IMG/VR virus record: IMGVR_UViG_3300013233_000191
Coordinates: 1 to 38,872 of that record
DNA: 38,872 nucleotides
From: a virus
Reading direction: 5' to 3' (one strand)
This document shows, in pieces, positions 1 to 38,872 of the stretch. How positions within the stretch are numbered: position 1 is the stretch's first letter; every line of letters begins with the position of its first letter. The notes beneath the pieces were generated by a model. The model made no database searches and was not told the origin of the DNA. It saw only the letters and a program-made list of their open reading frames with translations. The translations under genes and the position numbers were made by a program.

Positions 1-434
1 ACATGGTTAACTATTAGGTTATCCTTTTGGTTAACCAAAACGTCTTTTGCCTTATTTTTAGGCAGTAATTTAGGATTTCCACCCTTTGAACCAGCCTTTC
101 TTCGTATTTTTCTAATATCTTCATCTTTCACCATTCTGCGCGACATAAGTGATTTCGTATCGGGACATAAGCAAGCAACGCCAAACAGGTTAACTAGCTG
201 GTTAACTATGAGGTTAACCTTTTGGTTATCCAAACCGAGCAATCTAGCAATGGCACTTTCGGGCATAGCTTTGCCATTCAGCATCAATTTTCCGCGCTCT
301 TCTGATTCCCACATCAAACACAATATTTCAAACCACACGCCTTTCAGCTCATAATCCATAGATTGAACATTGGGGTCTTTTCGCCAGTCGCCAGTGTAAA
401 ATGGCATGGCAGGTAACTTTGTTGATTTACCCAT
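1..434 (-). CDS. Replication initiator, DUF1376/lambda-O-like, N-terminal part
   Basis: The minus-strand ATG is at 434-432. The frame runs off the left edge and resumes at 38633, ending at 38225; the joined gene is 843 nt, 280 aa. The N-terminus reads MPFYTGDWRKDPNVQ followed by a WFEILCLMWES segment, which I recognise as the DUF1376-type domain of phage replisome organisers. The start overlaps the stop of the upstream 67-aa gene by 8 nt (ATGGGTAA), suggesting coupled translation. The gene contains the iteron clusters, so it probably binds its own coding sequence as the origin and recruits the helicase via the downstream loader. The family call is from the protein pattern; origin binding is inferred. 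Confidence 0.85.
   Translation of the reverse strand, partial: MGKSTKLPAMPFYTGDWRKDPNVQSMDYELKGVWFEILCLMWESEERGKLMLNGKAMPESAIARLLGLDNQKVNLIVNQLVNLFGVACLCPDTKSLMSRRMVKDEDIRKIRRKAGSKGGNPKLLPKNKAKDVLVNQKDNLIVNH
4..35. repeat. Iteron cluster A, left partial copy
   Basis: WGGTTAWC octamers start at 4, 16 and 28, exactly 12 bp apart. They are the last three of the five iterons seen in full at 38613-38668, duplicated here by the assembly overlap. Confidence 0.8.
187..230. repeat. Iteron cluster B (4 copies, 12-bp period) of the putative origin
   Basis: Octamers AGGTTAAC, TGGTTAAC, AGGTTAAC and TGGTTATC start at 187, 199, 211 and 223, an exact 12-bp spacing. They lie in frame inside the initiator gene, where they encode repeats of VN/NQ residues on the minus strand. 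In lambda, iterons inside gene O form the origin; by analogy this is an origin half. The same cluster appears at 38820-38863. Confidence 0.75.
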
Positions 435-630
435 AGTGATGGCTACTTAATATATAAACATATCCGTCGCTTTGTCCTGTCACGGTCAATCTCCTTTTGT
501 TGTTTTCGGTCACGGTTTTGAATAAGGCGGCGACCCGTGACAAGTAATCGCCGCCCCAACTGGTTAGCGCTGCACAGACCACGACACACGCCGTTATCTT
601 GATAAAGTGAATATTGATGTGCTGCGTCAC
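427..630 (-). CDS. Small putative membrane protein, early leftward operon
   Basis: 67 aa from a GTG at 630; the stop TAA overlaps the initiator start. Residues about 8-25 are hydrophobic (ITACVVVCAALTSW), consistent with one membrane helix or a signal anchor. No family recognised. A competing frame at 443-685 (80 aa, ATG) is basic and less protein-like, and no strong ribosome-binding site decides between them. An internal GTG with a good AAAGGAG site in the same frame could also give an 18-aa product. Confidence 0.45.
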   Translation of the reverse strand: MTQHINIHFIKITACVVVCAALTSWGGDYLSRVAALFKTVTENNKRRLTVTGQSDGYVYILSSHHYG

Positions 631-688
631 TTCTTAGGCGCTTCACACCCCAAAACACGCGCTGCCATAAAAAAGATAAGACCATGAT

Positions 689-892
689 TTATGCCGATTT
701 CTTGAATCGTTCAGGGGGGTATAAATCGGGGCGAATATTCCAGCATGGGATGCCACTAGCATCTGCCACCGTCAGCACATGTTTAGCTGGTATTTTTTGC
801 CATTGTGATACAGCCTGCGAAGAGATGCTTCCGCATTTTCTACCGACTGCGGACGCCCCCCCTGCTTTAATAATTAATTCTCGTATATCCAT
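689..892 (-). CDS. cro: Cro-like DNA-binding repressor
   Basis: 67 aa. The helix-turn-helix part is around residues 12-35 (ASAVGRKCG...SQAVSQWQ). It is followed by IPAKHVLTVADASGIP and ending near RPDLYPPERF, a pattern typical of Cro/YdaS-type phage regulators. It is the first gene of the leftward operon. Its ATG sits 7 nt after a TACTAT -10 box, so the transcript is probably leaderless or nearly so. It likely binds operators in the inverted promoter repeat to tune both early transcripts. I see no CI-like partner, so whether the phage is temperate is unclear. Confidence 0.85.
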   Translation of the reverse strand: MDIRELIIKAGGASAVGRKCGSISSQAVSQWQKIPAKHVLTVADASGIPCWNIRPDLYPPERFKKSA

Positions 893-943
893 GGTGCGAA
901 TAGTAAGAGATTATTACCCCTGTGTCAACAAAAACTTACAGTG
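891..943. repeat. Left arm of 53-bp inverted repeat (promoter-operator duplication)
   Basis: Reverse complement of 1034-1086 with a single difference (T at 911 versus the complement of G at 1066). It carries the leftward promoter and ends on the Cro-like start codon. The 90 bp between the arms hold a CATCTTG/CAAGATG inverted repeat and repeated TATAAC and GCATAC words. Confidence 0.95.
900..928 (-). promoter_or_regulatory. Leftward early sigma70 promoter
   Basis: Reading leftward: TTGACA at 928-923, a 17-bp spacer, TACTAT at 905-900. The expected start point falls at about 892-895, on or just before the Cro-like ATG at 892. Confidence 0.85.
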
Positions 944-1033
944 TGCATACAGCTAAATAACTATAACATCTTGTAAACATAGCCAAGATGACACCTATAT
1001 AAGTATAACGCGCATACTGGATTGGTTCTCCTG

Positions 1034-1086
1034 CACTGTAAGTTTTTGTTGACACAGGGGTAATAGTCTCTTACTATTCGCACCAT
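1034..1086. repeat. Right arm of 53-bp inverted repeat (promoter-operator duplication)
   Basis: Inverted copy of 891-943. It contains the palindrome AATAGT-5-ACTATT (1062-1078) overlapping the -10 box, a likely operator. The left arm has one mismatch in that half-site (AATAAT), so the two operators may differ in affinity. Confidence 0.95.
1049..1077 (+). promoter_or_regulatory. Rightward early sigma70 promoter
   Basis: TTGACA at 1049-1054, a 17-bp spacer, TACTAT at 1072-1077. The predicted start is near 1084-1085, leaving a leader of about 75 nt before the antirepressor at 1160. It should drive the early operon and probably the cassette array. Confidence 0.85.
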
Positions 1087-1159
1087 CAGCAAGGCAAACT
1101 AAGTACGCGACTAAAGCTTCTTAGCAACCAACAGTAGATAATGGATAGATGGGGCATTT

Positions 1160-1879
1160 ATGACTAAATTAGGCACGATTGAAACAACAATGACACTCAA
1201 AGAAATCACAGACCTTTTGGATGTTGAACATAACAAAGCAATGAAGACCGTTGCTAAAATGGCTGAAACAAAGGGTTTCGGCTTAGTCGCCAAAATTACG
1301 ACTAAGCAAAAGGTAGGTTTTGGCGAAAGAAACATCGAAACCTACCAGCTCAACCGCCGTCAAAGCATGGCAGTTGCAGCCAAGCTTAACACTGAATTGC
1401 TGATGAATGTTATCGACAGGCTGGATGAGTTGGAATCAGGAAAAGCACGTTTACCCAATAACTACAAGGATGCACTAAAAGCCTTGGTTGTTGAAGTGGA
1501 ACAAAACGAGCGGTTAGCCATTGAAAACGAGAACCAGCGCCACGCCTTAGCCATCAAAGATGAATATATTGTAGTGAGCAATGAGGCGAGCATCAAAGCT
1601 GGTGAAATTTTGGTGCGTGAGTTCGCCAAGAGCATTGATTTTATTGAAGTGGGTCAAAACAGGATTTTCAAATGGTTGCGTGAATCTGGTTTTATCATGG
1701 AAGGTAACGAGCCATATCAACAATACGTCAAGCTAGGTTGGTTCACATGGAAACCTTCTAAAGAGGAACACGGCGGCAAGATTCGCTACAGCTTGCGCAT
1801 TACCCCACGCGGCAAATTAAAGCTAGCACAGCGGTACATGGACTACATCGAAGGCGGAGCATCGGAGGTGGCAGCATGA
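1160..1879 (+). CDS. Phage antirepressor, Rha-like N-terminus with KilAC (ANT) domain
   Basis: 239 aa. Residues 1-95 resemble the Rha-type N-terminal domain (KEITDLLDVEHNKAM, later YQLNRRQSMAVAAKLNTE). Residues about 130-235 resemble the KilAC/ANT domain (ASIKAGEILVREFAKSI, then GQNRIFKWLRESG and YSLRITPRGKLKL). The start has a GGGG ribosome-binding site about 7 nt upstream. First gene of the rightward operon; such proteins usually counter a prophage or phage repressor. The stop overlaps the next start as ATGA in the context GGCAGCATGA. Confidence 0.85.
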   Translation: MTKLGTIETTMTLKEITDLLDVEHNKAMKTVAKMAETKGFGLVAKITTKQKVGFGERNIETYQLNRRQSMAVAAKLNTELLMNVIDRLDELESGKARLPNNYKDALKALVVEVEQNERLAIENENQRHALAIKDEYIVVSNEASIKAGEILVREFAKSIDFIEVGQNRIFKWLRESGFIMEGNEPYQQYVKLGWFTWKPSKEEHGGKIRYSLRITPRGKLKLAQRYMDYIEGGASEVAA

Positions 1880-2241
1880 GCATGTTTGAAGCAGAGCTAG
1901 ACACAGTAAGCGGCACATATCTTGAAGAGCTTGATTTTATGGGTGGCGTTTCGCAGGTGGAGTTTCACTATAAATTGACTAAAGACTGGGTGCAATTTTC
2001 AGATGGCGAAGAGGAAAGCTCAGAGGTTAAAATATTCGCGGCGATGTTTGGTGGTGCAGGATCAACCACTGATATTTTCAAGGATTTGAGCGATGAGCAG
2101 GCGCAATATTACGCTGGCGAAATTGAATCCGCTTATGATGAAGAGCAGCGCGGCTATCCAGTATGCCCACTATCTGATTTTGGGCATGACGACACCTTGG
2201 CTTGCACTGAACACATGGAACGCATGCAGGGGTTGATATGA
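1876..2241 (+). CDS. Hypothetical acidic protein
   Basis: 121 aa, strongly acidic in the middle (DGEEESSEVK), no family recognised. It starts inside the stop codon of the antirepressor (ATGA overlap) and its stop overlaps the next small gene, so it is a co-translated member of the early operon. Six closely placed small genes here suggest host-takeover or accessory functions, but this is inference. Confidence 0.7.
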   Translation: MSMFEAELDTVSGTYLEELDFMGGVSQVEFHYKLTKDWVQFSDGEEESSEVKIFAAMFGGAGSTTDIFKDLSDEQAQYYAGEIESAYDEEQRGYPVCPLSDFGHDDTLACTEHMERMQGLI

Positions 2242-2354
2242 GCCTTTTAGCTGAATACAACGCGATTTATAGCCAGCGTGGAAGCTTTTGCAGGTGTATG
2301 GAAATCAGACGGTTGTTGCGTGAAAAACACCTTGAAATCAGGGGCAAATCATGA
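2238..2354 (+). CDS. Tiny hypothetical protein (38 aa)
   Basis: ATG at 2238 overlaps the preceding stop (ATGAG) and its own stop overlaps the next ATG at 2351 (ATGA). The product begins MSLLAEYNAIYSQRG and is basic at its end (RRLLREKHLEIRGKS). It is supported mainly by the unbroken chain of start-stop overlaps on both sides. Function unknown. Confidence 0.55.
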   Translation: MSLLAEYNAIYSQRGSFCRCMEIRRLLREKHLEIRGKS

Positions 2355-2494
2355 GCATAGCACTCATACTTATAGCCATTTCATATGTTTTAATTTTGCT
2401 GATTATTGTTTACGGATTCATTTTCAGCAGAGCAGGTATTTCATTATCAGAAAGCGAAAGCAAAAAGCTAAGAAGGATGTTGAAAAATGAATGA
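2351..2494 (+). CDS. Small single-pass membrane protein (47 aa)
   Basis: Begins MSIALILIAISYVLILLII, giving one hydrophobic helix at residues 2-25 followed by a charged tail (SESESKKLRRMLKNE). Start and stop both overlap neighbouring genes (ATGA at 2351, ATGAATGA at 2487-2494). Likely an inner-membrane peptide of unknown role. Confidence 0.6.
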   Translation: MSIALILIAISYVLILLIIVYGFIFSRAGISLSESESKKLRRMLKNE

Positions 2495-2624
2495 TGAACT
2501 CACAGTATTACTTGAAGAACTGGCATTTGATAAAGCGGTCAACGAAGCGTCGGCATGGGTAAAGAGCGGCGCAATGACCCTTGATCAACTTATAGAAGCG
2601 ATTGAAAAGGAGCTGGCACGATGA
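2487..2624 (+). CDS. Tiny acidic helical protein (45 aa)
   Basis: MNDELTVLLEELAFDKAV start, whole product predicted helical and acidic (LDQLIEAIEKELAR end). Overlaps both neighbours by start-stop overlaps; the tail sequence AAAGGAG inside this gene serves as ribosome-binding site for the ERF gene. No function recognised. Confidence 0.6.
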   Translation: MNDELTVLLEELAFDKAVNEASAWVKSGAMTLDQLIEAIEKELAR

Positions 2625-3172
2625 GTGATAAAATAAGCAATAGCAACATTTCAGCGGCATTGGTGAAGGCACAAACAGAGTTCAACAAGGCTTTGAAAAA
2701 AAGCACCAATCCACATTTTAGGTCAAAGTTCGCTGATTTGGCATCATGTGTAGATGCAGTGAAAGAATCATTGAACAATAACGGTATTTTTCTAACACAG
2801 AGGCCTATCAACTGCGAAAATGGTGTGAAAATTGAGACACTGTTCATCCATAGTAGCGGCGAAAAGATGAATATGGGCGCGTTTTTTGTGCCAGCTGGCA
2901 AGAAGGATGCGCAAGGGTATGGCAGCGCATTGACCTATGCGAGACGATATAGCTTGATGACCGCTTGCGGCATTGCACCAGAGGACGATGACGGCAACGC
3001 AGCGACAAGCGCACCACAAGCCCCAGCATTCGATTTAAACGCCGCAGCCAACAGCATCAAAGCCGCGTTGACGGTACACGAGCTTAAAACAGCATGGGAA
3101 GCTATCCCCAAAGCAGAGCAAAGCCGCTTTGAAGCATTGAAGAACAGCCAAAAAGAAGGATTGGCAGCATGA
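2621..3172 (+). CDS. erf: ERF-family single-strand annealing protein
   Basis: 183 aa. The pattern LVKAQTEFNKALKKSTNPHF near residues 14-33, GSALTYARRYSLMTA near 106-120 and a GIAPEDDDGNAA end to the core are characteristic of the ERF superfamily (P22 Erf-like). The role is annealing of complementary ssDNA for recombination and genome circularisation. It sits in an operon with an exonuclease and SSB, making a complete phage recombination set. Strong AAGGAG site upstream. Confidence 0.9.
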   Translation: MSDKISNSNISAALVKAQTEFNKALKKSTNPHFRSKFADLASCVDAVKESLNNNGIFLTQRPINCENGVKIETLFIHSSGEKMNMGAFFVPAGKKDAQGYGSALTYARRYSLMTACGIAPEDDDGNAATSAPQAPAFDLNAAANSIKAALTVHELKTAWEAIPKAEQSRFEALKNSQKEGLAA

Positions 3173-3879
3173 GTAACAGGTCACTTATAACGCTAATAAA
3201 TAATGAGCCTAGAGCCAATACACTAGAGATAGCGCAAGGGTTTGGTAGAGAGCACAAAAACGTGCTTCGTTTGGTCAAAAAGTACAAATCACATTTTGAA
3301 AAGCTAGGGGTACTTCGTGAGCGTAGGTTTAAGACAAAAGGCACGCCGTTTAACACCTTTGATTTAAATGAAGACCAATCAATATTTTTAGGCACGCTTT
3401 TTGATAATAGTGATGTTGTTGTTGCCTACAAGCTACGGCTAACCCAAGAATTTTCACGAATGCGTAAAGAGCTTATGCGTATCGCAAGCAACCAGTCCAA
3501 CGCCCAATGGTTAGAAGCGCGGCAACAGGGCAAACAAACGCGGCTAGAGCAAACGGATGTGATTAAGGCGTTTGTTGATTATGCCACAGCGCAAGGTTCA
3601 AAAAGCGCAAACATGTATTACATGAACCTAACCAAGATGGAAAACAAAGCTTTGTTTGTGCTTGACCAAAAATATCCAAACATCCGCGAAGTGTTGGACT
3701 ATCGCCAAGTCGGCGTGATGTCATCAGCTGACCAAGTGGTAGAGCGTGCGCTCAAAGAAGGTATGGATAAATCTTTGCATTATAAACAGGTGTATATCTT
3801 GGCGAAAGACCGCGTGCATGAGTTCGCACGCATCATAGGCAAGTCGGTTATCCCAGAGCAAGCGAGGTTAGCAGCATGA
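3169..3879 (+). CDS. Rha family phage regulatory protein
   Basis: 236 aa. The N-terminal 100 residues match the Rha pattern (NTLEIAQGFGREHKNVLRL, then FNTFDLNEDQSIFL and VVAYKLRLTQEFSRMRKEL). The C-terminal half (about 110-236) is helical and unlike the KilAC domain of the antirepressor. The start overlaps the erf stop within GGCAGCATGA; the same junction recurs before the exonuclease. Probably a DNA-binding regulator inserted in the recombination operon. Confidence 0.85.
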   Translation: MSNRSLITLINNEPRANTLEIAQGFGREHKNVLRLVKKYKSHFEKLGVLRERRFKTKGTPFNTFDLNEDQSIFLGTLFDNSDVVVAYKLRLTQEFSRMRKELMRIASNQSNAQWLEARQQGKQTRLEQTDVIKAFVDYATAQGSKSANMYYMNLTKMENKALFVLDQKYPNIREVLDYRQVGVMSSADQVVERALKEGMDKSLHYKQVYILAKDRVHEFARIIGKSVIPEQARLAA

Positions 3880-4757
3880 TTATTGAACAATACGAACAAG
3901 GTACAGACGAATGGTTGGCATGGCGTAAGTCGGGAATCGGTGCATCTGAGATAGCGGCGGTTATTGGTATCAGCCCTTTCAAGACAGCGCACGGTTTGTG
4001 GCAAGAGAAGACAGGCGCGGTTGAGGGGTTCAAGGGCAATGCAGCTACCCAGCGTGGTAGTGATTTGGAAGAAGTGGCAAGGGTTGCTTATGAAGTTGGG
4101 CGCACGGATGTAAACACAGCCAACACTTGTTTAACCCATGATAGCTATACCTTTATCAAAGCGTCTTTGGATGGATGGATTGATGATGAAATCATCATTG
4201 AAATCAAGTGTCCGCTTGCTAAAAACTATGAAGCCATGAAAGAGGAAATCCCAGCCTATTACATTGCCCAGATGCAGCAGCAAATGCTGGTAAGTGGTGC
4301 AAAACGGTGCGTGTTTTGGGTGTTTGACCCTGAGTTGGGCGGCTATGCGACAATGGTTGAAGCGGATAGTGAATACTTTGAAACCATCATCAAAGCGGCT
4401 ACGGACTTTTGGCATAAGGTCGAAATGTTCACATGGCAATCAGGCGGCATTGATGACCTTATCAATGAGCTTGCACACCGCAAAGCTATTGAAGCAGCGG
4501 CTACAGAGGGGCGCAAGGCGATTGAAAGCGAATTGATGAAGCAACTGCAAAGCGAAGGCATCAAAGCGGCGGCAAGTGATGTTGCTAAGGTGACGTTGGT
4601 TAGTCGTAAAGTGGTGGATAAGGATGCTTGTGCGCTCAATGCTGATTGGCTTGTGGCTTCCAACATGGCAAGCGAAGGCAAGGCGGATATGGCAGCTATT
4701 GAAAAGGATTACAAAAAAGATGGTGCGAGTTATATTAAGCTGACCCTCGCAGCCTAA
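3876..4757 (+). CDS. YqaJ/lambda-exo-like recombination exonuclease
   Basis: 293 aa. Residues 1-50 carry the YqaJ signature (EQGTDEWLAWRKSGIGASE, VIGISPFKTAHGLW). RGSDLEE at 60-66, then D99 (SLDGW) and E109-x-K111 (IEIKCPL) form the expected D-ExK nuclease site. Should digest 5' strands to give 3' overhangs for the ERF protein. Its start overlaps the Rha gene. After it comes an intergenic region with two hairpins before ssb. Confidence 0.92.
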   Translation: MIIEQYEQGTDEWLAWRKSGIGASEIAAVIGISPFKTAHGLWQEKTGAVEGFKGNAATQRGSDLEEVARVAYEVGRTDVNTANTCLTHDSYTFIKASLDGWIDDEIIIEIKCPLAKNYEAMKEEIPAYYIAQMQQQMLVSGAKRCVFWVFDPELGGYATMVEADSEYFETIIKAATDFWHKVEMFTWQSGGIDDLINELAHRKAIEAAATEGRKAIESELMKQLQSEGIKAAASDVAKVTLVSRKVVDKDACALNADWLVASNMASEGKADMAAIEKDYKKDGASYIKLTLAA

Positions 4758-4763
4758 AAGATT

Positions 4764-4788
4764 GCGCCGTTTGATACCTTTGCGGCGC
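4764..4788 (+). promoter_or_regulatory. Hairpin after the exonuclease gene
   Basis: GCGCCG at 4764-4769 pairs with CGGCGC at 4783-4788 around a 13-nt loop. No U-run follows, so it may be an mRNA structure or processing site rather than a terminator. Confidence 0.45.
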
Positions 4789-4802
4789 ACATCGGATAGG
4801 TT

Positions 4803-4842
4803 GCCAGTCTCTACTACCCAAGAATGACTGGCGTTTAATTTT
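4803..4842 (+). terminator. Weak terminator-like hairpin in the ssb leader
   Basis: GCCAGTC at 4803-4809 pairs with GACTGGC at 4826-4832, followed by GTTTAATTTT. It could be an attenuator between the exonuclease and ssb; the loop is long (16 nt), so confidence is modest. Confidence 0.4.
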
Positions 4843-4856
4843 AAGGAGTAATGACA

Positions 4857-5261
4857 ATGAATGTATACACATTTACAGGACGATTATCACGCGATAGCGA
4901 AGTGCGACACACGCAAGGCGGCATGGCGATTTGTTCGTTTACCGTGGCTGTTGATTATGGCTTTGGCGATAAGAAGGGGACAAACTGGATTCGCTGCTCG
5001 ATGTTTGGCAAGCGTGCGGAAGGCGGTTTGCCTCAATATTTGGTGAAAGGTACGCAAGTTGCCGTGTCTGGTGAGCTTAAAATAAGCGAGTACACAGATA
5101 AAGACGGCATGACCCGTACGAGTGTTGATGTGAATGTTGGTGATGTTACTTTGATTGGCAGCAAGCAAGACAATCAGCAAGCCGCGCCGCAAAGAAACCA
5201 GCAGCAGCCAATGCAGCAACCAGCACAACAATCAATGCCTGATGATGACATCCCATTTTGA
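4857..5261 (+). CDS. ssb: Single-stranded DNA-binding protein
   Basis: 134 aa from the ATG at 4857, which has AAGGAG at a better spacing than the ATG at 4851. OB-fold start MNVYTFTGRLSRDSEVRHT, then FTVAVDYG and WIRCSMFGKRAEG; a Gln-rich linker follows and the acidic tip DDDIPF that recruits partner proteins. Completes the ERF-exonuclease-SSB recombination set. Immediately followed by the first cassette-associated gene, with only one base between stop and next ATG. Confidence 0.95.
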   Translation: MNVYTFTGRLSRDSEVRHTQGGMAICSFTVAVDYGFGDKKGTNWIRCSMFGKRAEGGLPQYLVKGTQVAVSGELKISEYTDKDGMTRTSVDVNVGDVTLIGSKQDNQQAAPQRNQQQPMQQPAQQSMPDDDIPF

Positions 5262-5262
5262 C

Positions 5263-5472
5263 ATGGGTAAAAAAGAAGACACAATTTTAATATTTGCAGC
5301 GCGATACGCACACTCTAGAAATACAGCAGCCGCGTTTGTGGTTGTAGGGCAAATACTGGCGAATTGGCACATGCTGAGCAAATCAACAAAAGAGCAGTTG
5401 AAGAGAGAAGCTAAAAACGAAGCTGTATATAATTTATCCGACTGGGCGAAGTTGAAAGAACTGAAAGCCTAA
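5263..5472 (+). CDS. Hypothetical protein at the left edge of the cassette array
   Basis: 69 aa, begins MGKKEDTILIFAARYAHSRN; the TILIFAARYAHSR pattern resembles small phage proteins of unknown function. It starts one base after the ssb stop, so no cassette start (GTTRRRY) precedes it. Its stop codon TAA lies inside the R'' core GCCTAAC of the first attC-like site. It may be a resident phage gene that gained an attC, or a cassette that lost its 5' end. Confidence 0.65.
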   Translation: MGKKEDTILIFAARYAHSRNTAAAFVVVGQILANWHMLSKSTKEQLKREAKNEAVYNLSDWAKLKELKA

Positions 5473-5525
5473 CGGCACGAATCAATGGCAAGCGTAGCGC
5501 AGTCCATTGGATGAATTGGTTATAT
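5467..5525 (+). other. attC-like site 1 (59 bp)
   Basis: R'' GCCTAAC 5467-5473, R' GTTATAT 5519-5525, with the two cores not complementary. The inner arms CAATGG and CCATTGG carry an extra G, as in the extrahelical bases of attC hairpins. Inner sequence identical to site 7 and one base from site 5. Crossover expected between G5519 and T5520. Confidence 0.88.
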
Positions 5526-5553
5526 TGAAGCATGAAATATAGGAGGTGACAAA

Positions 5554-5928
5554 ATGAGCAGTGAAGAATATCCATTATACCCAGCTTTAACGGAGCAAGG
5601 GAAAGAAGAAGCTCAGAGAATCATGGACAGCTTCAAGCCTAGATTGGTGGAGCTTATGGACGAGGTTTTAGGGAAACTATACACAGAAGTTAGTTTTTAT
5701 GTGGAAAGCGACCACTGGGATAACTACAGAAATTCTTTGATGAATGGATTTCGCGGTTACGGCAACGGAAGCACAAACCATGCCCATGATTTCAAAGAAT
5801 TGCGCCAAGAAATATATAGACATAATAAAGAAGATATTATCAAAGATTTGAATCAAGACCTTAATGATGAAAACAATAAACTAATGGAGCAAGTAGATTA
5901 CTTGAACCAAAAACTGCGAGAGATATAG
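5554..5928 (+). CDS. Cassette 2: hypothetical helical protein
   Basis: 124 aa, begins MSSEEYPLYPALTEQGKEEA and ends in a coiled-coil-like stretch (NDENNKLMEQVDYLNQKLREI part, about 105-124). The Shine-Dalgarno AGGAGGTGA is a perfect match 4-5 nt before the ATG. Cassette spans 5520-5986 and starts TTATATT; its own R'' reads AATATAA, an exact 7-bp complement. No family recognised; highly charged soluble protein. Confidence 0.8.
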   Translation: MSSEEYPLYPALTEQGKEEAQRIMDSFKPRLVELMDEVLGKLYTEVSFYVESDHWDNYRNSLMNGFRGYGNGSTNHAHDFKELRQEIYRHNKEDIIKDLNQDLNDENNKLMEQVDYLNQKLREI

Positions 5929-5930
5929 AA

Positions 5931-5992
5931 ATATAACGGCAGGCAATAAGCTGCCGAGCAACGCGATGTCAGCTTGATTTGATTGGTTAGGG
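5931..5992 (+). other. attC-like site 2 (62 bp)
   Basis: R'' ATATAAC 5931-5937, R' GTTAGGG 5986-5992. Inner arms AATAAGCTG and CAGCTTGATTT pair with a bulge. A family of its own within this array. Crossover expected between G5986 and T5987. Confidence 0.85.
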
Positions 5993-6228
5993 CGAAGGAG
6001 GATTATTATCAAGATAACAGGCGAATTCGTGTTTGCTGCGGAATATACTTATATTGTGGTTCTGTGTGCGATATGCGAAGGATTGAAACAGATGATGTAA
6101 TATGGACATGCTGGAGTTGTAACGAAACACTCAAGGGCAGTTGTGGGTTGGATATAATCAAAGGCAACGAAGTTGTTAAACGCCCTAAGAGAAAAGGCAC
6201 ACTCTGGGGATATTGTGAGAAGCCCTAA
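5983..6228 (+). CDS. Cassette 3: possible zinc-ribbon protein, start unclear, maybe frameshifted
   Basis: The open frame runs from a TTG at 5983 (inside attC site 2, so outside the cassette) to the stop at 6226-6228 in the next R'' (CCC TAA C). Inside the cassette the first ATG in frame is 6073, with no ribosome-binding site. A strong GAAGGAGG at 5994-6001 instead precedes ATT-ATT-ATC in another frame, reading KITGEFVFAAEYTYIVVLCAIC and ending near 6100. CAIC in that frame and CWSC in the other would together make a zinc ribbon. This suggests a start-codon change and a frameshift near 6080-6100. Function unknown. Confidence 0.4.
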   Translation: MVRAKEDYYQDNRRIRVCCGIYLYCGSVCDMRRIETDDVIWTCWSCNETLKGSCGLDIIKGNEVVKRPKRKGTLWGYCEKP

Positions 6229-6285
6229 CGACCTGCATGAGGGGCTGGAGCGAAGCGGAAGTCCCTCTCGATGCTTTGGTTAGAT
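6223..6285 (+). other. attC-like site 3 (63 bp)
   Basis: R'' CCCTAAC 6223-6229 matches its own cassette start TTAGGG. R' GTTAGAT 6279-6285. Inner arms GCATGAGGG and CCCTCTCGATGC pair with extra bases. Longest site in the array. Confidence 0.87.
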
Positions 6286-6302
6286 GATTCACAGGAGGAA
6301 AA

Positions 6303-6524
6303 ATGACACAAGATGAAATAGAAACATCATTTAGACGGATAGGACTAGCTCTTACTGCCTGCCATAACACCATTACAACTGATGATATTGATACACGCAC
6401 AGATGATACGCATTGGCGCATAGACAACAAAAAAGAACTGAAAGACCTTGCATTAATAGAGCAACTCATGGCTAAAAGCATTGATACCTGTCCCTTATGT
6501 TCTGATTGTAATAAGACCCTTTAG
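6303..6524 (+). CDS. Cassette 4, gene a: hypothetical protein
   Basis: 73 aa, begins MTQDEIETSFRRIGLALTAC; good AGGAGG site. Ends with a short Cys cluster (CPLCSDCNKTL), which lies in the region overlapping the opposite-strand KTSC gene, so the C-terminus may be shaped by that overlap. The cassette (6280-6765) starts TTAGAT and ends R'' ATCTAAC. No family recognised. Confidence 0.65.
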   Translation: MTQDEIETSFRRIGLALTACHNTITTDDIDTRTDDTHWRIDNKKELKDLALIEQLMAKSIDTCPLCSDCNKTL

Positions 6525-6675
6525 AAGTAGATGAAATAAAGCTATCAAAAACATGTTGTGGGACATTGCAAAAATCATAGGTGCTGCCTTGATTGAACGT
6601 GATTTTCATCCCTTGAGATATAGGGTCATAACCTATTGCATGTATAGCACTTGAGTTTACAGGAATCATATCCAT
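6472..6675 (-). CDS. Cassette 4, gene b: KTSC domain protein, reverse strand
   Basis: 67 aa: IPVNSSAIHAIGYDP near the start, then YDFCNVPQHVFDSF and SKGSYYNQNIRDRYQ match the KTSC domain (named from the lysyl-tRNA synthetase C-terminus), common as stand-alone phage and plasmid proteins of unknown role. Strong AAGGAGT site upstream of the ATG. It is the only gene of the array on the minus strand and converges on gene a with a 53-bp overlap. How it is transcribed within this operon is unclear; an own promoter was not identified. Confidence 0.85.
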   Translation of the reverse strand: MDMIPVNSSAIHAIGYDPISQGMKITFNQGSTYDFCNVPQHVFDSFISSTSKGSYYNQNIRDRYQCF

Positions 6676-6712
6676 TTGTTTTACTCCTTGTTATTGATTG
6701 CAGTTTATTTTC

Positions 6713-6771
6713 ATCTAACGGCACAGCGTAAGAGGCTGGCGAAGCCTATCCTCTTGATGCAATTGTTAGGC
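6713..6771 (+). other. attC-like site 4 (59 bp)
   Basis: R'' ATCTAAC 6713-6719, R' GTTAGGC 6765-6771. Inner arms GCGTAAGAGG and CCTCTTGATGC pair imperfectly. The R'' is an exact complement of the cassette start TTAGAT at 6280. Confidence 0.87.
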
Positions 6772-6784
6772 AGGAAGGAGAATA

Positions 6785-7000
6785 ATGAAGATAAATTGTT
6801 CAAAAATAGCTAACCACACAGATATGATGGCGATAATTGGTATAGCGGCCCTCATTTTGTCATTTTCGATTGCGTTTTTGTTGGCTGTTTATTTCAATAC
6901 CTTTTGGGCTGGATTTTTCAGCGCCATGATTACTTTAAAATGGTACGATTGGATATACAAACCGATTGATAGTTTGTTAAATAAGTTATGGAAAGCCTAA
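6785..7000 (+). CDS. Cassette 5: small membrane protein
   Basis: 71 aa; hydrophobic residues about 14-55 (MAIIGIAALILSFSIAFLL, then VYFNTFWAGFFSAMITL) suggest two membrane helices. Start chosen for the GGAAGGAG site. Stop codon TAA lies within R'' (AAA GCC TAA C), giving a WKA end. Cassette 6766-7047. Unknown role; membrane peptides are frequent among integron cassettes. Confidence 0.78.
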   Translation: MKINCSKIANHTDMMAIIGIAALILSFSIAFLLAVYFNTFWAGFFSAMITLKWYDWIYKPIDSLLNKLWKA

Positions 7001-7053
7001 CGGCACGAATCAATGGCAAGCGAAGCGCAGTCCATTGGATGAATTGGTTAGGT
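6995..7053 (+). other. attC-like site 5 (59 bp)
   Basis: R'' GCCTAAC 6995-7001, R' GTTAGGT 7047-7053. CAATGG-family site; differs from sites 1 and 7 by a single inner base (GCGAAGCG for GCGTAGCG). Confidence 0.88.
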
Positions 7054-7066
7054 GTAAGGGGGCGAA

Positions 7067-7276
7067 TTGAAAAAGATAGGCGAAGCGCGATATAATGAAA
7101 CGGTAAATGTTGATTTGCTCTGGGATGATAAAGCAAAAGGCTTGAGGCGGATTATGGCACTAACGCCGTCAGGTGGGCATTTACCAGTAACAGCTAGTTT
7201 TTATGAAACACTAGAGGACGCGGTATTGGATATACCGAAAGAGTTCATCGGACACTGGCGCATTTACCACACCTAA
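7067..7276 (+). CDS. Cassette 6: hypothetical protein
   Basis: 69 aa from a TTG at 7067 with AAGGGGG upstream. Reads KKIGEARYNETVNVDLLWDD, then TPSGGHLPVTASFYETLEDA; no family recognised, probably a small alpha-beta protein. Ends CAC ACC TAA, the stop lying in R'' ACCTAAC, which complements the cassette start TTAGGT. Confidence 0.7.
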   Translation: MKKIGEARYNETVNVDLLWDDKAKGLRRIMALTPSGGHLPVTASFYETLEDAVLDIPKEFIGHWRIYHT

Positions 7277-7329
7277 CGGCAAGAATAAGCAGCGAGCGTA
7301 GCGAAGTCTGATTGATGAAATTGTTAGGC
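7271..7329 (+). other. attC-like site 6 (59 bp)
   Basis: R'' ACCTAAC 7271-7277, R' GTTAGGC 7323-7329. Member of the AATCAG/CTGATT family (also sites 9, 11, 12), here with AAGCAG in the left arm. Confidence 0.86.
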
Positions 7330-7351
7330 TGAAACAATAAAGGGGATTGAT

Positions 7352-7555
7352 ATGATAAAAGAAGCGGAAAACGCAGAAACAATACGAATAAATGTAGTAC
7401 TTAAAGATGGCACTGAATTTTTAGCTAAAGACATACCTGCACAGCCACTAGGAGAACACGAAACCCTTGTGTCCTTTTGGCACAGGGGAGTGCTGAGAAT
7501 ACACCCAATGAGTGAGGTTAAATACTTTGAGTTTACATTTGAGAAAGAAGCCTAA
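7352..7555 (+). CDS. Cassette 7: hypothetical protein
   Basis: 67 aa, begins MIKEAENAETIRINVVLKDG and ends FEFTFEKEA; likely a small beta-rich protein, no family recognised. Its leader TTAGGCTGAAACAATAAAGG is shared almost exactly with cassettes 11 and 13. Stop TAA inside R'' GCCTAAC. Confidence 0.75.
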   Translation: MIKEAENAETIRINVVLKDGTEFLAKDIPAQPLGEHETLVSFWHRGVLRIHPMSEVKYFEFTFEKEA

Positions 7556-7608
7556 CGGCACGAATCAATGGCAAGCGTAGCGCAGTCCATTGGATGAATT
7601 GGTTAGGC
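7550..7608 (+). other. attC-like site 7 (59 bp)
   Basis: R'' GCCTAAC 7550-7556, R' GTTAGGC 7602-7608. Inner sequence identical to site 1, about 2 kb away. Confidence 0.9.
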
Positions 7609-7623
7609 AAAATAGGAGGGTGC

Positions 7624-7830
7624 ATGAGCAGTTTTTCCTGCGGAAAATGCAACACGGATATTATAGACACACGCAATGGGTATGTTACTGAATGCGAACA
7701 TTTTAAGATTGAAAATAGAACAAGCAGGGGCTGCCCGAAATGTGGAGTGCAGATATTCAGCCCTTTTGGGACTGGCGAACTCATACACGATGTAAACACC
7801 TGTAAGGTTTTAGGATTTGGTAAAGCCTAA
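7624..7830 (+). CDS. Cassette 8: zinc-ribbon-like protein
   Basis: 68 aa from the ATG at 7624, with AGGAGGG upstream; an in-frame ATG at 7594 lies in the attC of the previous cassette and is rejected. CGKC at residues 6-9, Cys-Glu-His further on and CPKCG near 43-47 suggest a metal-binding fold. Stop inside R'' GCCTAAC. Function unknown. Confidence 0.78.
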   Translation: MSSFSCGKCNTDIIDTRNGYVTECEHFKIENRTSRGCPKCGVQIFSPFGTGELIHDVNTCKVLGFGKA

Positions 7831-7878
7831 CGGCTTGCATGAGAGGCGCGAAGCGTCCACTCGATGCTTTTGTTATAC
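7825..7878 (+). other. attC-like site 8 (54 bp)
   Basis: R'' GCCTAAC 7825-7831, R' GTTATAC 7872-7878. GCATGAG-family site with arms GCATGAG and CTCGATGC, close to site 10. Confidence 0.87.
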
Positions 7879-7898
7879 CCATAAAGGAGATTATGAAC

Positions 7899-8180
7899 AT
7901 GACAGCATATAGAAAGATACCTATCGATATTGAAGCCACACAATGGCACAAGAGAGGAGACCACCCCGAAGTTAAAAGCGGATGGCTTGGAGATACTGGG
8001 CAAGTACATTGCAATACGCACCCAGAATTTAATGTGTTCGGTATGACTAAAGTTGATTGCATCCAAACGCTTGAAGGATGGCACAGAGTTACCGCAGGTG
8101 ATTTTATCATAACAGGTATTAAGGGAGAGCATTACCCTTGCAAGCCCGATGTATTTGAAGCCACATACGAAAGGGTATAA
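7899..8180 (+). CDS. Cassette 9: conserved phage-type small protein
   Basis: 93 aa from the ATG at 7899 (AAAGGAG at better spacing than the ATG at 7893). MTAYRKIPIDIEATQW at the start and GDFIITGIKGEHYPCKPDVF near the end match a small family very common in tailed phages, of unknown function. The cassette start TTATACCC and R'' side GGGTATAA are complementary over 8 bp. Presence of a typical phage gene as a cassette supports capture of phage genes into the array. Confidence 0.85.
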   Translation: MTAYRKIPIDIEATQWHKRGDHPEVKSGWLGDTGQVHCNTHPEFNVFGMTKVDCIQTLEGWHRVTAGDFIITGIKGEHYPCKPDVFEATYERV

Positions 8181-8233
8181 CGGCGAAAATAATCAGCAAG
8201 CGTAGCGAAGTCTGATTGATGAAATTGTTATAA
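8175..8233 (+). other. attC-like site 9 (59 bp)
   Basis: R'' GTATAAC 8175-8181, R' GTTATAA 8227-8233. AATCAG-family inner sequence. The R'' is an exact complement of the start of cassette 9. Confidence 0.87.
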
Positions 8234-8255
8234 GGCAACATAAAAGGAGAAGGAT

Positions 8256-8474
8256 ATGAAAGATAGAATGATAGCAAGCGAGGCATTATTTGGCTTTGTG
8301 GGATGGCTGACTTCGCGCGAAGAAGTGACAACAATGAGTACAAACCACAACGCAGCCCCTGCCGCCGATTTAATTAAGCAATTCTGCGAGGAAAACAAAT
8401 TAGAAGAACCTCGTGCTGGTTGGGAAAATAACTTAATACACCCGTCTGGCGAATGTAGTGGGAAAGCCATATAA
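8256..8474 (+). CDS. Cassette 10: phage-type small protein
   Basis: 72 aa, MKDRMIASEALFGFVGWLT then a WENNLIHPSGECSG end. I recognise this pattern (ASE-fGf-gWLT ... NLIHPSGE) from small proteins of many tailed phages; function unknown. Good AAAGGAG site. Its cassette starts TTATAA while its R'' reads ATATAAC, the one case in the array with a mismatch between ends. Confidence 0.8.
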   Translation: MKDRMIASEALFGFVGWLTSREEVTTMSTNHNAAPAADLIKQFCEENKLEEPRAGWENNLIHPSGECSGKAI

Positions 8475-8522
8475 CGACCAGCATGAGGGGCGCGAAGCGT
8501 CCACTCGATGCTTTTGTTAGGC
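8469..8522 (+). other. attC-like site 10 (54 bp)
   Basis: R'' ATATAAC 8469-8475, R' GTTAGGC 8516-8522. GCATGAG family, nearly identical to site 8. The sixth R'' base does not pair with the start of its cassette, which may be a point change after insertion. Confidence 0.84.
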
Positions 8523-8546
8523 TGAAACAATGAAGGGGACACAAAG

Positions 8547-8696
8547 ATGCAATGGATTAGCAAGTATTATGACATCTTGGCTATAGCTTTTATAGCTCTT
8601 GGACTGGCACAGTTACACACCATCGCAATAGGTGCGATTGCATTCGGAGTGGGGCTTATATTGCTGAAAGTTATTAAAAGCATCCCACATTATTAG
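8547..8696 (+). CDS. Cassette 11: small two-helix membrane protein (49 aa)
   Basis: Begins MQWISKYYDILAIAFIALG and continues with IAIGAIAFGVGLILL; two hydrophobic segments at about 8-22 and 25-42. GAAGGGG lies upstream. The stop TAG comes just before R'' (TAG AA GCCTAAC), so the stop is not in the core here. Cassette 8517-8751 is the smallest of the array. Function unknown. Confidence 0.72.
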   Translation: MQWISKYYDILAIAFIALGLAQLHTIAIGAIAFGVGLILLKVIKSIPHY

Positions 8697-8698
8697 AA

Positions 8699-8757
8699 GC
8701 CTAACGGCACGAATAATCAGTAAGCGTAGCGAAGTCTGATTGATGAAATTGTTAGGC
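8699..8757 (+). other. attC-like site 11 (59 bp)
   Basis: R'' GCCTAAC 8699-8705, R' GTTAGGC 8751-8757. AATCAG family, one base different from site 12 in the inner part. Confidence 0.88.
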
Positions 8758-8773
8758 AAAATAGGATATGAAC

Positions 8774-8980
8774 ATGATAGGATTACTAAAGCTTTGGTGG
8801 AAAAGAGTAACTTGCCAGCATAAATATGAACTCGGAATATGGGAATTTTCTCATCGAGAGGAATCAATATGGAGCGAAGGAGTATCTATTGAAATTGAAT
8901 ACACCAATGTGTATGAACGCAATGACGTATGCTCGATTTGTCATAATGTTGCAGTAAGACGCAAAAAGATAGAAGCCTAA
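8774..8980 (+). CDS. Cassette 12: hypothetical protein with Cys pairs
   Basis: 68 aa from the ATG at 8774, preferred over 8768 because of spacing from AGGA. Contains CQH near residue 14 and CSICH near 53-57, a possible single zinc site. Cassette leader TTAGGCAAAATAGGA is shared with cassette 8. Stop inside R''. Confidence 0.72.
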   Translation: MIGLLKLWWKRVTCQHKYELGIWEFSHREESIWSEGVSIEIEYTNVYERNDVCSICHNVAVRRKKIEA

Positions 8981-9033
8981 CGGCACGAATAATCAGCGAG
9001 CGTAGCGAAGTCTGATTGATGAAATTGTTAGGC
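8975..9033 (+). other. attC-like site 12 (59 bp)
   Basis: R'' GCCTAAC 8975-8981, R' GTTAGGC 9027-9033. AATCAG family. Last complete site of the array. Confidence 0.88.
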
Positions 9034-9057
9034 TGAAACAACATAGGAGACGTGGGT

Positions 9058-9249
9058 ATGGGGAAAGGCATTTTAGCGGATAAATTTAGCCTATGGTACG
9101 ACTGCGCAGCCCCTCAAATACGGGGGACAATATTCAGCTATCAGTTTTCTAAAAAAGAGGTCAAAGAGATATGTGACGAGTTCGCAAGCGAAGAACCTTA
9201 CGTTTTTGAAGAGACGGCTATGAGGAAACAACAAAAGGGTGCGGTATGA
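9058..9249 (+). CDS. Cassette 13, gene a: hypothetical protein
   Basis: 63 aa from the ATG at 9058 (AGGAGA upstream at 8 nt; the GTG at 9052 is too close). Reads MGKGILADKFSLWYDCAAPQ then FSKKEVKEICDEFASEEPY. The stop overlaps the start of gene b (ATGA), so this cassette carries a two-gene operon. No family recognised. Confidence 0.7.
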   Translation: MGKGILADKFSLWYDCAAPQIRGTIFSYQFSKKEVKEICDEFASEEPYVFEETAMRKQQKGAV

Positions 9250-9467
9250 AAGAATATCGGTTATCGATTATAATAACTGGCGGCATGGTAAACATAGAAA
9301 GTGACGAGTTTATATACGGTAACATCCTCCGCACAAATAAAGAAGATGTGGTTTGTGGCTTCCAAGCATCGGATAGACTTGAGCCGCACCGTGAAGATTT
9401 TGAGAAAATTCTAGGGGACATATCCGCTGAAATTTACAAACTACAAGATTTAATAGACGAAGCCTAA
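9246..9467 (+). CDS. Cassette 13, gene b: hypothetical protein
   Basis: 73 aa, begins MKEYRLSIIITGGMVNIESD and ends YKLQDLIDEA; translationally coupled to gene a. The stop TAA is inside the last R'' (GCCTAAC, 9462-9468), which complements the start of this cassette at 9028. Function unknown. Confidence 0.7.
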   Translation: MKEYRLSIIITGGMVNIESDEFIYGNILRTNKEDVVCGFQASDRLEPHREDFEKILGDISAEIYKLQDLIDEA

Positions 9468-9468
9468 C
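9462..9468 (+). other. Truncated attC: R'' half-site at the right end of the array
   Basis: GCCTAAC is followed by TAGGTAATACGACTACC with no inner palindrome and no GTTRRRY before ninB. The last attC has therefore lost its right part, or the array end was fused to phage sequence. Confidence 0.75.
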
Positions 9469-9481
9469 TAGGTAATACGAC

Positions 9482-9508
9482 TACCAGAAAAACTTGGTAT
9501 TTTATATT
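9482..9508 (+). terminator. Weak terminator-like hairpin after the array
   Basis: TACCA 9482-9486 pairs with TGGTA 9495-9499, followed by TTTTATATT. The stem is only five pairs, so efficiency would be low. Confidence 0.3.
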
Positions 9509-9528
9509 AAACGCAAAACAAGGAATAT

Positions 9529-9921
9529 ATGCACCAAGCCAAACGGTTCAGAATTGATACAAACAATATTGAAAGCGTGATGCCACGGCTTGGCGCATAT
9601 ATCCGTGAGTTTGTGAGAGAGCAGGGGAAGCCGCTGGCTATTGGTGTAGCAGAAGATAAAGCAACACGCAGCGGTCAACAAAATAGGCGGCTGCATAAGA
9701 TTATCGGATTGTGTGCGGATGAAGCAGGTTATACGATTGAAGAAATGAAACTGACATTTAAAACAGAGTTGTTAGAGCCTTTGGAAATCATCAAAGTGAA
9801 AGGGTTTCGTGTACCGATTTATCCGAGCACAGCGAACATGAAAGTAGCAGAGTTAAATCAGTTCATGGAGGGCGTAGAGAACTTGGCAGCAGCTTGGTAT
9901 AATGTGCTTCTAAATGATTGA
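9529..9921 (+). CDS. ninB: NinB family recombination protein
   Basis: 130 aa. The pattern RSGQQNRRLHKIIGLCADEA near residues 45-65, then TFKTELLEPLE and STANMKVAELNQFMEGVENLA matches NinB, a lambda recombination-mediator (Orf) family protein. AAGGAAT upstream. It would act with ERF, exonuclease and SSB upstream of the array; ssb and ninB were probably neighbours before the array arose (inference). Confidence 0.88.
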   Translation: MHQAKRFRIDTNNIESVMPRLGAYIREFVREQGKPLAIGVAEDKATRSGQQNRRLHKIIGLCADEAGYTIEEMKLTFKTELLEPLEIIKVKGFRVPIYPSTANMKVAELNQFMEGVENLAAAWYNVLLND

Positions 9922-9945
9922 TATATCTATGGTTTACGCTACAAT
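9918..9945 (+). promoter_or_regulatory. Putative sigma70 promoter before the 65-aa gene
   Basis: TTGATA at 9918-9923, 16-bp spacer, TACAAT at 9940-9945. The predicted start point falls on or next to the ATG at 9952, implying a leaderless mRNA like that of the Cro-like gene; no Shine-Dalgarno is present. Confidence 0.5.
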
Positions 9946-9951
9946 TTACAG

Positions 9952-10149
9952 ATGACAACTGGCGATTTTGTAACATTCAAAGACGGGCGAGCCAAGGGGC
10001 GCAAGTTTCTTATCCAGAGTGTGAATGACAAAACCTATTTGCCGCCATTTAAAGAGCCGAAGCAGTGCGTTGATGTAACCTTCCAAGCTTTTGGTTGTGT
10101 AGCAATAATAAGACGCTGTAAAAAGGATTTGCTGGAGATTGTGGAATGA
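9952..10149 (+). CDS. Hypothetical small protein
   Basis: 65 aa, begins MTTGDFVTFKDGRAKGRKFL, the SH3-like beta pattern seen in small phage proteins. No Shine-Dalgarno; the upstream promoter would give a leaderless transcript. Its stop overlaps the VRR-NUC start. Function unknown. Confidence 0.65.
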   Translation: MTTGDFVTFKDGRAKGRKFLIQSVNDKTYLPPFKEPKQCVDVTFQAFGCVAIIRRCKKDLLEIVE

Positions 10150-10502
10150 GAGAGATAAGCGAACATCAAGAGCAAGCAGCTTTGATGCGATGGGTACACA
10201 TGAACACTGCAAGGCTGCCACAGTTGAAGTGGTTGTTTGCCGTGCCAAACGGTGGGCAAAGACACATTGCTACAGCGGTAAAATTGAAGCGAGAGGGTGT
10301 AAAAAGGGGTGTTCCTGATTTGATGTTTCCAGTACCGCAAGGGAAGTACGCAGGCTTGGCTATCGAAATGAAGACACGCAAAGGCAGGGTGTCGCCTGAG
10401 CAGCAAGAATGGATTGAAGGGCTGCGTAGCAACGGATGGAAGGCTTTAGTGTGTAGAGGGTGGATAGATGCCAAGCAAGAGATTGAGCGGTATTTAGCAT
10501 GA
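10146..10502 (+). CDS. VRR-NUC domain nuclease
   Basis: 118 aa, a minimal VRR-NUC. VPNGGQRH at about 33-40, RGVPDLMF with D58, then E74-x-K76 (AIEMKTRKG) and S83-PEQQ form the PD-ExK nuclease core. In phages such single-domain proteins act as Holliday-junction or branched-DNA nucleases. Overlaps both neighbours by start-stop contacts, so it is co-expressed with the Mor-like regulator. Confidence 0.9.
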   Translation: MREISEHQEQAALMRWVHMNTARLPQLKWLFAVPNGGQRHIATAVKLKREGVKRGVPDLMFPVPQGKYAGLAIEMKTRKGRVSPEQQEWIEGLRSNGWKALVCRGWIDAKQEIERYLA

Positions 10503-10900
10503 TGGATGAGCGCAGTATTATGAAGTATGCCATGCAATTTGATATTGCTGACTTTCCCGAAACCATGTGTGACATGGCTGAAATTGGTGGGATCATGCAG
10601 ACATTGCTTTACGCGCGCAGATTTGGCGGTACGGAGTTTTATGTGCAACGCTGGCAAGTAGGTAAAGCACCTAATCGGGAAACATCCAATATGCTTACTG
10701 TGTACAGACCTCAACATGTTGCTGGAATCTGTAAGATTTTTGGCGGCGGTCGAATACATGTCAAACGATGCAGTAAGATGATGAAGCTTATCAAAGATAT
10801 GGAAATCAACGATTTGAACGATGCAGGTATGCCCAAGATTGAAGTAGCAAGGATTACAGACTGTTCAATGCGGCATGTTCGGCAGGTGTGTAATGGCTAG
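10499..10900 (+). CDS. Mor-like transcription activator, likely late-gene regulator
   Basis: 133 aa. Two FGG motifs (ARRFGGTEFYVQR near 42 and CKIFGGGRIHV near 80) resemble the dimerisation part of the Mor/C family. The C-terminus (MPKIEVARITDCSMRHVRQV) is a helix-turn-helix. Position directly before the terminase genes suggests activation of late transcription. The stop overlaps terS by 8 nt. Confidence 0.7.
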   Translation: MMDERSIMKYAMQFDIADFPETMCDMAEIGGIMQTLLYARRFGGTEFYVQRWQVGKAPNRETSNMLTVYRPQHVAGICKIFGGGRIHVKRCSKMMKLIKDMEINDLNDAGMPKIEVARITDCSMRHVRQVCNG

Positions 10901-11423
10901 ATTAACCAAGGATGCGTGGGCAAAGCTTAGGCAGGACTATGAAGTAACGGGCATGAGTTTAGGAGAGCTATCCAAGAAGTATGAAGCAGACAGGGGCAAC
11001 ATATCCAAGCGAGCGAAGAAAGAAGGTTGGGAAAAGGAAAAAGTACAACAGATAATTGAAAAAAAGGTAAGCATAAACAAAGAGTTGCAAAATATTTCTG
11101 CAGAAATTACAACACTAAGCACAACAGGTGTTGTAGAAATAGAGAGAGAAGTGGACAGAAGGCTAAGGCTTGAGGGAATATTCAACAGTTCACTGGAACT
11201 TAACCAAAAGCTTGCAGACCAGCAGCTAGAAGCACTAGGCAACGCAGCGGAACTAAGAGACATCAACCTGCACTCGCAGATATTCAACAGAAACAAAGAC
11301 GGATTCATTGGAAAAATGCCAACAACGCAGGTGAATATCCAAAACAACGGCGAAGATAAAGGAATGACAGCACCAATCATTGCTATACCAGCGCAAGAGA
11401 CGGAAGAATCTTGGCAGAAATAG
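10893..11423 (+). CDS. terS: Terminase small subunit
   Basis: 176 aa from the ATG at 10893 (AGG 9 nt upstream). A helix-turn-helix at residues 5-40 (WAKLRQDYEVTGMSLGELS, then YEADRGNISKRAKKEGW) precedes a helical oligomerisation region. Role is DNA recognition for packaging. It overlaps terL by 13 nt. Identification rests on the N-terminal pattern and on position before terL. Confidence 0.8.
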   Translation: MARLTKDAWAKLRQDYEVTGMSLGELSKKYEADRGNISKRAKKEGWEKEKVQQIIEKKVSINKELQNISAEITTLSTTGVVEIEREVDRRLRLEGIFNSSLELNQKLADQQLEALGNAAELRDINLHSQIFNRNKDGFIGKMPTTQVNIQNNGEDKGMTAPIIAIPAQETEESWQK

Positions 11424-12796
11424 TCTGGCAGCCCCAAGCTGGGCAACAAGAAGCGTTGTTTCGTGCACCTTCCACTGTGAATCAGGTGCTTTACGGTGGC
11501 GCGAGGGGTGGGGGAAAGACTGCATCATTGATTGCCTTGTGGGTTGTACATGCAGATAGACACGGCGCAGGGGCTAAAGGGCTGTTGTTGCGGCGAACTT
11601 ATGATGAATTAACTGAATGCCAAGCGCAAGCTATGGCTATTTATCCTAGATTTGGCGCGGTGTATACCAAATCAGAGCGGATGTGGACGTTTCCCAATGG
11701 CGCGGTGATTCGCTTTCGCTACCTCGACAAAGACGAGGATGCTATGAAATATCAAGGGCAATCCAACACATTCATAGGCATTGATGAGGCAGGAAGCTTT
11801 AGGAGCCCTGATCCTATCGACAAACTCAACGCAACATTGCGATCAACAACTGGTGTGCCTTGTCAAATGATACTCACTGCGAATCCAGGGGGCGTTGGGC
11901 ATGAGTGGTTGAAGGCTAGGTTTATCACAGGGCGTGATGAAATGACTATCTTTAAGGGCGAGGATGGTATGAAGCGGCTGTATATCCCTGCAAAAGTGAC
12001 GGATAACAAGTATCTGATGGACAACGACCCTGATTATATCAACCGCATCAAGGCATCGGGTCCACCTTGGCTGGTGGAGGCGTGGTTAAATGGTGACTGG
12101 AATGTGGCGGCTGGTTCTTTCCTTGAGGGGATATGGCAGCCAGATAAGCATATTGTTGAGCCGTTTAATATTCCTCCCCACTGGGAAAGGTGGCGCGCTT
12201 TGGATTGGGGATTCTCCGCACCGTATGCTGTGGGTTGGTTCGCCATGGATTATGATGGCTGCATTTACATGTACCGTGAGTTATATGGTTATGGTGGCAA
12301 GCCGAATGTTGGCACAAAAGAGACCGCCGATGATGTAGCCAAGGCTATCTTAAAGGCAGAGAGGGCAGATAAAGGCGTCGAATACCGCAATAATATCGCT
12401 GACCCTGCTATTTTTGCGAATATAGGCACAGATATGAGCATTGGCGAACACTTTAGACGCGGTGAAGTGAGCTTTAATCCTGCTTCAACTGGCAGAGGTA
12501 GCAGGGTAAACGGCGCACATGAGCTTATATCACGCCTGAATGAGGGTAGCTTCAAAGTATTCAGCAACTGTAAGCACTTTATCCGCACAGTCCCCACGCT
12601 TCCAGCCGACCAAAAGAACGCCGAGGATGTGGACACCGCAGCAGAAGACCATATTTATGACATGGCAAGGTATGCTATCATGAGCCGCAGACGCACGCCA
12701 CAGCTGGACAAACCCAAAGCCAAACAGCGCTATGATACATTTGATTACTTGACGAGTGACAAGGGTACGAAGAAGAAGAGTAGCTATAGGCTTTGA
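11411..12796 (+). CDS. terL: Terminase large subunit
   Basis: 461 aa from a TTG at 11411. Walker A GGARGGGKT at 29-37, Walker B FIGIDEAG at 121-128, and TANPGG as coupling motif near 156. The nuclease half begins at WRALDWGFSAPYAVGW with D in DWG, a further Asp in NNIADPAIF and the EDHIYDMARY motif near the end. Powers DNA packaging into the procapsid and cuts the DNA. A hairpin repeat follows before portal. Confidence 0.95.
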   Translation: MAEIVWQPQAGQQEALFRAPSTVNQVLYGGARGGGKTASLIALWVVHADRHGAGAKGLLLRRTYDELTECQAQAMAIYPRFGAVYTKSERMWTFPNGAVIRFRYLDKDEDAMKYQGQSNTFIGIDEAGSFRSPDPIDKLNATLRSTTGVPCQMILTANPGGVGHEWLKARFITGRDEMTIFKGEDGMKRLYIPAKVTDNKYLMDNDPDYINRIKASGPPWLVEAWLNGDWNVAAGSFLEGIWQPDKHIVEPFNIPPHWERWRALDWGFSAPYAVGWFAMDYDGCIYMYRELYGYGGKPNVGTKETADDVAKAILKAERADKGVEYRNNIADPAIFANIGTDMSIGEHFRRGEVSFNPASTGRGSRVNGAHELISRLNEGSFKVFSNCKHFIRTVPTLPADQKNAEDVDTAAEDHIYDMARYAIMSRRRTPQLDKPKAKQRYDTFDYLTSDKGTKKKSSYRL

Positions 12797-12799
12797 AAC

Positions 12800-12828
12800 T
12801 TAGGCGGCACACCTGCCGCTTATGCTTT
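12800..12828 (+). repeat. Hairpin repeat, copy 1 (upstream of portal)
   Basis: GGCGGCA pairs with TGCCGCT around CACC. The 18-mer at 12805-12822 differs at two positions from the copies at 22014-22031 and 26721-26738. It is followed by TTATGCTTT, weakly terminator-like; could set the terL/portal expression ratio. Confidence 0.6.
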
Positions 12829-12854
12829 GATTGTACCCTGCCATGCTTTGCCGC

Positions 12855-14735
12855 ATGGATGCTGAACAAAAAGACCCAAGCCAAAAACAAGACCCTTTGT
12901 TGGTCAAGTTGCAAGAGCGTGTTCGTAAGGCTTCGGGCGGCTTGAAAGATGAGCGGAAAAAGACAGCCAAACGCCGTAAATATATGCGTGGTGAAATCAA
13001 TGGTGGTGGTATCCATGATGAGGGACTTGTTCGCTCCAACCTGATTTACTCCACAATTAACAACATCGAACCCCTGATTTATGCCAAGAATCCAGAAGTA
13101 TCTATTAAGCCAAGTATAGCGGTAGAAGATGATGCGTATGAAGTCACAGGCAAGTTTTGTGACACCTTAGAAATCGTAGCGTCAAGGCTATTGCGTGATG
13201 CAGGGCTGAAATCCAAAGCCAAGCGCACGTTAAGAGCATCACTTGTGACAGGGCAAGGGTGGGTTAAGCTATCTTACCAGCGTGATATTCAACGTGACCA
13301 AGCCATAATCAACCGCATTGCTGATGCGCAAGACAATATGCGCCGCCTACAGCATGAAATCAAAGAGATTGAAGAAGGCAACAAGGGAGATAGAGAAGAA
13401 GAGCTACGCCAAATCGAACTATTAACCACATCACTGGAAGCCAAAGCGGAGATTGTCAAAGCAGAAGGCTTGGCTTTGGACACCATTCGCCGTGAAGACA
13501 TGATTGTTGACCCTGCTATCACAGGTGTTTCAGATTACAAACTGGCGCGGTGGATATGCCAGCGCATCTACATGAACAAAGAAGATGCTGAGTCACTGTA
13601 TGATATGGAGCTGGACAACGCCACCACCTACGCATCCGACAATGAAGAGCCAGCATCCAACAAAGATGCCGACAAAGAAAGCCGTGGTGACCTGATTATC
13701 GTCTATGAGTTTTGGGACAGAATCAATAATCATGTGTTTACTTTTGTCGATGGACACAACCAATGGTTGCGCGAGCCTTATGTGCCTACCCGAAGCGGTG
13801 AGCAATTCTTTCCATTTATTCCCCTTGTTTTACTTGAAGATGATGAGGGCAAAGATTTAAGCATGATTGATATGCTTATGGAGCTGCAAGACGAATACAA
13901 CACCACGCGCACCAACTTTGCCGAAGCAAGACAAGCGAATGTAGCGCATTGGGTGGTTGATTCACGGATGAAAGTGCGTGAAGTGAAAAGCTTTGAAGAT
14001 GCAGAAGTGGGCAGCTTTGTCACGGTTGATACCGATGGTATGCCGCTTGACAAAGGCATGATGCAAGCACCTCAGCTTAGAATTGATGCAGGCAACTACG
14101 ACACCAGCCAAATCCGCACCGACATGGATTTGGTATCGGGTGTGCAAGATGCGATGCGTGGTGGAGTTGGTAAAGCCAAGACAGCGACCGAAGCCAAGAT
14201 TATGCAAGCAGGTGCAAGCGGACGCGTTGGGGCAATGCAAGACACCGTGGAAGATTGGTTGCAGGTGTTGTTTCAGCTTGCCAGTGAAATGCTGTTGCAA
14301 GAAATGGACATTGAACAAGTACGCAAATTCGCAGGTATGGGCGCAGTGTGGACACAGATGAGCAAGGAAGATGCTTTTCGACTGGTCAACATTGAAATCC
14401 GCGCTGGTTCAGCAGGGAAACCCGATACCGCACAAGACCGCGATGCGTGGGCGCAAATCATGCCGTTATTGCAAGATATGTATGTGCAAATCACCCAAAT
14501 CGAAATGCAAGGCGGCAATGGTGAGCCTTTGCGTAAACTCATGCGAGAAACCCTCAAGCGCTTTGATGAACGCATTGATGCCGATGAATTTATCCCACCC
14601 ATGCAGCAACCATTACAACAACAAATGCCACAACAACCTATGATGAACGGAGCAGACAATGGACAAGGAATTGGAGCAGGACAACAGCTTGGAGACCCAA
14701 ACGGAATCCCCAACGGAGCAATCACCATCCAATAA
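12855..14735 (+). CDS. Portal protein
   Basis: 626 aa from the ATG at 12855; an in-frame ATG at 12843 and a TTG at 12831 are alternatives and none has a clear ribosome-binding site. RGEINGGGIHDEGLVRSNL, NNIEPLIYAKNP and later TATEAKIMQAGASGRVGAM are portal features of podoviruses with large portals. A charged coiled coil lies at about 155-215, and a Gln-rich tail follows. Forms the dodecameric gate for DNA packaging and head-tail joining. The 3' end overlaps the scaffold gene by 77 bp. Confidence 0.88.
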   Translation: MDAEQKDPSQKQDPLLVKLQERVRKASGGLKDERKKTAKRRKYMRGEINGGGIHDEGLVRSNLIYSTINNIEPLIYAKNPEVSIKPSIAVEDDAYEVTGKFCDTLEIVASRLLRDAGLKSKAKRTLRASLVTGQGWVKLSYQRDIQRDQAIINRIADAQDNMRRLQHEIKEIEEGNKGDREEELRQIELLTTSLEAKAEIVKAEGLALDTIRREDMIVDPAITGVSDYKLARWICQRIYMNKEDAESLYDMELDNATTYASDNEEPASNKDADKESRGDLIIVYEFWDRINNHVFTFVDGHNQWLREPYVPTRSGEQFFPFIPLVLLEDDEGKDLSMIDMLMELQDEYNTTRTNFAEARQANVAHWVVDSRMKVREVKSFEDAEVGSFVTVDTDGMPLDKGMMQAPQLRIDAGNYDTSQIRTDMDLVSGVQDAMRGGVGKAKTATEAKIMQAGASGRVGAMQDTVEDWLQVLFQLASEMLLQEMDIEQVRKFAGMGAVWTQMSKEDAFRLVNIEIRAGSAGKPDTAQDRDAWAQIMPLLQDMYVQITQIEMQGGNGEPLRKLMRETLKRFDERIDADEFIPPMQQPLQQQMPQQPMMNGADNGQGIGAGQQLGDPNGIPNGAITIQ

Positions 14736-15693
14736 TGAAGCAGACCCCACCGTAACGGATGCGGTTGATGAAGCATTAAATGAATTAAGTGGTGAGCCAA
14801 GCGAAGAAGCCACTGCAGATGATGAAGCGACAGGTGAAGCAAAAGCACCAACAGCCGAAGCCGCCGATGAAGATAAAGCGGCGCAAGATGCTGAACCAGC
14901 CAAAGATGCAGCCGATGAAACCACCGATGACTTGACCGTTGAACCCGAAGGCTTGAGCGAACGCGCCAGCACACGATTCAAAGGCTTGGTGGAATCACGC
15001 AACGATTTTGAAAGCAAGCTTAAAGAAAGCGAGCAGCGTATTAGTGCAATCCAACAGGCAATGGAAAGCAGCAATGCCAATGCTGATGATATGGCGCAAT
15101 TCTTAGAGACTACGCGCCTGTCACGATCGGCAAGCATGGAAGACAAACGCCAAGCCTTGGCCTTGTTGGATAAGCAGCGCAATACCTTGGCTTTGGAAGT
15201 TGGTGATAGTTCACCATCGACCAATGCGCTGGATATGTACCCTGATTTGAAGCAGAAAGTTGAAAGCATGGACATTGAACCCGAAGAAGCCATGCAAATC
15301 GCGCAAGGTCGTCACATTCAAGCCCAACATGAAGCGCAGCAACAGCAAACCATGCGGCAGCAGCAATTTGAGCAGCAGAGCCAAGCCAGCCAGCAAACCG
15401 CTATCTCGCAAGTAGAGCAAATGGCAGCAGCTTGGCAAGCCAATGACATGGATTATAAAGCAAAAGAAGCTTTGATTATGCCGCAAATGCAGCAAATCCG
15501 CGCCACATTGCCACCCGAACAGTGGGGAAATGCAGTACAAATGGCATATGAAAGCGTTTCAGCAGCATTCAGCGCCAACAAACCAGCAGCGGTGCAACCT
15601 TCCCCAATCTCCAACCGAGGCGTAGGCGGCAAGCCAACAGGCTCACCAAACAGCCTAGCCAGTGCCGTTGACCAAGCACTATCAGGAATGTGA
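14659..15693 (+). CDS. Scaffolding protein
   Basis: 344 aa, very acidic N-terminal half (repeats of ADEA, EATADDEATGEA), then a long helical part (RASTRFKGLVESRNDFES) and a Gln-rich segment near 220-255 (HEAQQQQTMRQQQF), ending in a GVGGKPTGSPNS linker. Composition, helical nature and position after portal fit a capsid scaffold. The start has GGAG 10 nt upstream and overlaps portal. Confidence 0.82.
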   Translation: MDKELEQDNSLETQTESPTEQSPSNNEADPTVTDAVDEALNELSGEPSEEATADDEATGEAKAPTAEAADEDKAAQDAEPAKDAADETTDDLTVEPEGLSERASTRFKGLVESRNDFESKLKESEQRISAIQQAMESSNANADDMAQFLETTRLSRSASMEDKRQALALLDKQRNTLALEVGDSSPSTNALDMYPDLKQKVESMDIEPEEAMQIAQGRHIQAQHEAQQQQTMRQQQFEQQSQASQQTAISQVEQMAAAWQANDMDYKAKEALIMPQMQQIRATLPPEQWGNAVQMAYESVSAAFSANKPAAVQPSPISNRGVGGKPTGSPNSLASAVDQALSGM

Positions 15694-15701
15694 GGTAAAC
15701 C

Positions 15702-16967
15702 ATGCCAACACCTACACAACTTGCGATAACAAGGGTCACTGATTTCAGACAAGACCCTTTCAATCGCGCCGACTTAAATGCCGACCTTGATTTAATCATC
15801 AACGCACTCAATGCCATGATTGGCAACCTATCCGATGTGCGCCGCCCTGATGGTCAACTTGCCAGCGCATTGGCAGATACAGCAGCCGCAGCAGCTCAAG
15901 CAGCATTGGCTGACACCCTGTTATTGCGTGATGCTACACAGGCTTTGCATGATGTGGTGGTGCTCAAAGAATCCTTGATGAATCCCCATTATGCCGCCAT
16001 TGATAATGTTTATTTGAACATGGCAGCCGTATTGGGTGCAGCCCAAGCATCATTGGATGCCGTTGCCGCCAAAGATGCGACACTACTATTGCAGCAAGAT
16101 GCAGGAGCTAGCGCGGTGGCGGCAGCAGGTAGCAAGATAGCTGCGGCAAACAGCGCTTCAACAGCAGTCGTTCAAGCAGGTATAGCAACACAAGCCGCAA
16201 CAGATACTCAAGCAGCATTAACTGCATTAGGTAATCCTCTTGTCCAAGCGGATATTGGAACAACAGTAGTACCTCTTGTCGGAACTTTAGTTCCTAATTT
16301 AAACTTACCAGCAACAGCACTTACTACAGATATACCATTATCTCAGAAAGGAATAGCTGGTGGCGTTGCTGAGTTAGATGCTAGTGGATTTAATGTACAT
16401 GGGCATAGACAACAGGCTACAGTAACGGTGTCCGATTTTAATTTACTCAAAGACGACTTTGAAGGTTATGTATCATCAGTCCCAGCAGGATTAAATAAAC
16501 CAGCATCTGCTGCTAATGGATATTTGAAGGTGCGAAAGTTATCTGCTGTAGAAGCAGTACAAGAGCTAACTTGTCAGACCTTAGGTACTGTGTTCATGCG
16601 TAACTTATCCGCTGGTATCTGGGGCAAGTGGTCAAATACTTGGTACTCGCCTGCAACTATGTACAATGGTTATGTTGGCTACGCCCCGCCATATAATGGT
16701 CCACAATATATGAAAGATAATAATGGTACTGTATTTTTACGAGGTCTTGTTAATGCAAGCATCGCACTTCAGAATGCAGCAACTGGAGCTTATGTATTTC
16801 TCCTTCCATCTGGCTATAGACCACCATTAGGAAGTACTATAGTATTACTAGGCGATATATCCACAACTATAGCAAGGGTTGATATTGAAGATACAGGTAA
16901 AATATTACAAAGGGCTTCTGGCATAACATGGTTATCATTTAATGGTATGTCTTTCTCAACACTTTAA
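15702..16967 (+). CDS. Tail fibre-like protein, mosaic gene
   Basis: 421 aa. Residues 1-170 are Ala-rich and helical (ADTAAAAAQAALADT), typical of a virion-anchoring shaft. At about 214 comes QKGIAGGVAELDASGF, a common fibre motif, followed by a beta-rich C-terminal part resembling a receptor-binding end. Codon style changes near 16,200-16,300 from GCC/CGC-rich to A/T-ending codons, suggesting a recombined distal part. AGG ribosome-binding site; sits right after the scaffold instead of the capsid gene. Confidence 0.72.
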   Translation: MPTPTQLAITRVTDFRQDPFNRADLNADLDLIINALNAMIGNLSDVRRPDGQLASALADTAAAAAQAALADTLLLRDATQALHDVVVLKESLMNPHYAAIDNVYLNMAAVLGAAQASLDAVAAKDATLLLQQDAGASAVAAAGSKIAAANSASTAVVQAGIATQAATDTQAALTALGNPLVQADIGTTVVPLVGTLVPNLNLPATALTTDIPLSQKGIAGGVAELDASGFNVHGHRQQATVTVSDFNLLKDDFEGYVSSVPAGLNKPASAANGYLKVRKLSAVEAVQELTCQTLGTVFMRNLSAGIWGKWSNTWYSPATMYNGYVGYAPPYNGPQYMKDNNGTVFLRGLVNASIALQNAATGAYVFLLPSGYRPPLGSTIVLLGDISTTIARVDIEDTGKILQRASGITWLSFNGMSFSTL

Positions 16968-16979
16968 TAAGGGGACGTT

Positions 16980-17720
16980 ATGTTTATTGTAGAAATAGCA
17001 ACTGGTAATATTGTAGATGAGGGTGATGCATTACACGATGCTTATACAGACCCACTACTATTCACTATAGTGGCTACACCAATACCAGCAGGTATGTATC
17101 TTCCAATATGGAATAACATAACTGTATCATGGCAAGAATCATTACCAGCAGCAGATATTGCTGCAACACAGCAAGCTGCTATCTTTAACGCCACACCAGC
17201 TGCACAAGCAGCAGCTGAGCCATTGCTAGCAGGTGACATTGGAGTGAAGGTTAAACCAGCTACTATTGAGATTGTAGACTGGTTACAGACCTACCCAATA
17301 GCTTCACTGGCAGCATTACCTACAATGCCAATTAGTACATTCACAGTTCTGGAAGGAGTGCCATCGCTAACGCACGTTCTTGGTGTTGTAACTTCGAGTG
17401 AAGATGCTGTGTATGCAGTAGATTGTTACTTAGAAGTTATCAATACTTCAGTAGCTCTTAAAGCTAAAAGCACTTCTGTTATGGTGCAAGCTACTATTTC
17501 AGTAGATGGTATTGTTAAAGGTATTATTAAATGTCCAGTACGGTTTGCTAGTAGAGCACTAACACTCGGTGCTGTGTCTTCAACAAGTCGTAGATTGACT
17601 ATGCGATTACCAGTTGGTTCAGCATTAACCGCACAATGTATTTTGGTAAATGATGATCCAGCTGCTATGGCACAAACAACGACAAGTGCTACATTAGAAA
17701 TGCAACTGACGGAGCTATGA
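16980..17720 (+). CDS. Putative tail-associated protein
   Basis: 246 aa with AGGGG before the ATG. Residues 1-85 (MFIVEIATGNIVDEGDALHD, then AAIFNATPAAQAAAEPLLAG) resemble small fibre-accessory segments; residues 110-246 look like one beta-sandwich domain. No enzymatic motif. Codon style is A/T-rich, like the distal part of the preceding fibre gene, so they were probably acquired together. Confidence 0.55.
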   Translation: MFIVEIATGNIVDEGDALHDAYTDPLLFTIVATPIPAGMYLPIWNNITVSWQESLPAADIAATQQAAIFNATPAAQAAAEPLLAGDIGVKVKPATIEIVDWLQTYPIASLAALPTMPISTFTVLEGVPSLTHVLGVVTSSEDAVYAVDCYLEVINTSVALKAKSTSVMVQATISVDGIVKGIIKCPVRFASRALTLGAVSSTSRRLTMRLPVGSALTAQCILVNDDPAAMAQTTTSATLEMQLTEL

Positions 17721-17722
17721 TT

Positions 17723-18214
17723 ATGAGTACAAGAACTATGACAGCAGAAGCTGCACACTTATTATCCCTAGCAGCGCCTACACAAACATTCGATTATTCT
17801 GATGGTGTTGTTAGTTCCACATTGTCTCAAGCTAATCTTGACGCCATATCTATTTTGCCTTTGATGGTTAAACGACAAGCTGCAAGAATTAACAATAGTT
17901 TCTCAGAAGCTTCTGAAGTCTTCCTCAAGGATTACCCATTACTTGAGATTATTAGTTGGGCAGAGCAATCAGCAGAAGCTTGGGCAGTTACTAAGAGTAG
18001 TGCTGAGCCTACACCCATCTTAGATGCGATTATTAAGCAAACTGGTGATACAAAAGCAACGCTAGCTGCTAATATACTAGCTAAAGAAGCTGCTTATAAA
18101 ACAGTTATTGGTACAATGATTGGTCAAAGGCAAGCGTTAATCATGCAGCTTTTAGCATTAGACCTAGCCCTACCCACCGCCGAATCAGACATTGCCGCCG
18201 TTGTGTGGGTGTAA
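17723..18214 (+). CDS. Putative tail fibre assembly/chaperone-like protein
   Basis: 163 aa from the ATG at 17723 (GGAG at 8 nt; the ATG at 17717 is too close). Mainly helical, with no transmembrane segment. The last residues (LDLALPTAESDIAAVVWV) return to the GCC-rich codon style of the rest of the genome, marking another mosaic edge near 18,160. Position after fibre genes suggests an assembly helper; not recognised by family. Confidence 0.5.
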   Translation: MSTRTMTAEAAHLLSLAAPTQTFDYSDGVVSSTLSQANLDAISILPLMVKRQAARINNSFSEASEVFLKDYPLLEIISWAEQSAEAWAVTKSSAEPTPILDAIIKQTGDTKATLAANILAKEAAYKTVIGTMIGQRQALIMQLLALDLALPTAESDIAAVVWV

Positions 18215-18215
18215 A

Positions 18216-18434
18216 ATGAAACAATACTTGTTCAATGTTCTTATCAGCATTGACCAGATGGCAAACACGCTTGTCGGTGGCGACCCTGACGAAACTATCA
18301 GTAGCCGTTGCGGTAAGCGTGTCGGCAAGTGCAAGCTTTGCACATGGCTATGCTGGCTATTGAACAAGATAGACAAACGGCACTGCAAAGATGCCATTGA
18401 ATATGATGAAGGAAAAGATGAGGTGATAGGATGA
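18216..18434 (+). CDS. Conserved small phage protein of the lysis/tail region
   Basis: 72 aa from the ATG at 18216. MKQYLFNVLISIDQMANTLV then GGDPDETISSRCGKR match a small family (LI-iDq-vNtLlGG-pDEtlSsR) that is widespread in phages and prophages near tail and lysis genes. Its function is not established. The C-terminus is Cys-rich (CKLCTWLCW, HCKD). Overlaps the next gene. Confidence 0.75.
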   Translation: MKQYLFNVLISIDQMANTLVGGDPDETISSRCGKRVGKCKLCTWLCWLLNKIDKRHCKDAIEYDEGKDEVIG

Positions 18435-18715
18435 CAGATTTAGTAGTAAGTGAGAACGGCGGATTCATTCAAGCCCTACAGCTTCCAGCCACAGGATCAA
18501 CACAGGTTTTGGCAGGTGGTGCAACATCCTTGCCACTGGCTGGCGGCTTGTATCGCCTCCATACTGATGCAAATCTAAACCTAGCTCTTGGCGCAACAGC
18601 CACCGCAACCGACATGCTCATGCAAGCCAATGTAGATGAATACTTCCAAATCCCCAACAAAGCAACCATTGCTACCGCTGGTGTTGGCAACTTGTCGCTG
18701 ACTTTGATGCCATGA
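18431..18715 (+). CDS. Small structural protein candidate
   Basis: 94 aa; MTDLVVSENGGFIQALQLP, low in charged residues, rich in Ala, Thr and Leu, and predicted beta-rich, as in small head or tail decoration proteins. Good GAGGTGATAGG upstream. Codon style matches the genome backbone. No firm family. Confidence 0.5.
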   Translation: MTDLVVSENGGFIQALQLPATGSTQVLAGGATSLPLAGGLYRLHTDANLNLALGATATATDMLMQANVDEYFQIPNKATIATAGVGNLSLTLMP

Positions 18716-18963
18716 TTAAACATGTAATATTCACAGACCCACTACTTGCTAAGGGATTCTGTTATGACCTAGCAGGTACACTTACCCTATCTCAAAACAG
18801 AGCTGGTACATTAGCCTATAGCGGAGCACGACCCCATCCAGATGGTACACGTTGGTCTGTGCTTGTTGATGACTCTAACCCTGATGTGATGGCATTCGTA
18901 GGAACACAACCACTTGTTGACCTTGATTCAACTTGGTTTCCTGATACACCTACTGTATTATGA
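18712..18963 (+). CDS. Hypothetical protein of the tail region
   Basis: 83 aa, MIKHVIFTDPLLAKGFCYDL; coupled by ATGA overlaps to both neighbours. No recognised domain. A/T-ending codons again, so it belongs to the acquired part of the tail module. Confidence 0.55.
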   Translation: MIKHVIFTDPLLAKGFCYDLAGTLTLSQNRAGTLAYSGARPHPDGTRWSVLVDDSNPDVMAFVGTQPLVDLDSTWFPDTPTVL

Positions 18964-19769
18964 GTATTGGTAAGATTGGCATTGTCTCAGGTAAGGGTAC
19001 TATTGCCTCAGTACCAGACTACACATTGCCAACTAATATAACTGTAAGTCCTGTGCGAAGATACTCAGCGAATCATATACTGAATACATATGATAATGTA
19101 GCAGGTACAATTACAAGTATGTTTGATATTGCCTCAGGGGCGACTGCTACTCAACCTATTTCCACAATACAGCCTGAGATTAAGGCGAACAAGGCGATGC
19201 GACTTAGTGGTAAACATATGACATTCCCTAAATATGTTGCCACAGACCAATTTGGTACAGAGACATTGGTAATGACTGCGCTCGTGGAAGACATACAGGC
19301 AGCTTCTGGCATATCCTTTTTACGAAATACACTTTCACAGTATGGTGCATCAACCATTTTTACATCTGGTGCAAGAATAGCATTATTTAGTTTAGCTGGG
19401 GAAGTTACTTACAGATTATCTGGAACAGCGATAGCTGTTGGTACTGCCATACCTGCAAATTTAAGAGCAGGGATGCTTGTATTTGAGATGGTGAATCAAG
19501 GTGGGTCAAGTATATATTTAAATGCCAAATTTATTGACTCACAAAATCCATTAAATGTTATAGCACTAGGTACAATAGGGGTGCAGGCTTTCGTTGGACA
19601 ACTCCCACTTACTGTAGACTCCTTCGGGTATTATTACAATTTTGCAGGTACTACTAATCAGGCAGAAGGTACTTATGAAATCTCTATATTTGACAATCAT
19701 CTTAGCTTTTTCACTAATCAGTTTTATTTAGACTATTACAACGCCACAAAAGGAAACTACGGATTATGA
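18960..19769 (+). CDS. Putative receptor-binding or head-fibre protein
   Basis: 269 aa, beta-rich. The C-terminal two thirds (from about 80) have the alternating hydrophobic pattern of a lectin-like beta-sandwich (RAGMLVFEMVNQGGSSIYLN, QAEGTYEISIFDNHLSFFT). No catalytic motif. Overlaps both neighbours by ATGA. Assignment is from composition and position. Confidence 0.5.
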   Translation: MSIGKIGIVSGKGTIASVPDYTLPTNITVSPVRRYSANHILNTYDNVAGTITSMFDIASGATATQPISTIQPEIKANKAMRLSGKHMTFPKYVATDQFGTETLVMTALVEDIQAASGISFLRNTLSQYGASTIFTSGARIALFSLAGEVTYRLSGTAIAVGTAIPANLRAGMLVFEMVNQGGSSIYLNAKFIDSQNPLNVIALGTIGVQAFVGQLPLTVDSFGYYYNFAGTTNQAEGTYEISIFDNHLSFFTNQFYLDYYNATKGNYGL

Positions 19770-21055
19770 TAGGTATAGGTAGACAAGGATTTGTAGGTGA
19801 TAGTGGTTCAACTGTAGCTCCGCATGTTCCAGTGGCTTGGATAGGTAAGTGGGTTGAGGCTTACTTTGCTGATAATTCAGATACAATTAAACCAGCACCA
19901 TCTCCAGATAACTATCCATTCTCCTATGTACCAACAGCACACGCCAATGGGTTGGTACTTAGCCGTCCTACAGTGCTTGGTGCAAATACATCAGAGAGTT
20001 GGACAATACCTACATGGGATATTGTGGCAAAGCAGTACAAGCCCTCATGCCCAACTGGTTCACTTTTTTCTTTTAAAGGAACTAGGGTACTAAATCCATT
20101 TGTAGGCGCAAGCGTACCTATGGGATATCCAACAGTCTTTCCATTACCATTGCAACCATGTCGCGTATATAATGCTTTAGATACATTTGTAGTTACTGAC
20201 GCAGATGTTATGACACCTACCTATGGTGGTACAGTGCCTATGTACTACATGGTAGGTATTCACAGGGGTAGTATTACAAATGTAACTACAGGTATCTCGT
20301 TGTCTCCAGTGATTCCCTCTATATCAGCTACAGCTACAGAAGTTCCAACATATCAGACACCTGCATTGTATGGTGTTTTACAAGTGTCTGTAGGTGATGT
20401 TGTAGAGTTTGCAGCAGGTACTGTTATTGAAAATAGGTCTGGGATTTCCCCCATATTTGACCTACTATTTGAAGAACCTATAAATAATAATGGGTTTTAT
20501 CAGAGACTTTTAAACTACCCTTACCCTACGGCACAGGCACAAGGGGTTGACTATAGAGCCATTACTGACAGTGGTAGTCCTACATCATTACAAGGCGTGG
20601 CTTGGATAGATGCGTTCTATCCAGACGTACCTGCCTATAAATTAGAGTTTGAAGTCATGCTATTCTATGAAGACTGCAATCTTCAATATACTTACCAAGG
20701 GGGGCAGGGTATAACGAGCTATGCTACTATGGTACGCACACCTACACTGTTGAAATTGAATGGGCATTACAATAATGCACAGGCACTGACAATCATCAAC
20801 CCACCACCACTAAAGACTTGGGTTAAGTGTTCTGTAGAATTATATCCAACTGACCCAACTGACCCACTGTATCCTTCGGGGTGGGCAACACGCTCTACAA
20901 TTAATGGGGTACAAACAACAGCAGATTCTGGAAGTGGCTCACCTACACTGCTTTTAGCAGCTTCTCCAGATATATCACTTGGAGCAATCTACTTTACACC
21001 AAACAAACCCTGTCTGATGCGGAACGTCCGCATGTCATACTGGGAGAGGTTATAA
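19766..21055 (+). CDS. Putative tail fibre / receptor-binding protein
   Basis: 429 aa, beta-rich, many Pro, Tyr and Thr residues (NPFVGASVPMGYPTVFPLPL). The C-terminal 150 residues (KLEFEVMLFYEDCNLQYTYQ onward, ending LMRNVRMSYWERL) look like a jelly-roll or LamG-type binding domain. Last gene of the acquired fibre block before lysis genes. No enzymatic motif seen. Confidence 0.55.
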   Translation: MIGIGRQGFVGDSGSTVAPHVPVAWIGKWVEAYFADNSDTIKPAPSPDNYPFSYVPTAHANGLVLSRPTVLGANTSESWTIPTWDIVAKQYKPSCPTGSLFSFKGTRVLNPFVGASVPMGYPTVFPLPLQPCRVYNALDTFVVTDADVMTPTYGGTVPMYYMVGIHRGSITNVTTGISLSPVIPSISATATEVPTYQTPALYGVLQVSVGDVVEFAAGTVIENRSGISPIFDLLFEEPINNNGFYQRLLNYPYPTAQAQGVDYRAITDSGSPTSLQGVAWIDAFYPDVPAYKLEFEVMLFYEDCNLQYTYQGGQGITSYATMVRTPTLLKLNGHYNNAQALTIINPPPLKTWVKCSVELYPTDPTDPLYPSGWATRSTINGVQTTADSGSGSPTLLLAASPDISLGAIYFTPNKPCLMRNVRMSYWERL

Positions 21056-21057
21056 TA

Positions 21058-21378
21058 ATGGCAACCAATGAAGATGTACTGGAGAAGCTCGTGGAGAATA
21101 TGACAGGGGAAACAAGGATGTTTTCCACTAAAGAGATTATCATGATTGGTATGATTATCTTTGCAGGTGCAGGGCAGTGGTATGCAACACAAGCTAGGAT
21201 TGATGCTCTTGAGATTTATATTAAGTCTCAAGCTATGAGTAATAAGCTGGACTTCTCAGCATTACACAGTGAAGCAGCAAGTAATGGTGCAGAAATCAAT
21301 GCCCATATCCAGTGGGAGATGGAGCAGAAACTTCAAGCTCAACAAGATATTATTGATAGTCTAAGGAGTGGTAAATAA
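21058..21378 (+). CDS. Single-pass membrane protein, holin or spanin candidate
   Basis: 106 aa. One hydrophobic helix at about 27-44 (IIMIGMIIFAGAGQW) between a charged N-terminus and a long helical, coiled-coil-like C-terminal part (IQWEMEQKLQAQQDIIDSL). Directly upstream of the endolysin, with AGAGG before the ATG. This layout fits a holin or an i-spanin-type protein; sequence alone cannot decide. Confidence 0.6.
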   Translation: MATNEDVLEKLVENMTGETRMFSTKEIIMIGMIIFAGAGQWYATQARIDALEIYIKSQAMSNKLDFSALHSEAASNGAEINAHIQWEMEQKLQAQQDIIDSLRSGK

Positions 21379-21776
21379 TGGCAAGGTTCAGTAGAAGTTC
21401 AAAGAGTAAACTTGCAACAACACATCTACGATTGCAGGAATTGTTCAAAAGGGTCATTCGTGGGTACGATTGTAAAGTTCTTTGTGGGTATCGTGATAGG
21501 GGTGAGCAAGATAAAGCGTTCAAATCTAAACGCTCTACAAAGTCCTATCCACAATCCAAGCATAACCACCTACCAAGTATTGCTGTTGATGTTGTGCCAT
21601 ATCCTATTGACTGGGATGACATGGAGAGGTTCAGACACTTCGTAGGCTATGTAGAAGGCGTTGCATCTATGATGGGTATGAAGATTAGAAATGGTGGTGA
21701 CTGGGATAGTGACCATGAGTTTGATGACCAGCGGTTTATTGATATGCCACACTTTGAATACCTAGGAGAAGTATAA
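21378..21776 (+). CDS. M15-family endolysin (L-alanyl-D-glutamate peptidase type)
   Basis: 132 aa. CGYRDRGEQDKAF near 35-48, then S60-K-H62-N-H followed by A69-V-D71-V-V-P, and the second His at 125 in MPHFEY, match the zinc peptidase M15 endolysins of phages (SKHN-PS-AVD-P form). Cleaves peptide cross-links of peptidoglycan at lysis. No signal peptide, so release depends on a holin such as the flanking membrane proteins. Confidence 0.9.
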   Translation: MARFSRSSKSKLATTHLRLQELFKRVIRGYDCKVLCGYRDRGEQDKAFKSKRSTKSYPQSKHNHLPSIAVDVVPYPIDWDDMERFRHFVGYVEGVASMMGMKIRNGGDWDSDHEFDDQRFIDMPHFEYLGEV

Positions 21777-21994
21777 TGATTAGTATTGCATTTGTATTAT
21801 TGAAGGAAGTCTTGTTGGCAACGGTAGCCAAGGTTGCATTCAAGGCAGTGGCAGAAAGATTTGCTACACGTCTTGTTATCTATGGTCTTGAGAAGTTGAA
21901 GGGCTACAGCACAAACGATGTAGTTGATTCTACTGTTGAAGACATTATCCAATCATTGAAGGGTAAGCGCCTTTCAGTGGCTGATAAGGCTTAG
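21776..21994 (+). CDS. Small membrane-active protein, holin candidate
   Basis: 72 aa; hydrophobic N-terminal part (MISIAFVLLKEVLLATVAKV) then an amphipathic helix and a charged tail (GKRLSVADKA). AGGAGAAG upstream. Position right after the endolysin supports a role in lysis. Confidence 0.55.
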   Translation: MISIAFVLLKEVLLATVAKVAFKAVAERFATRLVIYGLEKLKGYSTNDVVDSTVEDIIQSLKGKRLSVADKA

Positions 21995-22007
21995 CCCACC
22001 GCAAATC

Positions 22008-22037
22008 TTTAGGCGGCAGACGTGCCGCTTATAGTTT
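22008..22037 (+). repeat. Hairpin repeat, copy 2 (upstream of major capsid)
   Basis: GCGGCA-GACG-TGCCGC with TTATAGTTT after it. The 18-mer CGGCAGACGTGCCGCTTA (22014-22031) recurs exactly at 26721-26738 and with two changes at 12805-12822. It lies between the lysis and capsid genes and may be a partial terminator or processing hairpin. Confidence 0.6.
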
Positions 22038-22176
22038 CTATCCTGTGGTGCATAGTTCGGCTCATGCGTTCACTTGTGCTGGTTCGGTAGATTCGCACAC
22101 TACACTTGCGCTGGTATGGGAAAGGTCGCGTGTTCCAAAGATATATGAACGTAAATATATTTTACAGGAATCAACC

Positions 22177-23208
22177 ATGCCATTTAATGCCGCAGAAATT
22201 GCACTTGTCGGGCAAACTACGCTCGACTTCCATCAACGGAACAAACCCGTTGACCAATACAATCATAAACGCCCCTTGCTGGATTGTTTAGAAAAGAAAA
22301 AATCAACCTTCCCTGCGTCAAAAGAGTTCATCAGTGAAAGCTTACGCACAGGCAATGATTCCAATTTTCAATACAACAAAGGCTCTGGTATTGTAACGTA
22401 CAACCATAAAAACATTTTCAATAGCGCACAGTTCCCTTGGACTGGTATTCATGATGGCTTCTTCTTGTCAGAAGATGAATTGTCTGCCAACGGCATCATT
22501 GTCAACGATAAGGTCAAAGGCAAATACACTGCTGCTGAAAAAGAGCGTTTAATCAATATCCTTGTTGAGCATAAAGATGCGCTTGATGAAGGTTTCCGTG
22601 AAAAATTCGATTTCAATTTGCATTTGGATGGTGTTGCAGGCGTGGATGCTATCGCAGGGCTTGACCACTTGATTGCATTGAACCCAGCCGTTGGCGTGGT
22701 GGGCGGCATTGACCGTGCGCTTGTTCCTTACTGGCGCAACCAAGCAGCATTGGGTTTGACGGCGGCAAATATTCGCCAAGTCATGGAGCAGCTATGGCGC
22801 TTGAATATTCGTAATGGTGGTCAACCTGACAAGATCATCTGTGGCTCGGCTTTTCTTGATACCTATCGCGCAGCTATCAATGCGTCTGGCGTTATCAATG
22901 TGCAAGCTGGCAGCACAACCAAAGTTGAAGGCGCGTATGGCGAAACAACTTTCCACGGTGTTGAGCTTGTATGGGATCCAACTTTTGATGATTTGGATGC
23001 AGCCCTTTTGCCAGTTACACCTTGGGCAAACCGCTGCTATTTCATCAACACGCGCCACATCAAGCTCCGACCAATGGAAGGGCAAGACATGGTGACACGC
23101 ACCCCAACACGTCCACACGATCAGTATGTCCAATACTGGGCGAAGACTTGGAAAGGTGGTTTAACCATGAACCGTGCTAACGCGCATTCGGTATTGTCGG
23201 TCGCATAA
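22177..23208 (+). CDS. Major capsid protein
   Basis: 343 aa from the ATG at 22177 (AGGA at 8 nt); a longer frame opens at 22045 but lacks a site and reads poorly. The order NKPLLD-like N-arm, GIHDGFFLSEDELSANG, long central part with LDHLIALNP, ICGSAFLDTYRAAI, VELVWDPTFDDLD and HIKLRPMEG near the end fits HK97-fold capsid proteins of podoviruses. Located after the lysis block and away from scaffold, an unusual order. A terminator follows. Confidence 0.85.
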   Translation: MPFNAAEIALVGQTTLDFHQRNKPVDQYNHKRPLLDCLEKKKSTFPASKEFISESLRTGNDSNFQYNKGSGIVTYNHKNIFNSAQFPWTGIHDGFFLSEDELSANGIIVNDKVKGKYTAAEKERLINILVEHKDALDEGFREKFDFNLHLDGVAGVDAIAGLDHLIALNPAVGVVGGIDRALVPYWRNQAALGLTAANIRQVMEQLWRLNIRNGGQPDKIICGSAFLDTYRAAINASGVINVQAGSTTKVEGAYGETTFHGVELVWDPTFDDLDAALLPVTPWANRCYFINTRHIKLRPMEGQDMVTRTPTRPHDQYVQYWAKTWKGGLTMNRANAHSVLSVA

Positions 23209-23222
23209 CAGCAACCATAAAC

Positions 23223-23250
23223 AAGGGCGGCTACGGTCGCCCTTACTTTT
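23223..23250 (+). terminator. Rho-independent terminator after major capsid
   Basis: AAGGGCG 23223-23229 pairs with CGCCCTT 23238-23244 around an 8-nt loop, followed by ACTTTT. Probably partial, since the tail genes continue on the same strand. Confidence 0.7.
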
Positions 23251-23264
23251 AAGGAGAATGGAAG

Positions 23265-23726
23265 ATGATTAAAATCAAATTTATCAATGTGCTGGTGTCG
23301 CTTGGCATGTCTACCAAGATTCACAAGCAAGTCATGGAGCATGAAGTTGCCGTGCTTGAAGAAATCCACAGCGTTGAGCTTTTGGATGATGTTGGCGAAG
23401 TGCGCGAAGTGGATGCTGGTGAAGAATATGGACGCTTGCAAGCATGCTATGGCAATGATGGCGATGGTGTGCCTTATGTGCAGCTTGCTTATGGTCGCTT
23501 GAATACTGGCGGCTTTGAAAAGGCTTTAACCAATATGGCAGCAAAAAAAGCACCAGCTTCACCCGAAGCCCTGCTTGCATTGTCAGTGAAGGAAGCGGTT
23601 AAATTTATTACTGGCTACGACCAAGCACAATGCGAAATCTTGCTTGCGCTTGAAAAAGATGGTGAAGCCCGAAAAGGCATCATCAATGCTTTAGAAGAGC
23701 GCATTGGCGAAGTGGTAACAGCTTAA
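23265..23726 (+). CDS. Hypothetical virion protein
   Basis: 153 aa, AAGGAG site before the ATG. Acidic middle (ELLDDVGEVREVDAGEEY); the C-terminal part is helical (LSVKEAVKFITGYDQAQCEI). Position between capsid and tail tube genes suggests a head-completion or decoration role. Not recognised by family. Confidence 0.6.
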   Translation: MIKIKFINVLVSLGMSTKIHKQVMEHEVAVLEEIHSVELLDDVGEVREVDAGEEYGRLQACYGNDGDGVPYVQLAYGRLNTGGFEKALTNMAAKKAPASPEALLALSVKEAVKFITGYDQAQCEILLALEKDGEARKGIINALEERIGEVVTA

Positions 23727-23729
23727 ATC

Positions 23730-24377
23730 ATGGCACTGCCACGGAAAATACTAGGACAGATGAAAACAGAGCTACGCCATAGGCTTGGCTTCGCTTCAGA
23801 TGGCGCATCGATTACACAAAATGCCCACCTGCTTGATGACATCTTACAGGCTTCGCAAGAGGCGTTGTATCAAGAGTATGACTTTCCCGAATTGCGCAGG
23901 GTGGTAGACCAAACTGTGCAAGCAGGGCAACGATTCCTTGATTTCCCTAGTGATTGCGAATCGCGCAATATTTTGACCGTGGCAGTGTTGTACCAAAAAA
24001 TATGGATTCCTTTGCTAAAAGGTATCACTACCCAGCATGATTCTTTCCCCAACCAGTCCTACCCTAGGCGGTATGATACGGCGCAGATGGTTGAGCTGTT
24101 TCCCATTCCCAACCAAGATTACACCATACGCTTTGAATACAAAGCAAACTTGCTCCCCTTTACCCAAGACCAACACCCATGCACCCTTGATGCAAGGCTT
24201 GTGCTCACCTATGCGATTGTTGAAGCCAAGGCGCATTATGGTCATCAAGATGTTGGATTATACCAACGCCAGCTGTCGGGCATGATTCGCAATATGCAAA
24301 GCGCCGCCCACCACGGCAACATATACCAGCGCAACAAGAAGGTAAGCTATGTTGAGCCGTTGCCAGTGCATGTATAA
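23730..24377 (+). CDS. Tail tubular protein A-like adaptor
   Basis: 215 aa. Helical N-terminus (QNAHLLDDILQASQEALYQE YDFPELRR pattern), a central beta part (FLDFPSDCESRNI) and a C-terminal helical part with AYAIVEAK-like helix match the T7 gp11-type head-tail adaptor of podoviruses. Sits before the nozzle gene as expected. Starts without a clear ribosome-binding site 3 nt after the previous stop, suggesting coupling. Confidence 0.75.
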   Translation: MALPRKILGQMKTELRHRLGFASDGASITQNAHLLDDILQASQEALYQEYDFPELRRVVDQTVQAGQRFLDFPSDCESRNILTVAVLYQKIWIPLLKGITTQHDSFPNQSYPRRYDTAQMVELFPIPNQDYTIRFEYKANLLPFTQDQHPCTLDARLVLTYAIVEAKAHYGHQDVGLYQRQLSGMIRNMQSAAHHGNIYQRNKKVSYVEPLPVHV

Positions 24378-26872
24378 TGGGTGAAATAAAACTTGCCGAC
24401 TTTGGCACAGGCATAGACACACGCCGCAGTGCATCGACCTCTAACCCCAAATCATTCCGTGACATTGAAAATTGCTTTATCACCACAGGACACACGCTGA
24501 AAAAGCGCGGTGGCTTCAAGCATATCGCAAGGCTACCAGCCAACACCGCAGGTTTAATGGCATACAATGGCGCACTGCAAGTATTCAGAACCACCACCAA
24601 TGCTGATAAGCTGCCTATTGTTCTGGCCGCTAACGTGGCAATAGCAGTCAATGGTGACACCACGCCTTTTGCTACGGTAGAGCTAGAGAATGTGGGAGTA
24701 AGGCGTACTGTAAAAACATTAGTGACCAATGCAGGGATAGAGCAGGTCGCCAACAATGACATCCGCTATGTTCATTTTGCTGATGATTTCAATGCCGCTC
24801 CGTATATCATTATTGAGTATTGGGATGGCAGAAAGTCGCATCATTATGTCGATGAGCTTCCTGTATTTGAAAGAGTGCCTGTATTCACCGCACTCACCAG
24901 CTTGAGCAGCAATATGATCCGCCCAAGTCAATCTAGCAGCAACCCTGCTTTTGTATTTCTTCTTCATGGCACAACCACCAGTAGCACCGAGCCATATTAT
25001 GGGCTTAAAGATTACGCCTCACGGCAAGTAACCCTGTGGGGAGAAAAATCAAGCGCGACTTATGCCGATTTTGAAATCACAGGAGTAATCAACCCTACGA
25101 TTGATCCTGTATATATAGCACTGCATAACCAGCTTGAAGCTGCTATTGCCATATTGAACACCACCCTTGCCTTGCCTGTAACCAAAGATGTAGAAACCCA
25201 GACCGTAGGCGGAGTGGTAACCAGCCGTGTATTTGCTGAAAACAAGGTGCTGCAAGCTGCATACGTTGGTTTCTTATCCTCCATGCAGGCTGCCTACGAT
25301 GCCACTGCTACAGCACAAGCAGGCGTATCTAGTGTGGTAAACAGGCGTATTAATGAGTTGTGGGCGATTAAGGAAAGCAAGAGAGGCGCTTTAGCCAACT
25401 TGAATGCTCGGAAAGTTAACAAATCAAACCGTACGATATTGACAAGGGAGAGGAACGCTGCCGCAACAGCATTGGCAGCAGCCACTACAGCCTACAACAA
25501 CTACATTGCCTTGCACCATGCTGATGGTGGAACGGGTCTGACCGCTGGGTCTGATGCCATCCTGCTGTATTGTAGATGGAAGATGGAAAACTATGCAGCC
25601 ATGAAGGCGGCGGAGGTCTTTACACTTGCGCCAACCCTTGCTGTTGGTGATGAAGTATGGGTAGACCCTAGATTCGGAACACAGATTGTGGGAGGCATAG
25701 CCAGCACGGTACTGCTCAACGCATTAGGCATAGACCTTTATTGCACAGCAATAGACCCCAACGAAACGCGCTATACCCATATCAAAGACCAAGATTTAAA
25801 CCAAGACAATACTATTGCCGTCAATATCGCCGAGAAGCTATTTGTAGCAGATGGGGACAGAGTACAATTCTCGCAAACCAACGACCCGACACGCTGGTTT
25901 TTTGACCCCAACGATACCAATGTTGATGCAGGATGGTTGCCTGTTGGCATTCACCAGAGTGGCGAGCGTGTTGTTACTGCTTTAGGGCAGCACCTTGGCA
26001 AGCTTACCGTATTTTTCAGCGATGCCAGCCAAGTGTGGACAGTTGATCCTAATCCCGATGCGATGGCATTTGTGCAAACCATTGAAGGGGCTGGCACAAG
26101 CTTCAAGCATTCAGTAGGCAATGTGAGCAATGACAGTGTATTTTTACACCGCACTGGATTCCGCGCTATTTCTGCCATGCAGTACAACAACAATTTGACC
26201 GATGCTGATTTTGGTTCACCTGTGGATAATCCAGTACAAGCCCATTTGCAAAGTGCTGCATTGCGGCGTGATGTGCAGGGCTTGTTTGATGGTGCTGCCG
26301 ACTTCTTTACCCCTGAAGCTGCCAATGCTACCCCAGTGGTGAGCAAAACGATTGCTTCACTTGGGCAGTATTGGTGTGCTATCGGCAAGGATATATGGGT
26401 ATTTTCCTACTCTCGCGCGGCTAAAGTTGCAGGGTGGTCGCGCTATACCTTGCCATATCAAGTGGATTATATCGCAGAAATGAACGGCACGGTTTACATC
26501 CGCAGCGGCGTGGATGTGTATGCCTATGATGCCAATAAACTTGAAGATGACCTTGATGGATTCGCAGCAACCACCGCACCTATTATAGGCACAGCCTCGT
26601 TTCAATACCTCAACGCCAAGGCAGCAGGTCGCCTTAAAATGTTCCATAGCTTTGATAGCGTGGTGATTGGTGATGTGAACATGCGCTTCAAATTTGACGC
26701 GCGCAATCCCGATATCCAGACGGCAGACGTGCCGCTTACGGGCGATAGCAATCCCGACTACCTTACGCCGATGCAAGTCACCAGCACCAGCATTGCGCCA
26801 GTGGTTGAATCGGTTGTAGCTTTTGAATTGGAATATCTAGCCCTTTATTTCAACATGTTAGGCAGGAGATAA
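24377..26872 (+). CDS. Tail tubular protein B-like nozzle
   Basis: 831 aa. The start (KLADFGTGIDTRRSASTSNP) and FITTGHTLKKRGGFKHIARL are characteristic of the nozzle family, as are VADGDRVQFSQTNDPTRWFF and TIEGAGTSFKHSVGNVSNDS in the propeller part. A helical insertion at about 220-400 (QAAYVGFLSSMQAAYDATAT) is unlike T7 gp12. Forms the tip of the short tail and contacts fibres. Confidence 0.85.
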   Translation: MGEIKLADFGTGIDTRRSASTSNPKSFRDIENCFITTGHTLKKRGGFKHIARLPANTAGLMAYNGALQVFRTTTNADKLPIVLAANVAIAVNGDTTPFATVELENVGVRRTVKTLVTNAGIEQVANNDIRYVHFADDFNAAPYIIIEYWDGRKSHHYVDELPVFERVPVFTALTSLSSNMIRPSQSSSNPAFVFLLHGTTTSSTEPYYGLKDYASRQVTLWGEKSSATYADFEITGVINPTIDPVYIALHNQLEAAIAILNTTLALPVTKDVETQTVGGVVTSRVFAENKVLQAAYVGFLSSMQAAYDATATAQAGVSSVVNRRINELWAIKESKRGALANLNARKVNKSNRTILTRERNAAATALAAATTAYNNYIALHHADGGTGLTAGSDAILLYCRWKMENYAAMKAAEVFTLAPTLAVGDEVWVDPRFGTQIVGGIASTVLLNALGIDLYCTAIDPNETRYTHIKDQDLNQDNTIAVNIAEKLFVADGDRVQFSQTNDPTRWFFDPNDTNVDAGWLPVGIHQSGERVVTALGQHLGKLTVFFSDASQVWTVDPNPDAMAFVQTIEGAGTSFKHSVGNVSNDSVFLHRTGFRAISAMQYNNNLTDADFGSPVDNPVQAHLQSAALRRDVQGLFDGAADFFTPEAANATPVVSKTIASLGQYWCAIGKDIWVFSYSRAAKVAGWSRYTLPYQVDYIAEMNGTVYIRSGVDVYAYDANKLEDDLDGFAATTAPIIGTASFQYLNAKAAGRLKMFHSFDSVVIGDVNMRFKFDARNPDIQTADVPLTGDSNPDYLTPMQVTSTSIAPVVESVVAFELEYLALYFNMLGRR
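26721..26738 (+). repeat. Hairpin repeat, copy 3 (inside the nozzle gene)
   Basis: Exact 18-base copy of the hairpin at 22014-22031, here within coding sequence near the 3' end of the nozzle gene. Confidence 0.65.
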
Positions 26873-26876
26873 TATC

Positions 26877-27476
26877 ATGGGATTAGCCAACGCTTTAACC
26901 GAAAATAACGCCCAGCCCATGATTGACCAAAAGTACAACAACGGCGGTCGTGCTTATTACCGTGACCAAGCCGTACAAGGTTTTGGCAATCAGCAAATGG
27001 GCAACATAAACAACCAATTCGGCAGAGCATCAAGCACTGCTAAACAGGGTATTGCACGGCGCGGCTTGCATGGAGGTAGTGCAGATTTAAGCAGTCAATC
27101 ACGGCTTGCGCGTGGCTTACAAGATGCAAGGGCTGGCGTATCAGGGCAAATGCTCACGATGGGCAACCAGCTTGCAGGGCAAGATGAGCAAGCAAGGGCA
27201 GGATTGAGCAACCAATTCAACGGCGCAATGGCTTCCAACACGCAAAACCAGCAGCAGCTTACAGGGCTTGCAGGTGCGCTAAGTTCGCAACAGCAAGATT
27301 TAGGCTTGAGCGCAATCAATGGCGCAGTCGGTGCAGGCGTTGGCGCATACAATCAGCAGCGCATCCAAGGGCAGAATGACTTGGCTACCAGCCAGTACCA
27401 ATCAATCATCCCACCGCAGCAGACTATGACCATGAAACCACAAGCTGCCACACCATATGATTACTTGAACTACTAG
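26877..27476 (+). CDS. Internal virion / ejection protein, small
   Basis: 199 aa, rich in Gln, Asn, Ala and Gly (GKNNQFGRASSTAKQG-like, ARRGLHGGSADLSSQSRLAR), with long amphipathic segments. Such proteins follow the nozzle gene in podoviruses and belong to the DNA-ejection apparatus (T7 gp14 position). AGGAG before the ATG. Assigned by context and composition. Confidence 0.6.
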   Translation: MGLANALTENNAQPMIDQKYNNGGRAYYRDQAVQGFGNQQMGNINNQFGRASSTAKQGIARRGLHGGSADLSSQSRLARGLQDARAGVSGQMLTMGNQLAGQDEQARAGLSNQFNGAMASNTQNQQQLTGLAGALSSQQQDLGLSAINGAVGAGVGAYNQQRIQGQNDLATSQYQSIIPPQQTMTMKPQAATPYDYLNY

Positions 27477-27485
27477 GAGCATCCC

Positions 27486-28034
27486 ATGCCTTTACCTTTA
27501 ATAGCTATGGCAGCAGGCGCAGCAGGCAGCTTGATTAGCAACTATGCCGAGCAAGGCGCAAACAAAAAACGCCAAGGCATTGTCAACCAAGGTCTAGCCA
27601 GCCAACAAGGCTACCGCAACGATATGGTCAATGCTCTTGCTGGCACATTAAACAATGGTGCAAGCATCAATCAGCACACCGCCAATCGCACCCAAGCGGT
27701 GAGCAATGCCATAGGCAACGCACCCCGATCCGCAAACTACGCAGGCGCACCCAAAGCATACCAAACAGGACAAGCGCGTATGGCATTGGGCAACGCACAG
27801 CGCAAGACAGCGTTGGCGCAAGCGTTGGGCGGAGCACAAGGCTTTCAGTCGGCAAACTTCCAAGACGGCATAGGCAGAAGCCAGCTAGGCACAGAGCTAG
27901 GCGGCATCAATCGCCAAGCCAGCAATCAGTTGTTCCAAGATTCGCAACGCATCAATGCCGTGCGCCCCAATGCAGGGCTGCAATTTGTTGGTGAAGGCTT
28001 GAAACTTGGCGCGGCATTAGGAGGGGTATTGTAA
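27486..28034 (+). CDS. Internal virion / ejection protein
   Basis: 182 aa. The N-terminus MPLPLIAMAAGAAGSLISNY is a Gly/Ala-rich hydrophobic helix, then Gln/Asn-rich helices (NKKRQGIVNQGLASQQGYRN) and a C-terminal hydrophobic tail (LKLGAALGGVL). Good candidate for a membrane-channel-forming ejection protein similar in role to T7 gp14. Overlaps the next gene. Confidence 0.6.
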   Translation: MPLPLIAMAAGAAGSLISNYAEQGANKKRQGIVNQGLASQQGYRNDMVNALAGTLNNGASINQHTANRTQAVSNAIGNAPRSANYAGAPKAYQTGQARMALGNAQRKTALAQALGGAQGFQSANFQDGIGRSQLGTELGGINRQASNQLFQDSQRINAVRPNAGLQFVGEGLKLGAALGGVL

Positions 28035-28960
28035 TGGCAAACCCATTTAATTTTTCACAAGGCATCCAAGGCGACACCAACCAACAGATTTACAACCAAC
28101 GCACCAACGAGCTATCGCAAGTTGATTTGAACCGCGCCCAAGGGATGAATCAACTCTCCGAGCGTGACTTAAATACGCAAACCCACGGCAACCGCGTTGC
28201 TTTAAGGGAAGCTTTCGGTGGCATGAATGCGCGACAATTAGAAGCCGCACAATTTGGACTCGCCAACCCCGAACAAATGGCGCAAATTGGCAAGAATGCA
28301 GCACAAGGACAGCTTCAAGACGCTGCCCTTTTTGGTGAGCAAGACCTGCAAAACAACGCCCATGCCTTCAACAAATCAAATTCAATCTATGACCAAACAG
28401 GCACAGGAACGCGCTTAAACGTGTATGACGGCAGCCAACGCATCAGCGATTTAGACCGCGCTACGGCGAACAAATCAGCGTTTGATATTGTGCAAGGCAA
28501 AGCTGAAATTGCCCAAAATAGAGTCAACGAAGGCACGCACGATTACAGCATCCAAGACATGACCGACTTGCGTAATTATTACTCTGTAACCAATGAAGAT
28601 GGCACAGTTTCCGCCTCACCGTATTTGCAGCAAATGCTTGGCGGCGCAACACAAGGGCTTGATTTACCACAAGGGACAATGGACTTTGTGCAGCAATTTG
28701 TAACCAAAGCAGCGGCAGACCGCGTACCACCAGCGCAAATTCACAGCATGTTAGCCGAGGCTTTGGGCAAAGGTGTCCAGTATGATCCCAAAGGTGACAG
28801 GGGAACGTTTAGGTATTTTGATTCACCAGCCGTAAACTTTGATGCGAATGCAGCGTGGAGCGACCAACAGGGGCAACCAAACCCTGCGGCAGGAGCAGCT
28901 AGCCCAGCCCCTTATGGCAATATTCCCAGCGCATTCTTAGAAGGAAGAAAAATGTTATGA
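28034..28960 (+). CDS. Internal virion protein, T7 gp15-position
   Basis: 308 aa, AGGAGGGG upstream. Gln/Asn-rich helical protein (QIYNQRTNELSQVDLNRAQG). Position between the small ejection proteins and the polyvalent protein suggests that it belongs to the ejected core complex. No enzyme motif seen. Its stop overlaps the next start by ATGA. Confidence 0.6.
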   Translation: MANPFNFSQGIQGDTNQQIYNQRTNELSQVDLNRAQGMNQLSERDLNTQTHGNRVALREAFGGMNARQLEAAQFGLANPEQMAQIGKNAAQGQLQDAALFGEQDLQNNAHAFNKSNSIYDQTGTGTRLNVYDGSQRISDLDRATANKSAFDIVQGKAEIAQNRVNEGTHDYSIQDMTDLRNYYSVTNEDGTVSASPYLQQMLGGATQGLDLPQGTMDFVQQFVTKAAADRVPPAQIHSMLAEALGKGVQYDPKGDRGTFRYFDSPAVNFDANAAWSDQQGQPNPAAGAASPAPYGNIPSAFLEGRKML

Positions 28961-31900
28961 GCCAGTTATCCGTTGATGAAAAAACAGGCAAGGTCGGCAA
29001 GTGGGGAGGTAGTGGTTGGGATGATGTAAGGTCGCGCCGTGATGATGGCGTGGAGCAAACCCTCTACCACAACGGCAACAGCTACGAATGGAAAACAGAT
29101 GTAGGCACAGGCAAAGCCCTAGCACGAGGCACAGGCGAAGGGTTCGCAGGATTAACCAATGCTCTCGCCACCGTGGGCAGTGCTATCCCTATGGCAGGTG
29201 ATGCTATTGCTGGCGTTTTTGGCAGAGAGGGCACACCTGCAAGCGATTGGTATCAAAATAATGTTGTCGGCTCAACACGCGACAACCTCAAATTTTTTCA
29301 ACCCAGCGCAAATGAACACTACGATACAGGCGCAGAAGTAGGCAGGGTAGGCGGCAATCTTGCCAGCATCTTTGCAACTGCAATCCCAGCAGGCATGGTA
29401 AACTTCACAGGTCGTGCTGGTGCAGCTTTATCACCTATGGCGCAAAGCCTCGCCAAAGGTACAGCGGCAGCGGAGACATTCGCCGTCCCAGCTACCATCA
29501 ACCGCGCACAAGATTTGGTAGAGAATGGCGTTGATACCGAAACCGTCATGCAAGGCGCTGCATCCAATTATGCCACCAATATGGCAATGGGCTTACTTCC
29601 TGCATCAGCAGCAGGTAATCTTCTTACGCGCGGACTAACTGGCGGCGCGTTAAGCGTAGGCACTGGTTCTGCACAGCGCGGCGCAGAGGGCGCAATCCTT
29701 GGCGATAAATACGCCAAATTTGCCGAAGACCCATTTGATACTAAAGCTATGGCTTTTGATGCCGTGCTTGGTACAGGATTTGGCGCAGCTTTTGGTCAAC
29801 GCCCCAACAACACAGGCAACAAAACCAAGCAAGATGTGGATATTGAAAAGCAGCTTGAAGACGAGGCGACCGCCACCCTTGATACCCAACCCCTTGCCCT
29901 ACCTGCCCCCGAAATGGTCAACGCCGTTTCACCTGAAGGCGTGGTGTCGCAAGTTGCCGCCCCAGTTCAGCAACCAACCCAACCAAGACCAGCCGACCCA
30001 ACAGGCGCATTAGAAGCACAAAACGCTATCCACGGCGACAGGATGAAAGCCCAAGCCTTGCCGCCAGTTGATATGCCTAACCCCTTCCTAGACATCATGG
30101 GCGGAGCTGAGCAATTCAGTCCCCAAGCCATCGAAGCTAAGAATGCAGCCTTAACTGCCCAAGCCGAGCGCAGCGCAAAAGCCAAGCAAGCCTCTGATAT
30201 GGCAGAGGCTCAATTAAGACGGGAGTTGCACCAAGAGATATACCCTCAAGTGCAACAGCAGCAAGAAGCGATTGCGCCAGTGGACAGCCCTAGCCCTATG
30301 CAAATAAGAAGGGCTGAAAAGAGGGCGCGGAATATAGATAAGCGCATCCGTAATGATGCTACCATCAATGATGACGGAAGCGTCACCCTGCATGGTAATC
30401 AAAACAGAATAGCGGAAATATTCCGAGACTTAGGCGTAACCAAAAGCATGAATGATGGCACTGGTAAGCTTGTGCATAGGCAGAATGATGTTAATAAAGT
30501 CCTAGATTATCTTACTAATGACCAGAGCCAAGCCAAGAACCCTTTTGACTTTGGAGCAGCAGAGCGTAATGCAGAGGCTCAATTTTATAAAGATGCAGAG
30601 GCTGAATATAAAGCCGTCGAAGCCAAGCGCGTAGAGCAGCAACGCATTGAAGCCGAGAACGCAGCCCTTACCGCCAAAGCAGAGCGCAGCGCGAAAGCCA
30701 CGGAAGCAGCGAGACAGCGAAAGCAGGTATCACACAGCGATAGCCTTGAAACATTTATCCGCAAGCATGGCGGCATCAGTGATGGCGACTTTTCACGCAG
30801 CTTTGCCACACGACAAACAGGCAACAAAGGCAACAACTTCCAAGGCGGCTTAACCACCTACAACGGCAAATCAGCCGATGCAATGGCAGAGCTTGCCCAT
30901 GAAGCTGGCTATATCCAAGAGCGTAGCCCTCAAGCACTGCACGATGCGCTATCCCTTGAAATCAACCAAGGCATCAAGCAACACACACCCGAACAAATCC
31001 AAGACCAAGCCGAAGCGGATTATATCGCAGCGCAGAAAGAACCTGACATAAGCACACCTGCTATATCCGAAACAGGCAAGGTTTCTGATGCAGAAGCTTT
31101 ACCCTATGATGATGTTCCGTTTAGCCGTAGCGAAGGCGAGAGCAAGGCTTTTGTTAAAGCGTCTGATGGCTCTGAAAGCTTTGGTGAAATAGATGTTGAT
31201 ACCGCAGCTACAATGAAGCGACAGGCTGGAGTCATCCGTTTGCGTGTTGGAAATAAAGACCTTGGCGAAACACATATTAACAGAGTTGCTAGGTTAAAGC
31301 AGATTAAAGCATTTGGTTACGATGGTGCTAAGGCTTTGGTGGAGGATGTAGCAAGGAATTATAACCATATTTATCATGGTCGCGGTAGCACCTTGTTGTT
31401 GGTTAAAAAAAATGGCAATCCAAAGGTTGCTTATATTCAGTTAGAGCCATCGGCTAACGGTGATTTTTATGATGTGAAAAGTGCGCTAGTGACACGCAAG
31501 GACTTTTTCGATAAAAAAATGCCGCTTTGGGAAAGGGCGCAGACCAATCAACTCAAAGAGTCCTCTAGCGCGGTCACGAGCCAAAGCGACAATACCCCAA
31601 GCATAGACCAGCCCACGCCCAAATCGCAAGCAAAAACTATCGAGCGCATGGTGAAGAACGGCGGCATGGGTGCGTTGCTGGAAAGCGGCAGGGTTAAAGT
31701 GGTGCAATCTGCTAAAGATTTGAAAGGAAAATTGAAGCACATGGTTGCTTGGCATGGTTCACCGCATGATTTTGAAGCATTTAACAATAATAAGATAAAC
31801 ACTGGCTTCAAGACTCAAAATTATGGTTATGGCTTTTACTTCACTAGCCATAAAGAATTTGCTAATTACTATAAGAACAGAGCTATTAAGCGCGGTCAAA

Positions 31901-34900
31901 AAGATGCTAAGTTATACAAGGTTGATATACCTAATGAAACGAACTTATTGGATTGGAATAAACCATTACTAGAGCAGGACGAAGCTTTGCAAAAAGCAGT
32001 TGGTAACATGGGTTATCCTTATGTTAAAAACGGCTCTCAATTAAAACATGAGCTTGAATTTGATTTGCGTGCTAAAGGCGTTGAAGATTATGCAAAAGAA
32101 GCAAGTAAGATTCTTCGCGCCAATGGTATAAAAGGCTTTAAGTATGAATCACAAGGGAGGGTGAACTACGTTATATTTAATGATAAAGATGTTTCAATCA
32201 CTGAAAAATATAGCAAGCAAGGCGACATCCAAGGCGCGTATGATCCTAAAACTGACACCATCTATCTGGTTGCAGACGGCTTAGAAAAAGGCGATGTGAA
32301 GCGCGTACTTGCCCATGAAGCATTGCACAGGGCTTTAGAGCGCATGAATAAAGCAGAGGCAGGAAGCAAGGAACACACCCAGCGCACCAATATCTTTAAG
32401 GGTTTGGCAAACATGGAAGCCAAAGGCGATGCTGAAGTATCTGCATGGTTCAGAGATGCACGAAAAGCCGCACAAGTGGACAAAGATAAGCCATACTACC
32501 ATGAAGAGATTGCAGCCTATGCTGTGGAGCAATACTTGCGTCATCCAAAAAGTTTACCTGATCGCGTGAGGCGGTTTGTGAAGTCTATGATTGCCAAGTT
32601 GAAACGCTTGATTACCCAACAAACAGGGCATGATTTCAACACATTTAAAGATGCAGACTTTACCGAAATTGCACACGCTGAATTGAAACGCATGGGCAAA
32701 GAAGCGGACACGAAAAGCAAACCGATAGCGTCAGATAGCGCCCAAAATGCGGTGGATTTTAGTAAAAACACCGACTTTGGTAAGAAACACACCCAATTCA
32801 AACACGATGCCCAAGGCGCAATCAAGCAGCTTATGCAGGATAAAGACGGTGAAGCGGTTGCGGCATTGCATCATAAAGATGTGGGCGATATTGATTTAGT
32901 TTGGGGGGAAGAAGGCACAGGCAAAAGCGATGGTTTCGGCTTGGCTAAATTGGTGAAATACCACCCCGAAGTGGTCGATGATTTGCAGGGTGTGCTTGAT
33001 GGGTTGGAGGTTAAGACTAAGAGTAAAAACAGGGTAAATCTTGAATCTGAAAATCATAAAGTGGCGATACGCTTAGACTGGAACAATCAAGATAAAAACT
33101 GGCTACTCACTGCTTTTGAGAAAAACAAGGATGGTGCTGGAAGGACGACAGACATTTCCAAACTTGCGAGCAAAGATGACACAGCTCCCTTTGCAACCAA
33201 CCTTGATACCAAAAGCATAGACAGTAATGCGGGCAAGGTCAAATTCAGCCGAAGCACACCCAAAGACGAAGCCACCGAAGCCAAAGAAAACCACGCGGCG
33301 GTCAAGTCTGCTATAGCTGGTTATCTTGGAGGCAAATACAAAGCCGCCGCCAAACACCTAAGCGCATTCGGAAAAAATGTATTCTTTAAACCTGCCCAAG
33401 TCGTGCGCGATTATGGTGTGAAACATGCGCGGATTATTTCCGATAAGTTCCTAGCCGAAGATGGGCACGAGAAACGCACCAGCGATGCCCCCGATTTGAT
33501 GACACAACGCTACCTTGAAACAGGCAAGTTTCTAAGCCGCTTCCAAGATATTATGCAGCCGTTGAACAATCGCTTTGTGATGTTTGATATGGATGCCAAC
33601 GGCTTGTTTAGAGGCTTACCCAGTATGGATAACTTACGCATAGTGCGTGGCTTACGCACTGGCAAAGTGTTGCCACGCTTGAAAGAAGAAGCCCAAGCAT
33701 TGCGCGACCTACTCAATGATGTGCGCGCCTACGCCATTAAGGCAGGGCTTGATATTGGTGAACTACCTAACTATTTCCCTCGCGTGTATGACGTGGAGAA
33801 AATATCCAAGAACTTCGATAAGTTCGTGAAATTCTTAGAAGTAGATGGCGGCTACAGTAATAAGGATGCGCAAAAGATAGCTTACAAGATTATCAACAGC
33901 GAAGGCAGCCCAGAGCTTTACGGTGACAGCAACGGACGCGTTGAAGTCAATGAAGCTGGCGAAGTGTTTACACGCCGCGCGGATGGTGCAGAGGGCTATG
34001 CCAGCAAGAAGTCTTACGAGAAAGGGCGAACGATTGATATTCCTGAGAAACGTTTGAACAAGTGGCTAGTCAATGATGTGCAAGCCGTGTTGACCCAACA
34101 TATCAGCAACGTGGTACGCCGCGCTGAATATGCTAGGCGCTTTGGTGAAAGCGAAGGCAAACTTAATGCTGATGTGCGCAAGATGATCCAAGAGCTGGAA
34201 GATGAAGGCAGGGCTAGAGAAACGCACCAAGCAGTGCGCCAAGTCTATGATATGGCTGATGCAGCTATGGGCAAATACAAGCCTATTGATAGCGAATTTT
34301 GGCGGAACAATAACCGCGTGTTGTCTGATGCTATGGTCATGGTTCACCTACCATTTGTGACATTCTCATCCATGCCCGAAATCTTTGCACCTATCGTGCA
34401 TGGTGGTCGCCATGCGGTGATTCCTTTGGTGAAAGCAGCATATCAACATGCCTTCAAGCAATCGGTCAATGGCGTGTCGAAGTTCACCATCAACAAAGAA
34501 TTGTTTGATAAACACGAATGGACAAAGACCGCTGAAGAGATGGGCTTGATTACACAGGCTGCATTACAGCAAGCCGTGCAAGCAAGAATGGGTCATAAGA
34601 CAGGCAAGTGGACAAACCGCTTTATCCGCGCAACCATGCTTGAGCAGGTGACAAGCTTTCAAAAGGTAGTCGCCAACGAAACATTTAGGGCAATGATGAA
34701 TAGCCACGCCAAGAAATTGGAAAAAGGTGCAACTGGCAAGAAGAGTGAGCAAATCTTGCAAGACATCCACGACTATGGTTTGAGCGAAAGCCAAGTGAAA
34801 GCGTGGGCAAAAGATGGCACAGGTGAAGCAGAGCTACGCATGGCAGGTGTGAATTTCAGCAACAAGGTCATCTCCACGCCCAACGAAGCCAACACGCCTC

Positions 34901-35448
34901 TACATGTGCAAAACCCACACCTTGCCCAGTTGTTTTTGTTCAAGCGGTTCATCACTATCTTCAGCAACACATTCTTGAAACGTATGCTGCAACAAACCAC
35001 ACGCGGCAAGACTGCTGAGGTGAAAATGCAGGGTATCGTTGGCGCAGTGCTGATGATTTCCGCAGCCTATGCAGCGCAATCTTTGCGAGATGATTTGAAG
35101 TGGGGCGAGGGTGGAAATCCATATCGCAAGAAAGATGAAACCCTACAGCGCACCTTCGATGCGATGGACAGGGCAGGTTTCACAGGTTCTGCAACTTGGT
35201 TGTATGCCGTGTTCAATCCTTACCGCTTTGGCTTCAGCGACAACTCGGCAAAACGGTTCTTCAATTTAATGGGCCCTGCTATCAGCGATGCCACCAAGAC
35301 ATATGATGTGCTTGCTATGCCACCAAAATCAGCGCAGAAAGCAGCACAGAAACGCGGCAAGCAATTCAGCAAGCTTGTGCCAGTGCTAAATGCCACCGAA
35401 GCCACACGCAAACCACTGGAGGATATTTTAGCGAAGATGATGCGGTGA
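28957..35448 (+). CDS. Giant polyvalent internal virion protein with nuclease, ART and protease-like domains
   Basis: 2163 aa. Order: hydrophobic N-terminal region (about 45-270); Gln-rich charged linkers (300-640); a first nuclease-like domain of the phage Barnase-EndoU-ColicinE5/D-RelE type (about 730-865); an ADP-ribosyltransferase-like domain from 929 (VAWHGSPHDFEAF, then YGYGFYFTSHKEFA); an HEALH zinc-protease motif (H1120-H1124); a second such nuclease-like domain (about 1272-1390, HHKDVGDIDLVWGEEGTGKS); and a long C-terminal region (1470-2163) resembling LPD38-type polyvalent domains. FSRS motifs lie at three domain edges. Such proteins are packaged and injected to act early in the host. 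Domain names are from pattern recognition. Confidence 0.85.
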   Translation: MSQLSVDEKTGKVGKWGGSGWDDVRSRRDDGVEQTLYHNGNSYEWKTDVGTGKALARGTGEGFAGLTNALATVGSAIPMAGDAIAGVFGREGTPASDWYQNNVVGSTRDNLKFFQPSANEHYDTGAEVGRVGGNLASIFATAIPAGMVNFTGRAGAALSPMAQSLAKGTAAAETFAVPATINRAQDLVENGVDTETVMQGAASNYATNMAMGLLPASAAGNLLTRGLTGGALSVGTGSAQRGAEGAILGDKYAKFAEDPFDTKAMAFDAVLGTGFGAAFGQRPNNTGNKTKQDVDIEKQLEDEATATLDTQPLALPAPEMVNAVSPEGVVSQVAAPVQQPTQPRPADPTGALEAQNAIHGDRMKAQALPPVDMPNPFLDIMGGAEQFSPQAIEAKNAALTAQAERSAKAKQASDMAEAQLRRELHQEIYPQVQQQQEAIAPVDSPSPMQIRRAEKRARNIDKRIRNDATINDDGSVTLHGNQNRIAEIFRDLGVTKSMNDGTGKLVHRQNDVNKVLDYLTNDQSQAKNPFDFGAAERNAEAQFYKDAEAEYKAVEAKRVEQQRIEAENAALTAKAERSAKATEAARQRKQVSHSDSLETFIRKHGGISDGDFSRSFATRQTGNKGNNFQGGLTTYNGKSADAMAELAHEAGYIQERSPQALHDALSLEINQGIKQHTPEQIQDQAEADYIAAQKEPDISTPAISETGKVSDAEALPYDDVPFSRSEGESKAFVKASDGSESFGEIDVDTAATMKRQAGVIRLRVGNKDLGETHINRVARLKQIKAFGYDGAKALVEDVARNYNHIYHGRGSTLLLVKKNGNPKVAYIQLEPSANGDFYDVKSALVTRKDFFDKKMPLWERAQTNQLKESSSAVTSQSDNTPSIDQPTPKSQAKTIERMVKNGGMGALLESGRVKVVQSAKDLKGKLKHMVAWHGSPHDFEAFNNNKINTGFKTQNYGYGFYFTSHKEFANYYKNRAIKRGQKDAKLYKVDIPNETNLLDWNKPLLEQDEALQKAVGNMGYPYVKNGSQLKHELEFDLRAKGVEDYAKEASKILRANGIKGFKYESQGRVNYVIFNDKDVSITEKYSKQGDIQGAYDPKTDTIYLVADGLEKGDVKRVLAHEALHRALERMNKAEAGSKEHTQRTNIFKGLANMEAKGDAEVSAWFRDARKAAQVDKDKPYYHEEIAAYAVEQYLRHPKSLPDRVRRFVKSMIAKLKRLITQQTGHDFNTFKDADFTEIAHAELKRMGKEADTKSKPIASDSAQNAVDFSKNTDFGKKHTQFKHDAQGAIKQLMQDKDGEAVAALHHKDVGDIDLVWGEEGTGKSDGFGLAKLVKYHPEVVDDLQGVLDGLEVKTKSKNRVNLESENHKVAIRLDWNNQDKNWLLTAFEKNKDGAGRTTDISKLASKDDTAPFATNLDTKSIDSNAGKVKFSRSTPKDEATEAKENHAAVKSAIAGYLGGKYKAAAKHLSAFGKNVFFKPAQVVRDYGVKHARIISDKFLAEDGHEKRTSDAPDLMTQRYLETGKFLSRFQDIMQPLNNRFVMFDMDANGLFRGLPSMDNLRIVRGLRTGKVLPRLKEEAQALRDLLNDVRAYAIKAGLDIGELPNYFPRVYDVEKISKNFDKFVKFLEVDGGYSNKDAQKIAYKIINSEGSPELYGDSNGRVEVNEAGEVFTRRADGAEGYASKKSYEKGRTIDIPEKRLNKWLVNDVQAVLTQHISNVVRRAEYARRFGESEGKLNADVRKMIQELEDEGRARETHQAVRQVYDMADAAMGKYKPIDSEFWRNNNRVLSDAMVMVHLPFVTFSSMPEIFAPIVHGGRHAVIPLVKAAYQHAFKQSVNGVSKFTINKELFDKHEWTKTAEEMGLITQAALQQAVQARMGHKTGKWTNRFIRATMLEQVTSFQKVVANETFRAMMNSHAKKLEKGATGKKSEQILQDIHDYGLSESQVKAWAKDGTGEAELRMAGVNFSNKVISTPNEANTPLHVQNPHLAQLFLFKRFITIFSNTFLKRMLQQTTRGKTAEVKMQGIVGAVLMISAAYAAQSLRDDLKWGEGGNPYRKKDETLQRTFDAMDRAGFTGSATWLYAVFNPYRFGFSDNSAKRFFNLMGPAISDATKTYDVLAMPPKSAQKAAQKRGKQFSKLVPVLNATEATRKPLEDILAKMMR

Positions 35449-35503
35449 GTCGCCTTTTTTAGAATAAAAGACACAGGAAAGACACAGAAACAAATCAGGG
35501 CAT

Positions 35504-35536
35504 AAAAAAACCGCCAACATCAAAAGATGTAAGCGG
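35504..35536 (-). terminator. Rho-independent terminator of the leftward operon
   Basis: On the minus strand: CCGC (35536-35533), CATC, loop TTTT, GATG, GCGG (35514-35511), then seven U residues (35510-35504). It ends the long leftward transcript that starts at 928-900 and crosses the circular joint. Confidence 0.82.
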
Positions 35537-35654
35537 CTGATTTAATTAAGCATTGTAATGTTACATCGCTTTGCATGGGGCTTACCTCCTTAAAAAGTTG
35601 CTGGTTTATACACAGAGCCAGCGTGTCCTCGCTACCGATGGGGGATTTAAGCAT
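35520..35654 (-). CDS. Possible small protein before the terminator (44 aa)
   Basis: ATG at 35654 with GGAGGGG 2-3 nt upstream; reads MLKSPIGSEDTLALCINQQL and stops within the terminator hairpin. A second strong AAGGAGGT precedes an in-frame ATG for an 18-aa peptide. No family. The strong initiation signals are the only support. Confidence 0.3.
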   Translation of the reverse strand: MLKSPIGSEDTLALCINQQLFKEVSPMQSDVTLQCLIKSAAYIF

Positions 35655-35945
35655 TGCCCCTCCTGCTCTCTTGCGTCGCTTATCGCGTCCGCAAAACTGG
35701 TATTACATTATCCATTGCCGCGACTTGGTTATGGATAAGCGAGTCAATGTTTCAGCTCATTCAATCCGTAATCAGCATCTAGTTCAGCCATTAAAATTTT
35801 ACAGCACTTCATTTTAATCACTAGCACCATTTTATCTTTCTGCTCATCGGTTAGCCTTGTTTTGGGGGCGTGTTACATGGCTTCAATCGCTATGGTTGCC
35901 GCCATTTCGGCGCTGTGCATGGGTAAGTCGACATATTGTTGACGT
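35537..35945. other. Mostly non-coding end of the leftward operon
   Basis: Apart from the 44-aa candidate and peptides of under 30 residues, I see no convincing gene. The segment has an 8-bp inverted repeat TTATCCAT ... ATGGATAA (around 35708-35738) and two strong Shine-Dalgarno-like stretches on the minus strand. It may be decayed coding sequence or untranslated leader. Confidence 0.5.
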
Positions 35946-36113
35946 TCATGCTGCCACCTCCAGTGCGTAAGCTTCTTTCCATGCTTCGGTGTGATAAGCT
36001 TTGACCGTGCCGTAATTTTGGTCAAAGATTGAAATAGGTGGATGCTCAACATCTTGCGAAGCTGATTTAAGCTTACGCCAGCAAAAATTAATGCCGTGGT
36101 GAACCACACTCAT
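35946..36113 (-). CDS. Hypothetical small protein (55 aa)
   Basis: ATG at 36113, reading MSVVHHGINFCWRKLKSASQ and ending AWKEAYALEVAA. Its end has the GGCAGCATGA junction seen between other early genes. No clear ribosome-binding site, no recognised family. A longer frame over 35873-36109 in another register is less protein-like. Confidence 0.5.
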   Translation of the reverse strand: MSVVHHGINFCWRKLKSASQDVEHPPISIFDQNYGTVKAYHTEAWKEAYALEVAA

Positions 36114-36143
36114 ACGCTTGAATCATGCAAAATTGTTTACCAC

Positions 36144-36437
36144 TCATGCTACTTTCACCACGCCTTCATCTGCCATTATTTTTAGTGTCCTTTGCAATGC
36201 TCTAAGCATGTAAAAATGTGGGTCTATCTGCCAAAAGACATGGCTTCTATTGTCCAATGTCTCGTGGCATGAAGAACACGCATACACCATCGAACCAAAA
36301 TCAGGACTTTTGTTACCCATGCCTTTCCACTCGCTTGGTATATGTGCTCCAACCGTGGTTTCAGGATTGCGGTTGCATATGCCTGATATTTGAAGGGTGC
36401 AATTTTGTCCTTTGGCTGACTTTCTTAGCTTGCTCAT
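36144..36437 (-). CDS. DUF1364 / YbcO-like nuclease
   Basis: 97 aa. KLRKSAKGQNCTLQISGICN, then NPETTVGAHIPSEWKGMGNK and CSSCHETLDNR match DUF1364, the family of E. coli prophage protein YbcO, a small HNH-like nuclease with conserved Cys and His residues (C13, C20, H32, C54, C57, H58 by my count). Starts inside the preceding stop. Probably acts on branched or recombining DNA. Confidence 0.88.
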   Translation of the reverse strand: MSKLRKSAKGQNCTLQISGICNRNPETTVGAHIPSEWKGMGNKSPDFGSMVYACSSCHETLDNRSHVFWQIDPHFYMLRALQRTLKIMADEGVVKVA

Positions 36438-36562
36438 TTCTTCATTCCATTTCTGATTTCGCGCATTTCACGCTCCATGTTCGCTATTTCTTTTTGCTTG
36501 TGCTCGATACCTGCTTTGAGCGTGTACCATCGTGTTGTTGCTGCATCTGTCTTGTGTGTCAT
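36434..36562 (-). CDS. Small helical protein (42 aa)
   Basis: ATG at 36562 overlaps the stop of the 28-aa gene (ATGA). MTHKTDAATTRWYTLKAGIE then a charged helix (HKQKEIANMEREMREIRNG) that could form a coiled coil. The stop overlaps the DUF1364 start. The longer in-frame opening to 36673 is rejected because it covers the better 28-aa frame. Confidence 0.55.
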   Translation of the reverse strand: MTHKTDAATTRWYTLKAGIEHKQKEIANMEREMREIRNGMKK

Positions 36563-36645
36563 CTTGCTAAATACTCCAATCCGTAAAAATATAATGCTAA
36601 TGCTAGGTAGCAGGTGGCTGCCACCATGATGTTGTGCCAGTGCAT
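36559..36645 (-). CDS. Tiny membrane peptide (28 aa)
   Basis: MHWHNIMVAATCYLALALYF then YGLEYLAR; one hydrophobic helix. Start and stop both overlap neighbours (TGATG at 36647-36643, ATGA at 36562-36559), the layout of a genuine co-translated gene. Confidence 0.5.
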   Translation of the reverse strand: MHWHNIMVAATCYLALALYFYGLEYLAR

Positions 36646-36833
36646 CAAGGGTTGCCTTGCGCTGCGTATTCATCTGCCATGCGTATCGTCTCAGCTATTT
36701 GCTCGCTGATTTCGCTATCTTGGTGGAACTTTTCGGTGCATTGTTTACACATTCCGTCCATCAGAATACGCGACCATCTCCCACAAGCGTCGCAATTAGG
36801 CTCAGTACATTGCTCTTGATTCAACGCCTTCAT
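36645..36833 (-). CDS. Zinc-ribbon-like small protein
   Basis: 62 aa from the ATG at 36833, which overlaps the preceding stop (ATGA); the in-frame ATG at 36863 is a second option. CTEPNCDACGRW and MCKQC give two Cys pairs spaced as in a zinc ribbon; the rest is helical (SEISEQIAETIRMADEYAA). Function unknown. Confidence 0.65.
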   Translation of the reverse strand: MKALNQEQCTEPNCDACGRWSRILMDGMCKQCTEKFHQDSEISEQIAETIRMADEYAAQGNP

Positions 36834-37318
36834 GCTTTCACCAGCCAATCGCATAAGATCCACTCTTCCATATTTGCCTTGAATTTGATCAGCGCATAAG
36901 CAAGACGAACCTCGCCCCGTGGCGGTATGTAATCTTTCACCACGCCCACTTGCCCAACTTTCACTGCTCCGCCGCTGACAAGTACCCTTGAACGACGTTC
37001 AAACGCTGGTTTGAATGATGGGTTAGGCTCTATAATCTTCTTGATGGTATTATCTTTCACCCAACGCTTAGATTTTCCACATTCAACGGCAACGCGCTGG
37101 GCTGTGATGCCAGCATTGATAAGATTTTGCGCTTTTTTGACCATTTTTTGATGCGATTTTTTCACAACCGACTTGGTGTAAATCCGCACGGATGGCTCTG
37201 ACGTGTCGAAATTCGCAGCTATTTGCCTGATGGTGTAGCCAAGATCACGCTGGGATTGCATGCCGCGTTTTTGCGCGTCGCTGATTGCTCTGTATCTTCT
37301 CTTCACTTGAATTTCCAT
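36830..37318 (-). CDS. Putative DNA-binding protein with two helix-turn-helix segments
   Basis: 162 aa, strongly basic. YTIRQIAANFDTSEPSVRIY (about 28-47) and ITAQRVAVECGKSKRWVKDN (about 70-89) both look like helix-turn-helix units; a C-terminal domain follows with no recognised family. Lies in the replication operon, so it may be a regulator or replication accessory protein. Confidence 0.65.
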   Translation of the reverse strand: MEIQVKRRYRAISDAQKRGMQSQRDLGYTIRQIAANFDTSEPSVRIYTKSVVKKSHQKMVKKAQNLINAGITAQRVAVECGKSKRWVKDNTIKKIIEPNPSFKPAFERRSRVLVSGGAVKVGQVGVVKDYIPPRGEVRLAYALIKFKANMEEWILCDWLVKA

Positions 37319-37470
37319 GTTACTTTCCCCTGTTTCGATAATGAATCCAATGCCACCAAAGCGTTACCAATATTCACCTTAAAGCTTGAACTACCAACGC
37401 TTAACACACATTTGGTCTTGCCTCTTTTGATTGCTTCAAGTCGTAATTTTTTAAAATGTGGGAAGCTCAT
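37303..37470 (-). CDS. Hypothetical small basic protein (55 aa)
   Basis: ATG at 37470 overlaps the loader stop (ATGA); its end overlaps the next gene by 16 nt. MSFPHFKKLRLEAIKRGKTK, then SVGSSSFKVNIGNALVALDS. Fills the gap between two clear genes in the same direction. No family recognised. Confidence 0.6.
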   Translation of the reverse strand: MSFPHFKKLRLEAIKRGKTKCVLSVGSSSFKVNIGNALVALDSLSKQGKVTWKFK

Positions 37471-38225
37471 GCCGCCGCCGCTCCCCTGTACGACTTCCAG
37501 TTTAGCAACACAACGCGCCCACCTTCACGCATGCGGTCGCTGGCTCTGTCATCAAGCACGGATGTTTTGATTTGGTCGCCGCTCAAGTTGCTGATAAGCA
37601 GCGTCGGCATGTCCGCTGCGTACCTGTCACAAAGGATTTCAGACATGATAAGCTTGTCATCCTCACTACAGCGTCCTGCGCCAAGCTCATCAATGACCAG
37701 TACATCTGCGCGGATAAACGCATCCATAGCTTGCTGCTCGCTTTGCCCTTTGTTTTGCCAAGTGTCGCGGATAGTGCGGATCATCCTTGTGCCCGTGGTG
37801 AATACTGGTTTCTTATGCTGTTTGCCTTGCTCTTTTTGCAAAGACATTGCCCCAATGATTGCCGATGCAAGCATGGTTTTCCCTGTGCCGCAGTTGCCAA
37901 TCATCATGAGCCGCGTCAGGTCGCCGTTGATAAATCGAACCGCCTCAGCCTTGACCATAGCTTGCTTTTCATTGCTTGTTTTCCAGTCACCAAGCGTGAT
38001 GCCGCAATATTTCTCAGGCATACCACTTGCAGCCCAACGCGCTGCGAGAATCCGCTGGTGATGTTCGATAGCCTCAGCCCTTTCTTTTTTCTGCTGCTCA
38101 ATTTCTGAACAAGTTGGGCAGCTAAGGTTGGCGCGTTCGTAGTTGTCGTATTCACCGTGGATGTCACAAGACGACGTTGTTTTTTTACCAAACATGGCAA
38201 CCATGTTGTCAATCATGTTTTCCAT
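37467..38225 (-). CDS. DnaC-like helicase loader ATPase
   Basis: 252 aa from the ATG at 38225 with AGAGGAG at 5 nt. The N-terminus has C20-x2-H23 and C36-x2-C39, a likely zinc site. AAA+ motifs follow: Walker A GNCGTGKT 110-117, Walker B VLVIDE 175-180, then LLISNLSGDQIKTSVLDDRA with sensor 1 N and SDRMREGG as arginine-finger region. Loads host DnaB at the phage origin together with the upstream initiator. Start overlaps the initiator stop (TGATG). Confidence 0.92.
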   Translation of the reverse strand: MENMIDNMVAMFGKKTTSSCDIHGEYDNYERANLSCPTCSEIEQQKKERAEAIEHHQRILAARWAASGMPEKYCGITLGDWKTSNEKQAMVKAEAVRFINGDLTRLMMIGNCGTGKTMLASAIIGAMSLQKEQGKQHKKPVFTTGTRMIRTIRDTWQNKGQSEQQAMDAFIRADVLVIDELGAGRCSEDDKLIMSEILCDRYAADMPTLLISNLSGDQIKTSVLDDRASDRMREGGRVVLLNWKSYRGAAAA

Positions 38226-38872
38226 CAAAACTCCTCTTTGTATTCGGTTTGCTCAAAATTGTTGCGCTGGATTTTTCCAGCTTGTGGCTGTCTTGGTGGA
38301 TTTGCAGCATTCCGCATGAACCGCTCAATATTTTCAGAATCTTTGAAGATGATGTGAATACCATCATAAACCTGTCCGCTGTCGCTGTTGCCAATGTTGT
38401 GAGGTGTCTTGCTGCATCCATCCACAGCTTGCAACAAGTCACCAGTGGAGTACGTCTTCAAAGCTGCGGTAATTATCCTGCACCTATTTTTGTCAAACTT
38501 CGCTTTGGGGTGGTTAAAAACATTTTTCCAATGCGAAAAAACTTCACTCTCTTTTTTATTAATATTTATACTTTCATCTTCAAATACATATTCAGTTTCA
38601 GTTTCAGGGATTTGGTTAATCGACTGGTTAACTACATGGTTAACTATTAGGTTATCCTTTTGGTTAACCAAAACGTCTTTTGCCTTATTTTTAGGCAGTA
38701 ATTTAGGATTTCCACCCTTTGAACCAGCCTTTCTTCGTATTTTTCTAATATCTTCATCTTTCACCATTCTGCGCGACATAAGTGATTTCGTATCGGGACA
38801 TAAGCAAGCAACGCCAAACAGGTTAACTAGCTGGTTAACTATGAGGTTAACCTTTTGGTTATCCAAACCGAG
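38225..38872 (-). CDS. Replication initiator, C-terminal part (continues across the circular joint)
   Basis: Open through the right edge; the start is the ATG at 434 in the left part. The C-terminal 100 residues (EVFSHWKNVFNHPKAKFDKN, then DLLQAVDGCSKTPHNIGN and YDGIHIIFKDSENIERFM) are the usual DnaT/replisome-organiser end that contacts the helicase loader. Between the domains the protein has four-residue repeats (VNQK, DNLI, VNHV, VNQS, INQI) encoded by iteron cluster A. Confidence 0.88.
   Translation of the reverse strand, partial: LGLDNQKVNLIVNQLVNLFGVACLCPDTKSLMSRRMVKDEDIRKIRRKAGSKGGNPKLLPKNKAKDVLVNQKDNLIVNHVVNQSINQIPETETEYVFEDESININKKESEVFSHWKNVFNHPKAKFDKNRCRIITAALKTYSTGDLLQAVDGCSKTPHNIGNSDSGQVYDGIHIIFKDSENIERFMRNAANPPRQPQAGKIQRNNFEQTEYKEEF
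38613..38668. repeat. Iteron cluster A (5 copies, 12-bp period) of the putative origin
   Basis: Octamers TGGTTAAT, TGGTTAAC, TGGTTAAC, AGGTTATC and TGGTTAAC start at 38613, 38625, 38637, 38649 and 38661, exactly 12 bp apart. About 150 bp of partly A/T-rich sequence separates them from cluster B (38820-38863). The set is a strong candidate origin inside the initiator gene. Confidence 0.8.
38634..38872. repeat. Terminal direct repeat, right copy
   Basis: Identical to 1-239. See the left copy for interpretation. Iteron cluster B recurs here at 38820-38863. Confidence 0.93.

Follow-up and report, generated by a model that had tools for sequence, protein, structure and literature searches.

Arrays of attC sites that lack an integrase gene are already known from tailed phages, with TJE1, PH101, P12002L and MW202573 as described examples (Qi et al., 2023; PMC9892861). 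Five of the six phage attC sites tested in that work, including those of PH101, recombined with IntI1, DNA methyltransferase cargo was reported, and TJE1 and PH101 were called typical in their gene direction (PMC9892861). Outside integrons, cassettes are reported to enter attG sites, which are neither attI nor attC, leaving a simple GTT core at the edge (Loot et al., 2024; doi 10.1038/s41564-023-01548-y). Among bacteria, the sedentary chromosomal integrons of Zetaproteobacteria (G045, G020/Ghiorsea) combine IntI with sense genes; in G045, IntI is followed by five gene-attC units, all in sense. Finally, an integron of the Vibrio prophage type (L202, G126) also places an attC array in a record classed as viral, but with a full IntI, VCR-like sites and sense genes.

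The window analyzed here, a whole viral record of 38,872 nucleotides (IMGVR_UViG_3300013233_000191), carries a true array of attC cassettes that lacks an integrase gene (CALIN) and belongs to a tailed phage (Table 1). The original prediction had counted twelve attC-like sites of 54-63 bp and had proposed a covariance-model search as a check. The model used, R1, was derived from 22 independent attC sites of other genomes only, which belong to class 1 integrons or adjoin IntI. Run with filters off, it returned exactly those twelve, at about 27-45 bits (E 8.6e-8 to 6.6e-4), the next-best match elsewhere in the window reaching 12.4 bits (E~1), so that the possible outcome of no attC at all did not arise. 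The sites lie on one strand within 3.6 kb, each paired with one small gene or two. They form several groups (A, B and C) in mixed order, and core, L boxes and bulge are kept in all twelve. No Rfam family reached its gathering score anywhere in the window.

As had been proposed, the array lies between ssb and ninB. This places it in the early recombination operon, where it follows the stop codon of a 69-aa phage gene; the genes for Erf, RecE, SSB, NinB, antirepressor, terminase, portal and capsid are those of a tailed phage with an early region of the lambdoid type. A search of the 38.9-kb record, which may be incomplete, for IntI (TIGR02249) gave neither a match nor a candidate, and without an intI gene the locus does not qualify as a complete integron. 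The core GTTRRRY is present at both outer edges, and the right-hand limit set at 9468 is borne out by a lone core that has no attC hairpin. This core may represent the founding insertion site or the entry point, in which case the empty site before the array would have read ...CTGAAAGCCTAA^CTAGGTAATACG, also written CTGAAAGCCTAACTAGGTAATACG. The phage CALINs described previously are likewise integrase-less arrays in tailed phages, but their main-text examples, rescanned with R1, have three to five sites versus twelve in this early recombination operon (PMC9892861). The question of whether a phage with an array this long had been described is partly answered: phage CALINs have been known since 2023, but the main-text and figure examples have few sites (PMC9892861).

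Table 1. Cassettes, attC sites and flanking genes of the array (positions in the window; R1 scores in bits).
Feature	Position	Strand	Remarks
Erf	2621-3172		phrog_2324
Rha-like regulator	3169-3879		phrog_2657
RecE-like exonuclease	3876-4757		phrog_434
ssb, left flank	4851-5261	+	phrog_44, E 9e-47
Phage gene, 69 aa	5263-5472	+	phrog_11947-like; directly after ssb; TAA stop provided by attC1 core (RYYYAAC)
Cassette 1	5473-5936	+	attC1; ORF 5554-5928 (124 aa)
Cassette 2	5937-6228	+	attC2; ORF 5983-6228, stop = core TAA
Cassette 3	6229-6718	+	attC3; ORF 6303-6524 (+); KTSC-domain gene 6472-6675 (-), PF13619 E 6.3e-23
Cassette 4	6719-7000	+	attC4; ORF 6785-7000 (71 aa), stop = core TAA; product looks like a membrane protein
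Cassette 5	7001-7276	+	attC5; ORF 7067-7276, stop = core TAA
Cassette 6	7277-7555	+	attC6; ORF 7352-7555, stop = core TAA
Cassette 7	7556-7830	+	attC7; Cys-rich ORF 7624-7830, stop = core TAA
Cassette 8	7831-8180	+	attC8; ORF 7893-8180, stop = core TAA; phrog_419 E 6.7e-29
Cassette 9	8181-8474	+	attC9; ORF 8256-8474, stop = core TAA
Cassette 10	8475-8704	+	attC10; ORF 8547-8696 (49 aa); product resembles a membrane protein
Cassette 11	8705-8980	+	attC11; ORF 8768-8980, stop = core TAA
Cassette 12	8981-9467	+	attC12; ORFs 9052-9249 and 9246-9467, the second with weak phrog_10844 and stop = core TAA
ninB/Orf recombination mediator, right flank	9529-9921	+	phrog_72, E 1.8e-12
attC1, group A	5467-5525	-	27.7; left array edge
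attC2	5931-5992	-	28.9
attC3	6223-6285	-	31.2
attC4	6713-6771	-	28.8
attC5, group A	6995-7053	-	30.2
attC6, group B	7271-7329	-	33.3
attC7, group A	7550-7608	-	33.0
attC8, group C	7825-7878	-	42.7
attC9, group B	8175-8233	-	26.9
attC10, group C	8469-8522	-	44.7 (E 8.6e-8)
attC11, group B	8699-8757	-	30.3
attC12, group B	8975-9033	-	35.4
Lone core GTTAGGC (plus strand GCCTAAC)	9462-9468	-	closes array; same core as 5467-5473; no attC by R1

The orientation of the sites turned out to be the opposite of that predicted, which was that they run with the early operon, each after a small gene. For all twelve, the scores of 27-45 bits belong to the minus strand. Plus-strand matches reached 8-9 bits for four sites and were too low to be listed for the remaining eight. 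The TAACAA and CGTTA ends, the extrahelical C of L'' and the GAC that follows L'' are likewise minus-strand features, so that the original R'' and R' have to be exchanged. The plus strand was considered as the attC top strand and ruled out by the direction of class 1 attC sites and IntI; by the orientation standard applied (R1 and hand rules), class 1 integrons and IntI-adjacent arrays have their genes in sense. For the three sites that were folded, the plus-strand fold was the more stable, as expected for an attC bottom strand. The sites therefore run against the early operon and nearly all cassette genes, and on the operon strand each gene has its attC in front, in the order attC, ribosome-binding site, ORF, TAA. 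Eleven of the twelve cassettes contain antisense genes only, at variance with the usual same-direction pattern, which is common usage rather than a formal requirement; the KTSC-domain gene of cassette 3 is the sole gene in sense with its own attC. The recombination core supplies the TAA stop in nine of the twelve cassettes. In the literature, no report was found of reversed cassette polarity or of a stop codon inside the attC core.

Other phages show the reversed polarity as well. Mostly antisense arrays made up 34 of 42 in viral records versus one of 19 in bacteria (antisense:sense 34:5 versus 1:17), and the corresponding cassette counts were 79:27 and 4:35 (p=1.6e-12), with gene direction resting on ORF length except in phages with GenBank genes. 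The cassette count kept ORFs uncut at the attC edge, an edge-cut count having missed a Mom gene that extends to a stop within the following attC, and flank-direction statistics from raw ORFs were excluded as too noisy. The antisense cases include PH101 and MW202573, which are isolates or complete genomes whose genes are annotated in GenBank; for PH101, this contrasts with the direction called typical in the previous description (PMC9892861). On the other hand, TJE1, a genuine phage, has sense cassettes against the trend, and several viral arrays are of mixed polarity. The core stop codon recurs in 37 of 84 viral antisense cassettes, and the gene before the first attC ends exactly at the core in 18 of 27 arrays, where 17.6% would be expected (p=2e-8). 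IntI is absent from 34 of 35 viral array records and from G000, the one exception being the Vibrio-type L202 with its VCR-like sites and sense genes; a large terminase of one family confirms 16 of the 35, so that some may not be phages.

A zetaproteobacterium is the probable host, as suggested by the core of attC3, which is 100% identical over 58 bp to zetaproteobacterial attC sites (L116 and L050), one of them adjoining IntI. The same 58-bp identity is found in Ghiorsea and other Zetaproteobacteria, with IntI present in 26 of 78 of these, and a zetaproteobacterial bin contains a structural-gene relative of the phage (37-48% identity); the assignment is drawn from one attC type and this one bin, which may be contaminated. 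This shared attC type, together with the normally oriented KTSC cassette and the host integron pieces known from Vibrio phages (PMC9892861), would fit an ordinary CALIN, that is, a piece of a host chromosomal integron taken up whole, with nothing special in its orientation. Such an origin is nevertheless unlikely: a host segment should be in sense, as in the zetaproteobacterial arrays, which have IntI where the phage has none, whereas eleven of its cassettes are antisense only, and the antisense pattern recurs across many phages. Moreover, bacterial genomes yielded no site of group A or B (a strict pattern for them had no match in an 84,980-species genome collection), yet both groups are present in another phage.

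That other phage, L023, encodes no IntI and has attC sites near-identical to those of the window. The attC1 site matches it at 85% identity over 81 bp, leader included, attC12 shares 55 identical bp with one of its sites, and the gene of cassette 7 is common to both (90% amino acid identity over 60 residues, 82% nucleotide identity over 181 bp). Integron-type exchange, which the original prediction had envisaged, is supported in other phages. Two unrelated phage contigs (L162 and L169) have in common a 651-bp cassette, 94% identical, that starts and stops at GTTRRRY and consists of one whole attC with a Mom gene (PF25680) behind it on the gene strand, the next attC being excluded; this unit defines the cassette independently of the covariance model. 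Two further pairs were rejected as proof of exchange: the near-identical contigs L161 and L209 diverge 114 bp before the attC rather than at the core, and in L190 and L224 one boundary of the common cassette is a contig end. No close relative of the window phage was found by megablast in phages or by RecE in IMG/VR, and NinB and TerL relatives had only that gene in common or were distant. Gain or loss was thus not seen in this phage, and the empty site was reconstructed.

Mobile stem-loop cassettes occur in T4-type phages. Like these, the hairpins might be phage regulatory or boundary elements that only resemble attC, with modules swapped between repeats by Erf/RecE homologous recombination. 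Such a view would fit the position of each site in the 5' UTR of a gene, the near-identity of the repeats in groups A and B, and the Erf, RecE, SSB and NinB encoded by the phage itself. It is very unlikely, however, given that all twelve fit a model of bacterial integron attC with extrahelical base and core in place, that attC3 is identical to a site adjoining an IntI gene, that the L162/L169 cassette ends at G^TT on both sides and not inside a repeat, and that PH101 sites of the same polarity recombine with IntI1 at G^TT (PMC9892861). A fossil array, inserted once and now fixed, whose sites persist by chance alone or because they act as terminators or RNA structures, would agree with the missing IntI and with the lack of relatives that could show change; we consider it improbable in view of the twelve sites with core, L boxes and bulge kept, the mixed order of their groups and the cassettes common to otherwise unrelated phages.

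The array is probably an integrase-less row of twelve true integron cassettes, set backwards to the early operon and built by a host-supplied integrase. The reason that we infer for the reversed polarity lies in stop-codon insertion and silent exchange. The host-supplied integron integrase would first target an attG-like GTTAGGC lying antisense to the phage stop codon (GCC-TAA-C) and insert a cassette there. That codon would be left intact, which would make the insertion tolerable in a compact operon, and further cassettes would be added at the same cores. In contrast to known attG insertion, a long array would thus have grown here, from a site that overlaps an operon stop codon (Loot et al., 2024; doi 10.1038/s41564-023-01548-y). 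Transcription of the cassette genes would start at the phage early promoter instead of an integron Pc. Expression would be limited to cassettes whose genes run with the operon, so that genes antisense to their attC would be selected. With host cassettes in sense and phage cassettes antisense, neither kind would be expected to be expressed in the platform of the other, and this mutual silence would maintain two partly separate cassette pools. The window cargo consists of small accessory proteins, and as that of other phages includes DNA-modifying enzymes, the likely benefit is anti-defence.

We tentatively propose that phages keep a reversed-polarity cassette pool of their own, in which attC precedes the gene and the core gives the stop, a host integrase serves the array, phage and host cassettes are mutually silent, and accessory, probably anti-defence, genes are traded among phages. 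If so, integrons would be a tool common to bacteria and phages, with gene direction relative to attC separating phage from host cassettes, and there would be a testable reason for the silence of phage genes in host integrons and of host defence cassettes in phages. The attC sites would offer a route to mining phage accessory genes, likely anti-defence ones, and would link an uncultured phage to the iron-oxidising Zetaproteobacteria.

Between ssb and ninB there are twelve imperfect palindromes, located where the original prediction had recognized attC sites. A covariance model was trained on 22 attC sites, drawn from class 1 integron plasmids and arrays adjoining bona fide IntI (integron integrase) genes, all in other genomes and none in the window. 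Run over the whole window with filters off, it returned exactly these twelve sites (26.9-44.7 bits, E-values 8.6e-8 to 6.6e-4), with the runner-up place at 12.4 bits, which confirms their identity. As IntI is absent, the array is a CALIN, as had also been proposed. Its sites had been thought to point the same way as the early operon, on the plus strand. This proved incorrect: all twelve matches are on the minus strand, with plus-strand scores listed for four sites at just 8-9 bits and none for the other eight. Four direction markers (TAACAA at the start, CGTTA at the end, a GAC following L'' and, within L'', an extrahelical base), calibrated on class 1 integrons through their known genes and on IntI-linked arrays through the direction of IntI, all fall on the minus strand. 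Folding of three sites showed the plus strand, the would-be attC bottom strand, to form the more stable DNA hairpin.

The window is a 38.9-kb IMG/VR virus record. Its early region is of lambdoid type and runs antirepressor Ant, Erf, Rha-like regulator, RecE-like exonuclease, SSB, array and NinB, followed 3' by a VRR/resolvase-like nuclease, late activator, terminase, portal and capsid; the strand opposite the early operon encodes an O-like initiator and a DnaC-like loader. A single 2163-aa ORF occupies about one sixth of the genome, and its product is probably a virion-associated protein that enters with the injected DNA.

Nor does each small gene belong with the attC behind it, as first described: on the operon strand, cassettes read C, attC, leader, RBS, ORF and RYYYAA. 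The core, RYYYAAC on this strand, supplies the exact TAA stop of 9 of the 12 cassettes and of the phage gene preceding the array, and a core stands at both array edges. Array removal would yield the junction ...CTGAAAGCCTAA^CTAGGTAATACG, where the minus strand reads GTTAGGC across the phage gene's stop codon. Such edges match what would be expected for integrase insertion at an attG-like site; an empty-site relative of the phage was looked for and none was found, so we infer the array-free junction. The plus-strand ORFs are real, since most have an RBS, one is related to a gene of phage L023 (protein 90%, DNA 82% identical), and another matches phrog_419. A leader (TGAAACAA..AAGGGGA/AGGAG) is conserved behind different attC groups and recurs in L023, suggesting that leader and attC can be swapped as modules.

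Features of the array, its phage and related contigs
Sequence	Feature	Position	Strand	Remark
Window	Phage gene preceding array	5263-5472		
Window	attC1-attC12	5467-9033	minus	
Window	KTSC-domain gene	6472-6675	minus	in attC3 cassette; the array's one clear minus-strand gene, and the sole one that reads along its own attC
Window	Conserved leader	7328-7346, 8521-8539, 9032-9050		
Window	Gene related to L023 gene	7624-7830	plus	
Window	ORF matching phrog_419	7893-8180	plus	
Window	Right array edge	9462-9468		lone core GCCTAAC, without hairpin
Window	2163-aa ORF	28957-35448		
L023 (IMGVR_UViG_3300023313_000004)	Several DNA methyltransferases and PAPS-reductase-like gene	3606-4376, 2776-3555, 1579-2583		attC near-identical to the window's
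L138 (66-kb phage contig)	Eight attC in 1.9 kb	1-2123		MT-A70 methyltransferase antisense to attC
L252 (zetaproteobacterial bin, 13-kb contig)	Terminase ORF, 807 aa	3508-5931		461 aa in window; match begins past insert

The reversed polarity extends beyond this phage. About forty arrays were collected from viral contigs in two stages, a strand-neutral pattern search for a generic attC motif and then the covariance model, and polarity was called from the longest ORF between neighbouring attC sites relative to attC direction. Antisense cassettes outnumber sense ones 79 to 27 in viral records, against 4 to 35 in bacterial records (p=1.6e-12). Counted as whole arrays, 34 are antisense-major and 5 sense-major in viruses versus 1 and 17 in bacteria. 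Of the 35 viral array records, 16 carry a large terminase of one family and a single one has IntI. The latter, L202/L214 (IMGVR_UViG_2834908352_000001), is classed viral and combines a complete IntI with VCR-like sites of sense polarity; it is a Vibrio-type prophage that either contains a Vibrio chromosomal integron or borders on one. By their own annotation, two of three GenBank phages with arrays are antisense (PH101, MW202573), TJE1 being sense. The ORF stops exactly at the core TAA in 37 of 84 antisense viral cassettes, as does the gene preceding the first attC in 18 of 27 arrays (against 17.6% expected from TAAC overall; p=2e-8).

The phage contigs L162 and L169, though otherwise unrelated, have 651 bp in common (94%), with both ends at GTTRRRY. 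The piece comprises a single complete attC plus, behind it as read along the gene strand, the gene for a Mom DNA-modification protein, and excludes the next attC. Its bounds fix the cassette unit, and so the polarity, independently of the covariance model: in other phages, cassettes move as attC plus following-gene units. Further phage cassettes encode C5 and MT-A70 methyltransferases and PAPS-reductase-like proteins, a cargo that fits protection from host restriction. Both ends of the L023 contig bear one attC sequence (59-bp overlap), which may reflect circularity or breakage at attC repeats. Contigs L161 and L209 are 99.8% identical over 3.75 kb, then unrelated from 114 bp before an attC, so that the divergence sets in inside the cassette gene, not at a core.

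The array has matches in 32 of 78 Zetaproteobacteria, almost always to attC3; IntI is present in 26 of the 78. One of these bacteria contains a contig with relatives of the phage capsid (48% identity), portal (39%) and terminase (37%). The host is likely, though not proven, to be a zetaproteobacterium. The attC3 core shares 58 identical bp with an attC of Ghiorsea, which in that genome is the first site detected next to IntI, and with one in another zetaproteobacterial bin; the attC3/KTSC cassette may be a recent arrival from a host integron. The insert in the L252 terminase, which seems to belong to a relative of this phage, resembles an intein.

Phage CALINs and IntI1 activity on phage attC sites were reported in 2023 (PMC9892861), and attG insertion in 2024 (as relayed in PMC12901181). 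A literature search of main texts, with few subscription journals and preprints among them, brought up no description of phage arrays with reversed polarity. Host IntI would carry out cassette insertion, the founding event being an insertion at a stop codon, presumably harmless because TAA remains, and cassette genes would be transcribed from the phage operon. More tentatively, and with rather less than even confidence, we propose that selection for operon direction might hold the polarity, and that host and phage cassettes would be silent in each other's platforms.
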